Assembly: GCA_003194525.1 (NCBI GenBank)
Contig: NBIV01000352.1
Coordinates: 1-59,876 of the forward strand
Length of the DNA stretch: 59,876 nt
Direction: 5' to 3'
Origin: Gracilariopsis chorda
Taxonomy: Eukaryota > Rhodophyta > Florideophyceae > Gracilariales > Gracilariaceae
Both the position numbers and the translations under genes were made by a program. Below the pieces are notes generated by a model. The model was not told the DNA's origin and made no database searches. It saw nothing but the letters and a program-made list of their open reading frames with translations. Numbering within the stretch: the stretch's first letter is position 1; each line of letters starts with the position of its first letter. Shown piece after piece: positions 1 to 59,876 of the stretch.

Positions 1-161
1 AAAAATCCCTGGATTCCCGGTAGAGTCTTGGTCTTGGCCAAGCGCAATTACAATGTCTATGCCGACCGTGGCCTTGATCCCCAGTTTATGGTGACGTTTC
101 TCACCGTCCTCGATACAGTTGCAGGCCCCAACTTTGTTGTGGAATCATTGTTACCTCCGCT

Positions 162-380
162 TTGCGCTCTTGTATCCGCTCTGACGCGGTCCCCGACATT
201 TCGGATGCGAACAACATTCCGTTACAAACGGTGGGCACAGTGGACCTCATCGTAAGACTTGGTAGCTCTGTGGTGAAGTTGGATTTCATCGTTTGCCGTT
301 TATTGGCAGCACCAGTCATACTGGGATGTGATTCCTGCGACAGATTTGTCGACGCAATCAGGCCCGCCTCAGGCATGTAG
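162..380 (+). pseudogene. Gypsy aspartic protease, C-terminal part
   Basis: The reading frame resembles the end of a retropepsin-like domain: a hydrophobic strand rich in V, L and I, then an ILGCD motif matching the ILG[R/C] motif that closes retroelement proteases, then CDRFVDAIRP. The catalytic D-[ST]-G triad is not visible and would lie upstream or in another frame near the window edge. The frame overlaps a shadow frame starting at position 28. It ends at a TAG just after 377, and the join towards reverse transcriptase (381-1188) is full of stops in every frame. Its role would have been cleaving the Gag-Pol polyprotein; this copy is non-functional. Confidence 0.55.
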
Positions 381-1188
381 AACTTGACAAAAGATCGTCG
401 GTTCCGATTGTTTGCCGCTCGCTAAAGCGGTCCTCTCGGAAACAAGTTCCGCTCCCTACTGCACAGGAACCACCGTCTGCATCCCGCGAGTCCACCAAGC
501 TCCGCGTCGCTGCCTCGGTTCCTATACCACCTCAGTCCCAAGTCTGGGTGCAGGTAAATTCCCGTCAACATGGTCTTCGGGTTATACAACCCTGGCCCAT
601 TGTACGAGAAATCCCATCTGGCGCTGGCTAATGGAATTGTCTCCATTTCCCAGGATGTTCCTTTCCGGATATTGATTGCCAACCTTGGCAAACACCCCCA
701 GTATCTGGTAAACACCAAGTAATTGGGAGTGTAATCCCTATCCTATGGGAATGCTGCCAACGAAGATGACAGCCGCCGATGTACTCGTGGTTACCACCTC
801 TTCTGAGGAGTTCGCCCCGCCGTCCGAAGACGTCAAGTCTAAGGAGGGGAGGAAACCGCTACTTCAGCGTCGAACATACCGAGTATCTCGGAATTGCGAA
901 CCACATCTGTTCCACAGGACAATGCTCCCATCGAGCAACGACCAGATTGATCCGGAAAAGGCACTTAAGCGCTGGACTTCAGCCACGTGCCAGAGTCGCA
1001 CAGCGACAAACCCGTACAATGTTACGGGAATTCACCACAATGTGGATGGCTCGCTTGGCGAGATTAATGCAACGGAAACACCGGATCGATTTATTCCCCG
1101 GTGCGCGACCGGTTGCACAACCCCCCTTACAGGGCAGGTCGGAAAGCTCGGGAAGAGGAGCAGTCCCAAGTGGACAAGATGCTCCGCG

Positions 1189-2405
1189 CAGGTGTTGATT
1201 GAGCCTGCTCAATCACCCTGGGCATCCCCCGTTGTACTGGCTTTGAAGGCCGACGGAACCTGGAGGTTCTGTGTCGACTACCACCGGCTCAATGCCGTGA
1301 CTGTTAGGGACACGTACCCTAACCCTCATATGGACGAGTGTATTGACTCCCTCGGAGACGCCACCGTTTTCAAGCGCTCTCGATGCCAATTGGGGATATT
1401 GGCAAGTAGCTTGTCAGACAGGAGGATCGCGACAAAACCGCATTCACCTGCCACGCAGGAACTTACGGCTTCAAAGTGGATGCCGTTTGGGTTAAACAAT
1501 GCCCCGTCACCTTTCAGCGTGCAGTAGATATTCTGCTCAACCGCTTTAAGTGGCGGTGTTGTCTGGTCTACCTTGATGATATTATCATCTTCTCCAACTC
1601 GTTGGACGACCATCTCACTCACGTCCGAGATGTGCTGACCGTGACTCTGCGATGCAGGAATTACCCTCAAGTTGAGTAAATGCGAGTTTTTCACAGATAC
1701 TGTGAAGTGTCTGGGTCACATTATCCGTCCTGGACGGTTAGCGATCAAGAAAGCTCGAGTCAAATCCCTCGTTGAGGCGAAAGAGCCACGTACTCAAACG
1801 GAACTGCGCTCCTTTTTGGGGTTGTTCAACGTCCATAGACGGTTTATCCCGAACTTTCCGGACACCGCGGGGCCCCTGAACGCGTTGTTGCGAAAGGGGA
1901 ACCCCCCAAAAACTGGGAACATTTACGCCCGAGCAATCGGAAGCCTTTAACTCCTTGAAGAAGGCTGTCACATCAGCACTAATCCTACATCTCCCAAAAC
2001 TTGGGTTGCCATAACTCCGTAGAAACGGATTCGAGCGACTACCAGGTCGGGTGTGCTCTTTTTCAAACCACCCCGAGGTGGAACGACATCCAATTGGTTA
2101 TTGGTCGCGCTCGCTCAATGTTCATGAGCGGAAACTACTCCGTATCGGAGAAAGAGTGCCTCGCCGTCGTATGGGCGATGAGCACTCTGCGCGCCTACCT
2201 TATGGGAGTTCACTTCACCGTGTACACGGATCATTCCTCATTGAGGTGGTTAATGAATATCTCCGACCCGTCGGGACGCCTCATGCGCTGGAGAATCCGC
2301 CTCGAGGAATATGACTTTCAAGTCATTTTTAAAAAGGGCGCGCAGAACACCCAAGCTGACGCCCTGTCGCGGTTACCCACAAGTGGGGAAGCATTCCCAA
2401 CGTAG
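1189..2405 (+). pseudogene. Gypsy reverse transcriptase and RNase H, frameshifted
   Basis: Reverse transcriptase begins with the block around SPWASPVVLALKADGTWR and the FCVDY motif (about 1200-1290). Frameshifts near 1370 and 1500 disrupt the palm. The catalytic YLDD motif with the following IIIFS is intact in the frame of 1476-1679, and the thumb/connection (FLGLFNVHRRFIPNF) is in the frame of 1672-1950. RNase H is in the frame of 2001-2405, with the first acidic strand (ETDSSD), the E of SEKECLAVVWA, the YTDHSSL strand and a terminal ADALSRL motif, all typical of Gypsy RNase H. At least four frame changes are needed to follow the protein, so it is a pseudogene. Confidence 0.85.
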
Positions 2406-2689
2406 GATGATGAAGTCCCATGTTTCATGGCCAGAGACCCGGATGATCCGGAATGTGCCGTCGAGGCTGGGCCAGAAAACTGGGACGAGGATGCTGACTT
2501 TGACGAACTACTCGCATCGCGAGATGAATCTGAGAACCCGTTACCGGGAAACTTTGTACCGGTATCACCGAAAGAAATCATCCGAGAACAATTTGGCGAC
2601 CCATTCTGTACGAAGGTTCGTGCCCGTATCAACGGTGGTGAAGATCTCCCTTTCTGGGTGAACGACAAGTGTTATCTCGTAAGGAAGGT

Positions 2690-3791
2690 CGAAGCCCGCC
2701 CACAGATTGTAGTACCTCATTCTCTGCAGTCGCGGGTGTTACAATCTATCACACTACGCCCCCATTGGAGGTCACCCAGGTGGGAGGAAACTCTACCTAA
2801 CCTTGCGAAGGGATTTCTATTGGCCTGCCATGGCGGTGGATTGCTACGCAACCGTGCGGTTTTGTAGCGAATGCGCGAAGAATCGCGTGAAACTCCGCAA
2901 AAATGCGAAGAAGGTGAAACTATTCCACGAAAGGGCGCCGCTCGAGTTTATCGCGATCGATATTCTCGGACCAACTACTCACCACGAAACGTGGAAACAA
3001 GTTTCTACTTGTCATTACCGACCGCTTTTCTAAGCTGGTAAGGACTGTCTCTCTTCGGAGGATAACCGCTCTCACGGTGGCCCATGCTCTGGTGACGCAC
3101 TGGATTTTCGTCTACGGTCCCCCTGTGGAGGTGCTCTCCGATAACGGGAAGCAGTTCGCGAGCAAGATCTTCAAGGATGTTTGTCGCATCCTGGATGTCA
3201 AGAACTTGTTCACGACTACCTACCACCCCCAGTGTAATGGGCAAGTTTGAACGGTTTAACCGGACGTTACTCGCGGCGTTACGTTCCTACGTCGCTGACC
3301 ACCCAACGAATTGGGATCTCTACGCTGATGCGGTAACCTACGCGTACAATACGCAGGTACACCAAACTACCGGAGTTTCGCCATTCGAGTTGGTTCTATC
3401 TAGAACACCCCCGCCTGTGGCGCTGGAACCCCAAGCTACCTTGGACAATTTTCCATCTGTGGGTTTCTACCGGAAGCAATGGAAGCAATGGCTTTCCAAG
3501 CTGGTCCCCGCTGCGCGGATGTCGATGGCATGGGCCCAAGCCGCTTACAAGCGGGATTTTGATGCTCGCTTGCGAGGGAAACCGTCCCCAATTCGGGCGA
3601 ATAACTACATCTTCATAAGGAAGGAGTACTACAACCCAGAACGGGAGAAGCGCCATAAACTCTCGCCTGTGGCGGATGGACCATTCAAGGTCATCTCTGT
3701 AAACACCGACACTGTCGTGGTAGAGATGGGCGACACGCACGAACGGATTTCCCTTGATCGTGTTGTCCTTGCCACTCCTCCCTCGTCATAG
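2690..3791 (+). pseudogene. Gypsy integrase, frameshifted
   Basis: A zinc-binding H2C2 head is recognisable around 2755-2880 (HPGG followed by CSEC), split by a frameshift near 2800. The core follows with the first catalytic Asp in IDILGP (about 2958-2975) and the second in VLSDNGKQF (about 3132-3158). The catalytic Glu is in ERFNRTLL (about 3246-3270), just after a frame change near 3240 where two stop codons interrupt the older frame. The C-terminal part to 3791 contains the YAYNTQVHQTTGVSPFELV block and a GPFKVI SH3-like strand. This enzyme would insert the cDNA; the copy is broken in at least three places. Confidence 0.85.
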
Positions 3792-5069
3792 GTAGTCCTG
3801 GATCCAGGCAACCCCGTTTCTACGGACTCTGCAACACCGGAATCATCCGAGAGTACTAAGCATACGGTACTACCACACCCCAGCCGGGGACTGTTAGACC
3901 TACCGACCCTGTCAGACTCACCGGCTCAGCCGGGTAATTGGTGCCTCTCAGCGCCCGCCCCTACCACGCCCGCCCCCCTGGCGCGAATTTATACCCACCA
4001 GGCGGGGAATTTTATCCCTTATCCCGCCTCTCCGTCTAAGGAGGGGGAGGAGAACACTCGTTTTCGAGGAACGATATCGCCCTCGCAACGGGAAACACGG
4101 AACATAGGGAACACTGACCGTGGAGAACGGGGTATGTCACACGACACTAATCCCCTGTTCTCGGGCAGTGCTGCGCAACAAGAACCAGACGCGCAGGCCC
4201 CGCAAAAGCGGCAATTATACCGTGCTACACGGGAGGTTGAAGCGCAACTACCGCACACCCCTGTCAGGAAAAAGGCAACCAAGCCCCATTCGAAGCCTCA
4301 GGCCCTGGCGCGCAAGCGCCGGAAACGCCTCCCGTCGTCGACGGAATCGAAGCCCCCGCTCCGAAGAATAATTTGCGCCAACTTCCGCAACGCTACGGCG
4401 AAGAACCGAGGAACTCAGAAAAAACGCGCGTCATGGCACGCTCGAAACCGGTCGAACCGGACGCTGCACCTACTCATGGAGACGGTGTACCGCGCTTAGC
4501 GGCAAGGTCCCTGAAAAGGGTGTCATCGGCAACTGCCCGGCACCCCCCAAAGGGGAATTTTAACCACAATGCCGGTGTACTGGAGTTACCCTTAGGCAAC
4601 CCCCCAGTAACTGGGGACACCACGGCACAGCCGGAACGTATGGCAGAGAACGCTCGTGCACCTGGCAGGGAGGCGGAACGCTTACCAATCACCGTGTCGC
4701 ACGGGACCCCGCAGGGGATGTCGCAAACGCCGTTGCTGCATACGCGGCAGAGACCACGCATGCTCGCGGTTCGCCAAGAAGACCGCACTTGCGGAGTTCA
4801 AGTCCCCCGCCGACTGGCTGTTCGCCCGGTCTACCGTGATGACGGAAACAACGATGCTTCTCTGGGGAATAACTTGGCGGTGAAAACCATGACGCCAAAC
4901 ACCCTCTTGAGGGATATCCTCCCGCACGAGCAGCGGCCGCTACCACAGCGCACGGCAACGCCGGAGTTATCGCCGAACAACCTGCTAAGGGACATTATAC
5001 CACACCGCGGGCAACCCTCACAAGAAATTAACAACGACCACCCGGCACGGCCGGCAGGTCTACGAATGA
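3792..5069 (+). pseudogene. Basic/proline-rich linker region between integrase and chromodomain
   Basis: About 1.3 kb of GC-rich sequence separates the integrase end from the chromodomain. Several overlapping reading frames run through it (4134-4499 in one frame, 4373-5152 in another). All give Arg/Pro/Gln-rich, low-complexity protein without a domain I recognise. Because the flanking blocks both belong to pol, I infer a long disordered C-terminal extension of integrase that has lost its frame. Many short CCC/GGG mini-stems occur here, but no more than base composition might give. The true frame cannot be settled without an intact relative. Confidence 0.4.
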
Positions 5070-5207
5070 GAGTTGGTAGTAGACCAACTTGTCGGACACA
5101 CCTGGGACCAGGATGGTATTCTACAATACCGCCTCCGCTGGTACGGGTATGACCCCAGTGGGGATACGTGGGAGCCAATTGAACACCTCCCACGATCGCA
5201 GGTCGTG
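5070..5207 (+). pseudogene. Integrase chromodomain of element A
   Basis: Reading from the codon at 5070, the peptide shows a chromodomain: a short beta strand ending in HTWDQDG, then the core LQYRLRWYGYDPSGDTWEP followed by IEHLPRS. The RWYGY and DTWEP blocks match the aromatic-cage region and the WEP signature shared by HP1 and chromovirus integrases. A TGA lies directly upstream at 5067 in this frame, so continuity with the linker is lost. In chromoviruses this module steers integration to marked chromatin. I am sure of the domain, less sure of its exact ends. Confidence 0.8.
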
Positions 5208-5457
5208 TGATACCACCCTCAAACGGGAACTGCAGCCCCAGCCACGCTGGTTAATGCCCAAGTCGGGTAACGTTGCCGCGAGAGCGGAGTGCAGTAAGAA
5301 AGGATAGCAAGGGAAAGTCCGTCCAAGACGGGGAATTCTAATTGGAAATCACCTTCCGAAAAGGGAAAGTTTACCTAGTGGAGCAGCAAGCTCCATACTA
5401 CACTACGCTAACTGGCATAGCCAGGGAAGGAACACCAGGAAACTGGACAAAAGGGGC

Positions 5458-7161
5458 TCACTCTTCGCCGTCGCCCGGGACGTAACCACCAGCGAGGCGG
5501 TAGGCCAACGCGTCCGCCATAGTGGGGACATCCCCAGATACCTCGGTAGCGCTCAGACCGGCACCCCGGAGAAAACGTGCGATGATCTCGTTTTCATTCG
5601 CCGTCACCCCGCTGGGGATAGAAGGTCCGGCACTTGCCGCCGAGGGGTCAGCAGCCGGCTCGGCCGGAGATACCCCCTTTGGGAAAGCTTCCGCGCTAGC
5701 GCCGGTTTCCTCTACGTCCATCCCCCCGGGTTCTTCCGGTTCGTTATCCACCATTGGGTCATCCCCGCCGTATGCGTGGGAGGAGTCGTCAGAATCGACG
5801 TACCCCACCGGGTGGTCTTCCGGCACATGCCGGGGCGCATCGCGAAGCTCGCGCGCCTCCTCGGAGGAAATTTCCCGGAACTCTTAGGGGTCGAAGTAGA
5901 TAAAATCCCCCGCAAGGGCGGTGTTTCTACCCAGTCCCGGACCACCGGTGTTACCGCTGCCGCCATCCAGACGACCGCTTTGCTCCAGCGGGACCTCACT
6001 TCAGCTAACGCTGTACATGTACCCAAGCAATTGGAGGACCTCTTCATTGTTGGCTTGGCCCCCAAGGGAGAGGCGAAGATCCAAATTGCGGATCGCTGCC
6101 CGCACACGCGGTGGGAGGAACCACAGACGAAACTGGTCTTACACTTCGTTGAGGGTATGAGCCGCAGCGCGGGCCGCCCACTCCGTAACCACTACGGACC
6201 ACAACCCCGACCGGGGATCCTGCATGAGCAGCGAACCTAGGTACGTAAGTACCGGCGGGAGTTCTATGTAGCACCCCCGGCAGGCTTCATGGAAGCGCCA
6301 CCACTCGGGGAGTGCTACATACCGACCTAGTTGGTGAGGTGGTGCAATCCGCTCTATCTCCACGTTCTGATACGGTATGAAATACCCGAATCGGGATCGC
6401 CAACGCCGCTCATAGCGGATAAAGTTCTGGAGGAAAGTTGACCGGTATTGCCGGGAAAGATAGCAGAACTCCGCCCGAATAATCGGTCGCTCCCAACAAA
6501 GGGCTTCTTGCCGCGCTGCGGGGAAATTCCTCCAAGCGAGGGTCTCGAGGCGAAACAGGTTGTCGCCGTACCCAATCTCCCCGCGAGTGCGGAAGTGGCT
6601 AACGTCGAAGCGAAACTCCGGTGGGACCGGTACATCGAACGGAGCCCGGCTCTGCCGTCGGTATGCCATGCGCGTCAATGCAGTCTGCGCCGCAGCGACG
6701 GTCTCGCCCGATTTCCTTCGGAGCTGGTGACGCGGAGTCGCAATCCGGTGACGCCAATCCCACGATGTGGTGACTGCCCTGGGCAGATCCCCCGGAAGGG
6801 TGTCTGAGCCATCCGCATAAGCGGTGACCAATCCCTCATTGAGGATAGCGACCGGGTGAAACCACGTGGCAAGGCGCAGGCGCGACGCGTAGTCGGCTGT
6901 AGCAGCCATATTCCCCGGCTGTACCGGATTTCGTTCGCCCTGAGGCAGGGGAACTGACCGGAAACCAGTGGTGTATTGCCCGAGAGGCCTCGGAGGTTGG
7001 CTGTTGTTGTTGATGTTGTTGTCGTTGTTCATTTCTCCCTTTCCGAGGGTGGCTGTTGTTGTTGTTTGTGCGCTCGATGACTCTGGTGCAGAGGGATTTA
7101 CCGGAGAACCGGAGACAGAGCACGCGCTTTTATCACCCATTTTCGTCTGGGAATCCTCCAC
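5458..7161 (-). pseudogene. Antisense reading frame between pol and the 3' LTR of element A
   Basis: One minus-strand frame runs from an ATG at 7161 to a TGA at 5458-5460. Only three in-frame stops interrupt it: TAA 6139-6141, TGA 6001-6003 and TAA 5884-5886. Ignoring them it spans 568 codons. The first 340 codons are open. The protein starts with a Ser/Thr/Asn-rich segment, continues into a basic, Trp- and Tyr-rich globular-looking region (about residues 120-340) and ends in an acidic Pro/Glu/Gly-rich tail. I recognise no family. It lies tail-to-tail with pol and starts 24 bp inside the polypurine tract, the layout of the extra antisense genes in some plant Tat-type Gypsy elements. Function unknown. 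Confidence 0.6.
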
Positions 7162-7184
7162 GTCCGCGGTCGTTTTCCCGTCTT

Positions 7185-7195
7185 AGGGGGGGGGA
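7185..7195 (+). other. Polypurine tract of element A
   Basis: A run of nine G flanked by A lies immediately before a TG dinucleotide at 7198. This is the position expected for the plus-strand primer that precedes a 3' LTR. Confidence 0.6.
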
Positions 7196-7197
7196 TA

Positions 7198-7993
7198 TGA
7201 AGTGCAACGCTCTCAGGGAGGGATTCCTGGTACTTGATCTTTTTCCCGATATTATCGGTTGTGTAGTGTGTATATGAACTACGCCCCACTATGGTGGATG
7301 TGGTCATGTGGGAAACGGTTATGGGTCAATTGGCGGTTGGCCACAGTAGTGGATGTTGCCACGAAATGTGGAGTATTTTAGTTAATATTATTTATTATTT
7401 TCACACCCATTTCTGGGAAGCTAGTACTTAATGCGACGGCGCACTGTCGTCGCACCAGTAAACCTTCCCCAACAAGGGACCCCAACCTGGGGAATTGGCT
7501 CTAGTTGTTGCCGCTTGCGCGCGTGCTCTACTCCTCCCTGGAGGGAAACGCCGTAAACCACGGGAAATCTAACCCCCTTGCACATCTAAAGAAGCCCATA
7601 CTTGGGAGTATAATTGTTCCAATCATATTGCTGTTTCGCCCTGTATAGGGAGTCCTGTCCACCGGCATCGCCGTTCGTCCCCGTCGCTCTCACGACTCAC
7701 TTTGCCCTTCCTTTCCCCCTTTTTAGGGTTGCACCTCCCGCTATCCGCGGCCCTCGTGTGCGCATCCGCCCACACGCCCCCACTTACGTGGAAACATACC
7801 TCTACTGAGGATCACACCCCGCTCACGCGGATACCAATTATTCGCCTTCACCTCCCTGCGCAAGTCGCGACAGGTGTCCCTGGTCTTACAAACCGGCTTC
7901 GCCATGACACCTCTGGGAGGGCTCTACCCAACTGGGTTCACCTCGCGAGAGGAAGATCCCGAACGTCTTTCGGTGTTTTTCCCCTTTGGGGCA
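7198..7993 (+). repeat. Probable 3' LTR of element A
   Basis: The stretch starts with TG right after the polypurine tract. It holds no coding sequence, contains AT-rich TATA/poly(A)-like segments (7375-7405 and around 7610), and ends with GGGGCA just before Copia integrase coding sequence. At about 796 bp it would be a long but plausible Gypsy LTR. The partner LTR is outside the window, so both the identity and the right end are inference. Confidence 0.5.
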
Positions 7994-10461
7994 TTGCACC
8001 ACATTGAGCATATCTCAAAATCATGTGCCACGTGCCAACGTTTTACACCTCGGCCACAGTCCTTCCAAGTATCCATTCCAGGCAAAATAATATTCAACAG
8101 TGAAATTGCTTCGGATCTTATGTTCTTGGACAAAATGCCAGTTCTACACGTTGTCGACACACAAACGCACTTCAGCTCTGCAGTTTTCCTCAAGAGTCAG
8201 ACCACTGAAGCAATCTGGTACGCATTTCTTGGTTGTTGGGCCACATTATACACCAGCTATCCAGACATGATGAGACAGGATAAAGCCAGACAACTCACAT
8301 CCGCTCGATAGAAAGAACTGACAAGCATGGCTGGAATCACCTTACACGTCTCAGGCGTTGAAAGTCATAATTCCCTTGGAACCGGTGAACGGTACCATGA
8401 ACCCTTACGTCGTATCTACCAAAAGATTCGATATAGCGAGCTTGATGTCCCCATCGCCTCAGCCCTTCGACTTGCTGTCAAGGCTATGAACGACACAATG
8501 AATCCCAAAGGACTTGTACCTTCACTACTCGTATTTGGAGTTCTTCTTCGCTTTCCACCGTTTAGCACAGAACTTCCGAATCATGAGGAGGGAATGAGAG
8601 CTATTCAAATCGCGCGCACTGAGATGGAAACCATCACCTCGGAACTTCGTTTGCGCCGTGCAATCGTCGCTCGCATTCCATCTGCTGCATCAACAAGCTT
8701 GAAAGTTGGACAAGAAGTTCTAGTTTATCGAGAAGATTTGAAGCCAATAAAATGGATGGACCCTATAAAATTGTAAGAATTGATAACAAACAAGTCTTTA
8801 TCAATCGCAATGGTGAAACAGTCCAGCATTCTATTGCGCAAGTCAAACCATTTCATCGTGACGAACTAATGGACAACCTTCATACTTGTCTCGAACCAAT
8901 ACTTCCTCGTGATTTTGAACTTCATGATGTTCAAATCACTGAAGTGTTAGGTCCTTCCGATCACCGTCGGAACCTACCAGCATTCAGTGAAGCTAAACGA
9001 AAAAAGCTGGCAGGATTAATATCGCGCTGAACGTGGAAAGTCATTAGACAAGACGAAGTGTCAGAAGACGCCAATATCCTCACTGGCCACTTTGTGCTCG
9101 CCATCAAAAATCCTGAGACTGATGAAGAGATATTTAAAGCCAAATTTGTCGCCCAAGGGCACAAAGATCCACAAAAAGCTTTTCTAGTGCACAATTCGCC
9201 TAATCTAAGACAATATTAAACCCGAATTTTCGTTACCGTCGCTGCTATTCTTGGATATAGAGTATGGAACACAGATGTTCGTCAAGCATACTTGCAATCC
9301 GCACAGAAGCTCATGCATAAAGTATACCTGAAGCCTCCAAAAGAACTGGAACTTCCAGCACACATGTTGTTGGAACTTCTCCGCCCTCTTTATGGACTCT
9401 CAGATTCTGGAGACTATTGGTACAGAACAATAACAACTCATCTGAAAGAAGATCTAGGAATTACCCCGACAAAAGGAGATCTGTCACTGTTTATGAAACA
9501 CGAACAGGCAAAGCTCTTTGGCTTAACCGGTGTTTACGTAGATGACCTCCTTCAATGCAGAACCGATCAATTCCTGCAAAAGGCAAAGCTCACCGTTCAG
9601 AAGTTTGAATCAAAGGACTTAGAAATGGATTCCGCTTTATTCGCAGGCGTAAGAGTACGCAAAACCGATAACGGATTTTAACTAAGTCAGGAACATTATG
9701 CCAAACGATTGCAAATTCTTCCAAAAGATTGCACCTTCTCTGATTTCCGTTCATTGAGACATAAACTTGCTTGGTTGACCCACACGCGACCAGATATTTG
9801 CTGTGCTGTCAACAAGGCTGCTCAAGTTACGGAACAATCTTTCTCAAGCGAAGATGTAAAGAACATCAACAAAGTCGTAAAACATATTCAGCAAAGTCAA
9901 AATGTAAATCTGAAATATGTGAAACTTGATATCCATTCACTCCACCTCAAGGTATATTCCGATTCATCATTTGCCAACAATGCAGACAATTCATCCCAGA
10001 TTGGATTCATTATTCTTCTCGTGGACAAGTTCGATAATTGCAATATTCTTCATTTCTCAAGTCACAAAAGCCGGCGCGTTACCAGATCCGTTTTAGGAGG
10101 AGAGCTATACGCATTTGCAGATGCATTCGATATAGCTTACGTTATCAAACATGACTTAGAGTCAATAATTGGGAAGAAAATTCCAATCACAATGCTTACT
10201 GACTCAAAAAGTTTATTCGATGTAATAACAAAAAGCTCATCGACATCTGAAAAGCGACTAATGATCGACATTTCTGCAGTTCGTGAAGCCTACTCGAACC
10301 ACGAAATTTGCGATGTTGGGTATATCACCTCCGCCAACAACCCCGCCGATTGTTTTACCAAAGTTAAGAACTGTGATGCTATGAACCAAATTTTAAGTAC
10401 TTCCACATGCGTCTTAGATATTAATCAACTAGTTATACGTGATTTTATGCGACAATTGTAA
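7994..10461 (+). pseudogene. Ty1/Copia element pol, 5'-truncated and broken
   Basis: Integrase comes first: a CATC zinc-binding remnant (about 8020-8035), the catalytic VLHVVD strand, the MMRQD strand and the GERYHEPLRR helix. TAG 8309-8311 sits where relatives usually have Trp in a SAR-W-KELT context. A frameshift follows near 8755 and a TGA at about 9028. Reverse transcriptase runs from about 9030, with a stop near 9218 and an intact YVDDLL motif at 9535-9546. RNase H spans about 9950-10350 with YSDSSFA, GGELYAF and LTDSKSL. The Copia domain order (integrase before RT) is clear. Gag, protease and the 5' LTR are missing, so the left end is cut at the junction with element A. Confidence 0.88.
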
Positions 10462-10483
10462 GCCATACGAAAAGAGAAGGGAA

Positions 10484-10776
10484 TGTGAGGATAAAGCTTC
10501 GCTCACCGTCCTTGTCAGACGGTGAGGAAGAAGTAGATGGAGTGGACCATCGCACCATCCTTGGGGATGGTGAGAAAGCGTCCTGCCTTCTCACCATCCC
10601 CGAGGATGGTGTGATGTCTGCTTACAATGCCACATTCATGCGAGCATGTTAGGACTCTAAGTACCGAGAAAGACGACTAGCGTCTTTCTCTCTGAGTATA
10701 AAAGGAGGGAACAGAGCTCTGCCTTTGCCTCTCGTCTGTTCCCCAACCCATTATTATCATCAACTCTACCTCTTCA
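10484..10776 (+). repeat. 3' LTR of the Copia element
   Basis: TGTGAGG begins directly after a purine-rich tract (10469-10482) and 23 bp after the pol stop, as expected for the 3' LTR. The stretch contains a 9 bp hairpin at 10502-10526, a 28 bp imperfect hairpin at 10548-10616 and a TATAAAA box at 10697-10703. The right end is uncertain: TTCA at 10776 is one candidate and AGCA at 10780 another. No 5' LTR is present to compare. Confidence 0.6.
10697..10703 (+). promoter_or_regulatory. TATA box of the Copia LTR
   Basis: TATAAAA followed by a purine run and then a pyrimidine-rich stretch is a convincing core promoter in the LTR. In a 5' LTR it would start the genomic transcript. In this 3' LTR it could fire outward into 10730 onwards. 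Confidence 0.6.
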
Positions 10777-11117
10777 AGCAAAGGAATCATCCTTTTTGGG
10801 CCGCCCCTAGCTGCCACTACAGGCCGCCCCTTTTTTTTAAACGTATTATTTCACGACAGTGCGTATTGAAACGCAATCCCGTCATAACCACTTAGACTTG
10901 CTCTGACAGGTTGCAATGCCGCTTGCACTGTATCTTGAAAAAAAACCTTCTATTTGAAATCAGAGGTAAGAACGGATGAACAAGCTCTATATTTCTGACC
11001 AGGCCCGTATATATTACTAATGACTACCCCCTGAATTACCGTGAGAAATGACGACCTGACTACACATCCCGCGGAGAAGTCTAGTAGTCACATTGGATGT
11101 ACACGCGTACAGGGTGC

Positions 11118-11591
11118 TCAGGTTGTACACGTACAGCCATTGATGAAGCCCGCCGCCATTGCCAATCTGGGTGTGCCTGTTACTGACTGAATCGGGATCT
11201 GGTAGGAAGAGCTCCTATACACCATCGCTATCTTCTCTAAAACCTTGCCGTTGTGTTTTATATCTCGCCTGGGGATACCGTTGAGGCGCTTTATATTCAG
11301 ATAGTACTGCTTGCTTCGTGCATACGTCTTTCTGTTTGCCATACGCCATGTCGATTTTGCAATGCTGCGGTATAACTTGTAAAACAGCCTATGATTGACG
11401 TTGCTTAAAATGTAGTATTGAGGGTCTTCTTGAAATAAGAATACGTTCAACGGTTCTTCAAACCGTTTTAAACGCAGAACTACACTTGCTATGTATTGAT
11501 TATTTGTATTCCGACGTACAGTTGACAAACTTTTGCAAGAGTTGTGTACGTTACGCACGAAACACCAGCCCACTCTTTGTTGCTGTTGCAC
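11118..11591 (-). CDS. Unrecognised 157-residue reading frame
   Basis: An open frame with an ATG start encodes a basic protein (many K, R and Y) with no motif I recognise, no signal peptide and no transmembrane segment. Codon use does not stand out. The length is within reach of chance in this AT-rich stretch. There is no obvious TATA box or conserved neighbour. It may be a real small gene, a degraded transposon fragment or noise; I lean to noise. Confidence 0.2.
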   Translation of the reverse strand: MQQQQRVGWCFVRNVHNSCKSLSTVRRNTNNQYIASVVLRLKRFEEPLNVFLFQEDPQYYILSNVNHRLFYKLYRSIAKSTWRMANRKTYARSKQYYLNIKRLNGIPRRDIKHNGKVLEKIAMVYRSSSYQIPIQSVTGTPRLAMAAGFINGCTCTT

Positions 11592-12648
11592 GCGTTTTCT
11601 GGGCTTTGCTCAGCTTCTTGTACTCAACTGTCTTCTTGCCACATGTTTGTAAAAGATTTGAGTCATTACACGAACAACCAGAATGTTGAAAGACCAATTC
11701 GAGAAATGAGCTCCTTTGTTGTTATATAAAAATCCAAGGAGATTTGAAGAGGAATGGATAGGACGTACTGTAAAACCAGGTATAGTGGTCATGTCTTGAC
11801 CCGGACGGGTCTTAGACGAGCCAAGGACGCCCTAAGTGGGGATTGTACGCGGCGAAGCGGGGCTTTGATGAATGGCCTGACCGAGCCGCAAGAGTTCGGG
11901 GTCCCCACCTGGCCGTGAAATTCGTTGAACGATCAGGCAGTACCACGGCGGCTTGGTTGAATTTTTTCGTCGTTCGATGGTTTAAAATATACGTATTCTC
12001 CTGGACGCTTCTCAGTCAGCAGTCCAACCCGTTGTCCGATCTGAAATAGAATCATTGTAAACACTGACAAGGGTACCTCGGAGTGACATCCCCCTCAAAG
12101 GCAATGGGAGTACTGCATTAATCATAGAACTAAAATTGCTGACTACTGGTTACAGGCATCGCATAAGAGGCCAAGAGCAGCGAACAGTCAGGTAGGAATG
12201 CGACTGTACTACAAACACATCTACGCTTGACGAAACAAGTAAACTGGACAATGCTTTACTTCAAAAGCCCCTGGCATCTGCAATCGATAACCATGCTAGA
12301 TTATTCCATTTCATTCAAAAGACACAACCAAGAATTATCGAAGCTTCATTCAAACATGTTTTTGCTCCCGTCCGGAGGAGTCCGCAAACGCAAGCATACA
12401 CGTTGTTTTGTCCAAACTAATCGCCGCTTCCAACGTTTGACGAATACGAAAAAGAGGCGCCCGAGCGCAGTTAGATTCTTCTAAACGACAGTCGAGCGTC
12501 GTTGTCCTGATGCCATAGTACTACTTAGTAACCCGAATTAATTCACAGCAGAGAAGGGAGTTAGTGGGTAGGTGGGGGTATTAATAGACTACGGGTCTCT
12601 TCGAGTTTGTCCCCTATGCGCAGGATTCAGCAACCCGGAAAGCTGTTC

Positions 12649-12715
12649 CTCTCCTCCTCTGTACCCGGAGGAGAGAGTTGCGTTTGTTTTCTCTTACGGC
12701 GTAAGAGAAAACAAA
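12649..12715. repeat. Two adjacent perfect hairpins
   Basis: The first has 9 bp arms (12649-12657 with 12667-12675) around a 9 nt loop. Seven bases further on, the second has 15 bp arms (12683-12697 with 12701-12715) around GGC. No reading frame accounts for them. Confidence 0.8.
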
Positions 12716-14119
12716 GGCCCTTCGGAGATGCGAAACTGTCGGTGAACAATAAATTAAATATCGGTAATGTCTAAAGTTACTCAAGGTGTCTGTCGCTACC
12801 GACAGCGGCTGCAGACAGACGTGAGGTACATAGGCAGGCCTCTTGATCGTTGAGTACCAACCTGTAAAGTTTGGTAACAGAGTGAAAAGAACCAGGCCCA
12901 AGAAACGAGGAAACCAGCTTGAAACATACAGTGTATGATTTCAATGCAGAACAGCACCGTTGAGCCAAAAAAGGCAAGCTGCAAATGCTAAAAAACAACA
13001 GAGTACAGCAACGCTGCACGAGACGAATGATTCGGTGATGAGAGCACTGCCTTTCTCTTCTCGTAAAATGGTAACGTATCGCCTTTGTAAGCGGGCTGCG
13101 CGGCGACCCTTGGTAGGTGAGAACTAGAGCTATATCCGATTCAAACCTCGTCGACTACGAATATAACGGGGCTCCAACAGATTAGCAAAGTAAGTATTCG
13201 ATATACTTGAATCCCCTTCCAGATTCACGTCTGCGATTGAGCATGGGAAACAACGGGAACAGTTAACAAGCACGTAGAACCAGGGGAGTGCGGAGTGGAC
13301 CATTGGCTGGGCGGCAGGCACTAGTAGTAGCTTTAACGGATGCCTTAAAAGGAGCCTCAAGCGCGTACAACAAATTTGTGGACGCCACAGACCTGGAAAC
13401 GGAAAACCACGCAAGCGGCCCAAACGACAAATCAGCAACACAGGAATTCAAGGTGTAGCCCGATTCAGTAGCAACAAAGGATGACATCATGTTTCTTCCC
13501 GGTTACATTAAACAACCACCTATGGTTAGCACCCTCTCAGCAGACCAGCAAACGGTCAAATTTTCTTTCGTCTTGGTGTATAGTTTACGTAGGCAGACTG
13601 GTTTGCAGCACACAATATTTGAACAATAGGTATAACACGATTGACCTATTGCTAAAGCTCTGTGCTGGTTCATTGTGGTGCATCACCTATACTTTGTATT
13701 AGAAGATATTTCTTTGATAGGAAGATCCCAAGAAGTGTCTGAACAGCAGCTAAGTTGTGGAAATGCAGTTAATGTTTCAGGCAAAGCACGGCACGGCGCA
13801 TGCAAGTAAACCGATTGAGCAGAAGATGGCGTAACCGGCGTTTTAATTCTCACCTTGACAGATTTAGCACCTGCGACTCTTGGAGACCTGTTCGCTATGC
13901 CGCTGTCATTGCAGATATGCTGCAGAAGTCTTAGCGATCAACTCCGACAAATAAGCATAAGCTAGGAAGGGCAAGCATGGTCAAGACATGGGTTTATAGT
14001 TCAGTGTTATATGTCAAAACACTTATTAGCATTGAAAATCAGTTCTGCTCGTACCGTCTACTTCAGTTACAGGTAGAGGAGAGTAAAGGGTTTAACTTTG
14101 TACTGCTTAGGTTGCCAAG

Positions 14120-15889
14120 TTAAGTCCTAAAAGCGCTGCGGCGGTCGTTGAGGTTTCGGGATGCAATGGAAGTGGTTCGTAGAATAATTGAGTTGAACAG
14201 AGGACGGTTGCCGAAGATGTCCCGTTCCACATCGCTCAGCTCTTGCAGCACTTCGGATGGAATCTGGTTGCGCCTCTCGTAAAAGAACCGATCTCCATCG
14301 CGGAGACGGCCGAATTCTACCTTCAATAGTTCTGCGAGAGTGCGACCGACTCCTACACCTCTGTTCTTGTCTTCAGCAACGAGCCCAATCCAAGCTTCGA
14401 CGTTGTCCACGTCGCCATACGCTTCTTCAAGGTTTGCCGCAGTTGTCGGGTCGCTGGAGATATCTCGGAAGCTTCTCGCGGGAGAGCCGAGGAAGAACCG
14501 TCGAAGCTCGTTGAACTTGGGCACATTGTGATCCCGGCTGCGTTGCAAGTTGAGCGCAACGAGGTCAAAGCCTTCTTCCTCCTCCACATTCTCGAACAAA
14601 AAGTTGCGAAGAGTGTCCACAACCTTCTCGTCGAATTCTTGAGCCCTGGTCACGGAGGCGGCGCGAAGCACGTTCTCGATTTCATCAGAGCTGATTTCGG
14701 AGCTCGGGAGGAAGAACATATCTTCGGCTGGGATAGAACGGAGTGCTCTTCCATTGTTGTCGACGCGAGGCACGTCTTCGCTCACCAAAGTGTGTCCAAG
14801 GCGGAAGCCAGCCGTTGTGAATTCCAAACTGATGGTCGGGTTAACACTTGGGTTGTAGCCTCTGTAACTTGGGAGCCGTTCTCTTCCCAGAATAGCCGGC
14901 AGCCATTCTTCATATATGATCCTTTGGTACTCTGCAATGTTGATGGCTCGTGCCGTCTCGTACTGCTGCTCCGGGCTGAACTCTGAGAAGGATTCCTCGA
15001 GAAGACCGCAGATCCTGTTGTGCTCACGAAGCCAAATGGTATGCATGGCCGTCAACATAGGGGTTTCGTTAGCTCGAGGATCTCCAGCGATGAAGAGGTT
15101 CGCAGATGTGGACGGCGCGTTAACGAAGCCTGCTGTGTTGAGCGGTAAGAGGTTATCACCAGATGTCTTGAGCAGACATGAGTTCGGCACCCTCAAAAAT
15201 TCATTGAGATCCTCATTACTGCCGTACACATTGCTCAGATCGAGGGCAGAAGTGAGAATAGTAATGGGACGAACAACTGGTGAAGAGGTGCTCACTTGGG
15301 CACGCTGCGATCGAACGAACTCGAGGAACCGAACGGAAAGCTCGGGGTCATCCTCCGGTACTTCGATTTCAAAGCTCTCCTCGGGATCACTGAACGGCGA
15401 TAAGGCAAAGTCGTGATCGATGAACTGCCCAAAGTAAGTAAACATTTCGTTCAGACCTTGGGAATTAGACGTGCGACCACCCTGATCGCTGACAATGTTG
15501 GAGATAGCTCGGGCACTTTGCAAGCCCGCATCTTCCGGCTCTTCGTTGCTGACTCCGAGGTAGCTGAATTGCGGGCGACGGGCCTCACCGAGGGTTGGAT
15601 CCACTTCGGAGGTGCATCTTCCAGTTATGGTACGAATGGTAATCGCGGCACACTCTGGGCTGACGTCCCCCCCTTCGTCTCCGCGGGCACGGTTGCCACG
15701 ACCTCTGCGGTTGCCTCGGCCTCGACCGTTGCCGCGGCCTCGATCGCGACCTCTGCCACTGCGGGAATTACCGCGACGCGGGGCAAGTGGGTTCATATGA
15801 TTACTTCCTCGACCCCTGCGTCTGGGGGCTTGTGCAATTGCCGAAGAGACAAGTGCGGCGAGAACGAGAAGGACAAAGAGCTTGAGCAT
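14120..15889 (-). CDS. Secreted animal-type haem peroxidase (peroxidasin/cyclooxygenase superfamily)
   Basis: One uninterrupted 589-residue frame. Residues 1-19 form a signal peptide ending AIA, so secretion to the wall or medium is likely. Residues 22-70 are an Arg/Gly-rich low-complexity region. The peroxidase domain follows with FIDHD: D158 (haem ester Asp), H159 (distal His) and D160 (calcium ligand). R272 and E275 occupy the catalytic Arg and haem-linking Glu positions of myeloperoxidase. REHNR is at 288-292, proximal H366 in GFRLGHTL, and N447 in LNLQRSRDH. The position equivalent to the myeloperoxidase sulfonium Met is Thr276. All key residues are present, so the enzyme should bind haem and oxidise halides or phenolics with hydrogen peroxide; which substrate is unknown. 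The ATG at 15887-15889 is preferred because it opens the signal peptide. No intron is needed. Both neighbours are transposon relics. Confidence 0.93.
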   Translation of the reverse strand: MLKLFVLLVLAALVSSAIAQAPRRRGRGSNHMNPLAPRRGNSRSGRGRDRGRGNGRGRGNRRGRGNRARGDEGGDVSPECAAITIRTITGRCTSEVDPTLGEARRPQFSYLGVSNEEPEDAGLQSARAISNIVSDQGGRTSNSQGLNEMFTYFGQFIDHDFALSPFSDPEESFEIEVPEDDPELSVRFLEFVRSQRAQVSTSSPVVRPITILTSALDLSNVYGSNEDLNEFLRVPNSCLLKTSGDNLLPLNTAGFVNAPSTSANLFIAGDPRANETPMLTAMHTIWLREHNRICGLLEESFSEFSPEQQYETARAINIAEYQRIIYEEWLPAILGRERLPSYRGYNPSVNPTISLEFTTAGFRLGHTLVSEDVPRVDNNGRALRSIPAEDMFFLPSSEISSDEIENVLRAASVTRAQEFDEKVVDTLRNFLFENVEEEEGFDLVALNLQRSRDHNVPKFNELRRFFLGSPARSFRDISSDPTTAANLEEAYGDVDNVEAWIGLVAEDKNRGVGVGRTLAELLKVEFGRLRDGDRFFYERRNQIPSEVLQELSDVERDIFGNRPLFNSIILRTTSIASRNLNDRRSAFRT

Positions 15890-16002
15890 TGTGCGATGTT
15901 GAAGTCAGGGAAGCACTGAACGGTGAATGAGTGGGATTGCCAGTCAAGTGAGTTGGTGCGGAGGAGAGAGTGAAAAGCAAGAACGGAGATGCATCGACGA
16001 GC

Positions 16003-16009
16003 TTTTATA
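16003..16009 (-). promoter_or_regulatory. TATA box of the peroxidase gene
   Basis: On the minus strand this reads TATAAAA in the context GCTATAAAAGC, 114 bp upstream of the ATG. That predicts a 5' leader of about 85 nt. No competing TATA lies closer. Confidence 0.65.
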
Positions 16010-18298
16010 GCGTACCATGAGACATGGACGGCGAAAGTTGCAAAGGCACATGAGAAGCAATGCATGAAATGCTTCGCCACCGAGAGCGCGCAGTGTTGCT
16101 CAAACAGGAAAGCTCTTTTCTTCCATGGGAGAACACGGTTTCGGCATGCATGTAGTCGGGTAACATGTGCTGCGTCGCAATACCCTCGAGTAGCCTAATT
16201 CATGACTTGGACGGTTTTCTGCGGTGGGATTCGTAAGCTTTGAAAACTTTCAACTGTACCAAGGGTACAACGAATAAGATCTTTGTCATAACACTCAAAG
16301 TAAAGGCCAGAAAAGCTGTTGGTTCATCTAGAGAGAGAGAGGTTCTTCTCAATGTAACCCTTACCGCAGTCTTGGAATTAGAGACACGAGCTCATATAAA
16401 CCCAAACACACACACCCAAAGTTTAGCAATCTACCCTTGCAGAATATCATTTGCCAGAAACAATAACGTCCCGCTTGTAGCCTTCCTTGTCCATGTGGTG
16501 TATTTGATACTTGCCATGATCAAGAACAAATCAATGGCTTCACGTAAACATCTTTCGCCATCAGGCGCTCGTTCGCTGTCTTATTGGACCACATAAGGCA
16601 CTACAGCAATGTACTCCTACCGTATAATATGGTGCGTGTAGTCCAATTGTAACTAGAATTAGGTATATTGTTTGGCGTTCTGTACCCTCTTTTGTGGGTT
16701 CTGAAACATGGTTGCAGGAAGGTGATCGGGGTTTAGGTTGACAACGTGTTGCACCCGTGCGCTCATCAGTATCGTGATAACAAGGTACGGAGTGGAGGTA
16801 CAGAGAACGTCTATCTTGTATTTGTACAGTTATGTGGATAAGGAAATTGAAGGCTACCATGCGCTCTCCAGGTAGCCTTTAGAGTTGTTGGCGCAACTAT
16901 TGGCACGCGATGATGAACAAGTCAAGTCACGGCGCTCCTTCGGCGGATGGAGGTGCCGCTGTACCAAGGGTATGAAGTACAGACCAGATTCCTTTTCTCC
17001 GTCCTTGGATGGAGCACAGTTCTAGGTGAGTGTTACTCTTAGGCAGAACTTGCAACAAGATTGCTCGCTTCAGTGATATCTATGCTTTGCAGCCAGATGT
17101 TTGGTATCAGCACAGTCTCTTGTGGTACCTACTCCACCATCCCTGAAAGCAGCCTCCTGTACAGAAACGTTGCTTAGTTCTTGGATGGCAAGCGATCGTC
17201 TGTCTAAACTTGAGGCGCATACTTCGCTGCGCTTCCCGCATGTAAGCAACAAATATCTCTTATCGCGGATAGACGAATACGCGTTGAGCAATGGTCAACA
17301 CAGAGCTGCATCGTGCTATCATAGGATGCACGAAACCAAACAGCGAAGGACGGAGACCTACTTCCGAGCGTCACTGCGAAAAGAAAATACTGATGCGGGG
17401 ATTATTGTAAGTTGAGTGTACTACAGAGCTTAGGATAGACTTGAATAAATGCAAGGTTGATTTATCTGGATGACTCGGCTTAACTTCTATCATTCATCAA
17501 ACATGGTCTACAATTGTTTCTTATATAATGTTCTAGTAATGTTCTATGGTCTTCTAGACCTTCTAACAATTTTTATCACAACGCATCAAGAGCATTCTTA
17601 ACAATTCTTCTATAGAATCTTCTAGAACCATCTAGACTTTTCTAGTTGTTTCTAAGAAGCGTCCAATTGCTTCAACAACAGGGATCTTCTGCGTGCAATT
17701 AGCACGAATATCTTCGCGGCAAGTTCTTCATTTGCAGTTTTGAACTTGGAGCAGTCGCAGACCGTTTGTTAGCAGTTTTATACATCTCGGTTATGTTCTT
17801 CCAAATAAAAACCTTACGAAATGCAAATTCTGGTGCGATCAGAGGCAACTTAAAAATGCATGTCCATGTCCATATGTAGAAAGGGCCTAAGGCCCTGTGT
17901 ATGATGAGACGTATAGGTGTCGAATTGATAAAGAACTTTGTAATTGAACATAGGCACGCGATCGAGTTGATCGCAGCACAACGACATAGCTGACAACCCT
18001 GAAAGTTCTGGGCCATGTGAGAAGGGGCGCGTGCGAGTGATATAACACGAGCAACAAAACGCAAAGTAAACATGAGGAGAGGGACCGAGAATAAGAAAAA
18101 GGGCGGACTCTGGGCAATTGTGTCTATTATAGTGTTCCGATTGTATTTACCAGCAATTAAAATTGGCATGGATTCCAACCAACCCACAATGTGTATATAT
18201 GGACATGGATATGTGTTTTTGGCACTGCACCAGGAATAGAATTAAAAATAAGTCATGTTTACTACGCGACAAATTAAAAGAATCTGACAGAACGATTT
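16010..18298. other. Gene-poor stretch upstream of the peroxidase
   Basis: No gene is supported. Reading frames at 16240-16596 (plus) and 17699-18187 (minus) show no domain and look like chance. The one notable structure is the TTCTA-rich cluster at 17520-17660. Confidence 0.5.
17520..17660. promoter_or_regulatory. Cluster of TTCTA/TTCTAGA motifs with a heat-shock-element match
   Basis: About ten TTCTA or TTCTAGA motifs occur in 140 bp. Positions 17615-17627 read GAA-TC-TTC-TA-GAA, which fits three alternating units of the heat-shock element consensus. No recognised gene starts nearby, so a regulatory role is only a possibility and a degenerate simple repeat is the alternative. Confidence 0.3.
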
Positions 18299-20002
18299 GA
18301 AAGTGTCTCCTCCGTGACGTCACCCCCTGTGCTTACATTCCCAGACTTCAGTCAACCTTTCATTGTAGAGACCTATGCCTCATTGGTATCACTAGGCATC
18401 GTACTATCACAAAAGAAAGGAGATGGGAAGATCCACCCTATTCAGTATGCTAGCTGCAATACGAACAAGGCTGAAAAAGGGTACTCCGCATGTGGAAGGA
18501 TAGCTCTAGCAGTGGTCTTTGCTCTTAAGAAGTTTAAGGTCTATCTCTTGTCATCAATGCCCTTCACAGTAATCACTGATCATCAGGCGTTACAGTACGC
18601 GTTTTGAAAAAAATATATCCACGGTAGACTAGCCAGGTGGATGGACCTTTTGGCCGAGTATGACTTTAAGATTCAATACCGAGCCGGTAGCAGTAATCAG
18701 GCCGCGGAATACCTTTCTAGAATTGACATACCGGAAACGATGACAAAGAGAGAATTGAGTGTAGTCGTATAGAATATCAAGCTAGACAACAACCTTGACG
18801 GCAAGTTGGTGGCTACAAAAAGATTTCTTTCTGGCGTGGATATAGGAAATGAAAACGCACAACAAAAACACACAATTTAAAGAAACGCAAAATAGTTCAT
18901 TATTTGGGATGAAAGGCTCATGAAGAGAACATCAAAGAGATTGCGATCGATCCCCTTCCAGAATGACAGAAAAAGGATCTTAACAGCCTTTCACGAGGAC
19001 AATGGTCATTGCGGAATAGACTCTACCAGGATTTTTGTATTGGAAAGGTACTGGTGGCCGAAGATATATCGTGACATCTTGAAATATGTGAAGAGCTGAA
19101 ACGGGTGTCAATGAGCGGTAGGCGTTTCGGCGTATAAAACTGGTCTTAAGTTTTCCTTGACTGGGCTTTTTCATGTGATTTTGATCGACTTTGCGGGACC
19201 ATTGCCTACATCTCCGAAAGCAAATCGGTTCATACTAGTATGTGTGGAACGCGTGACGGGATGACCGATTGCTCGAGCCACTGGAACGGCTACGTCCCAA
19301 GTAATTATACAATTCATACATGAATAGGTCATACAGCCATTTGGTCTTCCCAGGCTCATTATATCTGATAATGCAACCTGTTTCCGAGCTAATTTACTGA
19401 TCGAATACATGAACGAAAAGTGTATCACGTGGAAAACGGTACTCACTTATGAACCCATGTCAAATGGGAGAGCAGAACGGATGGTTGGTACCCTGAAGAG
19501 TGCGATAGCCAAAGAGGTTATCCAAAGAAATGAGGAATGGGACATAGTTCTGTCGAGAGTGCTTTATGGATATCGAAGACGCCAGATGGTAGATGGGAAG
19601 TCCCCATTTGAGCTACTATACGGCACAGCACCAAGAATGAACAACCACGAGCCCGCCACATTTGTTGCTCACTACAGCAGTATCCACAGGAGACTAGAGC
19701 TAATGGACGCAGAAATAGGTAGAGCAACTCGTGTCCTACGCCGGGAAGAAATTCAGCGTGACGAAAGCAGATTAAATCGCTTCAACTTTGGTGACGAAGT
19801 GCACAAAGCAAAAGGACAAGCGCTCAACGTCAAGAAGAAATGGGCTCCATTTGAGTCCAGGTTCTACGGTCCCTGCCGAGTAATAAGTGCACCGCACCCA
19901 CGCTATGTGCTAAGTAGCCCGCATCGAAGGGTGTCCCGAGAACCTATACACGCCAGACGGCTGGTATTGTACTATCGACGTCCTGCTCACCTGCAGGAGT
20001 AG
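18299..20002 (+). pseudogene. Gypsy relic: RNase H and integrase only
   Basis: The segment begins in the RT/RNase H connection (SPPVLTFPDFSQPFIVET). It continues with RNase H (YSACGRIALAVVFALKKFKVYL and VITDHQALQYAF) and an AEYLSRID terminus. Integrase follows: the zinc-binding CGIDSTR...CQ remnant, ILIDFAGPLP (first Asp), LIISDNATCF (second Asp) and NGRAERMVGTLKSAI (Glu). In-frame stops near 18605, 18770, 18878, 19098 and 19262 show it is dead. The last open block, 19409-20002, carries the integrase C-terminus. No chromodomain and no LTR are identifiable. The family differs from element A and from Gypsy-1, -2 and -3 in sequence. Confidence 0.85.
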
Positions 20003-20282
20003 AATATATAAGCAACTGTGATAGGAATCAATGCGTACCACTTAGGATAATGTAGTAGCTGCCAAGAAGAACAATTGTTCGCAGCTACTTGTGTTTATTT
20101 ATGCAAATAAAATCCATGCAGAATATCAACCGAAAAGTTAGTTCGGAACCAGCTCATCAATTACCGCTTTCGACCTCATCATGGGGCAAGTACTTGATGG
20201 AATTTTCGCTTGGGTCTTTGCGATAAGCCCATACATGACGACCGTCCAAGAACTGAACGGGATGGGGAAACTCAGAAAGAGC
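20003..20282. other. 3' flank of the Gypsy relic
   Basis: Non-coding. It holds an AATAAA at about 20106, which may be the old polyadenylation signal of the relic. No LTR end could be identified. Confidence 0.35.
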
Positions 20283-20743
20283 TCAGCCACCTATTTTAGT
20301 GGCAGAAGCCATGACTTGGCGAACCTTCTTCTCTCCGGCCACGATAGGTACCATTACGGCATGAAATCGAGGATCATCTTCCTTTCGATCGACGAGACGA
20401 GAGCGACAACAACGTCTCGGAGGGCTTTTCCCAGCCGCACGGTGAGCTGTAACAGACCAAATCATCACAAAAACCTCGCCCAAAGTAGCCTGAGGAAGAG
20501 CAGTGTAAGCTCTGAAAAGTTCCGGCTCATGACGATAAACTGCTCGAGTAGTTCTGGTTGTCGGCGTCTGCAAGGCCCCACGACCTCTCGGAGGAACGAT
20601 GACAATAGCATTGTCACCTTATTCGACATGCGTGCCTCTTTCAACGGGTGGGGATCGTGAGCCCCCCGGAAACGAGTATAAAGCTCCCTTAACTGTGGGC
20701 AAAGGCAGTCAAAGCCAGTAATTCTATCATGGGATTGACTCAT
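20283..20743 (-). pseudogene. Unrecognised minus-strand reading frame with a frameshift
   Basis: From an ATG at 20743 one frame encodes about 55 plausible residues (including QLRELYTRFRGAHDPHP and KEARMSNKV). Near 20615 a shift into the next frame gives a second long open block (PPRGRGALQTPTTRTTRAVY, then AYTALPQATLGEVFVMIWSV) down to the stop at 20283. The second block has no ATG of its own, which is why I read the two as one broken gene. No family recognised. Because the 317-residue frame at 21053-22006 lies just upstream on the same strand, the two may be successive genes of one transposon. Confidence 0.3.
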
Positions 20744-21052
20744 GATTGGAAGAACTTATCTAAACGAACGGGTAACTTTGGTGAAGAGAAAGACTAACGC
20801 AATCATCTCCTGAACAGGTCTTATATTGAAGAGCATTGCAAAGCGAGTGAAGACCCCTTTGTACTTATGTCTACACCGGAGAAAAGCCTCACGAGGACAC
20901 GATGTATGAACAGAAAGAAGAGTCATTTATTGGACTGGAAGGAACGCCATACGCATAGGAACTCTGAGGATAATTCACCTAGTCTCGGCGACTTTTTGGA
21001 CAGAGGTGACGGACTTCGATGATCTTCGAATATCGGGGATGATCCCAAGCGA

Positions 21053-22006
21053 CTAAGAAGAGGGAATCCTTAAGAGTCGCAAGGGATGGCGCTCTACACT
21101 GTCCAGTATCATTCTGCGACGTCCATCGACCGCGACCAAATGGTTAAAACAGGATGAAGCATGACGGCCATCATACACGATACGCACAGGGTAGTAGCCA
21201 GAAGTTACGACATCCCAAACGGATAAACTCTGAAGCTCAATAGAAGTTTTTCGAAGCTCGACCTTAAAAGAGACCCTCGTCGCGAAAGAGCTCATCTCAC
21301 GCAGACTTGCGAATGTAGTAGAAGTCGTCTCGAAGTACTCGGACAGCCTGTTAGCATTCTCCTGGTTACATGTCGCATCTATGATATTTAGGAGGGCAGC
21401 TTGCATACATTCGCCATCGTTACTACGAGTGTAAATGCGACACTCGTCTCGTATGCTGAACTCCAGCAAACGAGTATCCGACGGGCGCGCCCTTGAGCCT
21501 CGAGGGATGGAAACAGCGAACCCGGGATTCGCTTTGCACCATTCGAGTATCAAACTACGACAGTCTCTACCATCGATATTAGCGCCAGACCACGGAGCAA
21601 CAGGCAGACTAGACGTATGTCCACCCTTCGCAATATTCTTGGCGGCGGTCGTTATCGGCGCAATACGAAAGGCAGGGCGGAACAGAGTCGTATCGAACAT
21701 CTGCAGGGTCCATATATCCATCACCTGAAATCCGGAGAGTTCAACTTGTCTTCCACGTGCTCCTCTAGACTGTCCCTCAAAGAAGAGTATGCGTTCTACT
21801 TCCCATCCAGAGTGGCGTGAGCTGGATCTTGCAGAGTTGGATATTGAGGGAGCGTCATGGGCGTGCGCCGAAAAAGGACAAGCTTTGGAAGGAGCAGACC
21901 TTTCTCGAGGGGATCGATTATTAGACGCATCAGAGTGATGCGACCCATCTTCTTGATCGGCGAGGCGAGAATTCGGAGCTGGAACGGAGCGTAGCCTCGG
22001 CGGCAT
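21053..22006 (-). CDS. Unrecognised 317-residue protein with a possible Cys-His-Asp protease-like arrangement
   Basis: A single ATG-to-TAG frame. Residues 1-70 are Ser/Arg-rich and probably disordered; the rest looks globular. In the last third a Cys begins a helix-like segment (GECMQAALLNIID), followed about 90 residues later by His in FNHLVAVDG and then Asp in MILDS. The order C, H, D with this spacing is what papain-fold peptidases such as the C39 group show, but the overall sequence is not one I know and the assignment is speculative. Expression signals are unclear. It could be a host gene or part of an unclassified transposon together with 20283-20743. Confidence 0.4.
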   Translation of the reverse strand: MPPRLRSVPAPNSRLADQEDGSHHSDASNNRSPRERSAPSKACPFSAHAHDAPSISNSARSSSRHSGWEVERILFFEGQSRGARGRQVELSGFQVMDIWTLQMFDTTLFRPAFRIAPITTAAKNIAKGGHTSSLPVAPWSGANIDGRDCRSLILEWCKANPGFAVSIPRGSRARPSDTRLLEFSIRDECRIYTRSNDGECMQAALLNIIDATCNQENANRLSEYFETTSTTFASLREMSSFATRVSFKVELRKTSIELQSLSVWDVVTSGYYPVRIVYDGRHASSCFNHLVAVDGRRRMILDSVERHPLRLLRIPSS

Positions 22007-23133
22007 CGGCAGATTTGTCTTCCCAGCGAACGATTTTCTGCGGGCTTTTTGTCCTTGAGGACTCGGTTTGTGTCGAGTTAACAGTTTTGATATCGATTCG
22101 CTAGGTCCTTGTCGTCGGCTTTGTTGCTTGCCTCGAGCGTTTTTGCGACCTTTTTTAATGGTTTCTCTTCCTACCCGAACGCTTATCCCTCTTCTACAAT
22201 GTTACTGTAGATCGATTTTGGAGACGTAAGGGTTGCAGGAAGATATTTACAATGGGCGCTGCCTAGTCTTGTTGTTCACTTTTGGCTTAGTCTCTAGTCA
22301 CGCTAGAAGCGTTTTCGGTTTGGTCTGGTATTCGCTGGCGCGTGAAGGTCACTAAGTGGAAGAGAACGGAGCTTGGAGGGAAAACCTGTTATATAATGCT
22401 GAAACGCCTCCCGGGGCGGCGGTATGGGGGGAAGTGTGTCGTGTGCCTGTGGTGCACACGAGTTGGTTGGATATGTTTTTTATTTGCACTTTTTCTATTG
22501 GGCGCTGCCCAGCTTCCAGCATGGGAGCTGAGCATAGCGCCCGCGTAAATGCACACCTCTAGCGCTTTCGACCTCACCGCTTGGGGGAGAGGTAGCAAGT
22601 ACCTGACTCACCCGAAAAATTGGTGACTCCTTCGTCCACATTGTCTTCACCTTTCGCTTAACAACGCGCGCCCCCTACAACGTCTTTTCTTGTGCAACAG
22701 TTCTCATACCTTGCCCACTGGTAATGATTATTTTTGCTCGCGTTGCCATCAGCAATGTTGTTTCTATTTGAATTAGTTTTTGCGCTAGGTGAATAATTAA
22801 TTATATCCCCTAGATGGCGTGTCGTGAGAGCAGCCCTCTCTGATCCGAAAATCCAAAAGTACACGTGGTCACTGAGGTACTTAGCTTTTTCCGCCAAGTT
22901 TACAAAGTACCACATCCTTAAGTGACACGTTAAACGAAAAAACATCTTCTAGAAAAGTAGTAAAAGACCTCCTTCGTGGACACAGATTCTTTCGGATTCC
23001 CAGAGGGCGACTTTTCTCAGAGTATTCTTCCAAGACACAGCGCATGCAATCTGCAGCCAAATGTGGCATCGAATCAAGGTGCCCGCGCAGCAGCTTTTGC
23101 AGTGCAGTCGGAGCAGATGCTCTTGTCGTGTCT
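22007..23133. other. Non-coding flank left of the Gypsy-2 insertion
   Basis: No supported gene. Reading frames here are short and overlap on both strands. The stretch ends at the CTTGG target duplicate of Gypsy-2, so it was contiguous with 39118 onwards before that insertion. Confidence 0.5.
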
Positions 23134-23138
23134 CTTGG

Positions 23139-23374
23139 TGTGCCCAACTCGGCTGAATGCGCCGTTTGTGGATAAGAGTGTGTGGGAGTCCGATGGTCCC
23201 GAATTTTTACTGGGAGGCTACCCATCAGTGTTTTTAGTACCCTGATGTGTTCCGAACGGAAAAAAAGCGTAGCGTGTTATCTCATCTGGAGTGCCACCTA
23301 ATTGCTCTGTTCAGGGTTTCCTAATCGTTTGTGGTTCTTGTGGGTTTCTATGTGGGTTGGGACTATCCACTACA
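23139..23374 (-). repeat. Gypsy-2 3' LTR
   Basis: 236 bp, TG...CA on the minus strand. It is preceded on that strand by a purine-rich tract (GAAGGAGGGGAG, 23375-23386), the polypurine primer. The left flank is CTTGG. Confidence 0.92.
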
Positions 23375-23384
23375 CTCCCCTCCT

Positions 23385-25625
23385 TCAAAGACTGAGTTCT
23401 TGATGTTCTTTCTGCGCCAAAGTTTCTGGAGTGCTCTTGCAACGCAAGAATTTGTGTAGCATAGTTGGAACGTCTTCGTATTTGTTTGTAAGCGGTTCAA
23501 GCGAGTCTTCATTTTCCGGAAGTCCCTTCCAACGCACCAAAACAATAAGTCCGTCCTTGGTGTCAACCAGTTTTAGAAGCTGAGACACTGGCATGCAAGT
23601 GTGAGAGGATAAAAAGTGGAATAAAATTGCTTCCGATTCCAATGATGCGTCGTGGTAGAACTTCAAACGAGATCCATGTATATTTTTCATTGTACCATTT
23701 CGTAGATCTTCAACTTGAAAAACATAGTCTGATAGAATTTTTGTGATTTGCAGAGAACCGCGTCAACGTAAAGCCAGTCTTTCTCTGGAAAAGAAATCTT
23801 CGCGAGCAACGAGTACAAAATTGCCTATGATCAAGTTTGGAAGTTTTCCTGATGATGCCCTCGCCCTTGAGAGAATTCAATTTTGCTACAGCGCGTCATG
23901 AACCAGTGGATACAACTACGCCATTTTGTTCTTTAGGGTTTCAATGCTGATGCCCTGTTCCATTTGCGCATCTGATATTCTCACCGGCTTGATAGTAGTG
24001 CTTCGGATGAATGTGGTAATATGCAGTGTCTGGTCCAAACTGAGAAAATCGTTCACTGGTGGGATGTTACGGCGATGTGGGGACGGAAAGTTGTTCACTA
24101 CAATCTGTACGACTGGGAGAAGGTCTGGCCATTTTTCGAAATCCAGTTGCAACTCAAAGATCAGCGCATGTAAGGCACGAACGACTTCTTTTCCGAGTCG
24201 CCCTACAGAGCCATTGCTCCAAGGTTTGTACGGTAACTTGAAATGGTGGGGAACACGCAAAGCCTTGGATGCGACACGAATATTTTCGTTCTTGATGTGG
24301 TTTGGGCCGTTGGATATTAAACTTTGTGGCACATTTAATGCTGCACACCAGGCGATGATGGCTAAAGTCATATTTTCTGCCGATATGCCTGGTGTAGCAA
24401 AACATCATTTGTAATCGGAATGATCGTCACGGAGCATTAGTATGTATCTCTGACCGACTCGACTCTGTCCAATGTCGGTGTAGTCAAACTGCAGTAGGTC
24501 GTCCGGGTTCGTGCCGTTGAGTGCAGGTTTGAATGGTCTCGGAACATTTTCGCCACCCGTAGTAGAAAGACAATGGATGCAGGCTTTGATGAAGGTCTTG
24601 GCTCCTGAGCCAAAGTTTCCCTAGCATACTGCTGGCTGAGTGACCGGATTGTGGCTTGCCCACCGCAGTGTCCTGCTGTACCTGTGTGAGCGATCATACA
24701 AAGGCGGAGTTAGAGATCCTCCGCGTTCTCTGCGATCCATATGGGTCCTGTTGCGTTTCTCCAGAGAACATCAACCATCTGCAGGCCTTCTGGGCATTGT
24801 AAGTAGCTCTTGAGCTGATGATTGGCGATTTGCTTTAGGTCAGGCCAAAGAAACTCTTCTGCATTCGTCGAGGGTAGCGCTGGCACTTTGATGAGGCGTC
24901 GGACAGTGGATGGGGCCGACCAGCGAGTCAACATGTCTGCCCAAACGCATTCCATACCGCTAATGTTGAAAGAGGTGTATGAATATGCGCTGAGACAGAC
25001 TGCACATCGCAAGAATTTGCGAGTAGAGGATTGGCTGAGATCGGGAACCAGTGAAAGTGGATTGAAAACGAAAATGAGGTTGATTTGGTGGGTGAGTAGG
25101 TCAAATCCGGAAGATGTGACTGCGAGCCAGGACATTTGCTCCACTGTGGTCATAATTGCATATCCTTCCTTTTACAGAGTAGACCAGCCCAACTGTGTGG
25201 CGTTAAAGTGTCCAGAGTAAAATGCAAGAGGGCTATGTCGCTGATGTTTTTGTTTCTTATGAACGTCTTTGTACGGCACCTGCGTAACAATACCCGCCCA
25301 GTGCGTGTCTGAAGCCTCTTTGTAGATGCAAATTCTCTGGTTTTCGGCCCGATTCGCAAGTGTGACGAGGTTAGCCAATGCGTCTTTGCATCTTTTGAAG
25401 GCCTTGAGTTCCTTTCGCCCCCAGTCAAAAGCGTATAGCTGAACGTCTGCGACTGCGCGCTTGGTGCGTCTTCCGGCCATGTCGTAGAAATTATGCATAA
25501 AAGCGTGCAGACATTCGATCGATCGTCTTGGCGAAGTTTGGGATTCCGTTCTTGACCCACTGCATGGCACAGACAAATTGCTGCAAATACGATCCAGTCG
25601 TTGACACGTCCATGCTGATAAGCTC
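23385..25625 (-). pseudogene. Gypsy-2 pol 3' part: end of RT, RNase H, integrase, chromodomain-like tail
   Basis: Reading on the minus strand from 25625, the sequence continues the RT connection that was cut at 31065 (SYLQQFVCAMQWVKNGIPNF). RNase H follows (ICIYKEASDTHWAGIVTQVP, 25250-25330, and VWADMLTRW, about 24935), then an H2C2 remnant (MIAHTGTAGHCGG, 24660-24697). The integrase core is at 23916-24371 (SNGPNHIKNENI, then SNGSVGRLGKEVVRALHAL). The C-terminal block at 23385-23690 contains LVRWKGLPENEDSLEPL, a chromodomain-like segment. Frame changes at about 25170, 24700, 24430 and 23800 make it a pseudogene. Relationship to Gypsy-1 is clear from block order and wording. Confidence 0.85.
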
Positions 25626-25630
25626 ATCAA
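25626..25630. repeat. Target-site duplication of Gypsy-1, left copy
   Basis: ATCAA here and again at 31060-31064, immediately outside the two LTRs. Confidence 0.9.
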
Positions 25631-25995
25631 TGTTGTGTAATCTGCTGCGGCTGTCGCGTCGCACAAGATTTGGGCGCAAATGCACAAGTATAATTAGGCG
25701 ACAAATGCGTCTGAATTTCTTACGTCATTATCTTGCGCACGTCAATTCAGTACTGTAACTACTCTAGCTTAGTAGTACTGATAGATTGCGCAATAGTCTA
25801 TTCTTGTCATCTCGGCAGACAACTGAGATGGCATGGGGCGCCTATAAAAACCTCCGACTCGCTTCATAGGTATCCACGAGAGGAAAAAAAGCCACGTGGG
25901 TGTGCCCATTCTTTCTCTGTCTAGCTCCTATCCCTTCCCTTCCCTTCCTGACAGCACGCCGTAACGTAGACGCCGCCAGCCAACACTCAACATCA
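25631..25995 (+). repeat. Gypsy-1 5' LTR
   Basis: 365 bp, starts TGTTGTGTAATC and ends CATCA. TATA box at 25843-25850. Compared with the 3' LTR it has a G for A near the start and CATAGG for CGGAGG downstream of the TATA box. The second change breaks a 7 bp hairpin that is intact in the 3' copy. Confidence 0.95.
25843..25850 (+). promoter_or_regulatory. TATA box of Gypsy-1 5' LTR
   Basis: TATAAAAA in the middle of the LTR, the expected place for the U3/R boundary promoter. The equivalent in the 3' LTR is at 30907-30914. Confidence 0.7.
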
Positions 25996-26005
25996 AAGCG
26001 CTTTG
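25994..26005 (+). other. Palindromic primer-binding-site candidate of Gypsy-1
   Basis: CAAAGCGCTTTG, a perfect 12 bp palindrome, starts with the last two LTR bases. The identical 12-mer straddles the 5' LTR end of Gypsy-3 (37098-37109). It does not start with TGG, as a usual tRNA-primed site would. Confidence 0.5.
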
Positions 26006-26056
26006 GTTTCGAAAGAGTAAGACTGTTTTAACTGGTTCACACTGATCATCCTGGTC

Positions 26057-29000
26057 ATGGCAGCTTCAAACTATGGCGTGGTGTCTGTCATACAGCCGCC
26101 CGTGCTGAAAGCAGTAGATCAACCGTCCTTGATCAAATTCGACACTGCTTACGCCACGTACAAGGCGAAAGTGGACGATGTCAACAAGGACCGTGATGAG
26201 AACTCCAAACTTTCTGTCGCATCTATCAAAGACTGCACGGAGTCGTCCACACTGCACGCTCTCTGTCTCATTGGAGAAATTGGAGAGGCATCTACTGTGG
26301 AGGAAGCCACCTCGGACATGGTTATAGAATGGTTCGAAAACGCCTCCACGTCGACCCCAAAGGACCTTGCTGAGCGTATTGACGCATCCTTGCGCATCAT
26401 CACGTTCAAGCCAAACAAGGAGGACCCCTAAGGTGGTGTGGCGAACTTCATCATTCAAGTGATCACTGCCTTAGATCAGAACAATGCGTTAGAGGTTCTC
26501 AAAGACAGTGACATGGCTAAGACGTTTCTGGATCGCCTAGTTACCAAATTCCAACCAGACGTTTTGCGAGAGAGGATTAAGATGCTGCGGCGTGGTTGGA
26601 CGAGGAGTCAATTGGCTGATATCAAGCTGTTCAAAGACGAAGTGGCCAACATCGCGTTGGAAATCTCTCTGACGGAGACCGCTATGTCTCGAGTTAATCC
26701 ACATAAGTCTAAGCAACTGCGTGAACGAGCACGCAAGCATGACTCCTCTACGAGGACAGCTGCGCCAAGCAAAAAGTTCAACGAATCTGGGAAAGAATTT
26801 CGACGCTCAGGAAAACGTAAGGACACTGAACGGTCTGAACCATGTCTTAACGACAAGTGCAATGGCATGCACCGCCTGAAGGACTGTCCGAACACATCAA
26901 CTGAACGAAGGAAGGAATTGTTTGAGCAGCATTACGGTAAGAAGGATGCGAAGAGAGCTAAAACTCTCAAGGAATCGTTCAGTGGTAAGGCCATGGCGCT
27001 TGATGGCAATGCCGGTCGTTTTCGAGTCGCATTGGAAGATACCATCTTTGATGTATCATTAGGCGACTCTGGGGCAGACTTCAGCGCCATCGTTGAGGTG
27101 GTCTACAGTAAGCTGCTCAGTGCAGTACCCGATCTTCCGGTGAAGAACTTTGAAAAGCCGTTACCACTTGCTGGTGCTTTCAAGACGGAAGGTGACCCAA
27201 ATTTTCACGCCTCTCGCTCCGTTTCTCTCACTGTTACCATCTTTCACCCAGGCTCGAACATCCCTTTCAGGGTACTTGGTGTGGAATTCTTCGTGGTCGA
27301 GCAGCCAATGGACGAGATTCTTCTCGGTCGCCCTTTTCTCAACTCAATTGGATTTAACCTTAACGAAAATCTCGTTCGTGTCAGGAACGAGATACATGAC
27401 AAGCATGTGGACGAACTGGACGAAGAGCGCGTCAAGCTTGCCACTGCCAAGTATCAAGGTTTGTCCTACATGAGTGCTGACGATGACCCCATTGATTTGC
27501 CGGAATGTCTGGCGGCTGGTATTGGCAAGGACGACAAGCAGTCTATTGACAAGGCATTTGAGAAAATTCTCGCCGATGCCCACGGTCAAGGCATATCGTC
27601 CAACGGTATGAAGAAGATCACAGCAATGCTTGAGCGCTATCGAGATGTGTTTCGTATCAAACTGGGCGCAGATCCACCTGTCGACGTTCCGCCCCTGACG
27701 ATCACTCCTGTTGAGAACGCAAACCCTTACAGATCTCCACAGAGACGCTATGCGCCTCAGCAGAGAGACTTCATCGTGCAGACGATTCGCGAACTGGAGA
27801 CCGTAGGAGCCATCTACAAGAACCCATCGGCCAGGTGGGCTTCGCCTGCGCTCGCTGTAGCAAAACCTGGTTCGACCAAACTACGGTTCACGGTTGACCT
27901 CCGCGGCCCCAATGCGCGTACTGTACCAATACAATCCGCCATGCCACACCTGGAATCGAAGTTCCAGGACGTCACCGGAAGCACGTGTTTTGCCAATATC
28001 GACCTGGCTCACGGCTATTGGCAAGTACCACTTTCGGCAGAATCACAGGAAATGATGTCCATCCAGACTTCAATTGGAGTGTACTCCTCTAAACGTCTCC
28101 TACAAGGCGGCAGTGACTCTGGTAATCACTTCCAGGCCGTGCTGGCCGACAAATTTCAGGGACAAGTAGAAAAGATGCTGCAGTGGATTGATGATTTCTT
28201 GTTCTACGCCAAGAATGAGCAAGAGCTGTTATCCAATCTCGAAGCGTTTTTCCTCGTATGCGAAGATATCGGGCTGAAGATTCATGCGGAGAAGACCACT
28301 CTATTTGCGCGCCAAGTGCAATTTTGTGGACGTATAATCTCCGCAGATGGAGTACAGTACCATCCACGTCACTACGAGGCCCTAGTTCAGATGACGAAGC
28401 CGACTATGGCATGCGAGCTTCAGCAGTTTGTGTGCGCCACAAACTGGATGCAAAATTCGATTCCATCTTACTCTGAGCGCATCGCTCCTCTCCATCAATT
28501 ACTCGAACGCTGCTACTCGCAGGTTGGAAAGAGAACCAAACGTGCCCTGCGCAACCTCTCCGTCACCGACTCATGGGGCGCTGAACACGATGCAGCTTTC
28601 GCTGAAATCAAACGCCAACTGACCGCTGCCGTCAAACTTGCGCATCCTAAGAAGAACCATCAGCTGTGCCTTTTTACGGACGCATCAAATTCACACTGGG
28701 CCGCTATTCTCACTCAAGTGCCAACCGAAGAGCGACGCAAGCCCATTGAAGAGCAGCACCATGAACCCTTATGCTTCCTCTCTGGTTCGTTTTCAGGATC
28801 AGCTGTCAACTGGTCCGTACCGGAGAAGGAAGGGTTTGCAATAGTAGAGTCCATGTGCCGTTTGGATTATTTGGTAACCGGACATGAAGTGAACATCTTC
28901 ACGGATCACGCCAACCTTGTATACCTGTACGATCCTTATGGTAGAAACCCAGGCATTGCTCGACAGACTGCAAGCAAATTGATGCGCTGGGCCATCAAAC

Positions 29001-29320
29001 TCAGTGCGTTTCGGTATGTCGTAGAGCACCTGCCCGGGGATCACAACGTGTGGGCCGACATGCTCACCCGCTGGGCTGTCAACCCAAGGCGAACAGTAAG
29101 GGCAGTCAATGTTCTACGTTTTAAAGCTCTCATGGTGGCACCAATTAATCCGGGCACAGACCCCAAGTTAGACTGGCCTGATCTCAATGACATCAAGCAG
29201 CACAGTCATCGAGCAAGGAAGTGCCGCCGAAGGGGTTCAGGAAGTCAAAAGGCGTCATGCGAAGCGATAAGGACATTCTGTGGATCCCATCGCACTGCAA
29301 ACTTCTCAAGCTGCGCGTAG
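26057..29320 (+). pseudogene. Gypsy-1 gag-protease-RT-RNase H polyprotein, one in-frame stop
   Basis: The ATG at 26057 opens Gag. TAA 26429-26431 interrupts it after 124 codons, where the related Gypsy-3 Gag has Ser. The same frame then runs open to 29320. In order: Gag; a CX4CX3HX4C zinc knuckle (about 26842-26890); protease with GDSGAD (about 27061-27080) and LLGRPF; RT with LRFTVDLRGP, the active site WIDD at 28184-28195 and FCGRIIS; RNase H with LFTDASNSHW, CRLDY, IFTDHANL and VWADMLTRW. Trp in place of Tyr in the YxDD box is also seen in the related Gypsy-2. The end of this frame, after about 29215, is out of frame with integrase. It would encode structural protein and replication enzymes if the stop were absent. 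Confidence 0.9.
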
Positions 29321-30399
29321 CGATCGCAGCACACACCGGACCTGGCGGGCATAGGAGCTCCAATGTCACCATAGCAACCACGAAGGCTTATTTCTTCTGG
29401 AAGGGAATGGATGAAGATCTTAAGTCATTTGTGAAGACATGTCTCCATTGCCTTTGAACAGAACCAGCCAAGACTATTCCTCGCCCGTTGGGACATGCTC
29501 TTCACGCTGATCAGCCGAACGAACTGCTGCATTTCGATTTTTGCTACATGTCCCCTGCAGAGAATGACTTTCTTTATGTACTCGTGCTCAAAGACGACCA
29601 CAGTGGCTACGTTTGGCTCGTGCCTACAACGGAGACTACAGCCGAAGTGGTCGCCGATGAATTGATCAGGTGGTTTGCAGCATTTGGAGTCGTGCAACAA
29701 TGGGTTTCCGATAGAGGCTCCCACTTCAAGAATGAAGTTGTATGTCATCTTAAGGACAGAACAAAGTCTTCGCATCATTTCACTCTAGCGTATTGCCCCT
29801 GGTCAAATGGCACTGTCGAAGTGGTGTGTCGCGAGCTGCTACGAGCATGTCGAGCTTTACTTTCTGAGTACCAGCTTCCGCAGAACTGCTGGCCGAGTAT
29901 CCTTCCGGTGGTACAATCCGCGCTGAATAGCTCCATCCTTGAACGCCTCGGTAATCGCTGTCGTCTTACAGTATTCACTGGGCACGAGCAAGATACTCCA
30001 CTTTCAGCAATTACGCGCAAAGAAAACGGGAAGTGCCGCATTATCTCCCCGGACAGTATTCGCCTCCGTCAATTACATAACATTGACGCTACTCTACAGG
30101 CCTTCTCGGATATGCACAAGGACGTGGCAGCACGATCCACTGAGAAACGAAGAAAGGCTGTAGAATCACACAACAGAAAGACGAGTGTTCGTGCCGTCAA
30201 TTTCTCAGAAGGCGACTTTGTCTTACGTCGTGTACTGCAGAGAGAACGCACTCGAAAGCCATCTCTCAAATGGATGGGGCCCTACCGTGTGGCGGAATGT
30301 CGTTCTGAGTACATTTTCGTTGTAGAGTCGCTACTGGATGGGACGAAGCAAGAGGTGCACGGAAGGCGCCTGAAGTTTTTTTCGGAACAAGGAGTTTGA
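29221..30399 (+). pseudogene. Gypsy-1 integrase, frameshifted from RT and with one stop
   Basis: The frame is shifted from the upstream polyprotein. It starts with the zinc-binding head (AAHTGPGGHRSSN and KTCLHCL). A TGA at 29455-29457 falls directly after CLHCL, and the frame then reopens. The catalytic core has Asp in LLHFDFCYM and in WVSDRGSHFKNE, and Glu in NGTVEVVCRELLRACRALL. The block after 30180 (GDFVLRRVLQRE, then WMGPYRV) is the C-terminal SH3-like part. A further shift at about 30397 leads into the chromodomain. All lesions also occur in the inverted copy. Confidence 0.88.
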
Positions 30400-30400
30400 A

Positions 30401-30658
30401 GTGACCGAAGAACTTCGGGACTACCTGTCCTACCAACAAGGGGAACTTCTGGTGGTCGATTGCTTTCAGGACATCAGAAGAAAGCAAGGTACCGTTGAGT
30501 TTTTGGTAAAGTGGCGGGGGTTTTCGGCTGAAGAGACGGACTGGGTCACAATCGAATCCCTGCGGGATGATGTTCCTGTACTGGTTAGGGAATATCTGGG
30601 AGAATTGTCTCGGATTGGTACGAAGCGGCAACGCAACTTAGCCGCTGCAGTCATGTAA
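30401..30658 (+). pseudogene. Gypsy-1 chromodomain
   Basis: An 85-codon frame overlapping the integrase stop region. The core reads VEFLVKWRGFSAEETDWVTI, preceded by LLVVDCFQDIRRK and followed by a C-terminal helix (PVLVREYLGEL), the architecture of integrase chromodomains. The stop at 30656-30658 lies 36 bp before the 3' LTR. Likely role: guiding integration to modified histones. Confidence 0.85.
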
Positions 30659-30694
30659 GAATCTTCGGTTCTCACTTCAGAACTTACGGGGCGC

Positions 30695-31059
30695 TGTTGT
30701 GTAATCTGCTGCGGCTGTCGCGTCGCACAAAATTTGGGCGCAAATGCACAAGTATAATTAGGCGACAAATGCGTCTGAATTTCTTACGTCATTATCTTGC
30801 GCACGTCAATTCAGTACTGTAACTACTCTAGCTTAGTAGTACTGATAGATTGCGCAATAGTCTATTCTTGTCATCTCGGCAGACAACTGAGATGGCATGG
30901 GGCGCCTATAAAAACCTCCGACTCGCTTCGGAGGTATCCACGAGAGGAAAAAAAGCCACGTGGGTGTGCCCATTCTTTCTCTGTCTAGCTCCTATCCCTT
31001 CCCTTCCCTTCCTGACAGCACGCCGTAACGTAGACGCCGCCAGCCAACACTCAACATCA
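30695..31059 (+). repeat. Gypsy-1 3' LTR
   Basis: 365 bp with three differences from the 5' LTR. Flanked on the right by ATCAA. Confidence 0.95.
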
Positions 31060-31064
31060 ATCAA

Positions 31065-32101
31065 GCAGCCGTGGGTCGTAGCGTACGCCTTCAGCAGATA
31101 TGATTCGTCCACACCAACGGATAGACGTAGCGAAAATAATGCACTTCATGGGATGTAGGCGAATGCAAAAACGTGCACAAGTTTGGAAGAGGATCCGCAT
31201 TGACTCGAGAAGGCCTTCAATCGTTTTGTTGTGCAGCAGTATATCTTCCAGCCAGTAGAGTAGTTGCTCTGATAATTGATTTGGGAACACAGTCCGGAGG
31301 ACGGACTGGAGATGCGTGGTGGCGTTGGTGGTGCCATGTAGCACTATCATTGGAGAGAAAATGCCGTCAGGCGTGATGAAAGACTGAAAATCCTGGGAGC
31401 TTTTGTCGAGAGGAAACTGCCAGCACCCGTGGGAGAGATCGAAGGTACCAAAGAAATGCGACTTTGAAAGACTCGAAAGCTCCTGCTCAATGTTTGACAT
31501 GGGGAACTGATGACGAAAAGTGAAGTGGTTGATTGGTCTGAGGTCAATGGTAAAACTGAAATGGGCCGGGCCTGGCTTGGGCAAGATCAAAGCGGCAGAT
31601 GCCCATGGGTAGGACGGATTCGGATACGCCATACCGGTGCGCACGGGGTCTGAGACGAAGCTGTTGAAGAAGTTTCGTTGGACCTGAGAATATTTGCACA
31701 GGCGGGCACGAATGGGTCGTGCGTCTGGGGTCAGCGTGATCTTCAATGGGGAACTTTTGCTGAGGGTCCAGAAGAGAGTGAAGTTCTGAAAACTTTGATG
31801 TGATCTTCGACCAAGTCCTTCAACCTCAGTGAATCCTTCGGAGGCATGCCGTTTTGTACTCCTGCTGCAATCGTGTGTGCCACGGCTTTGGAAATCTCCT
31901 CCTGCTGGTCATTGCTCACTGGATCGAGTAGCGTGGGATGTGGGAAGGGGTGTTCATCGTGGCTAGCGATTTTTTAGTTCACTCTCGGTCGGTTGGGATG
32001 AAGATGATTCGATGATAAAGAGTCATCTCGATTTAGGCGAGCGCCCATAAGACGGTTCACGTAGCCCCAAGAGGATGATGATGTAGGGTTGCCGACTGTG
32101 G
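31065..32101 (-). pseudogene. Gypsy-2 protease-RT segment between the two nested insertions
   Basis: The open frame 31057-31746 encodes RT up to the point where Gypsy-1 interrupts it. It contains FSFTIDLRPINHFTFRHQF, GTFDLSHGCWQFPL and the active-site block YWLEDILLHN, where the first catalytic Asp is Glu (about 31241-31260), and it ends with FATSIRWCGRIISAEGVR. The next residues of the same protein reappear at 25625, which proves the nesting. Upstream (31750-32101) is a connecting segment (SSSWGYVNRLMGARLN) that leads into the Gypsy-3 insertion point. RT is catalytically dead by the Asp-to-Glu change and by fragmentation. Confidence 0.88.
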
Positions 32102-32106
32102 AGCAG
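32102..32106. repeat. Target-site duplication of Gypsy-3, left copy
   Basis: AGCAG here and at 37409-37413, directly outside the LTRs. Confidence 0.88.
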
Positions 32107-32406
32107 TGTTGATCAGAACTGGCGTTACGGGCATACAGATGTTGAGGCGCAGGCAAAAAGCAGGCACAAGGACCTAGGAAGTTCCTCTTGGGATTCCTCC
32201 AACTCCTTAGCTTCTGACGCTGGAGTCGGGTATTTATTTTGCCTCGCTCGGGCGTTTTTTTCCCAAAGAGGTTCCTTCCTCTTTGGGGTGCGCCACCCAT
32301 CTACTTTGGGTGCACTGTAAATTGAGTGAGCTACAATCTACTGAAAGACGATGATGATGTCTGACGCAGACCGCCATCTACGCAGCTGCGGACGCTGCCA
32401 TCAACA
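32107..32406 (-). repeat. Gypsy-3 3' LTR
   Basis: 300 bp. Contains a 10 bp stem at 32262-32287 with loop TTCCTT, whereas the 5' LTR has the same stem with the loop reversed (AAGGAA). The inverted copy at 53609-53909 has the TTCCTT orientation and one extra base in a homopolymer. Confidence 0.93.
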
Positions 32407-32434
32407 GTCCTCCATGGCCAATTGTCAAAATTGG

Positions 32435-32656
32435 TTATTTCCTATCAATGGCAGCAATTGTGTTGCGCTGTCTGCGCGAGCCCGACTTCTTGGTTTCTTC
32501 CAAGTACTCCTGTAAAAGATCGGGCATGTCATGCTTCAGTGATTCGATATCTACCCAATTCGTTTCGTCCTTCCCGAAACCAGTCCACTTTACCAGCAGT
32601 TCTGTCTTGTTGTTTTTCCTTCGGATGTCTTCAAAATCCTCGATAACTAGTAACTC
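32435..32656 (-). pseudogene. Gypsy-3 chromodomain
   Basis: In this frame the minus strand encodes ELLVIEDFEDIRRK, then TELLVKWTGFGKDETNWVDI and a C-terminal helix, a chromodomain close to that of Gypsy-1. It is out of frame with the integrase end at 32647. It is identical in the right arm at 53359-53580. Confidence 0.82.
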
Positions 32657-34026
32657 ATTCTGTTGATAGGCGTGTACTCCTTGAGCTCTTCTGTTACCTC
32701 GTAGTACTTATTACAAAATAGCTGAAGTCTCCTTCCATGCACAAGTTGTTTCTCTACTGTCAGGAGGTTTTCGACTTCAAATATGTAGTGCTCTCGGCAC
32801 TGGCCTACGCAGAATGCTCCCTGCCAGCGCAGACTGGTTTTCGCGTGGATGTTCTTCTGCATAATAGCCTTGAGCACTTATTCGCCTTTCATGAAGTCAA
32901 TACTTTTGATTCCTGTGCGTCTGTTGTCGGCATGGACTGCAGACTGGCGTCTTTTCTTTCCCCGATCCGCACAGATACGATAAATGTCGTCCAGCGCCTT
33001 TTGTAGCTTCTCAATCTTTATTAGAGCCTTCGGGTGACAGCCGTAGATGTCCTTGATTGCAAATAAGTTCTCCGGGTTTCTAAGAATGGCGGCAAGCAGC
33101 GAGTGTTGCGGTAGTCCAGTAAACACTGTGAGCGGACATTTTCCATTTAGTTTCCTTGTTGGCATGCTATTCAAGGCTGACTGGATAAGTGGTAAGACGG
33201 CAGCCCAAGCAAAATACGGTACTTGGAATTCGGACAATAGTGCTCGGCATGTTCTTAGTAGCTCCCGACAAACGACTTCGACTGACCCGTTAATGCATGG
33301 ACAGTACAGTAGTGTGAAATGATGGTGTGATTTGAGCTTTTGAGCGAGTGTTTTCACGAGCTTGTTCTTGCAATGACTGCCTTGGTTCGATACCCAAGAC
33401 TTTGGGACCCCAAACGTGACAAACCAGTCTACTAAAGCTTCTGCTGTCGTTTCTGATTCTGCTTTTTCTTCGTCTTTAAGCCAAACGTAGCCTGAAAGGT
33501 CGTGCTTGATGATCAGCTTGTACGATTTTCCTTATTCCTCCTTGGTCATGTAACAGTAGTCAAAATGCAGGAGTTCTTTGGGCTTGCTCGCATGAATCGT
33601 GTGACCCAGAGGCCTCAGAACTACTTTACCGGATTCGATGGCGATACAGCGGAAAATTGAGCGTGTAAACTCGAAGGTGTGTCTTCGGAGGTCTTTCCAC
33701 CAGAAATTTGCGGCGACGGTGAAAAACGTAGGGTCTGTTGCTCGGTGTCCCCTTTTTCCAGTGTGACCAGCGATGAGGATCCTAAGCGGCAGGTTTACAT
33801 CGTTCTCTGGTCTCCAAACCAGTCCTGGCGGCATTCTTACCACGCCGCCTGTCTTTTCGCAACTTTTCGGGGGCTGAGTGCGACTGCTGCGCTGTGACGT
33901 GGCAATATCTTCCATAGAGGGCCAGTCATAGTCTTCGTTCGTTCCAGGGTTGAAAGGTGCAGACATCCCTACTCTTTTGCGTCCATTGTTCTGGGTTCTA
34001 CGGTTCTCTTTGTCTGGACAGCCCAT
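32647..34026 (-). pseudogene. Gypsy-3 integrase, in three frames
   Basis: The zinc-binding head lies in 33532-34026 (LIAGHTGKRGHRATD, then FRCIAIE, where the expected CxxC is partly lost). A stop after YCYMTKEE separates it from the core. The core resumes near 33520 and holds FGVPKSWVSNQGSHCKN, with Asn where the second catalytic Asp is expected. The Glu block (NGSVEVVCRELLRTCRALL) is in 32878-33357, which ends at a TAA. The C-terminal block is 32647-32877 (LRWQGAFCVGQCREHYIFEVE). Dead by several lesions. Same layout in the right arm at 51989-53368. Confidence 0.85.
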
Positions 34027-35132
34027 CTGCTAAGCATATCGGCCCAGACGTTTCGTTCCCCAGAGACGTGTTCGATTCTGAAACGAAAATCATTCAGCTT
34101 CAGAGCCCAACGGGTGAGTTTGTTGGCAACGTGCCGAGCTACGCCTAGATTGTGACCGTACGGGTCGTAGATATACATGAGGTTCGCATGATCGGTATAT
34201 ATGGAAACCGTTCGTCCGATGGTGAGGTGGTCTAGTCTGCACATAGACTCCAGGATCGCTAGTATTTCCTTCTCATGTACGCTCCACCTCTCTGAAGATC
34301 CCCTGATTGCACCAGATAAAAAACACAGAGGCTCTTTTGTTTGTTCTTCGAGTGCTTCTTTCTCCTTATTCTTTGGAGACTGGGTCAAATTCCCCGCCCA
34401 GTGTTTTTCTGAAGCTTCGGTGAAGACATAGACTCTGTAGTCTTCCTTGGGGAGTGAGAGCTTCTTTACAGCAGCCAATTGGCTTTTAACCAGATCAAAT
34501 GCGTGGGAGTGCTCGCCTTTCGAGTTGAGCTGCACTTTCTTGAGTGCCTTCTTGCTCCATTTCCCGGCCTTCCTACACGCTTCTTCAAGGAGCTGGTGTA
34601 GTGGTTTCACTAGACGCGCGTAGTCCGAGATGGATTTCTTCATCCAGTTTGCCGCACAAAGCAGTTGCTGTAGCTCGTCTCCCCTTTTCGGTGCTTTCAT
34701 CGCCAACAAAACCTCGAAGTTTCTAGGGTCAAACTGGACACCTTTGGATGAAATTAGCCTGCCACAGAACTTCACATTTGTTGTGAAGAAGCAGGACTTT
34801 CTTGGATTCACTTTGAATCCCACTTCTGTACACACTTTGAGAAATGCTGCAATGTCCGCTAGCAGCTGATCTTCGTTCTCAGCGTGGATAAGGAAGTCGT
34901 AGAGCCGTTGCAGCATGCGCTGTAGCCTGCCCTCGAACTTTTTCCATGTCACAGATTGAAAGTGGTTTCCAGAGTCCGTACCTCCCTGGAGTGATCTAGG
35001 CGGAGAGTAGATTACCAGTGGTGTCTGAATAGACGTAATATCCTGAGATATCTTCTGCAATGGTTTTTGCCAGTATCCGTGCGTGAAGTCGATGTCGGCA
35101 AAGCACTTGCTTCCTCCGCAGTCCTGCAACAT
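33969..35132 (-). pseudogene. Gypsy-3 RT palm to RNase H
   Basis: 387 codons open. RT shows FADIDFTHGYWQKPL. The active-site box is RLYDF at 34896-34907, so the first catalytic Asp is replaced by Tyr and polymerase activity must be lost. RNase H shows VYVFTEASEKHWAG (Asp of the first strand is Glu), CRLDHL, IYTDHANLMYI and VWADMLSRW. The frame is preceded by a TAA at 35133-35135, where Gypsy-1 has Glu in the MPHL-E-SKFQ context. Confidence 0.88.
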
Positions 35133-35135
35133 TGA

Positions 35136-36461
35136 TTACAGATGCGGCATTGCGGACTGAAGTGGTAGAGTTCGTGCATTTGTCACGCGCAAGTCGATAG
35201 TAAAACGAAGTTTGTCTGTACCGGGTTTCGGAACTGCCAGTGCGGGACATGCCCGTCTTGCCTGGTCGTTCTTGTAAACCGCATCTATTTTCTCTAGCTT
35301 TTGAATGGTGTGCTTGATATCAACTCTTTGTGCTGGAGAATACCGGCACTGGGGCGTACGGTATGACTTAGCGTTTGGCGCAAGCTTGACAGAGAGGGGG
35401 CGCACCTTGGCCGGGGGATGTGGTCCCAACTTGATACCAAAACGGCTGCGGTTCTCTTCCAAAAGAGCGCGCAACTTCTCCAATCCTGCGGAAGACATAA
35501 GGTTCTCCTTGGCGTCGTCTGCTGCAGACCGGATTGCTTCATTGATTTCTTCAACGGTGTCGATTCCGAATCCGGCTTGGAGACATTCCGGGAGCTCGAT
35601 TGGATCCTCTTCTTCGTCTGTGTAGCTCAGTCTTCGATAGCTTGCAGACCCCAGCCTACAGTTCCGTTCCAGCACTTCCTTTTCCGAATTTCCGTCAAGG
35701 AGTGTGGCTACGCAGTGGAGGTGCTCGTTAAAATCGAAACATATGGCTTTCAAGAGGGGTCTTCCTAGAAGAACTTCAGGCATTCCGGTGTCCGCAATCA
35801 AGAACTGCACTCCACGGACTAGTACGGGCAGTCCGGTCTGTGGCAGCAGGATTGTGAGATCGAGGTTCACTCTTCTCGACGCGGTTGCGGATGGTACTCG
35901 TTCGTCTGCCTTCAACGCATTATTGAGGGTCATAAGGGTTTCAAGTTCTTCTGCCGCTGGTTCGGGGTACTCTGCCGAAACAGACTTTAAAACGTCAGAG
36001 GGGATTGTCAAATAGTCTGTCCTGGAGTCGCCCAAGGATACGGTATCGATGTCGTTTAGACGGATTCTGTACCTTTCTTCTTCAGCATTTGGGTCAGGCT
36101 CGGGTGCAGATCGCAATATGGTGGCTTTCGCGGTTTTCCTGTTATTGCACGTTCTTCCGAAGTGCTTTTCAAGAAGCTTGCATCTCTTCTCATTCGTGGT
36201 TGCGAGGGATTTGCTGATCGGATGTACTTCTGAGCACTCCTTGGTGTTCACACATGGCTCGTCCCATTCCCCAGCTTCGAATTTCTCGGTTGCTCTCTTC
36301 GTTTCGCTTTTTGGGCCTTCGCTGCCTGGAGTCTGCGGTCGTGAGCCTCTTCGGGATTTCTTCCTCTCTGGCTCTTCAGACTTTCTAGTGTGTCCTCCAT
36401 TATCGCGCCTATGCGTGAGTTTACGCTTGAACTTCAAACTCGCGCACTGTACCAGATGCAC
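35136..36461 (-). pseudogene. Gypsy-3 zinc knuckle, protease and RT N-terminus
   Basis: 441 codons open on the minus strand. A degenerate zinc knuckle (CVNTKECSEVHPIS) comes first, then protease with GDSRTD in place of the D-S-G motif and MPEVLLGRPLL. The RT fingers follow (YRTPQCRYSPAQRVDIKHTI and LRFTIDLRVTNART). Loss of the Gly in the protease active site predicts an inactive enzyme. The part from about 35946 downwards in coordinate is duplicated in the right arm. Confidence 0.87.
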
Positions 36462-36500
36462 TTGCGCTGCAAGAGTAGATATCGTGTTCGTAAAAAAAAT

Positions 36501-37100
36501 CTAGTCTCTTTTCTGCTGTTTCTTCCAAAGACGCATCTGATCAGTCACAATTTGTCTGAGCTCTGCGGGTCCCAATTTGTTCACAAGCTTTTTGATAAGT
36601 TTCTTACATTGATCATTATCGATGATAATACTTGAAGCGTTGTACTCGTACAACGCTACGATAGTTTCCAAAACAAGGTTCGCTGTGGCCCCGGATGGGT
36701 CTCGAGGCCTTTGCTTATATCTCACCGTCGAAAGAGCCTCTTCGAGGCGGTCACTTAGGTCCCAGATAGTAGATGCCAAACATGCGCCAAACCACGCTCG
36801 AACGGCATCATCAGTTGCTTCTCCAGCTGTGGCGGAGCCTTCGATTCGTTCCTGTATGCCAAAGCTGTGCAAAAGCCCCGGCTTCATACACTGTCTGACG
36901 GAAGCAGCCTTAATTCGCTGGTTTGTTGGCCGTGCGGAATTAACGTCCTGAACTCGCTCGGTGTAGGCTGAATATTCCACTTCAAACTTGATTAGCCCCG
37001 GTTGGGATCGTCCTGCGAGAGTGGGAGCGTGTATAGTATTGACTATGCCATATGACGACATGATGCCTCGAATACTTCCTCGTACTCTTTGACGTCTCAA
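36501..37100 (-). pseudogene. Gypsy-3 gag
   Basis: 199 codons, starting close to the 5' LTR. The sequence (MSSYGIVNTIHAPTLAGR, LIKFEVEYSAYTERVQDVN, and PRDPSGATANLVLETIVALY) aligns by eye with Gypsy-1 Gag (MAASNYGVVSVIQPP, and EDP-stop-GGVANFIIQVITAL). This comparison shows that the Gypsy-1 stop replaced a Ser codon. The frame ends shortly before the 36461 frame, with a stop between them. Confidence 0.75.
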
Positions 37101-37107
37101 AGCGCTT

Positions 37108-37408
37108 TGTTGATCAGAACGGGCGTTGCGGGCACGTGGTCGTCAAGGCGCAGGCAAAAGAGCATGCACAAGGACCTAAGAAGTTCCTCCTAGGATTCCT
37201 CCAACTCCTTAGCTTCTGACACTGGAGTCTGGTATTTATTCTGCCTCGTTCGGGCGTATTTTCCCCAAAGAGGAAGGAACCTCTTTGGGGTGCGCCACCC
37301 ATCTGCTTTCAGTGCGCTGTAAATTGAGTAAGCTACAATATACTGAAAGACGATGCTGATACCTGACGCAGACTGCCATCTACGCAGCTGCGTAGGCTGC
37401 CATCAACA
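37108..37408 (-). repeat. Gypsy-3 5' LTR
   Basis: 301 bp. The hairpin at 37263-37290 has loop AAGGAA. It is followed on the minus strand by AAGCGCTTTG, forming the same 12 bp palindrome as in Gypsy-1. Confidence 0.93.
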
Positions 37409-37413
37409 AGCAG

Positions 37414-38760
37414 TCAGCGCCATTCAACGCAAATCTCTTATTGTCCAGCAGGGTAGTGGTGTCGATGCGTAGATGTTGAAGCACTGGTCTGCTTATTAAG
37501 AGGTTCCCGCAAGCCAGGTGGTGATCGGCCACTAGGAAAGAAATTTTGAGGAGCGCAAGATTGCCGGAAGCATGATGCAGGATGGTACGTGGCACAGTTC
37601 AGGTTCTGGAGAACGAAAAGCGTTTTGGTGCATCTTTGGTATACTTTTCAAGTGCAACCACAGAGGTGACCTTTTGGATGGCAACAATATTGCAAATACC
37701 CTTGACTGCCTCGGCTTCGGCCAGTTTAGAGGAGACGATGCTATCTTCGCTGCCGTCATCACATCTTCCGGTAGGATCGAGAGAGGTTGTGCCGTCTGAT
37801 ACAGTGATGAAGCGACGCCAGTCCTTTGTGTCGACTGAAAGTTGTAAGCGAGCTAATGTTGCTTTTCGGGCTCGATTAGCCCTGGCTTTCTGAGATCTTG
37901 TGCTTTTGGAAGGTCCATGGGCCGCTTTTCTCGTAGTCAGTTTAGCTCTGATTTCTGCTTTGAGTGCAAACTTCTGTTCGTCTGAAGATTTGTCGCAGTC
38001 ATCGATCCAGTGGAGCCCTTTTGTCTTTGCGCAGGCAGTGTGGGGGCGGAATGGTGGTGGCCTTGTAGAAACTTTTCGAGGTCCTCGGGACGAAGAACCA
38101 GATTCCGAAGAAGTACTATAACCAGCTTTGGTAGCTTTTTTGTCACTCTTTGACGATCCTGTCTGCGAGTTTGGGGTGTGAGCCGTTGATGGAGGGCCAT
38201 TGTCGATGACTTTGGAGCCGTTGCTGTAAGGCTTTTGGCTTAAAAGCAGAGACAAAAGTTTCACTGCTGGCGTTGGGGGGTCCTTCATGATCCAATACAG
38301 TCCATTAAGTCGCAAAGCGGAGACATAAGAAGCAAATAGACGCTTCAAGCGCGAGCGCAAAGAGGAGTGGGCCATGTCCATTGACACTTTCTTTCTGATA
38401 ATTTTTGTCTATGTGCGCAATTTTCATCATGTCCTTTTCCTCTTCAGCCTCTGATTCAAGATAAGTCCGAAGTTTTTCAACCGTTAGATCGGCAACGGAT
38501 TTGACGCCAGAGATGTAGTCCAATTCGATGGCAGATTCCAGCCATTCGGCATCGATACAATAAGAAAGAGTTACAGGACGGACTGGTTTGGTTGTTGCAA
38601 AGTCAACCAATGCTAGCTGCTGAGCTCTGGCTTTTACTTCCTACGCGTATCGATCATAATGACGGAGGAATACACGGATTGCCTTTGGCGTCGTTGCAAC
38701 ATGTCTGGGATGATTTAAGGAGGACGAAACGGAGGTTGGAGGTTAAGGTATGTAGTCGTT
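37414..38760 (-). pseudogene. Gypsy-2 gag and protease
   Basis: Gag is recognisable at 38305-38760 (IRVFLRHYDRY, TAG, EVKARAQQLALVDFATTKPV, then YCIDAEWLESAIELDYISGV). A frameshift near 38395 leads into 37599-38387, with a Ser/Lys-rich segment, HTACAKTKGLHWIDDC as a zinc-knuckle remnant, and a protease start (DDGSEDSIVSSKLAEAEAV). The protease end (LLISRPVLQHLRIDTTTLLD) is in another frame at 37380-37595 and reaches the Gypsy-3 insertion point at 37413. Several stops and shifts; no function expected. Confidence 0.75.
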
Positions 38761-38876
38761 CTCTTCGTTTAATGTATTGAACTGCGTCAGTGCGGATGCA
38801 GGTGACGTCGATTTGGACGCCATTTGGTGATCGAACGTAAAAAAAGAGTGATACAACCGGTATCGGCAGTGATTAC

Positions 38877-39112
38877 TGTGCGCAACTCGGCTGAATTCGC
38901 AGTTTGTGGAGAAGAGTTTGCGGGAGTCTGATGGTCCCGAAGTTTCCCTGAGAGGCTGCAAATCAGTTTTTAAGTACCCTGATGTGTTGAACGGGAAACA
39001 AATAACGTAGCATGTTACCTAATCTAGAGTGCCACGTAGGTGCACTGTTTGGGGTTTCCTAATCGTGGGTGGTCCTTGTGGGTGTCTATATGGGTAGAAA
39101 CTATCCACTACA
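38877..39112 (-). repeat. Gypsy-2 5' LTR
   Basis: 236 bp. Right flank CTTGG (39113-39117) matches the left flank of the 3' LTR. Confidence 0.92.
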
Positions 39113-39117
39113 CTTGG

Positions 39118-40253
39118 GCTTCCAAGATAGACAACAAATGCCAGTTGGATGTCATATTCGTTAGGGAATCCGAACTTTCAGATAGAAGGCTTTAGAAGAT
39201 CAGAAGTAGGGCCGCCAAACAACACGCGCTACGAATATGAGCATAGCGGCGCAAAAGTGTGCGCGCGGGTAGTGCGCGATGAGATGTACTGAGTGGTAAG
39301 AAGTTTGATACCCTTCGGTTTTACTGCGAAGGCAAAAAAGACTGCGTATATGTACTCTATTGTAATTTTCCAAACAGGAAACATCAACCTACAATTCTAC
39401 TAAAAGATGGTCTGCAACCTACAGTAGGGCTGGGTGGCCAGCTTTTTGGTTGGTGGTTTGCTGCCTAGGTGGATGACTCACATCCACTACAAACAGCCAG
39501 AAGCAAAGTGCTCGTAAGGATTCATGTATCAGGGCAGAAGAAGGACCCAAAAGATGTGCGGGTGTGGGGTGTTCGAGATTGACTGCTGTCTACCTAACAC
39601 AAGCATGCCCAAAGCAGCATGTACTGCAAGAAGCGAGCGTCTGGGTTATCAAATGATGCACCAAAGGTACTGGTCTAGAATTTACCCCAACATTTGCTGA
39701 GGTACAGAGTCGGGTTTTTCTTTACCACATGTACTGTAATTCTTAGTATTGAGACAACTAGAAGCGTCTTCGGCCGCGGGCGGCTCTGCGCGCCGCTGAA
39801 TTGGGGTAATTTTGGGGGATCTGCAGGCCGTTTCTGCTCGCTATCGCTCAGAAACGGCCTACAAACCAATGAGGGCTGCGGTGCCGAGTGAGTATGGAAT
39901 AGAGTTGCAGTTGGTCGTTGGTGACTGGCTGGCACTGCAGTTGTGTATGTAGAGTACAGTAGATTGTAGTTGGCTGGCATGACCAAAATAACTGCATTGC
40001 CAGCCACTGTGCAGCGGTGTGGCTGGCAATGCTGCAGTGCCAGCCACCTAAGAGCGGCGGCAGTCAACATGCAGCGGCAGCCAATGAGATCTGAGCTTTG
40101 CTGCTGCTGCTGCAGCTGAATTTTTTAATTGGCGGGGGGCCTGAAAGTTGCATGCACGGAAGGGGGCGTGCTAAATTTTTTTGGCCCAACGGCTCCCGTG
40201 AATAGACAACACCCCTCTCATATATGTGTAAATCCTTATAGTACGGGGTGGTT
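39118..40253. other. Non-coding stretch between Gypsy-2 and the duplication breakpoint
   Basis: No supported gene. It contains a 12 bp hairpin at 39825-39860, a set of five GGCTGGC/GCCAGCC motifs with competing hairpins at 39927-40047, and a short CTG run near 40095-40115. Confidence 0.5.
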
Positions 40254-40276
40254 ACTTGAAACCCTTATGACTCTCA

Positions 40277-40300
40277 GGGCCGTTCTATGAGTTTCTAAAT
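40277..40300 (+). repeat. Left terminal inverted repeat of the Harbinger element
   Basis: 24 bp, the exact reverse complement of 50065-50088. Confidence 0.95.
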
Positions 40301-40369
40301 GAAGCGAAACGAAACTGGAAAATTACTCTCGAGCAATCAGGCATTTACAAGTTGCCTCCAAACGCTTCA

Positions 40370-40424
40370 AGATTTCGTTTAATGTAGGGAGCAACAATCG
40401 CGCTCCCTACATTAAACGAAATCT
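40370..40424. repeat. Subterminal hairpin of the Harbinger element
   Basis: Perfect 23 bp arms (40370-40392 and 40402-40424) around a 9 nt loop, about 70 bp inside the TIR and upstream of the accessory gene. It may be a transposase binding or promoter element; no counterpart was found at the right end. Confidence 0.85.
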
Positions 40425-40572
40425 GAACGTTGAAAGAGTACACTTCACAGTTGCATTCAGTCAAAAACAAGCTTCCATCCTACAAGTCTAAATCACAAAC
40501 CTAGAATTGCGTGGTTTCAATAACTATGATCTCTTTCTTTCCGCACTTCGTGAATGACTAAAAACAGCTGGT

Positions 40573-41820
40573 ATGAACATGACAGACTCTGATCTGCAGC
40601 CATCAAGTACGCATGAAGTTGGAACCCGTACTCAGCCACCTCCAAAAAAGCTTCATGAAGCTTGTAATCAACTTGATGCTTACACATTTCGCAACTCACA
40701 ATGTAAGAAAGCGTTGAAGGTGCTCAAAGTTAGCGGAGCCAATAACGCGAAGATAGATACAAAGCGCAAAATTATATCCATGAAAATGGTACAGCGGAAA
40801 ATAAGCGCATCGAATCTTGTTCAGGTAATGCAAAACGTAGTACCCAGCTCTAACAATGTTTCTACTCACATCCAAGACTTACCACATACGACAGTTCGTA
40901 TAAATAAATCTGAATCTGGGAGAGAGCAGATCGATTTCATTCAAGGAGATGCACTGCAACTGATCGGAGATAAATTTGTCGTAGGAAAACCATCACTACA
41001 ATCTTTTTACAACAATTCGTCTCCCAACGAAAGTCGAAACCCGGCTTTTGAAGCCGCAGAGTATTGTAGACTGCTTCATGTCTTTGCGGACCCACGTATG
41101 ACTGCAGCAAGAATCAAACTAATGGAATGCTTAACCAGAGAGGAGCTTGATCGACAGAATGAAGATCCATGGAGTGAACAAATCGCGCCGTTATTTAATG
41201 ACATTTCCTTCAAACCTGCTTCAAACACAACTCTTTCCGGAGGTATCACATCCGACGATATATGTATGCTCAATCCTGCTGAGCGTCCTTATATTCGTGA
41301 AGGTGGTGTGTTAAAGAGAAAGTTTGCAGAATTCAAAAGCGTATACGGCCAGTGCTTAGAAAAATTTGAGGCGTCGGGGCAAGGAGATCCAGAAGCGTTC
41401 GCTAGGTTTGCCGACGGCAAAGCATACATTATGTACGGATACTGCTTTCTGCAGCTACACCCTATTTTGAAACAATTTGTTACCCGCGCATTGAAGAGTG
41501 ATGCTCAAGGGGAGGAAGGGGTGGGGTATGGGGTCAACCCATACGGGTCTGGAGGAAATGAGTTTTTCCGTGACCAACAGAAGAGACTAAAGCGAGATGT
41601 GCATGATGTTAATTTTGTTGGTTTAGATGAGCTGGTATCGGCCTTAAAGCAGCAGCGAAATGTCCCAGCTGAATTAGAACAACTGGAAAAGCGACGGCTA
41701 CAGTTTGAAGTCATGGAAGCACAAGCTCGCTCTACTACGTCTGCGCTGGAAGCGACAGTGCGCGTGAAGGATATGTTGGAGCGAGGCATTAGTGCGGAAG
41801 AAAAGGCTTTGTTTAAATGA
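40573..41820 (+). CDS. Harbinger accessory protein, SANT/Myb-like (inferred)
   Basis: 415 codons without interruption, ATG at 40573. Residues 240-310 contain LKRKFAEFKSVYGQCLEKFE followed by SGQGDPEAFARFADGKAYIM and LHPILKQFVTRAL. This arrangement resembles, as far as I remember, the region that follows the SANT/Myb domain in accessory proteins of stramenopile Harbinger elements. Residues 345-415 look like a coiled coil (RLKRDVHDVNF, then AELEQLEKRRLQFEVMEAQA). In this superfamily such a protein helps the transposase enter the nucleus and find the ends. The family assignment is inference; the intact state and position inside the TIRs are seen. It ends 86 bp before the captured remodeller starts. 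Confidence 0.6.
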   Translation: MNMTDSDLQPSSTHEVGTRTQPPPKKLHEACNQLDAYTFRNSQCKKALKVLKVSGANNAKIDTKRKIISMKMVQRKISASNLVQVMQNVVPSSNNVSTHIQDLPHTTVRINKSESGREQIDFIQGDALQLIGDKFVVGKPSLQSFYNNSSPNESRNPAFEAAEYCRLLHVFADPRMTAARIKLMECLTREELDRQNEDPWSEQIAPLFNDISFKPASNTTLSGGITSDDICMLNPAERPYIREGGVLKRKFAEFKSVYGQCLEKFEASGQGDPEAFARFADGKAYIMYGYCFLQLHPILKQFVTRALKSDAQGEEGVGYGVNPYGSGGNEFFRDQQKRLKRDVHDVNFVGLDELVSALKQQRNVPAELEQLEKRRLQFEVMEAQARSTTSALEATVRVKDMLERGISAEEKALFK

Positions 41821-41906
41821 GTTCTAAACAACCTCAAAGCATCTCTTGAGTCAGAAAGAGCTGCATAGTAGCATAACCTCTGCAGGAAGCGGCGAATTCT
41901 ATGTAA

Positions 41907-44900
41907 TGCAAAGTAATGGGCACGGCTTGTTCAAAATGTTCCCTGCAAAGATCCGAAGTCCATTATATTATTGAAGAAGCAGTACGGTTGGCTACCGATT
42001 TCATCGGAGAGCGCAAGTGGAAAATACAAATGGCGAGAAAGATTGCAAAGATGTTTGTACAGTACCACAATCAGCGGAGACGTCGTCAAGCTACAGCTCA
42101 AGTAGAAGAATTGCAACGAATTCGAAAACTTGCAACTTCTGTGGCAAAGAATGTCTCGAAGTTTTGGAGGCAAATTGGGGAGATTGTTGAGATTACAGAG
42201 CCGTTTTAAAGACTAAAGCCCAGCAGGACAAGGAAAGGCGACCTAAACTCAAGGACCTTTTTGAGAAAACAGAAGCACTCTCATCAGAGCTTGTATCTAC
42301 GCTCCGAGTCCCTCCTTCAGCTAATCATCATAACGACGCCTGAAATGTGGTAAAGCATGTATGCTTTGGTGGTGGAAGCGTTGAGAGCCATGCAGGGGAT
42401 AGGGCAGAAGGTGCTCTTCTTCCAGAAGGTAGTCCTGATGAGAATAGTTTACGACAACAGTCTACAACCATTGTCCGCGTCACAGGCTATGTTCCGAGTC
42501 CTGGCAACAGCAAACAAGAGGATTGTGACTCTGAGTTTTCGAGTCATGCCAGTAACTCTGCCGAAGAGCACACTGATGGCTTCGATGATGAAACCACTAT
42601 GGCCATTGCAGAAGCAGAAGAAGAAAGGGATCCAAATTAATTGCGTGCATTACGAACTCAGGCTGATTTGCCACTCTATGACTTACTTCGTTCTCTGTTT
42701 ATTGATGTGAAGAAGTATTTTTCAGAAAAGAACTCAAACACAGCGTTGGAGAAAGACGTCGACGATTCAGACGTGAGTGAGCCTACATCCTGGGATGAAG
42801 TTGTTGATGATGAAGAGACAATAAGAGCTGCGGAGGCTGAAGACGTGCCGGATGTACATGAGGGTCAAAGGCTGGCCGACGAGGCAGCAGCCAGCATTGA
42901 AGAGATATTGAGAGCCCAAGGAATAGACCCTGATGTGTATAGAACAGATCAGACGGTATACTTGAAACCACAGAGTGGATCAAAAGTTTCCACTCTATCT
43001 ACGGATGCGAACAATGATCCAAAATCTAAACTTCTCTCTCCGATAGAGAATGGGGTTAAGGAAGATGATGCAGGAATTGCAATGGGTCAGGAAAGGTGTA
43101 ACATGTCATCTGTAAATATTGAACATGTAATCAAAGACCGTAACACGAATGCTGCCACGGTAGAGAAGTACTCTTCAATGAATGGACAGTCTACAAAGAT
43201 TAACGAAGAGGATCGTACGCATCCTTCCAGAGAATCGCCATGTTTGTCCGAACCACAAACTAATGGCAACTCTAACCATTCACCATCCGGTCAGGGAAAA
43301 GGACAGGTCGAGGAATCCTCAAGAGCTGTCGAGAACGGTAAAGCACTTCCTGTTCATGTCGTTCGAAAGTATGTTTCGAGTACTCATTTAACAAGTATGC
43401 TATTTCGTGGAAACCATCGAGATTACCAAAGAAGAGGTTTGGAATGGCTACTGACGCTTTGGCGCAAAAACCTCAATGGAGTACTAGCGGATGACATGGG
43501 ACTTGGAAAGACCATTCAGACTATTGATCTCTTGGCATGGTTGGCTCTTGAGAAAGGGGTGTGGGGTCTACACCTCATTGTTGTTCCGACCTCAGTTATG
43601 GTGAACTGAGAAGTAGAATTCAAGAAATGGCTGCCAGGATTCAAGGTTTTGACGTATTTTGGCTCTGTCAAGGAACGAAAAGCGAAACGCCGCGGTTGGA
43701 CAAGGCCTGATATGTTTCATGTGTATATCACTTCCTACACCCTGGCAGTGCAAGATTCCATTATATTACGTCGGAAGAAGTGGTACTACTTGATCTTGGA
43801 TGAGGCCCATAACATCAAGAACTTTGAATCTCAGAGGTGGCAAACACTACTAACCTTCTCATCGAGACATCGTCTGTTGCTAACAGGTACTCCTCTGCAA
43901 AATTCTGTTGTGGAGCTTTAGTCTTCAATGCATTTCTTGATGCCCAAACTGTTCGAAAGCCATTCATGGTTCAAGGATACTTTTTGGAAGCCTGTTATTG
44001 AAGTCACAGAAGCAGAAAAAGACCTGAACCATGGTAAGTCTGAAACATTCTGCACTCTACACGGCATTCTTCGCCCTTTCTTGCTTCGTCGGTTGAAGAA
44101 AGATGTTGAGAAAGGGCTACCGCCCAAGTAAGAACACATAATATTATGTCGTCTGAGCAAACGGCAACGGCAGCTTTATGAAGATTTCATGGCTCGAGGT
44201 GACACACGAGAAACATTGAAGTCAAAAGATATGCTTGGAGTTATGAATGTTCTCCTTCAGCTACGAAAAGTCTGTAACCACCCTGACCTTTTCGAAGGGC
44301 GTCCAATTTTATCGCCATTTTCTAGTGATGCCATTTTCTTACCCGTGCCTATGATAGTGGCACGAGCGATTCAAGATGATCCAAGACATTATGTAACACT
44401 GCATCTTATGTGTTTAGATTTTCAGTACGGGGAGCACAACTCGCCTGGCAAATGGTATGAAAACGAACTGGAACGTCTATCGGCCGTAAAGGTAATGCGA
44501 GACGGAATGGATAGTCCTAAGTGTTTAGGATCTCTGCATGAGTCCCAAGAGAGCTTGGAATTTCGAACAGGTAGTCAACGTGCCCAACATCGAAGAACCG
44601 CATCTCGCTATGCTACTCTGCACCACCAAGTTTTGGTACATGCACTAAGGATCAGACAACGGGCGCTTCTAGGACAGGATTTACGTGGTATATATTCGAT
44701 GACGGTTTCGTCCTTGTTTCATGTGCTTCAGAAAGATTCCCCTTCAGGTTTTTTGTGGGATACCCTTCGACCTTCATTGGTTCGTTCCATCGAACAGGTA
44801 TTGGAACAGGCTAAACCAATAGCTAATCGTTTTGTGTGCTGCATTACCAAAGTAATCGCGCCCACTGTTCAGCTTCGTTTCTATAGGGATGATATGTCAC

Positions 44901-47900
44901 GCTTTCGTGAGCGAGACAGTTTTCGAGAGCTCACCCGGGCGTCATCGGGACTACGTGCTCTTTTTCGTGAATTTGAAGTTCGTAGTCAGGTGACGATTCC
45001 AGACACTAGACTTGTGCAATGGGACTGTGGTAAGCTACAAACTCTAGATCACTTGTTACGTGAGCTTAAGGTTCGGAAGTCGCGTGCGTTGATCTTCACA
45101 CAGATGACGAGAATGCTTGACATTCTGGAATCATTTCTGAATCTCCATTGCTTTCGATACCATCGTTTGGATGGTACAAAAAAGACTGACGAAAGACAAA
45201 GAGTGGTGGAACGGTTTAACTCTGATTCAAGAATCCTCTCTATGATACTAACCACTCGTGCAGGAGGCGTTGGGATTAACTTAACTGGTGCCGACACGGT
45301 GATTTTCTATGACTCTTATTACAACCCTGCGATTAATAATCAAGCCCAAGACCGTGCGCATCGTATTGGGCAAACGAAGCCTGTACATGTGTACCGCCTG
45401 ATTTCGGAACAAACTGTAGAGGAAAACGTTCTGAAATGGGCAATGGGGAAGCGTTCACTGGAGCAGCAAATAATTTCACATGCTGGTTCACCATGGATGG
45501 AATTCAGAGATATCGAGATTCCTCCAAAATGGTAAAGTCTCCACAGAATACCTGAGAAAGCCAGACCTCACTTCCTGCTGTTCATAATGAAAGACTTGGA
45601 GCTCCCAAGAACGGAATACGAAGCAGCTCACCGACTCCGAAATCTATACTACTGCAGGACCTAGCAGAAAACGGTAGGAGCCGACCAGTTTCTTCAGAAT
45701 CATTGCGGAGTGCCGAGAGTACTGGTGTCCAATGCTCCTACGGGGAGTTTACAGTATTCAGAGCAGCAAATAAGAGCGAAATGGAGAATGGTATGGCAAA
45801 GGCAAGCAGTGAGGCAGTGATTCAGGACGTTGGGGATGGCTCTGATGAGTACCAAGAATTAACTTCCAAGCTTCTAGCCAGGGAAGATGAGCGTGAAGAA
45901 CTAGCCCTCCAAGCTGCCGAGAAAGAAAAACATGACCTAGAAGCTGAGTTTAAGGACAACCCGGAAGATCATCATATTGATGCGACGAGGGCCGACAACA
46001 AAAGCAGTCGAACTAATGAGTTTGCGAAGGTCGTGAACTCTCTAACCTGTATTCAGAGATACGCAATTCGTGTTTTTGAACGTATGAGTGGGGCAGAATC
46101 TCTTCCTGAGCACTCGCATGGCAACAAAATTGGTGCAAATTGGGCTACTCCTGGATTCGATTCTGTACTTGGAGAGTGCTCTCGTCCAGATGATGCAAAT
46201 GATTCTGAAGTCGAGAGCACTGGAGAAGATGATACGGAGACTCTGCTGTATGAAGTGGATATTACTGATGATGGACATGCAAGCTATGTAAAAGCGCTGA
46301 CGAACGCCGACGCGGACATTAATATGTACCTGTCGCTACGCGACGGTGGTCCGGAAGAGCTTAACTTTTCGTCGGTAGTACATGGCACCGCAGTGGCTGG
46401 TTTAGAATGTGCGGAAGATGCAGCTTTCTTCCCGCACCCTTACAACAGAATGAGCCGGACAATGCATGCAACGAGAAGGCAGAAAGAGAAGGGTCTTGAG
46501 AACCTGCGGAAGATGAAGGCTGAAATTGAGAGAAGACGCAAGTTGGAAGCAGCATGTTCTGCTCCTAACCAAACGAGCAGCCGCGCTGCATTTTCTGTGG
46601 ACTCCTACAGGGATGAGCAGCTTAAGGGATCAGGTGCCACGGATCATGCAAGGACAACAAAAGGAAAACCCGAGCTACTATCCATCTCAATCCAATCTGC
46701 TTCGAAGAAGAGCAGAGCGGATTCTTCTTCTAGGTCGAAGAACGCAATGAGTGTAGCTAGTGCAGGTTCAGGATCTGATACACATCATTCGAGTATGTGT
46801 CTATTCAAGAACAAGCCAAAGAAAAACACGAAACGGTTTGCGATTCCTGGAATTAAGTTTTCAATTGCGAACTATGGAAGCAGCATATCTAACGAATCTA
46901 AAAGAGTAAACGATGGCTGGACCAAGGAGGAGGATGAGGCCTTGATCGATGCTGCCTCTGAGTGTAACAACAATATGTTTCTCGTGGCTGACCTTCTGTC
47001 TTCGGATCCACTCGTACGAATGGGAGTTCGTCGATTCAGGCCAGTCCGGCATTGTGTAGATAGGCTTCTCAATGATTTTCGAAAGGATATCAAGAGCGGT
47101 CGACCGGTTCTGAGGGCAATTATAAGCGATCGGGAAATTGTGCATAATTATCATTCCGCGTTGCAACGTGCCGTCAGTGCTTTACGTACAAAGGCTGTGT
47201 CAAATAGCGGACAGCCGGGACTTGAGTTGCATTCATCCCACCAGAAGTTAATGTCTGAAGCGACATCAAAGATGAAGGGGATGGTGAGGCTAGAGCTTTT
47301 GCCACCCCTGACCGCAGTTCTTAAGTGCTTCAATATTCCTGAGAACCATAAGCCCGGAATGAAAACGACCAAAACAGGGCCTCAGGCTGTTTACAAGCGT
47401 CGACGGCCTTTCATGTTTCCTCCTAGAGATGATATCTGACTCTTAAAGCGTACAGGTGGACTTTCAACCGCTGATGGTGCTTCTTATCAAGATCAACCAG
47501 CAATAAAGAGTGGAGACCCAAATCGCTTCCAAAAGGGGCCAGGCAGAGGAGGTCGAAACATGAATTTTGGAGCATCGTCGCGTCGTAACGGTCAGATTCG
47601 CAATGCTGCCGGCTCTCGAGGTTCTACACCGAAGATGAAGACAGTTGATTTGAAAACGGAGAATCAGTCGACTTCCCATCGTCCCCAAGAGGCTGGAAAT
47701 GTTCTGCCGCCTCATAGCATATCTCGCAGGGAATCCAACCCTTCAACTATAAAGTCTTCTGGTTACAAACATGTGAACCTGGGAAATAGTGGACAAAGTG
47801 TTTCAGTGTCAAAAAAAGGAAGATGGCCAAAGCCAGATAGGATCCGTCAACCACACTGTTGTGATGACTCGTGTAGCTACCTCAGCTGTGCAGAATGCAG

Positions 47901-48468
47901 CGAAGTATTCTCGTTCTACAGCTGATCTTCCCAAGTCCTGGGGAATGCCTCCATCTAACGCGGGGAGCACATTGAAGGCAACTTCTGGAAAGATTGCCGG
48001 ATCTCAAGGCGTCGTACAGTCAATGGTCACCACCTCCATGCTCCAGAACGGAGATGCGCGGGTTTATTCTTTGGGGACTCCCGCGCTCTTGACTGGTTCA
48101 CAATTCCGTATAGGACGAGTATTAAACTACGGAGGAGGTGACCACAATTATAAAGCTCTCTATTCTTAGTATGTGTCATCATCACTTCAACCTGGGACCG
48201 GCAGCGGTAATCCACTGGCGCGTTGTCGGGGGACTGCCTGCACAGCGGAGCCCCAGTAGGTCCCAGTGCCGGCACAGGCAGGACTAATCAGGGACTAGAT
48301 GGTTCATCAAAAGGAAACAATAGCATGACAGTGAATCGTGGTACCGTGAGCATGGCACGAGAGGCATTAGAGCTGGAAATGCTGCAACGATCAGAGGTGC
48401 GTCAAGAGGCGCATCTAGATGTCCATCAAGAGGGGCGTCAAGGGGCGCATCAAGAGGAGTAGCTTGAG
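41907..48468 (+). pseudogene. SWR1/PIE1/p400-like Snf2 chromatin-remodelling ATPase, captured and decayed
   Basis: HSA domain at 41955-42190 (RKWKIQMARKIAKMFVQYHN, then VAKNVSKFWRQIGEIVE). A one-base shift at about 42190 leads into the linker and acidic region. Helicase lobe 1 starts at about 43400: motif I DDMGLGKT (usually DEMGLGKT), DEAH box in LDEAHNIKN, LLTGTPLQN. Lobe 2 is in 44189-45535: LIFTQMTRMLDILE, TTRAGGVGINLTGADTVIFY, QAQDRAHRIGQ. After a second shift (45535-45556) come LTCIQRYAIRVFE and a SANT-like WTKEEDEALIDAA (about 46918-46960), then a Gly/Ser/Gln-rich tail to about 48468. In-frame stops: TGA 42341, TAA 42638, TGA 43607 (at a conserved Trp), TAG 43919 (conserved Trp), TAA 44129 (usually Tyr), TGA 47437. 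The N-terminus before HSA is absent. Family: ATPase that exchanges H2A.Z into nucleosomes; this copy cannot work. Confidence 0.9.
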
Positions 48469-48593
48469 TTACCATTTCGAACCCGGCTAGCATGGGTATA
48501 GCTATCGGAAGAGCTGTTGGTTTAGGACGTGGCAATGTGGCGTCCCGGTCAGATACAGGTGCAGAACTCGTTAGAACTCGAAGAGGAGGTTTA

Positions 48594-49823
48594 CTAGAAC
48601 GTCTTTTCATATAAAACTCGTCTTCGCAGGTATCCTAGCCTATGAAGCTTTTCTGCAAGTTCATTGCGCCGCGACGACGTTTCTCTTCGCCTGTTCCTTG
48701 ACCGTCTGTTTTCGCCTTCTGTGTGAGAGTCATTCTGAAAGTGTATGATAGGCGTACCAGTCACACGATTATCATCATGATGCGGTACGAGTTCAAACAC
48801 CGAGCTGTCTCCATTATCAATAATGAAGTTGTGGAGTTTGCACGTGACCATAATGATAAGTGTAGAAGTTGGCAACGAGTAACGAAGAGCTGACCAAAAG
48901 ATGCCAAATCGGCATACAGGCATCCCGAACGCCTGCTCGCAACAAACTGTGGATAAAGAATGATATGCGTTGAAAGAATCTTCTTTTGTACTTAGATTTC
49001 GTCCTGGATACGGCGTTAGAATTCTGTGCTCGTTTGTATACGCTTCATCAACAACAACAGCTGCCCACGATGGTAGCGGTGGACCACTTAACAAATCGTA
49101 CAATAAAGTTGCCTTAAAAGCTGTAGAATCATGCGTTCCACCCGCATGTCGCGCCGAAACGAAGCAGAATTTGTAGTCTGCTTGAACTGCTGCCTGCACA
49201 CAGATTGCAAAAAACCCTTTGCGATTGTAGTACTTACGAGGATCTGACGCTTCTTGAAGCTTAGGCCGAATAATTTCGATCGCGATACCATCCAAGGGTG
49301 CCACTACACCATCAAGTGGACTTCGGTGACGTTTCTCGAACATATCCGCGCTTGCAAAACACTCTTCAAAAGAGATCGGAAATCGAATTTGTGGAAAAAC
49401 TTCATTTAGAACGTGAAGAGTTTCATGAAACACATGATATACGGTAGAATCAGCAACACCATATGCCCACCCGAGGTCTAAATAGCTTGCACCTGCTAAG
49501 AGCCGTAAAGTTAAACATAGCATAACAGGTACGGATACAGAAGCAGCAATATAGCTCCGCTTTCTTTGCATTCTCAAGAGTTTGACTGAGAGAAGTTTGG
49601 AAAGGATATTAAACTGCTCTTTTGAGAGACGGTACATTCGGCGAAACAATTGAGTAGAAAGAGTAGCCATATGAGCTTCAAAGTTGAATTGTGGTTTCGG
49701 AACAACAGGGCTTTTGAAATGTAAAGGTGAACATAGGTCCGCTGCAATGGTGAGAAGAATAATACAAATAACGGTAAGCACGCTTTCGTTTTGTGTAGTT
49801 GATGAGTCTACGAACACACTCAT
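48594..49823 (-). CDS. PIF/Harbinger DDE transposase (DDE_Tnp_4 type)
   Basis: 409 codons, ATG at 49823, no interruption. Residues 10-30 are hydrophobic. A helix-turn-helix-like region (YRLSKEQFNILSKLL, residues 64-78, to GWAYGVADSTVYHVFHETL, residues 118-136) precedes the catalytic core. The acidic residues are D178 in APLDGIAI, D232 in GGTHDSTAF and E296 in CCEQAFGMP. VVVDEAY at 257-262 and the Arg-rich C-terminus (355-400) fit the family, as does the length. It reads inward from the right TIR, convergent with the cargo. Together with the accessory protein it should be sufficient for mobility. The strongest sign of recent activity is that it is fully open next to a heavily mutated cargo. 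Confidence 0.93.
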   Translation of the reverse strand: MSVFVDSSTTQNESVLTVICIILLTIAADLCSPLHFKSPVVPKPQFNFEAHMATLSTQLFRRMYRLSKEQFNILSKLLSVKLLRMQRKRSYIAASVSVPVMLCLTLRLLAGASYLDLGWAYGVADSTVYHVFHETLHVLNEVFPQIRFPISFEECFASADMFEKRHRSPLDGVVAPLDGIAIEIIRPKLQEASDPRKYYNRKGFFAICVQAAVQADYKFCFVSARHAGGTHDSTAFKATLLYDLLSGPPLPSWAAVVVDEAYTNEHRILTPYPGRNLSTKEDSFNAYHSLSTVCCEQAFGMPVCRFGIFWSALRYSLPTSTLIIMVTCKLHNFIIDNGDSSVFELVPHHDDNRVTGTPIIHFQNDSHTEGENRRSRNRRRETSSRRNELAEKLHRLGYLRRRVLYEKTF

Positions 49824-50064
49824 TGCTCTGGAAGGATCTTTCTTGGTTAATAGAGCGCGATGTCTTGGTCTGTGACGTTGCTTTCAAATTCGCGGATATT
49901 GGCGTTGCGTTACCCGTTCTAACGTTGGCATGGCGCAAGGGTGGCCGTAAGCGTACTGAATTGTCTCTGGGAGGGTATGGGGCTCGCTTTAAGGAAAAAC
50001 TCATAGAATGAAGCCTTGGCTGAAAGCTTGAAGTTGACCGCGTAACACGTTTACATCCGTTAAA

Positions 50065-50088
50065 ATTTAGAAACTCATAGAACGGCCC
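50065..50088 (-). repeat. Right terminal inverted repeat of the Harbinger element
   Basis: 24 bp perfect match to 40277-40300 in inverse orientation; TCA follows. Confidence 0.95.
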
Positions 50089-50097
50089 TCAGTAATG

Positions 50098-53000
50098 CGT
50101 TGAAGGCAGACGAACGAGTACCATCCGCAACCGCGTCGAGAAGAGTGAACCTCGATCTCACAATCCTGCTGCCACAGACCGGACTGCCCGTACTAGTCCG
50201 TGGAGTGCAGTTCTTGATTGCGGACACCGGAATGCCTGAAGTTCTTCTAGGAAGACCCCTCTTGAAAGCCATATGTTTCGATTTTAACGAGCACCTCCAC
50301 TGCGTAGCCACACTCCTTGACGGAAATTCGGAAAAGGAAGTGCTGGAACGGAACTGTAGGCTGGGGTCTGCAAGCTATCGAAGACTGAGCTACACAGACG
50401 AAGAAGAGGATCCAATCGAGCTCCCGGAATGTCTCCAAGCCGGATTCGGAATCGACACCGTTGAAGAAATCAATGAAGCAATCCGGTCTGCAGCAGACGA
50501 CGCCAAGGAGAACCTTATGTCTTCCGCAGGATTGGAGAAGTTGCGCGCTCTTTTGGAAGAGAACCGCAGCCGTTTTGGTATCAAGTTGGGACCACATCCC
50601 CCGGCCAAGGTGCGCCCCCTCTCTGTCAAGCTTGCGCCAAACGCTAAGTCATACCGTACGCCCCAGTGCCGGTATTCTCCAGCACAAAGAGTTGATATCA
50701 AGCACACCATTCAAAAGCTAGAGAAAATAGATGCGGTTTACAAGAACGACCAGGCAAGACGGGCATGTCCCGCACTGGCAGTTCCGAAACCCGGTACAGA
50801 CAAACTTCGTTTTACTATCGACTTGCGCGTGACAAATGCACGAACTCTACCACTTCAGTCCGCAATGCCGCATCTGTAATCAATGTTGCAGGACTGCGGA
50901 GGAAGCAAGTGCTTTGCCGACATCGACTTCACGCACGGATACTGGCAAAAACCATTGCAGAAGATATCTCAGGATATTACGTCTATTCAGACACCACTGG
51001 TAATCTACTCTCCGCCTAGATCACTCCAGGGAGGTACGGACTCTGGAAACCACTTTCAATCTGTGACATGGAAAAAGTTCGAGGGCAGGCTACAGCGCAT
51101 GCTGCAACGGCTCTACGACTTCCTTATCCACGCTGAGAACGAAGATCAGCTGCTAGCGGACATTGCAGCATTTCTCAAAGTGTGTACAGAAGTGGGATTC
51201 AAAGTGAATCCAAGAAAGTCCTGCTTCTTCACAACAAATGTGAAGTTCTGTGGCAGGCTAATTTCATCCAAAGGTGTCCAGTTTGACCCTAGAAACTTCG
51301 AGGTTTTGTTGGCGATGAAAGCACCGAAAAGGGGAGACGAGCTACAGCAACTGCTTTGTGCGGCAAACTGGATGAAGAAATCCATCTCGGACTACGCGCG
51401 TCTAGTGAAACCACTACACCAGCTCCTTGAAGAAGCGTGTAGGAAGGCCGGGAAATGGAGCAAGAAGGCACTCAAGAAAGTGCAGCTCAACTCGAAAGGC
51501 GAGCACTCCCACGCATTTGATCTGGTTAAAAGCCAATTGGCTGCTGTAAAGAAGCTCTCACTCCCCAAGGAAGACTACAGAGTCTATGTCTTCACCGAAG
51601 CTTCAGAAAAACACTGGGCGGGGAATTTGACCCAGTCTCCAAAGAATAAGGAGAAAGAAGCACTCGAAGAACAAACAAAAGAGCCTCTGTGTTTTTTATC
51701 TGGTGCAATCAGGGGATCTTCAGAGAGGTGGAGCGTACATGAGAAGGAAATACTAGCGATCCTGGAGTCTATGTGCAGACTAGACCACCTCACCATCGGA
51801 CGAACGGTTTCCATATATACCGATCATGCGAACCTCATGTATATCTACGACCCGTACGGTCACAATCTAGGCGTAGCTCGGCACGTTGCCAACAAACTCA
51901 CCCGTTGGGCTCTGAAGCTGAATGATTTTCGTTTCAGAATCGAACACGTCTCTGGGGAACGAAACGTCTGGGCCGATATGCTTAGCAGATGGGCTGTCCA
52001 GACAAAGAGAACCGTAGAACCCAGAACAATGGACGCAAAAGAGTAGGGATGTCTGCACCTTTCAACCCTGGAACGAACGAAGACTATGACTGGCCCTCTA
52101 TGGAAGATATTGCCACGTCACAGCGCAGCAGTCGCACTCAGCCCCCGAAAAGTTGCGAAAAGACAGGCGGCGTGGTAAGAATGCCGCCAGGACTGGTTTG
52201 GAGACCAGAGAACGATGTAAATCTGCCGCTTAGGATCCTCATCGCTGGTCACACTGGAAAAAGGGGACACCGAGCAACAGACCCTACGTTTTTCACCGTC
52301 GCCGCAAATTTCTGGTGGAAAGACCTCCGAAGACACACCTTCGAGTTTACACGCTCAATTTTCCGCTGTATCGCCATCGAATCCGGTAAAGCAGTTCTGA
52401 GGCCTCTGGGTCACACGATTCATGCGAGCAAGCCCAAAGAACTCCTGCATTTTGACTACTGTTACATGACCAAGGAGGAATAAGGAAAATCGTACAAGCT
52501 GATCATCAAGCACGACCTTTCAGGCTACGTTTGGCTTAAAGACGAAGAAAAAGCAGAATCAGAAACGACAGCAGAAGCTTTAGTAGACTGGTTTGTCACG
52601 TTTGGGGTCCCAAAGTCTTGGGTATCGAACCAAGGCAGTCATTGCAAGAACAAGCTCGTGAAAACACTCGCTCAAAAGCTCAAATCACACCATCATTTCA
52701 CACTACTGTACTGTCCATGCATTAACGGGTCAGTCGAAGTCGTTTGTCGGGAGCTACTAAGAACATGCCGAGCACTATTGTCCGAATTCCAAGTACCGTA
52801 TTTTGCTTGGGCTGCCGTCTTACCACTTATCCAGTCAGCCTTGAATAGCATGCCAACAAGGAAACTAAATGGAAAATGTCCGCTCACAGTGTTTACTGGA
52901 CTACCGCAACACTCGCTGCTTGCCGCCATTCTTAGAAACCCGGAGAACTTATTTGCAATCAAGGACATCTACGGCTGTCACCCGAAGGCTCTAATAAAGA

Positions 53001-53580
53001 TTGAGAAGCTACAAAAGGCGCTGGACGACATTTATCGTATCTGTGCGGATCGGGGAAAGAAAAGACGCCAGTCTGCAGTCCATGCCGACAACAGACGCAC
53101 AGGAATCAAAAGTATTGACTTCATGAAAGGCGAATAAGTGCTCAAGGCTATTATGCAGAAGAACATCCACGCGAAAACCAGTCTGCGCTGGCAGGGAGCA
53201 TTCTGCGTAGGCCAGTGCCGAGAGCACTACATATTTGAAGTCGAAAACCTCCTGACAGTAGAGAAACAACTTGTGCATGGAAGGAGACTTCAGCTATTTT
53301 GTAATAAGTACTACGAGGTAACAGAAGAGCTCAAGGAGTACACGCCTATCAACAGAATGAGTTACTAGTTATCGAGGATTTTGAAGACATCCGAAGGAAA
53401 AACAACAAGACAGAACTGCTGGTAAAGTGGACTGGTTTCGGGAAGGACGAAACGAATTGGGTAGATATCGAATCACTGAAGCATGACATGCCCGATCTTT
53501 TACAGGAGTACTTGGAAGAAACCAAGAAGTCGGGCTCGCGCAGACAGCGCAACACAATTGCTGCCATTGATAGGAAATAA
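50098..53580 (+). pseudogene. Gypsy-3 copy: protease, RT, RNase H, integrase, chromodomain
   Basis: Blocks and lesions match the left copy: protease and RT start 50098-50879; stop TAA 50877-50879; RT/RNase H 50883-52046 with the dead RLYD box at 51108-51119; integrase in 51989-52483, 52658-53137 and 53138-53368; chromodomain 53359-53580. One visible substitution replaces Val by Ala after the zinc-binding head (near 52391). The shared lesions show that both copies descend from an already dead element. Confidence 0.9.
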
Positions 53581-53608
53581 CCAATTTTGACAATTGGCCA
53601 TGGAGGAC

Positions 53609-53909
53609 TGTTGATGGCAGCGTCCGCAGCTGCGTAGATGGCGGTCTGCGTCAGACATCATCATCGTCTTTCAGTAGATTGTAGCTCACTCAATTTACAG
53701 TGCACCCAAAGTAGATGGGTGGCGCACCCCAAAGAGGAAGGAACCTCTTTGGGAAAAAAAACGCCCGAGCGAGGCAAAATAAATACCCGACTCCAGCGTC
53801 AGAAGCTAAGGAGTTGGAGGAATCCCAAGAGGAACTTCCTAGGTCCTTGTGCCTGCTTTTTGCCTGCGCCTCAACATCTGTATGCCCGTAACGCCAGTTC
53901 TGATCAACA
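53609..53909 (+). repeat. Gypsy-3 copy, 3' LTR
   Basis: 301 bp; differs from 32107-32406 by one extra A in the homopolymer at about 53755. Confidence 0.92.
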
Positions 53910-53914
53910 CTGCT

Positions 53915-54950
53915 CCACAGTCGGCAACCCTACATCATCATCCTCTTGGGGCTACGTGAACCGTCTTATGGGCGCTCGCCTAAATCGAGATGACTCTTTA
54001 TCATCGAATCATCTTCATCCCAACCGACCGAGAGTGAACTAAAAAATCGCTAGCCACGATGAACACCCCTTCCCACATCCCACGCTACTCGATCCAGTGA
54101 GCAATGACCAGCAGGAGGAGATTTCCAAAGCCGTGGCACACACGATTGCAGCAGGAGTACAAAACGGCATGCCTCCGAAGGATTCACTGAGGTTGAAGGA
54201 CTTGGTCGAAGATCACATCAAAGTTTTCAGAACTTCACTCTCTTCTGGACCCTCAGCAAAAGTTCCCCATTGAAGATCACGCTGACCCCAGACGCACGAC
54301 CCATTCGTGCCCGCCTGTGCAAATATTCTCAGGTCCAACGAAACTTCTTCAACAGCTTCGTCTCAGACCCCGTGCGCACCGGTATGGCGTATCCGAATCC
54401 GTCCTACCCATGGGCATCTGCCGCTTTGATCTTGCCCAAGCCAGGCCCGGCCCATTTCAGTTTTACCATTGACCTCAGACCAATCAACCACTTCACTTTT
54501 CGTCATCAGTTCCCCATGTCAAACATTGAGCAGGAGCTTTCGAGTCTTTCAAAGTCGCATTTCTTTGGTACCTTCGATCTCTCCACGGGTGCTGGCAGTT
54601 TCCTCTCGACAAAAGCTCCCAGGATTTTCAGTCTTTCATCACGCCTGACGGCATTTTCTCTCCAATGATAGTGCTACATGGCACCACCAACGCCACCACG
54701 CATCTCCAGTCCGTCCTCCGGACTGTGTTCCCAAATCAATTATCAGAGCAACTACTCTACTGGCTGGAAGATATACTGCTGCACAACAAAACGATTGAAG
54801 GCCTTCTCGAGTCAATGCGGATCCTCTTCCAAACTTGTGCACGTTTTTGCATTCGCCTACATCCCATGAAGTGCATTATTTTCGCTACGTCTATCCGTTG
54901 GTGTGGACGAATCATATCTGCTGAAGGCGTACGCTACGACCCACGGCTGC
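53915..54950 (+). pseudogene. Gypsy-2 RT segment in the right arm
   Basis: Mirror of 31065-32101. RT is split here into 54270-54668 and 54665-54958 by a one-base deletion at about 54586 (CTCCCACGG in the left arm, CTCCACGG here). The left arm is open across this point, so the deletion is specific to this copy or a sequence error. Confidence 0.88.
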
Positions 54951-54955
54951 TTGAT

Positions 54956-55320
54956 TGATGTTGAGTGTTGGCTGGCGGCGTCTACGTTACGGCGTGCTGT
55001 CAGGAAGGGAAGGGAAGGGATAGGAGCTAGACAAAGAAAGAATGGGCACACCCACGTGGCTTTTTTTCCTCTCGTGGATACCTCCGAAGCGAGTCGGAGG
55101 TTTTTATAGGCGCCCCATGCCATCTCAGTTGTCTGCCGAGATGACAAGAATAGACTATTGCGCAATCTATCAGTACTACTAAGCTAGAGTAGTTACAGTA
55201 CTGAATTGACGTGCGCAAGATAATGACGTAAGAAATTCAGACGCATTTGTCGCCTAATTATACTTGTGCATTTGCGCCCAAATTTTGTGCGACGCGACAG
55301 CCGCAGCAGATTACACAACA
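54956..55320 (-). repeat. Gypsy-1 copy, 3' LTR
   Basis: 365 bp, aligned without gaps to 30695-31059; TATA box at 55101-55108. Confidence 0.94.
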
Positions 55321-55356
55321 GCGCCCCGTAAGTTCTGAAGTGAGAACCGAAGATTC

Positions 55357-58300
55357 TTACATGACTGCAGCGGCTAAGTTGCGTTGCCGCTTCGTACCAA
55401 TCCGAGACAATTCTCCCAGATATTCCCTAACCAGTACAGGAACATCATCCCGCAGGGATTCGATTGTGACCCAGTCCGTCTCTTCAGCCGAAAACCCCCG
55501 CCACTTTACCAAAAACTCAACGGTACCTTGCTTTCTTCTGATGTCCTGAAAGCAATCGACCACCAGAAGTTCCCCTTGTTGGTAGGACAGGTAGTCCCGA
55601 AGTTCTTCGGTCACTTCAAACTCCTTGTTCCGAAAAAAACTTCAGGCGCCTTCCGTGCACCTCTTGCTTCGTCCCATCCAGTAGCGACTCTACAACGAAA
55701 ATGTACTCAGAACGACATTCCGCCACACGGTAGGGCCCCATCCATTTGAGAGATGGCTTTCGAGTGCGTTCTCTCTGCAGTACACGACGTAAGACAAAGT
55801 CGCCTTCTGAGAAATTGACGGCACGAACACTCGTCTTTCTGTTGTGTGATTCTACAGCCTTTCTTCGTTTCTCAGTGGATCGTGCTGCCACGTCCTTGTG
55901 CATATCCGAGAAGGCCTGTAGAGTAGCGTCAATGTTATGTAATTGACGGAGGCGAATACTGTCCGGGGAGATAATGCGGCACTTCCCGTTTTCTTTGCGC
56001 GTAATTGCTGAAAGTGGAGTATCTTGCTCGTGCCCAGTGAATACTGTAAGACGACAGCGATTACCGAGGCGTTCAAGGATGGAGCTATTCAGCGCGGATT
56101 GTACCACCGGAAGGATACTCGGCCAGCAGTTCTGCGGAAGCTGGTACTCAGAAAGTAAAGCTCGACATGCTCGTAGCAGCTCGCGACACACCACTTCGAC
56201 AGTGCCATTTGACCAGGGGCAATACGCTAGAGTGAAATGATGCGAAGACTTTGTTCTGTCCTTAAGATGACATACAACTTCATTCTTGAAGTGGGAGCCT
56301 CTATCGGAAACCCATTGTTGCACGACTCCAAATGCTGCAAACCACCTGATCAATTCATCGGCGACCACTTCGGCTGTAGTCTCCGTTGTAGGCACGAGCC
56401 AAACGTAGCCACTGTGGTCGTCTTTGAGCACGATTACATAAAGAAAGTCATTCTCTGCAGGGGACATGTAGCAAAAATCGAAATGCAGCAGATCGTTCGG
56501 CTGATCAGCGTGAAGAGCATGTCCCAACGGGCGAGGAATAGTCTTGGCTGGTTCTGTTCAAAGGCAATGGAGACATGTCTTCACAAATGACTTAAGATCT
56601 TCATCCATTCCCTTCCAGAAGAAATAAGCCTTCGTGGTTGCTATGGTGACATTGGAGCTCCTATGCCCGCCAGGTCCGGTGTGTGCTGCGATCGCTACGC
56701 GCAGCTTGAGAAGTTTGCAGTGCGATGGGATCCACAGAATGTCCTTATCGCTTCGCATGACGCCTTTTGACTTCCTGAACCCCTTCGGCGGCACTTCCTT
56801 GCTCGATGACTGTGCTGCTTGATGTCATTGAGATCAGGCCAGTCTAACTTGGGGTCTGTGCCCGGATTAATTGGTGCCACCATGAGAGCTTTAAAACGTA
56901 GAACATTGACTGCCCTTACTGTTCGCCTTGGGTTGACAGCCCAGCGGGTGAGCATGTCGGCCCACACGTTGTGATCCCCGGGCAGGTGCTCTACGACATA
57001 CCGAAACGCACTGAGTTTGATGGCCCAGCGCATCAATTTGCTTGCAGTCTGTCGAGCAATGCCTGGGTTTCTACCATAAGGATCGTACAGGTATACAAGG
57101 TTGGCGTGATCCGTGAAGATGTTCACTTCATGTCCGGTTACCAAATAATCCAAACGGCACATGGACTCTACTATTGCAAACCCTTCCTTCTCCGGTACGG
57201 ACCAGTTGACAGCTGATCCTGAAAACGAACCAGAGAGGAAGCATAAGGGTTCATGGTGCTGCTCTTCAATGGGCTTGCGTCGCTCTTCGGTTGGCACTTG
57301 AGTGAGAATAGCGGCCCAGTGTGAATTTGATGCGTCCGTAAAAAGGCACAGCTGATGGTTCTTCTTAGGATGCGCAAGTTTGACGGCAGCGGTCAGTTGG
57401 CGTTTGATGTCAGCGAAAGCTGCATCGTGTTCAGCGCCCCATGAGTCGGTGACGGAGAGGTTGCGCAGGCACGTTTGGTTCTCTTTCCAACCTGCGAGTA
57501 GCAGCGTTCGAGTAATTGATGGAGAGGAGCGATGCGCTCAGAGTAAGATGGAATCGAATTTTGCATCCAGTTTGTGGCGCACACAAACTGCTGAAGCTCG
57601 CATGCCATAGTCGGCTTCGTCATCTGAACTAGGGCCTCGTAGTGACGTGGATGGTACTGTACTCCATCTGCGGAGATTATACGTCCACAAAATTGCACTT
57701 GGCGCGCAAATAGAGTGGTCTTCTCCGCATGAATCTTCAGCCCGATATCTTCGCATACGAGGAAAAACGCTTCGAGATTGGATAACAGCTCTTGCTCATT
57801 CTTGGCGTAGAACAAGAAATCATCAATCCACTGCAGCATCTTTTCTACTTGTCCCTGAAATTTGTCGGCCAGCACGGCCTGGAAGTGATTACCAGAGTCA
57901 CTGCCGCCTTGTAGGAGACGTTTAGAGGAGTACACTCCAATTGAAGTCTGGATGGACATCATTTCCTGTGATTCTGCCGAAAGTGGTACTTGCCAATAGC
58001 CGTGAGCCAGGTCGATATTGGCAAAACACGTGCTTCCGGTGACGTCCTGGAACTTCGATTCCAGGTGTGGCATGGCGGATTGTATTGGTACAGTACGCGC
58101 ATTGGGGCCGCGGAGGTCAACCGTGAACCGTAGTTTGGTCGAACCAGGTTTTGCTACAGCGAGCGCAGGCGAAGCCCACCTGGCCGATGGGTTCTTGTAG
58201 ATGGCTCCTACGGTCTCCAGTTCGCGAATCGTCTGCACGATGAAGTCTCTCTGCTGAGGCGCATAGCGTCTCTGTGGAGATCTGTAAGGGTTTGCGTTCT

Positions 58301-59876
58301 CAACAGGAGTGATCGTCAGGGGCGGAACGTCGACAGTGGATCTGCGCCCAGTTTGATACGAAACACATCTCGATAGCGCTCAAGCATTGCTGTGATCTTC
58401 TTCATACCGTTGGACGATATGCCTTGACCGTGGGCATCGGCGAGAATTTTCTCAAATGCCTTGTCAATAGACTGCTTGTCGTCCTTGCCAATACCAGCCG
58501 CCAGACATTCCGGCAAATCAATGGGGTCATCGTCAGCACTCATGTAGGACAAACCTTGATACTTGGCAGTGGCAAGCTTGACGCGCTCTTCGTCCAGTTC
58601 GTCCACATGCTTGTCATGTATCTCGTTCCTGACACGAACGAGATTTTCGTTAAGGTTAAATCCAATTGAGTTGAGAAAAGGCGACCGAGAAGAATCTCGT
58701 CCATTGGCTGCTCGACCACGAAGAATTCCACACCAAGTACCCTGAAAGGGATGTTCGAGCCTGGGAGAAAGATGGTAACAGTGAGAGAAACGGAGCGAGA
58801 GGCGTGAAAATTTGGGTCACCTTCCGTCTTGAAAGCACCAGCAAGTGGTAACGGCTTTTCAAAGTTCTTCACCGGAAGATCGGGTACTGCACTGAGCAGC
58901 TTACTGTAGACCACCTCAACGATGGCGCTGAAGTCTGCCCCAGAGTCGCCTAATGATACATCAAAGATGGTATCTTCCAATGCGACTCGAAAACGACCGG
59001 CATTGCCATCAAGCGCCATGGCCTTACCACTGCACGATTCCTTGAGAGTTTTAGCTCTCTTCGCATCCTTCTTACCGTAATGCTGCTCAAACAATTCCTT
59101 CCTTCGTTCAGTTGATGTGTTCGGACAGTCCTTCAGGCGGTGCATTCCATTGCACTTGTCGTTAAGACATGGTTCAGACCGTTCAGTGTCCTTACGTTTT
59201 CCTGAGCGTCGAAATTCTTTCCCAGATTCGTTGAACTTTTTGCTTGGCGCAGCTGTCCTCGTAGAGGAGTCATGCTTGCGTGCTCGTTCACGCAGTTGCT
59301 TAGACTTATGTGGATTAACTCGAGACATAGCGGTCTCCGTCAGAGAGATTTCCAACGCGATGTTGGCCACTTCGTCTTTGAACAGCTTGATATCAGCCAA
59401 TTGACTCCTCGTCCAACCACGCCGCAGCATCTTAATCCTCTCTCGCAAAACGTCTGGTTGGAATTTGGTAACTAGGCGATCCAGAAACGTCTTAGCCATG
59501 TCACTGTCTTTGAGAACCTCTGACGCATTGTTCTGATCTAAGGCAGTGATCACTTGAATGATGAAGTTCGCCACACCACCTTAGGGGTCCTCCTTGTTTG
59601 GCTTGAACGTGATGATGCGCAAGGATGCGTCAATACGCTCAGCAAGGTCCTTTGGGGTCGACGTGGAGGCGTTTTCGAACCATTCTATAACCATGTCCGA
59701 GGTGGCTTCCTCCACAGTAGATGCCTCTCCAATTTCTCCAATGAGACAGAAGGTGCAGTGTGGACGACTCCGTGCAGTCTTTTGATAGATGCGACAGAAA
59801 GTTTGGAGTTCTCATCACGGTCCTTGTTGACATCGTCCACTTTCGCCTTGTACGTGGCGTAAGCAGTGTCGAATTT
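55357..59876 (-). pseudogene. Gypsy-1 copy: gag to chromodomain, extra frameshifts
   Basis: On the minus strand: partial gag from 59876; protease/RT 58540-59574 and 57393-58238; RNase H 56695-57297; integrase head 56558-56794; integrase core 55616-56527; chromodomain 55357-55614. It shares with the left copy the Gag TAA, the two frameshifts around integrase and the TGA after CLHCL. In addition it has one-base deletions near 57470, 58335 and 58675 and a small change near 59750, each breaking a frame that is open in the left copy. Substitutions are few, for example Asp for Glu near the integrase start. Confidence 0.9.

What the first reader, a model, noticed from the sequence alone, without database searches (positions are those of the whole stretch)
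40277..50088. A Harbinger transposon that captured a nearly complete SWR1/PIE1-type chromatin remodeller
Seen: 24 bp perfect TIRs, a 3 bp TSD, an empty site in the left arm, an intact DDE transposase, an intact accessory protein, and between them 6.5 kb with HSA, both Snf2 lobes and a SANT-like domain. Known: Harbinger elements are normally 2-6 kb and carry two genes; SWR1-family ATPases exchange H2A.Z. Inference: gene capture by a DNA transposon of an almost full-length remodeller, a cargo I do not know from this superfamily. While intact, such cargo could have altered chromatin at insertion sites in the element's favour.
Basis: partly seen in the sequence, partly recalled or inferred. Interest (0 to 1): 0.92.

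Follow-up and report, generated by a model that had tools for sequence, protein, structure and literature searches.

The report
Transposon carrying captured, dead SWR1 gene
A jumping gene in a red-algal genome swallowed most of the host's SWR1-type chromatin-remodelling gene and has copied it around the genome as a broken passenger, part of which looks rewritten by the intact host gene after the capture.

Summary
A 9.8-kb Harbinger-type transposon (40277-50088; perfect 24-bp TIRs, TCA/TCA target duplication, open transposase and accessory frames) carries 6.6 kb of a SWR1/SRCAP-type ATPase gene. Capture is confirmed: an intact host gene (contig C223, about 2,527 aa) lies outside any element found, and the cargo is its codons 161-2368, with the same junctions in 9 of 10 copies readable there. 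Thirteen copies with a family left end, the window's included, carry cargo. A benefit to the element is not supported: on internal branches accessory and transposase evolve under constraint (w 0.20, 0.35), the cargo does not (w 1.3), and four copies share premature stops. Two things go beyond the finding. The cargo is mosaic: its first 5.6 kb was apparently re-set from the host gene after capture (23 of 5,175 host-specific sites against 53 of 1,023 in the last 1 kb). And the same interval holds other host genes in sister Harbingers (a DUF676 esterase; an adaptor-subunit/Tic110-like fusion plus a peptidyl-tRNA hydrolase piece). Gene capture by DNA transposons, Harbingers included, is known; a 6.6-kb capture in an element keeping both transposition genes, with later rewriting, is a new variant.

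The parts
40274..40276 (.). target site duplication TCA, left
40277..40300 (+). left terminal inverted repeat, 24 bp perfect
40370..40424 (.). perfect 23-bp hairpin in the left end; matched on the opposite strand at 27 places of the genome, this one included
40576..41817 (+). accessory protein, 414 aa, no stop; no Pfam family; purifying selection on internal branches (w 0.195)
41962..48588 (+). captured host SWR1-type gene, host cds nt 482-7105, 95.7% identical, 9 stops and 5 frameshifts
41955..42134 (+). HSA domain of the cargo (profile match; its first bases lie just outside the aligned cargo)
43424..44290 (+). SNF2 N-terminal lobe of the cargo, split over four frames
45032..45370 (+). Helicase_C lobe of the cargo
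46918..47097 (+). weak Myb/SANT-like match, below Pfam cut-off
41962..47563 (+). part of the cargo re-set from the host gene (inferred gene-conversion tract; right edge approximate)
47564..48588 (+). part of the cargo that keeps the older divergence from the host gene
48594..49883 (-). DDE transposase frame (DDE_Tnp_4), no stop; w 0.349 on internal branches
50065..50088 (-). right terminal inverted repeat
50089..50091 (.). target site duplication TCA, right
35774..35946 (-). empty site in the other arm of the inverted repeat (23 bp of left flank covered)

Best explanation
A Harbinger-type DNA transposon of a gracilarioid red alga took up codons 161-2368 of a host SWR1/SRCAP-type ATPase gene into the interval between its two convergent genes. 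Because both transposition genes and both ends were kept, the element went on moving and carried the gene fragment as a passenger. Shown: the intact host gene, the same junctions in most copies, many copies of the element with the cargo, purifying selection on accessory and transposase but none detected on the cargo, stops shared between copies. Inferred: uptake as DNA; and, after the capture, overwriting of the first 5.6 kb of the cargo from the host gene in the lineage leading to the young copies (ectopic gene conversion, for instance repair of a break in the element with the homologous host gene as template), while the last 1 kb kept its older divergence. The same interval has taken other host genes in sister lineages; it may be a recurrent place of capture that survives because it leaves both transposition genes intact.
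For: Host gene: contig C223, 124672 to below 117218 (-), frame of 2,534 aa without a stop, aligned from residue 1 to P0001 (80% over 2,497 aa) and to Agarophyton chilense P0003 (57% over 2,487 aa). In C223:117218-125600 the only similarity to the element is the cargo itself, and no transposase or accessory hit is listed within 15 kb (capped lists). Cargo equals host cds 482-7105, same left junction in 9 of 10 and same right junction in 9 of 10 copies readable there, C155 being the exception. HSA profile: 14 matches, 12 in copies with a family left end (window included), one the C223 gene, one another gene on C9. Codon ML on nine copies plus host: host w 0.277 (2dlnL 20.9 against 1), cargo internal w 1.31 (2dlnL 2.15 against 1, 85.7 against 0.28); accessory internal w 0.195 (2dlnL 28.4), transposase 0.349 (2dlnL 7.7), terminal branches not different from 1 in both. 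Stops shared by WIN, C46, C24 and C8 at host codons 709, 883, 1986, 2328 (which counts from zero; 709 also in C155, 1986 also in C139). Mosaic: host differs from the agreeing young copies at 23 of 5,175 sites left and 53 of 1,023 right; dS host-C24 0.028, 0.029, 0.099 by region; right-part tree ladder-like with tips 0.077-0.105 from the host node, left-part tree a star from the host. Host-unique residues are not in excess over P0001-unique ones (30 against 45 of 1,333 columns), which argues against conversion from element to host.
Against: Internal cargo branches are short (total about 0.03), so brief or weak selection on an early cargo cannot be excluded. The breakpoint near host nt 6,080 was chosen after seeing the data. 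Not every pair of copies is flat along the cargo: dS C24-C294 goes 0.041, 0.055, 0.084, and C8-C139 falls 0.152, 0.107, 0.065. TE-gene dS exceeds cargo dS between young copies and C340/C302 (0.22-0.27 against 0.12-0.14), which conversion explains only in part. C155 has other host-side breakpoints and in two of three comparisons a cargo more diverged than its TE genes, so a second, independent capture is possible. Of 11 residues fixed between host and all cargo copies, P0001 sides with host at 4, cargo at 4, neither at 3, so they do not polarise the capture. No outgroup DNA was available. That C223 and its relatives are orthologues, and that C223 is the only SWR1-type gene outside elements, is inferred from full-length alignment and the HSA scan; the C9 gene was not classified.
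Confidence: 0.8

Rival explanations
1. The cargo was functional and selected in the element (for example altering chromatin at insertion sites) and died only recently.
For: The cargo is long and includes HSA and both ATPase lobes; C121 has only 2 in-frame stops over the 5,796 bases aligned; internal branches outside the youngest clade give w 0.93, on little data.
Against: Internal w 1.3, rejecting 0.28 by 2dlnL 85.7, while accessory and transposase show constraint; a 1-bp deletion near host nt 6760 is shared by WIN, C46, C24, C8, C294 and C139; C121 also has 6 frameshifts; the first 160 codons of the host gene are not in the cargo.
Confidence: 0.07
2. No gene conversion: the left part of the cargo differs from the right because the cargo was taken up in two steps, or because a young element recombined with an old one.
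For: The divergence step is sharp near host nt 6,080; exchange between copies is also suggested by C340, whose left cargo is less diverged from young copies than its right.
Against: Left and right junctions are the same in old and young copies, so a second capture would have had to recreate the old left junction; a recombination partner with a fresh left part would itself need recent host sequence.
Confidence: 0.2
3. The cargo acts at RNA level, as a source of small RNAs or antisense against the host SWR1 gene.
For: At least 13 element copies share long similar stretches with one host gene; codon neutrality does not bear on RNA-level effects.
Against: No transcript or small-RNA data were available; nothing seen in the sequence specifically points to it.
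Confidence: 0.08
4. The window locus is the host's native SWR1 gene broken by flanking transposon pieces.
For: None found beyond the identity itself.
Against: Intact gene on C223, aligned over nearly its whole length with relatives' proteins, and many copies with element ends.
Confidence: 0.01

Closest known systems
Pack-TYPE transposons (Pack-MULE, Pack-CACTA, Pack-PIF/Harbinger; PMC8903248: start of abstract and 12 of 29 matching passages seen)
   Same: host coding DNA between TIRs, multiplied by transposition; surveyed there for Harbinger-PIF in rice and maize too
   Different: defined there as non-autonomous; here both transposition genes are kept and have been under selection, and the piece is 6.6 kb of one gene
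Turmoil-1, Harbinger of C. elegans with two captured gene fragments (PMC2572040: passages seen)
   Same: Harbinger transposase plus captured host coding fragments, a capture hotspot tentatively inferred
   Different: fragments of two genes inside 760-bp ITRs of a 5-kb element; here one near-complete gene between the two convergent element genes
hAT of Pseudocercospora fijiensis carrying histone H3 (PMC6710886: abstract, sections 6 and 7 and passages read)
   Same: DNA transposon of about 9.5 kb amplifies a captured chromatin gene, the copies dead, the original kept by purifying selection
   Different: 136-aa gene, apparently from a transcript, inactivated by RIP; here 6.6 kb of a gene for a 2,527-aa protein, with apparent later rewriting from the host gene; of mutation signatures only the CpG share was looked at here
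Two-gene PIF/Harbinger elements (general knowledge, recalled)
   Same: DDE transposase of the DDE_Tnp_4 family, 3-bp TNA target duplication, second gene
   Different: the accessory protein gives no Pfam match; three relatives found, one named, from Chondrus crispus

Membership tests
PIF/Harbinger superfamily | DDE transposase of the Harbinger (DDE_Tnp_4 / IS5-like) type | tested here: met
   PF13359 E=4e-23; a D, D, E triad picked by eye at 198, 279, 316
PIF/Harbinger superfamily | 3-bp target duplication, TNA/TWA type | tested here: met
   6 of 7 copies with both ends held have matching TTA, TAA, TCA or TGA; C121 does not
PIF/Harbinger superfamily | short terminal inverted repeats | tested here: met
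   24 bp perfect
PIF/Harbinger superfamily | second gene for a Myb/SANT-like accessory protein | tested here: inconclusive
   second gene present and constrained, but no Pfam family, only insignificant NCBIfam matches, and a poor model, pLDDT 41.6
Pack-TYPE element | host coding DNA between TIRs, with the parental gene in the genome | tested here: met
Pack-TYPE element | non-autonomous, no transposase gene | tested here: not met
   transposase and accessory frames open in the window and under selection on internal branches; actual mobility not tested
SWR1/SRCAP/PIE1 ATPase (the cargo's parent gene) | HSA plus SNF2 with long insert between lobes, closer to SWR1/SRCAP than to INO80 | tested here: met
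   SRCAP 695 and SWR1 651 bits against Ino80 466 among PDB chains; HSA and both lobes
SWR1/SRCAP/PIE1 ATPase (the cargo's parent gene) | exchange of H2A.Z | not testable with these tools
   no biochemical data

The most novel reading that the evidence does not exclude
A lineage of autonomous Harbinger transposons in red algae has a stable cargo interval between its two convergent genes that repeatedly takes up long stretches of host genes, sometimes fused from several genes, and the captured gene keeps exchanging sequence with its parent by host-to-transposon gene conversion, so that copies look younger than they are.
Probability: 0.5. Interest if true: 0.68.

Novelty: new variant of a known kind. 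Interest (0 to 1): 0.55.

Why it matters
It shows that a DNA transposon can carry most of a gene for a 2,500-residue protein without losing its own transposition genes, and gives an internal comparison (selected transposition genes, neutral cargo, selected host gene) for asking whether captured genes help a transposon. The mosaic warns that ages of captured genes read from divergence to the parent gene can be badly wrong if the parent rewrites them. The several cargo types in one family offer a natural series for working out how capture happens.

Tried and rejected
Native host locus: rejected by the intact gene on C223. Separate later insertion of the SWR1 part into the element: no short flanking duplication seen by eye in the junction print-out, and the junctions are shared; no formal search was made. 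Element-to-host conversion: not favoured, since host-unique residues are not in excess. Hypermutation at CpG in old copies as the reason for uneven branch lengths: the CpG share of transitions is not higher in old copies (for example 31 of 124 in C24, 55 of 259 in C146, 25 of 205 in C155, printed before its error); other sequence contexts were not tested. Fold of the accessory protein: AlphaFold2 model too poor (pLDDT 41.6), so no fold search.

The Fisher test was run with 24 left sites; a recount of the bins gives 23; the p-value of 1e-24 is for 24, and the breakpoint was chosen. Rows left out: the codon model used 9 of the 15 projected cargo rows (not C302, C49, C195, C155, C223 old fragment, C219); C219 (69.6% to host) was never shown to be an element copy.
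Full report
What was checked. The window is the whole of contig C352 of a 91.3-Mb genome in 1,081 contigs. The closest SWR1 proteins with a species name come from Agarophyton chilense and Gracilaria domingensis, so the organism is taken to be a gracilarioid red alga; no tool names the species. The element runs from 40277 to 50088, with 24-bp perfect inverted repeats and TCA on both sides. Six of seven copies with both ends held have matching TNA duplications, C121 being the exception; one of the seven is a 0.6-kb deletion derivative without cargo.

Contents. The accessory frame (40576-41817, +) and the transposase frame (48597-49883, -) are open and converge on the cargo. The transposase matches DDE_Tnp_4; D198, D279 and E316 were picked by eye. 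The accessory protein matches no Pfam family, has three relatives in a word-limited search of 5.8 billion proteins, the one with a species name from Chondrus crispus, and gave no usable model. Between them lies a broken SWR1-type gene: HSA, SNF2 lobe over four frames, Helicase_C, and a sub-threshold Myb-like match.

The host gene. Contig C223 carries the same gene without a stop: frame of 2,534 aa, first ATG at 124672, minus strand, so about 2,527 aa; the last 42 codons or so were not read. It aligns from residue 1 with P0001 (80% over 2,497 aa), P0002 (58%) and P0003 (57%). In the stretch read, C223:117218-125600, nothing but the cargo resembles the element, and no transposase or accessory hit is listed within 15 kb (only 98 of 355 and 101 of 229 candidates were scored there). 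PDB matches rank SRCAP and SWR1 well above INO80. The cargo is host cds nt 482-7105, about 87% of the protein, at 95.7% DNA identity with 7 gap positions. The host gene shows no intron in the part held, so intron content cannot tell DNA from RNA capture; truncation on both sides fits DNA capture (inference).

Copies. The left-end query gave 68 matches, 15 of them over (nearly) the whole 424 bases, the window's own included. Twelve copies with such a left end have an HSA match (C8, C340, C302, C121, C49, C139, C352, C46, C146, C24, C294, C195), and C155, also with a left end, carries other parts of the cargo; that makes 13. Two more of the 15 (C2, C21) gave no cargo match. Further cargo pieces without a left end lie on C223 (18862-20086) and C219. 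The left junction is the same in 9 of 10 and the right junction in 9 of 10 copies readable there; C155 is the exception in both. In C155 the element is joined to host nt 1529 at a shared GATCCGAA(G/A)TC, and about 130 bp that match nothing else held, apart from a 14-base chance-level hit, precede the transposase end; this is either a deletion derivative or a second capture.

Selection. With copies aligned on host codons and separate w for host, internal and terminal branches (9 of the 15 projected cargo rows plus host, 2,207 codons), the host branch has w 0.277, internal cargo branches 1.31 and terminal branches 1.09. Internal w of 1 is not rejected (2dlnL 2.15), internal w of 0.28 is (2dlnL 85.7), and host w of 1 is (2dlnL 20.9). 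On internal branches the accessory gene has w 0.195 (10 copies, 2dlnL 28.4 against 1) and the transposase 0.349 (9 copies, 2dlnL 7.7), with terminal branches not different from 1; the cargo on the accessory's copies and tree gives 1.33 (2dlnL 2.06). The topologies were fixed by me from the cargo tree; C24 and C46 contribute 339 bases of transposase and C155 417 bases of accessory. WIN, C46, C24 and C8 share stops at host codons 709, 883, 1986 and 2328 (one search counts from zero; 709 also in C155, 1986 also in C139). So the transposition genes stayed under selection while the cargo was carried as dead weight.

Mosaic. Distances from host to young copies are about 0.02-0.04 along host nt 482-6081 and about 0.085-0.09 beyond. 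Sites where the host differs from the agreeing young copies (at least five of six present) number 23 of 5,175 left and 53 of 1,023 right (bins). dS host-C24 is 0.028, 0.029 and 0.099 in three parts, while C24-C121 stays at 0.054, 0.042, 0.062; but C24-C294 rises (0.041, 0.055, 0.084) and C8-C139 falls (0.152, 0.107, 0.065). The right-part tree is ladder-like and nearly clock-like, the left-part tree is a star from the host. At columns conserved in host and three relatives, all young copies differ at 3 of 1,009 left and 8 of 61 right. The simplest reading is that the left 5.6 kb of the cargo was rewritten from the host gene after capture. The reverse direction would have put a neutral phase into the host gene, and host-unique residues are not in excess (30 against 45 for P0001). 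Of 42 residues shared by the young copies and differing from the host, P0001 agrees with the host at 23, with the cargo at 7, with neither at 12. In keeping with rewriting, internal branches are shorter in the cargo (0.032) than in accessory (0.123) and transposase (0.080). Against a simple story: TE-gene dS between young copies and C340/C302 is about twice the cargo dS, and C340 is itself mosaic.

Other cargo in the same interval. Of 95 merged transposase hits, 68 have a convergent accessory hit within 20 kb; the gap is 74 bp in 4, 0.8-2.4 kb in 17 (one of them C155) and over 3 kb in 47. The hit lists are capped, partial hits lengthen the gaps, and a few partners are used twice. I read two non-SWR1 interiors, one of them only in part. 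C258 (2.9 of 5.5 kb read) holds a DUF676 esterase gene; matches to it lie between the two genes in C754, C772, C554, C282 and C402 as well, beside a transposase in C223 and C576, in a 490-aa frame without listed element genes on C11, and at seven weaker places without listed element genes. C2:1,095-1,101 kb holds a frame whose first part matches an adaptor-medium-subunit gene (C236, 87%) and whose second part matches a frame on C29 (83%), followed by a stretch with a sub-threshold Tic110 match and, on the other strand, a peptidyl-tRNA hydrolase piece. The parent of the last was not searched for, and the far end of this element was not read.

Literature. Ten searches of an open-access library; titles and starts of abstracts seen, and only 10 of 18 and 10 of 26 papers. 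Passages read: PMC2572040, PMC8903248, PMC6431247; abstract, sections 6 and 7 and passages of PMC6710886. No title or abstract start listed there describes a Harbinger carrying a remodeller gene or a gene-capturing Harbinger of red algae; most subscription papers and Repbase reports are outside the library.

Verdict. Observation confirmed, capture and spread confirmed, benefit to the element not supported. The host rewriting of the cargo and the recurrent capture interval are the parts worth following.

Noticed in passing
window 26135-35929 and 50086-59876: A 9.8-kb inverted repeat of 99.8% identity (11 mismatches, 8 gap positions) with retrotransposon-type frames; the right arm ends with the contig, and the element sits 23 bp inside the inner edge of the right arm. 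Real duplication or assembly artefact was not decided.
   Followed up: partly
L052 (C2:1091001-1101000) 6209-8986: Another Harbinger-family interval with a frame joined from an adaptor-subunit gene and a second host frame, a Tic110-like stretch (sub-threshold) and a peptidyl-tRNA hydrolase piece next to the transposase.
   Followed up: partly
L068 (C258:38601-41500) 1058-2525: DUF676 esterase cargo shared by several copies of a second Harbinger subfamily, with a 490-aa open frame on C11.
   Followed up: partly
C155:38513-42606: Most diverged element copy: same element-side breakpoints within a few bases, other host-side breakpoints, short shared motif at the left join. Deletion derivative or independent second capture.
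   Followed up: partly
window 40370-40424: Perfect 23-bp hairpin with 9-base loop in the left end; opposite-strand matches at 27 places in the genome, this one included; role unknown.
   Followed up: no
L008/L052, C2:1091850-1092444: 0.6-kb internally deleted relative with TGA duplications, a MITE-like derivative.
   Followed up: no
C223 (contig): One contig holds the host SWR1 gene, an old fragment of the SWR1 cargo (18862-20086) and a transposase with a DUF676 match beside it (140.9-144.6 kb).
   Followed up: no
window 14120-15904: Open frame of 594 aa (-) that by eye resembles an animal-type haem peroxidase; not tested.
   Followed up: no
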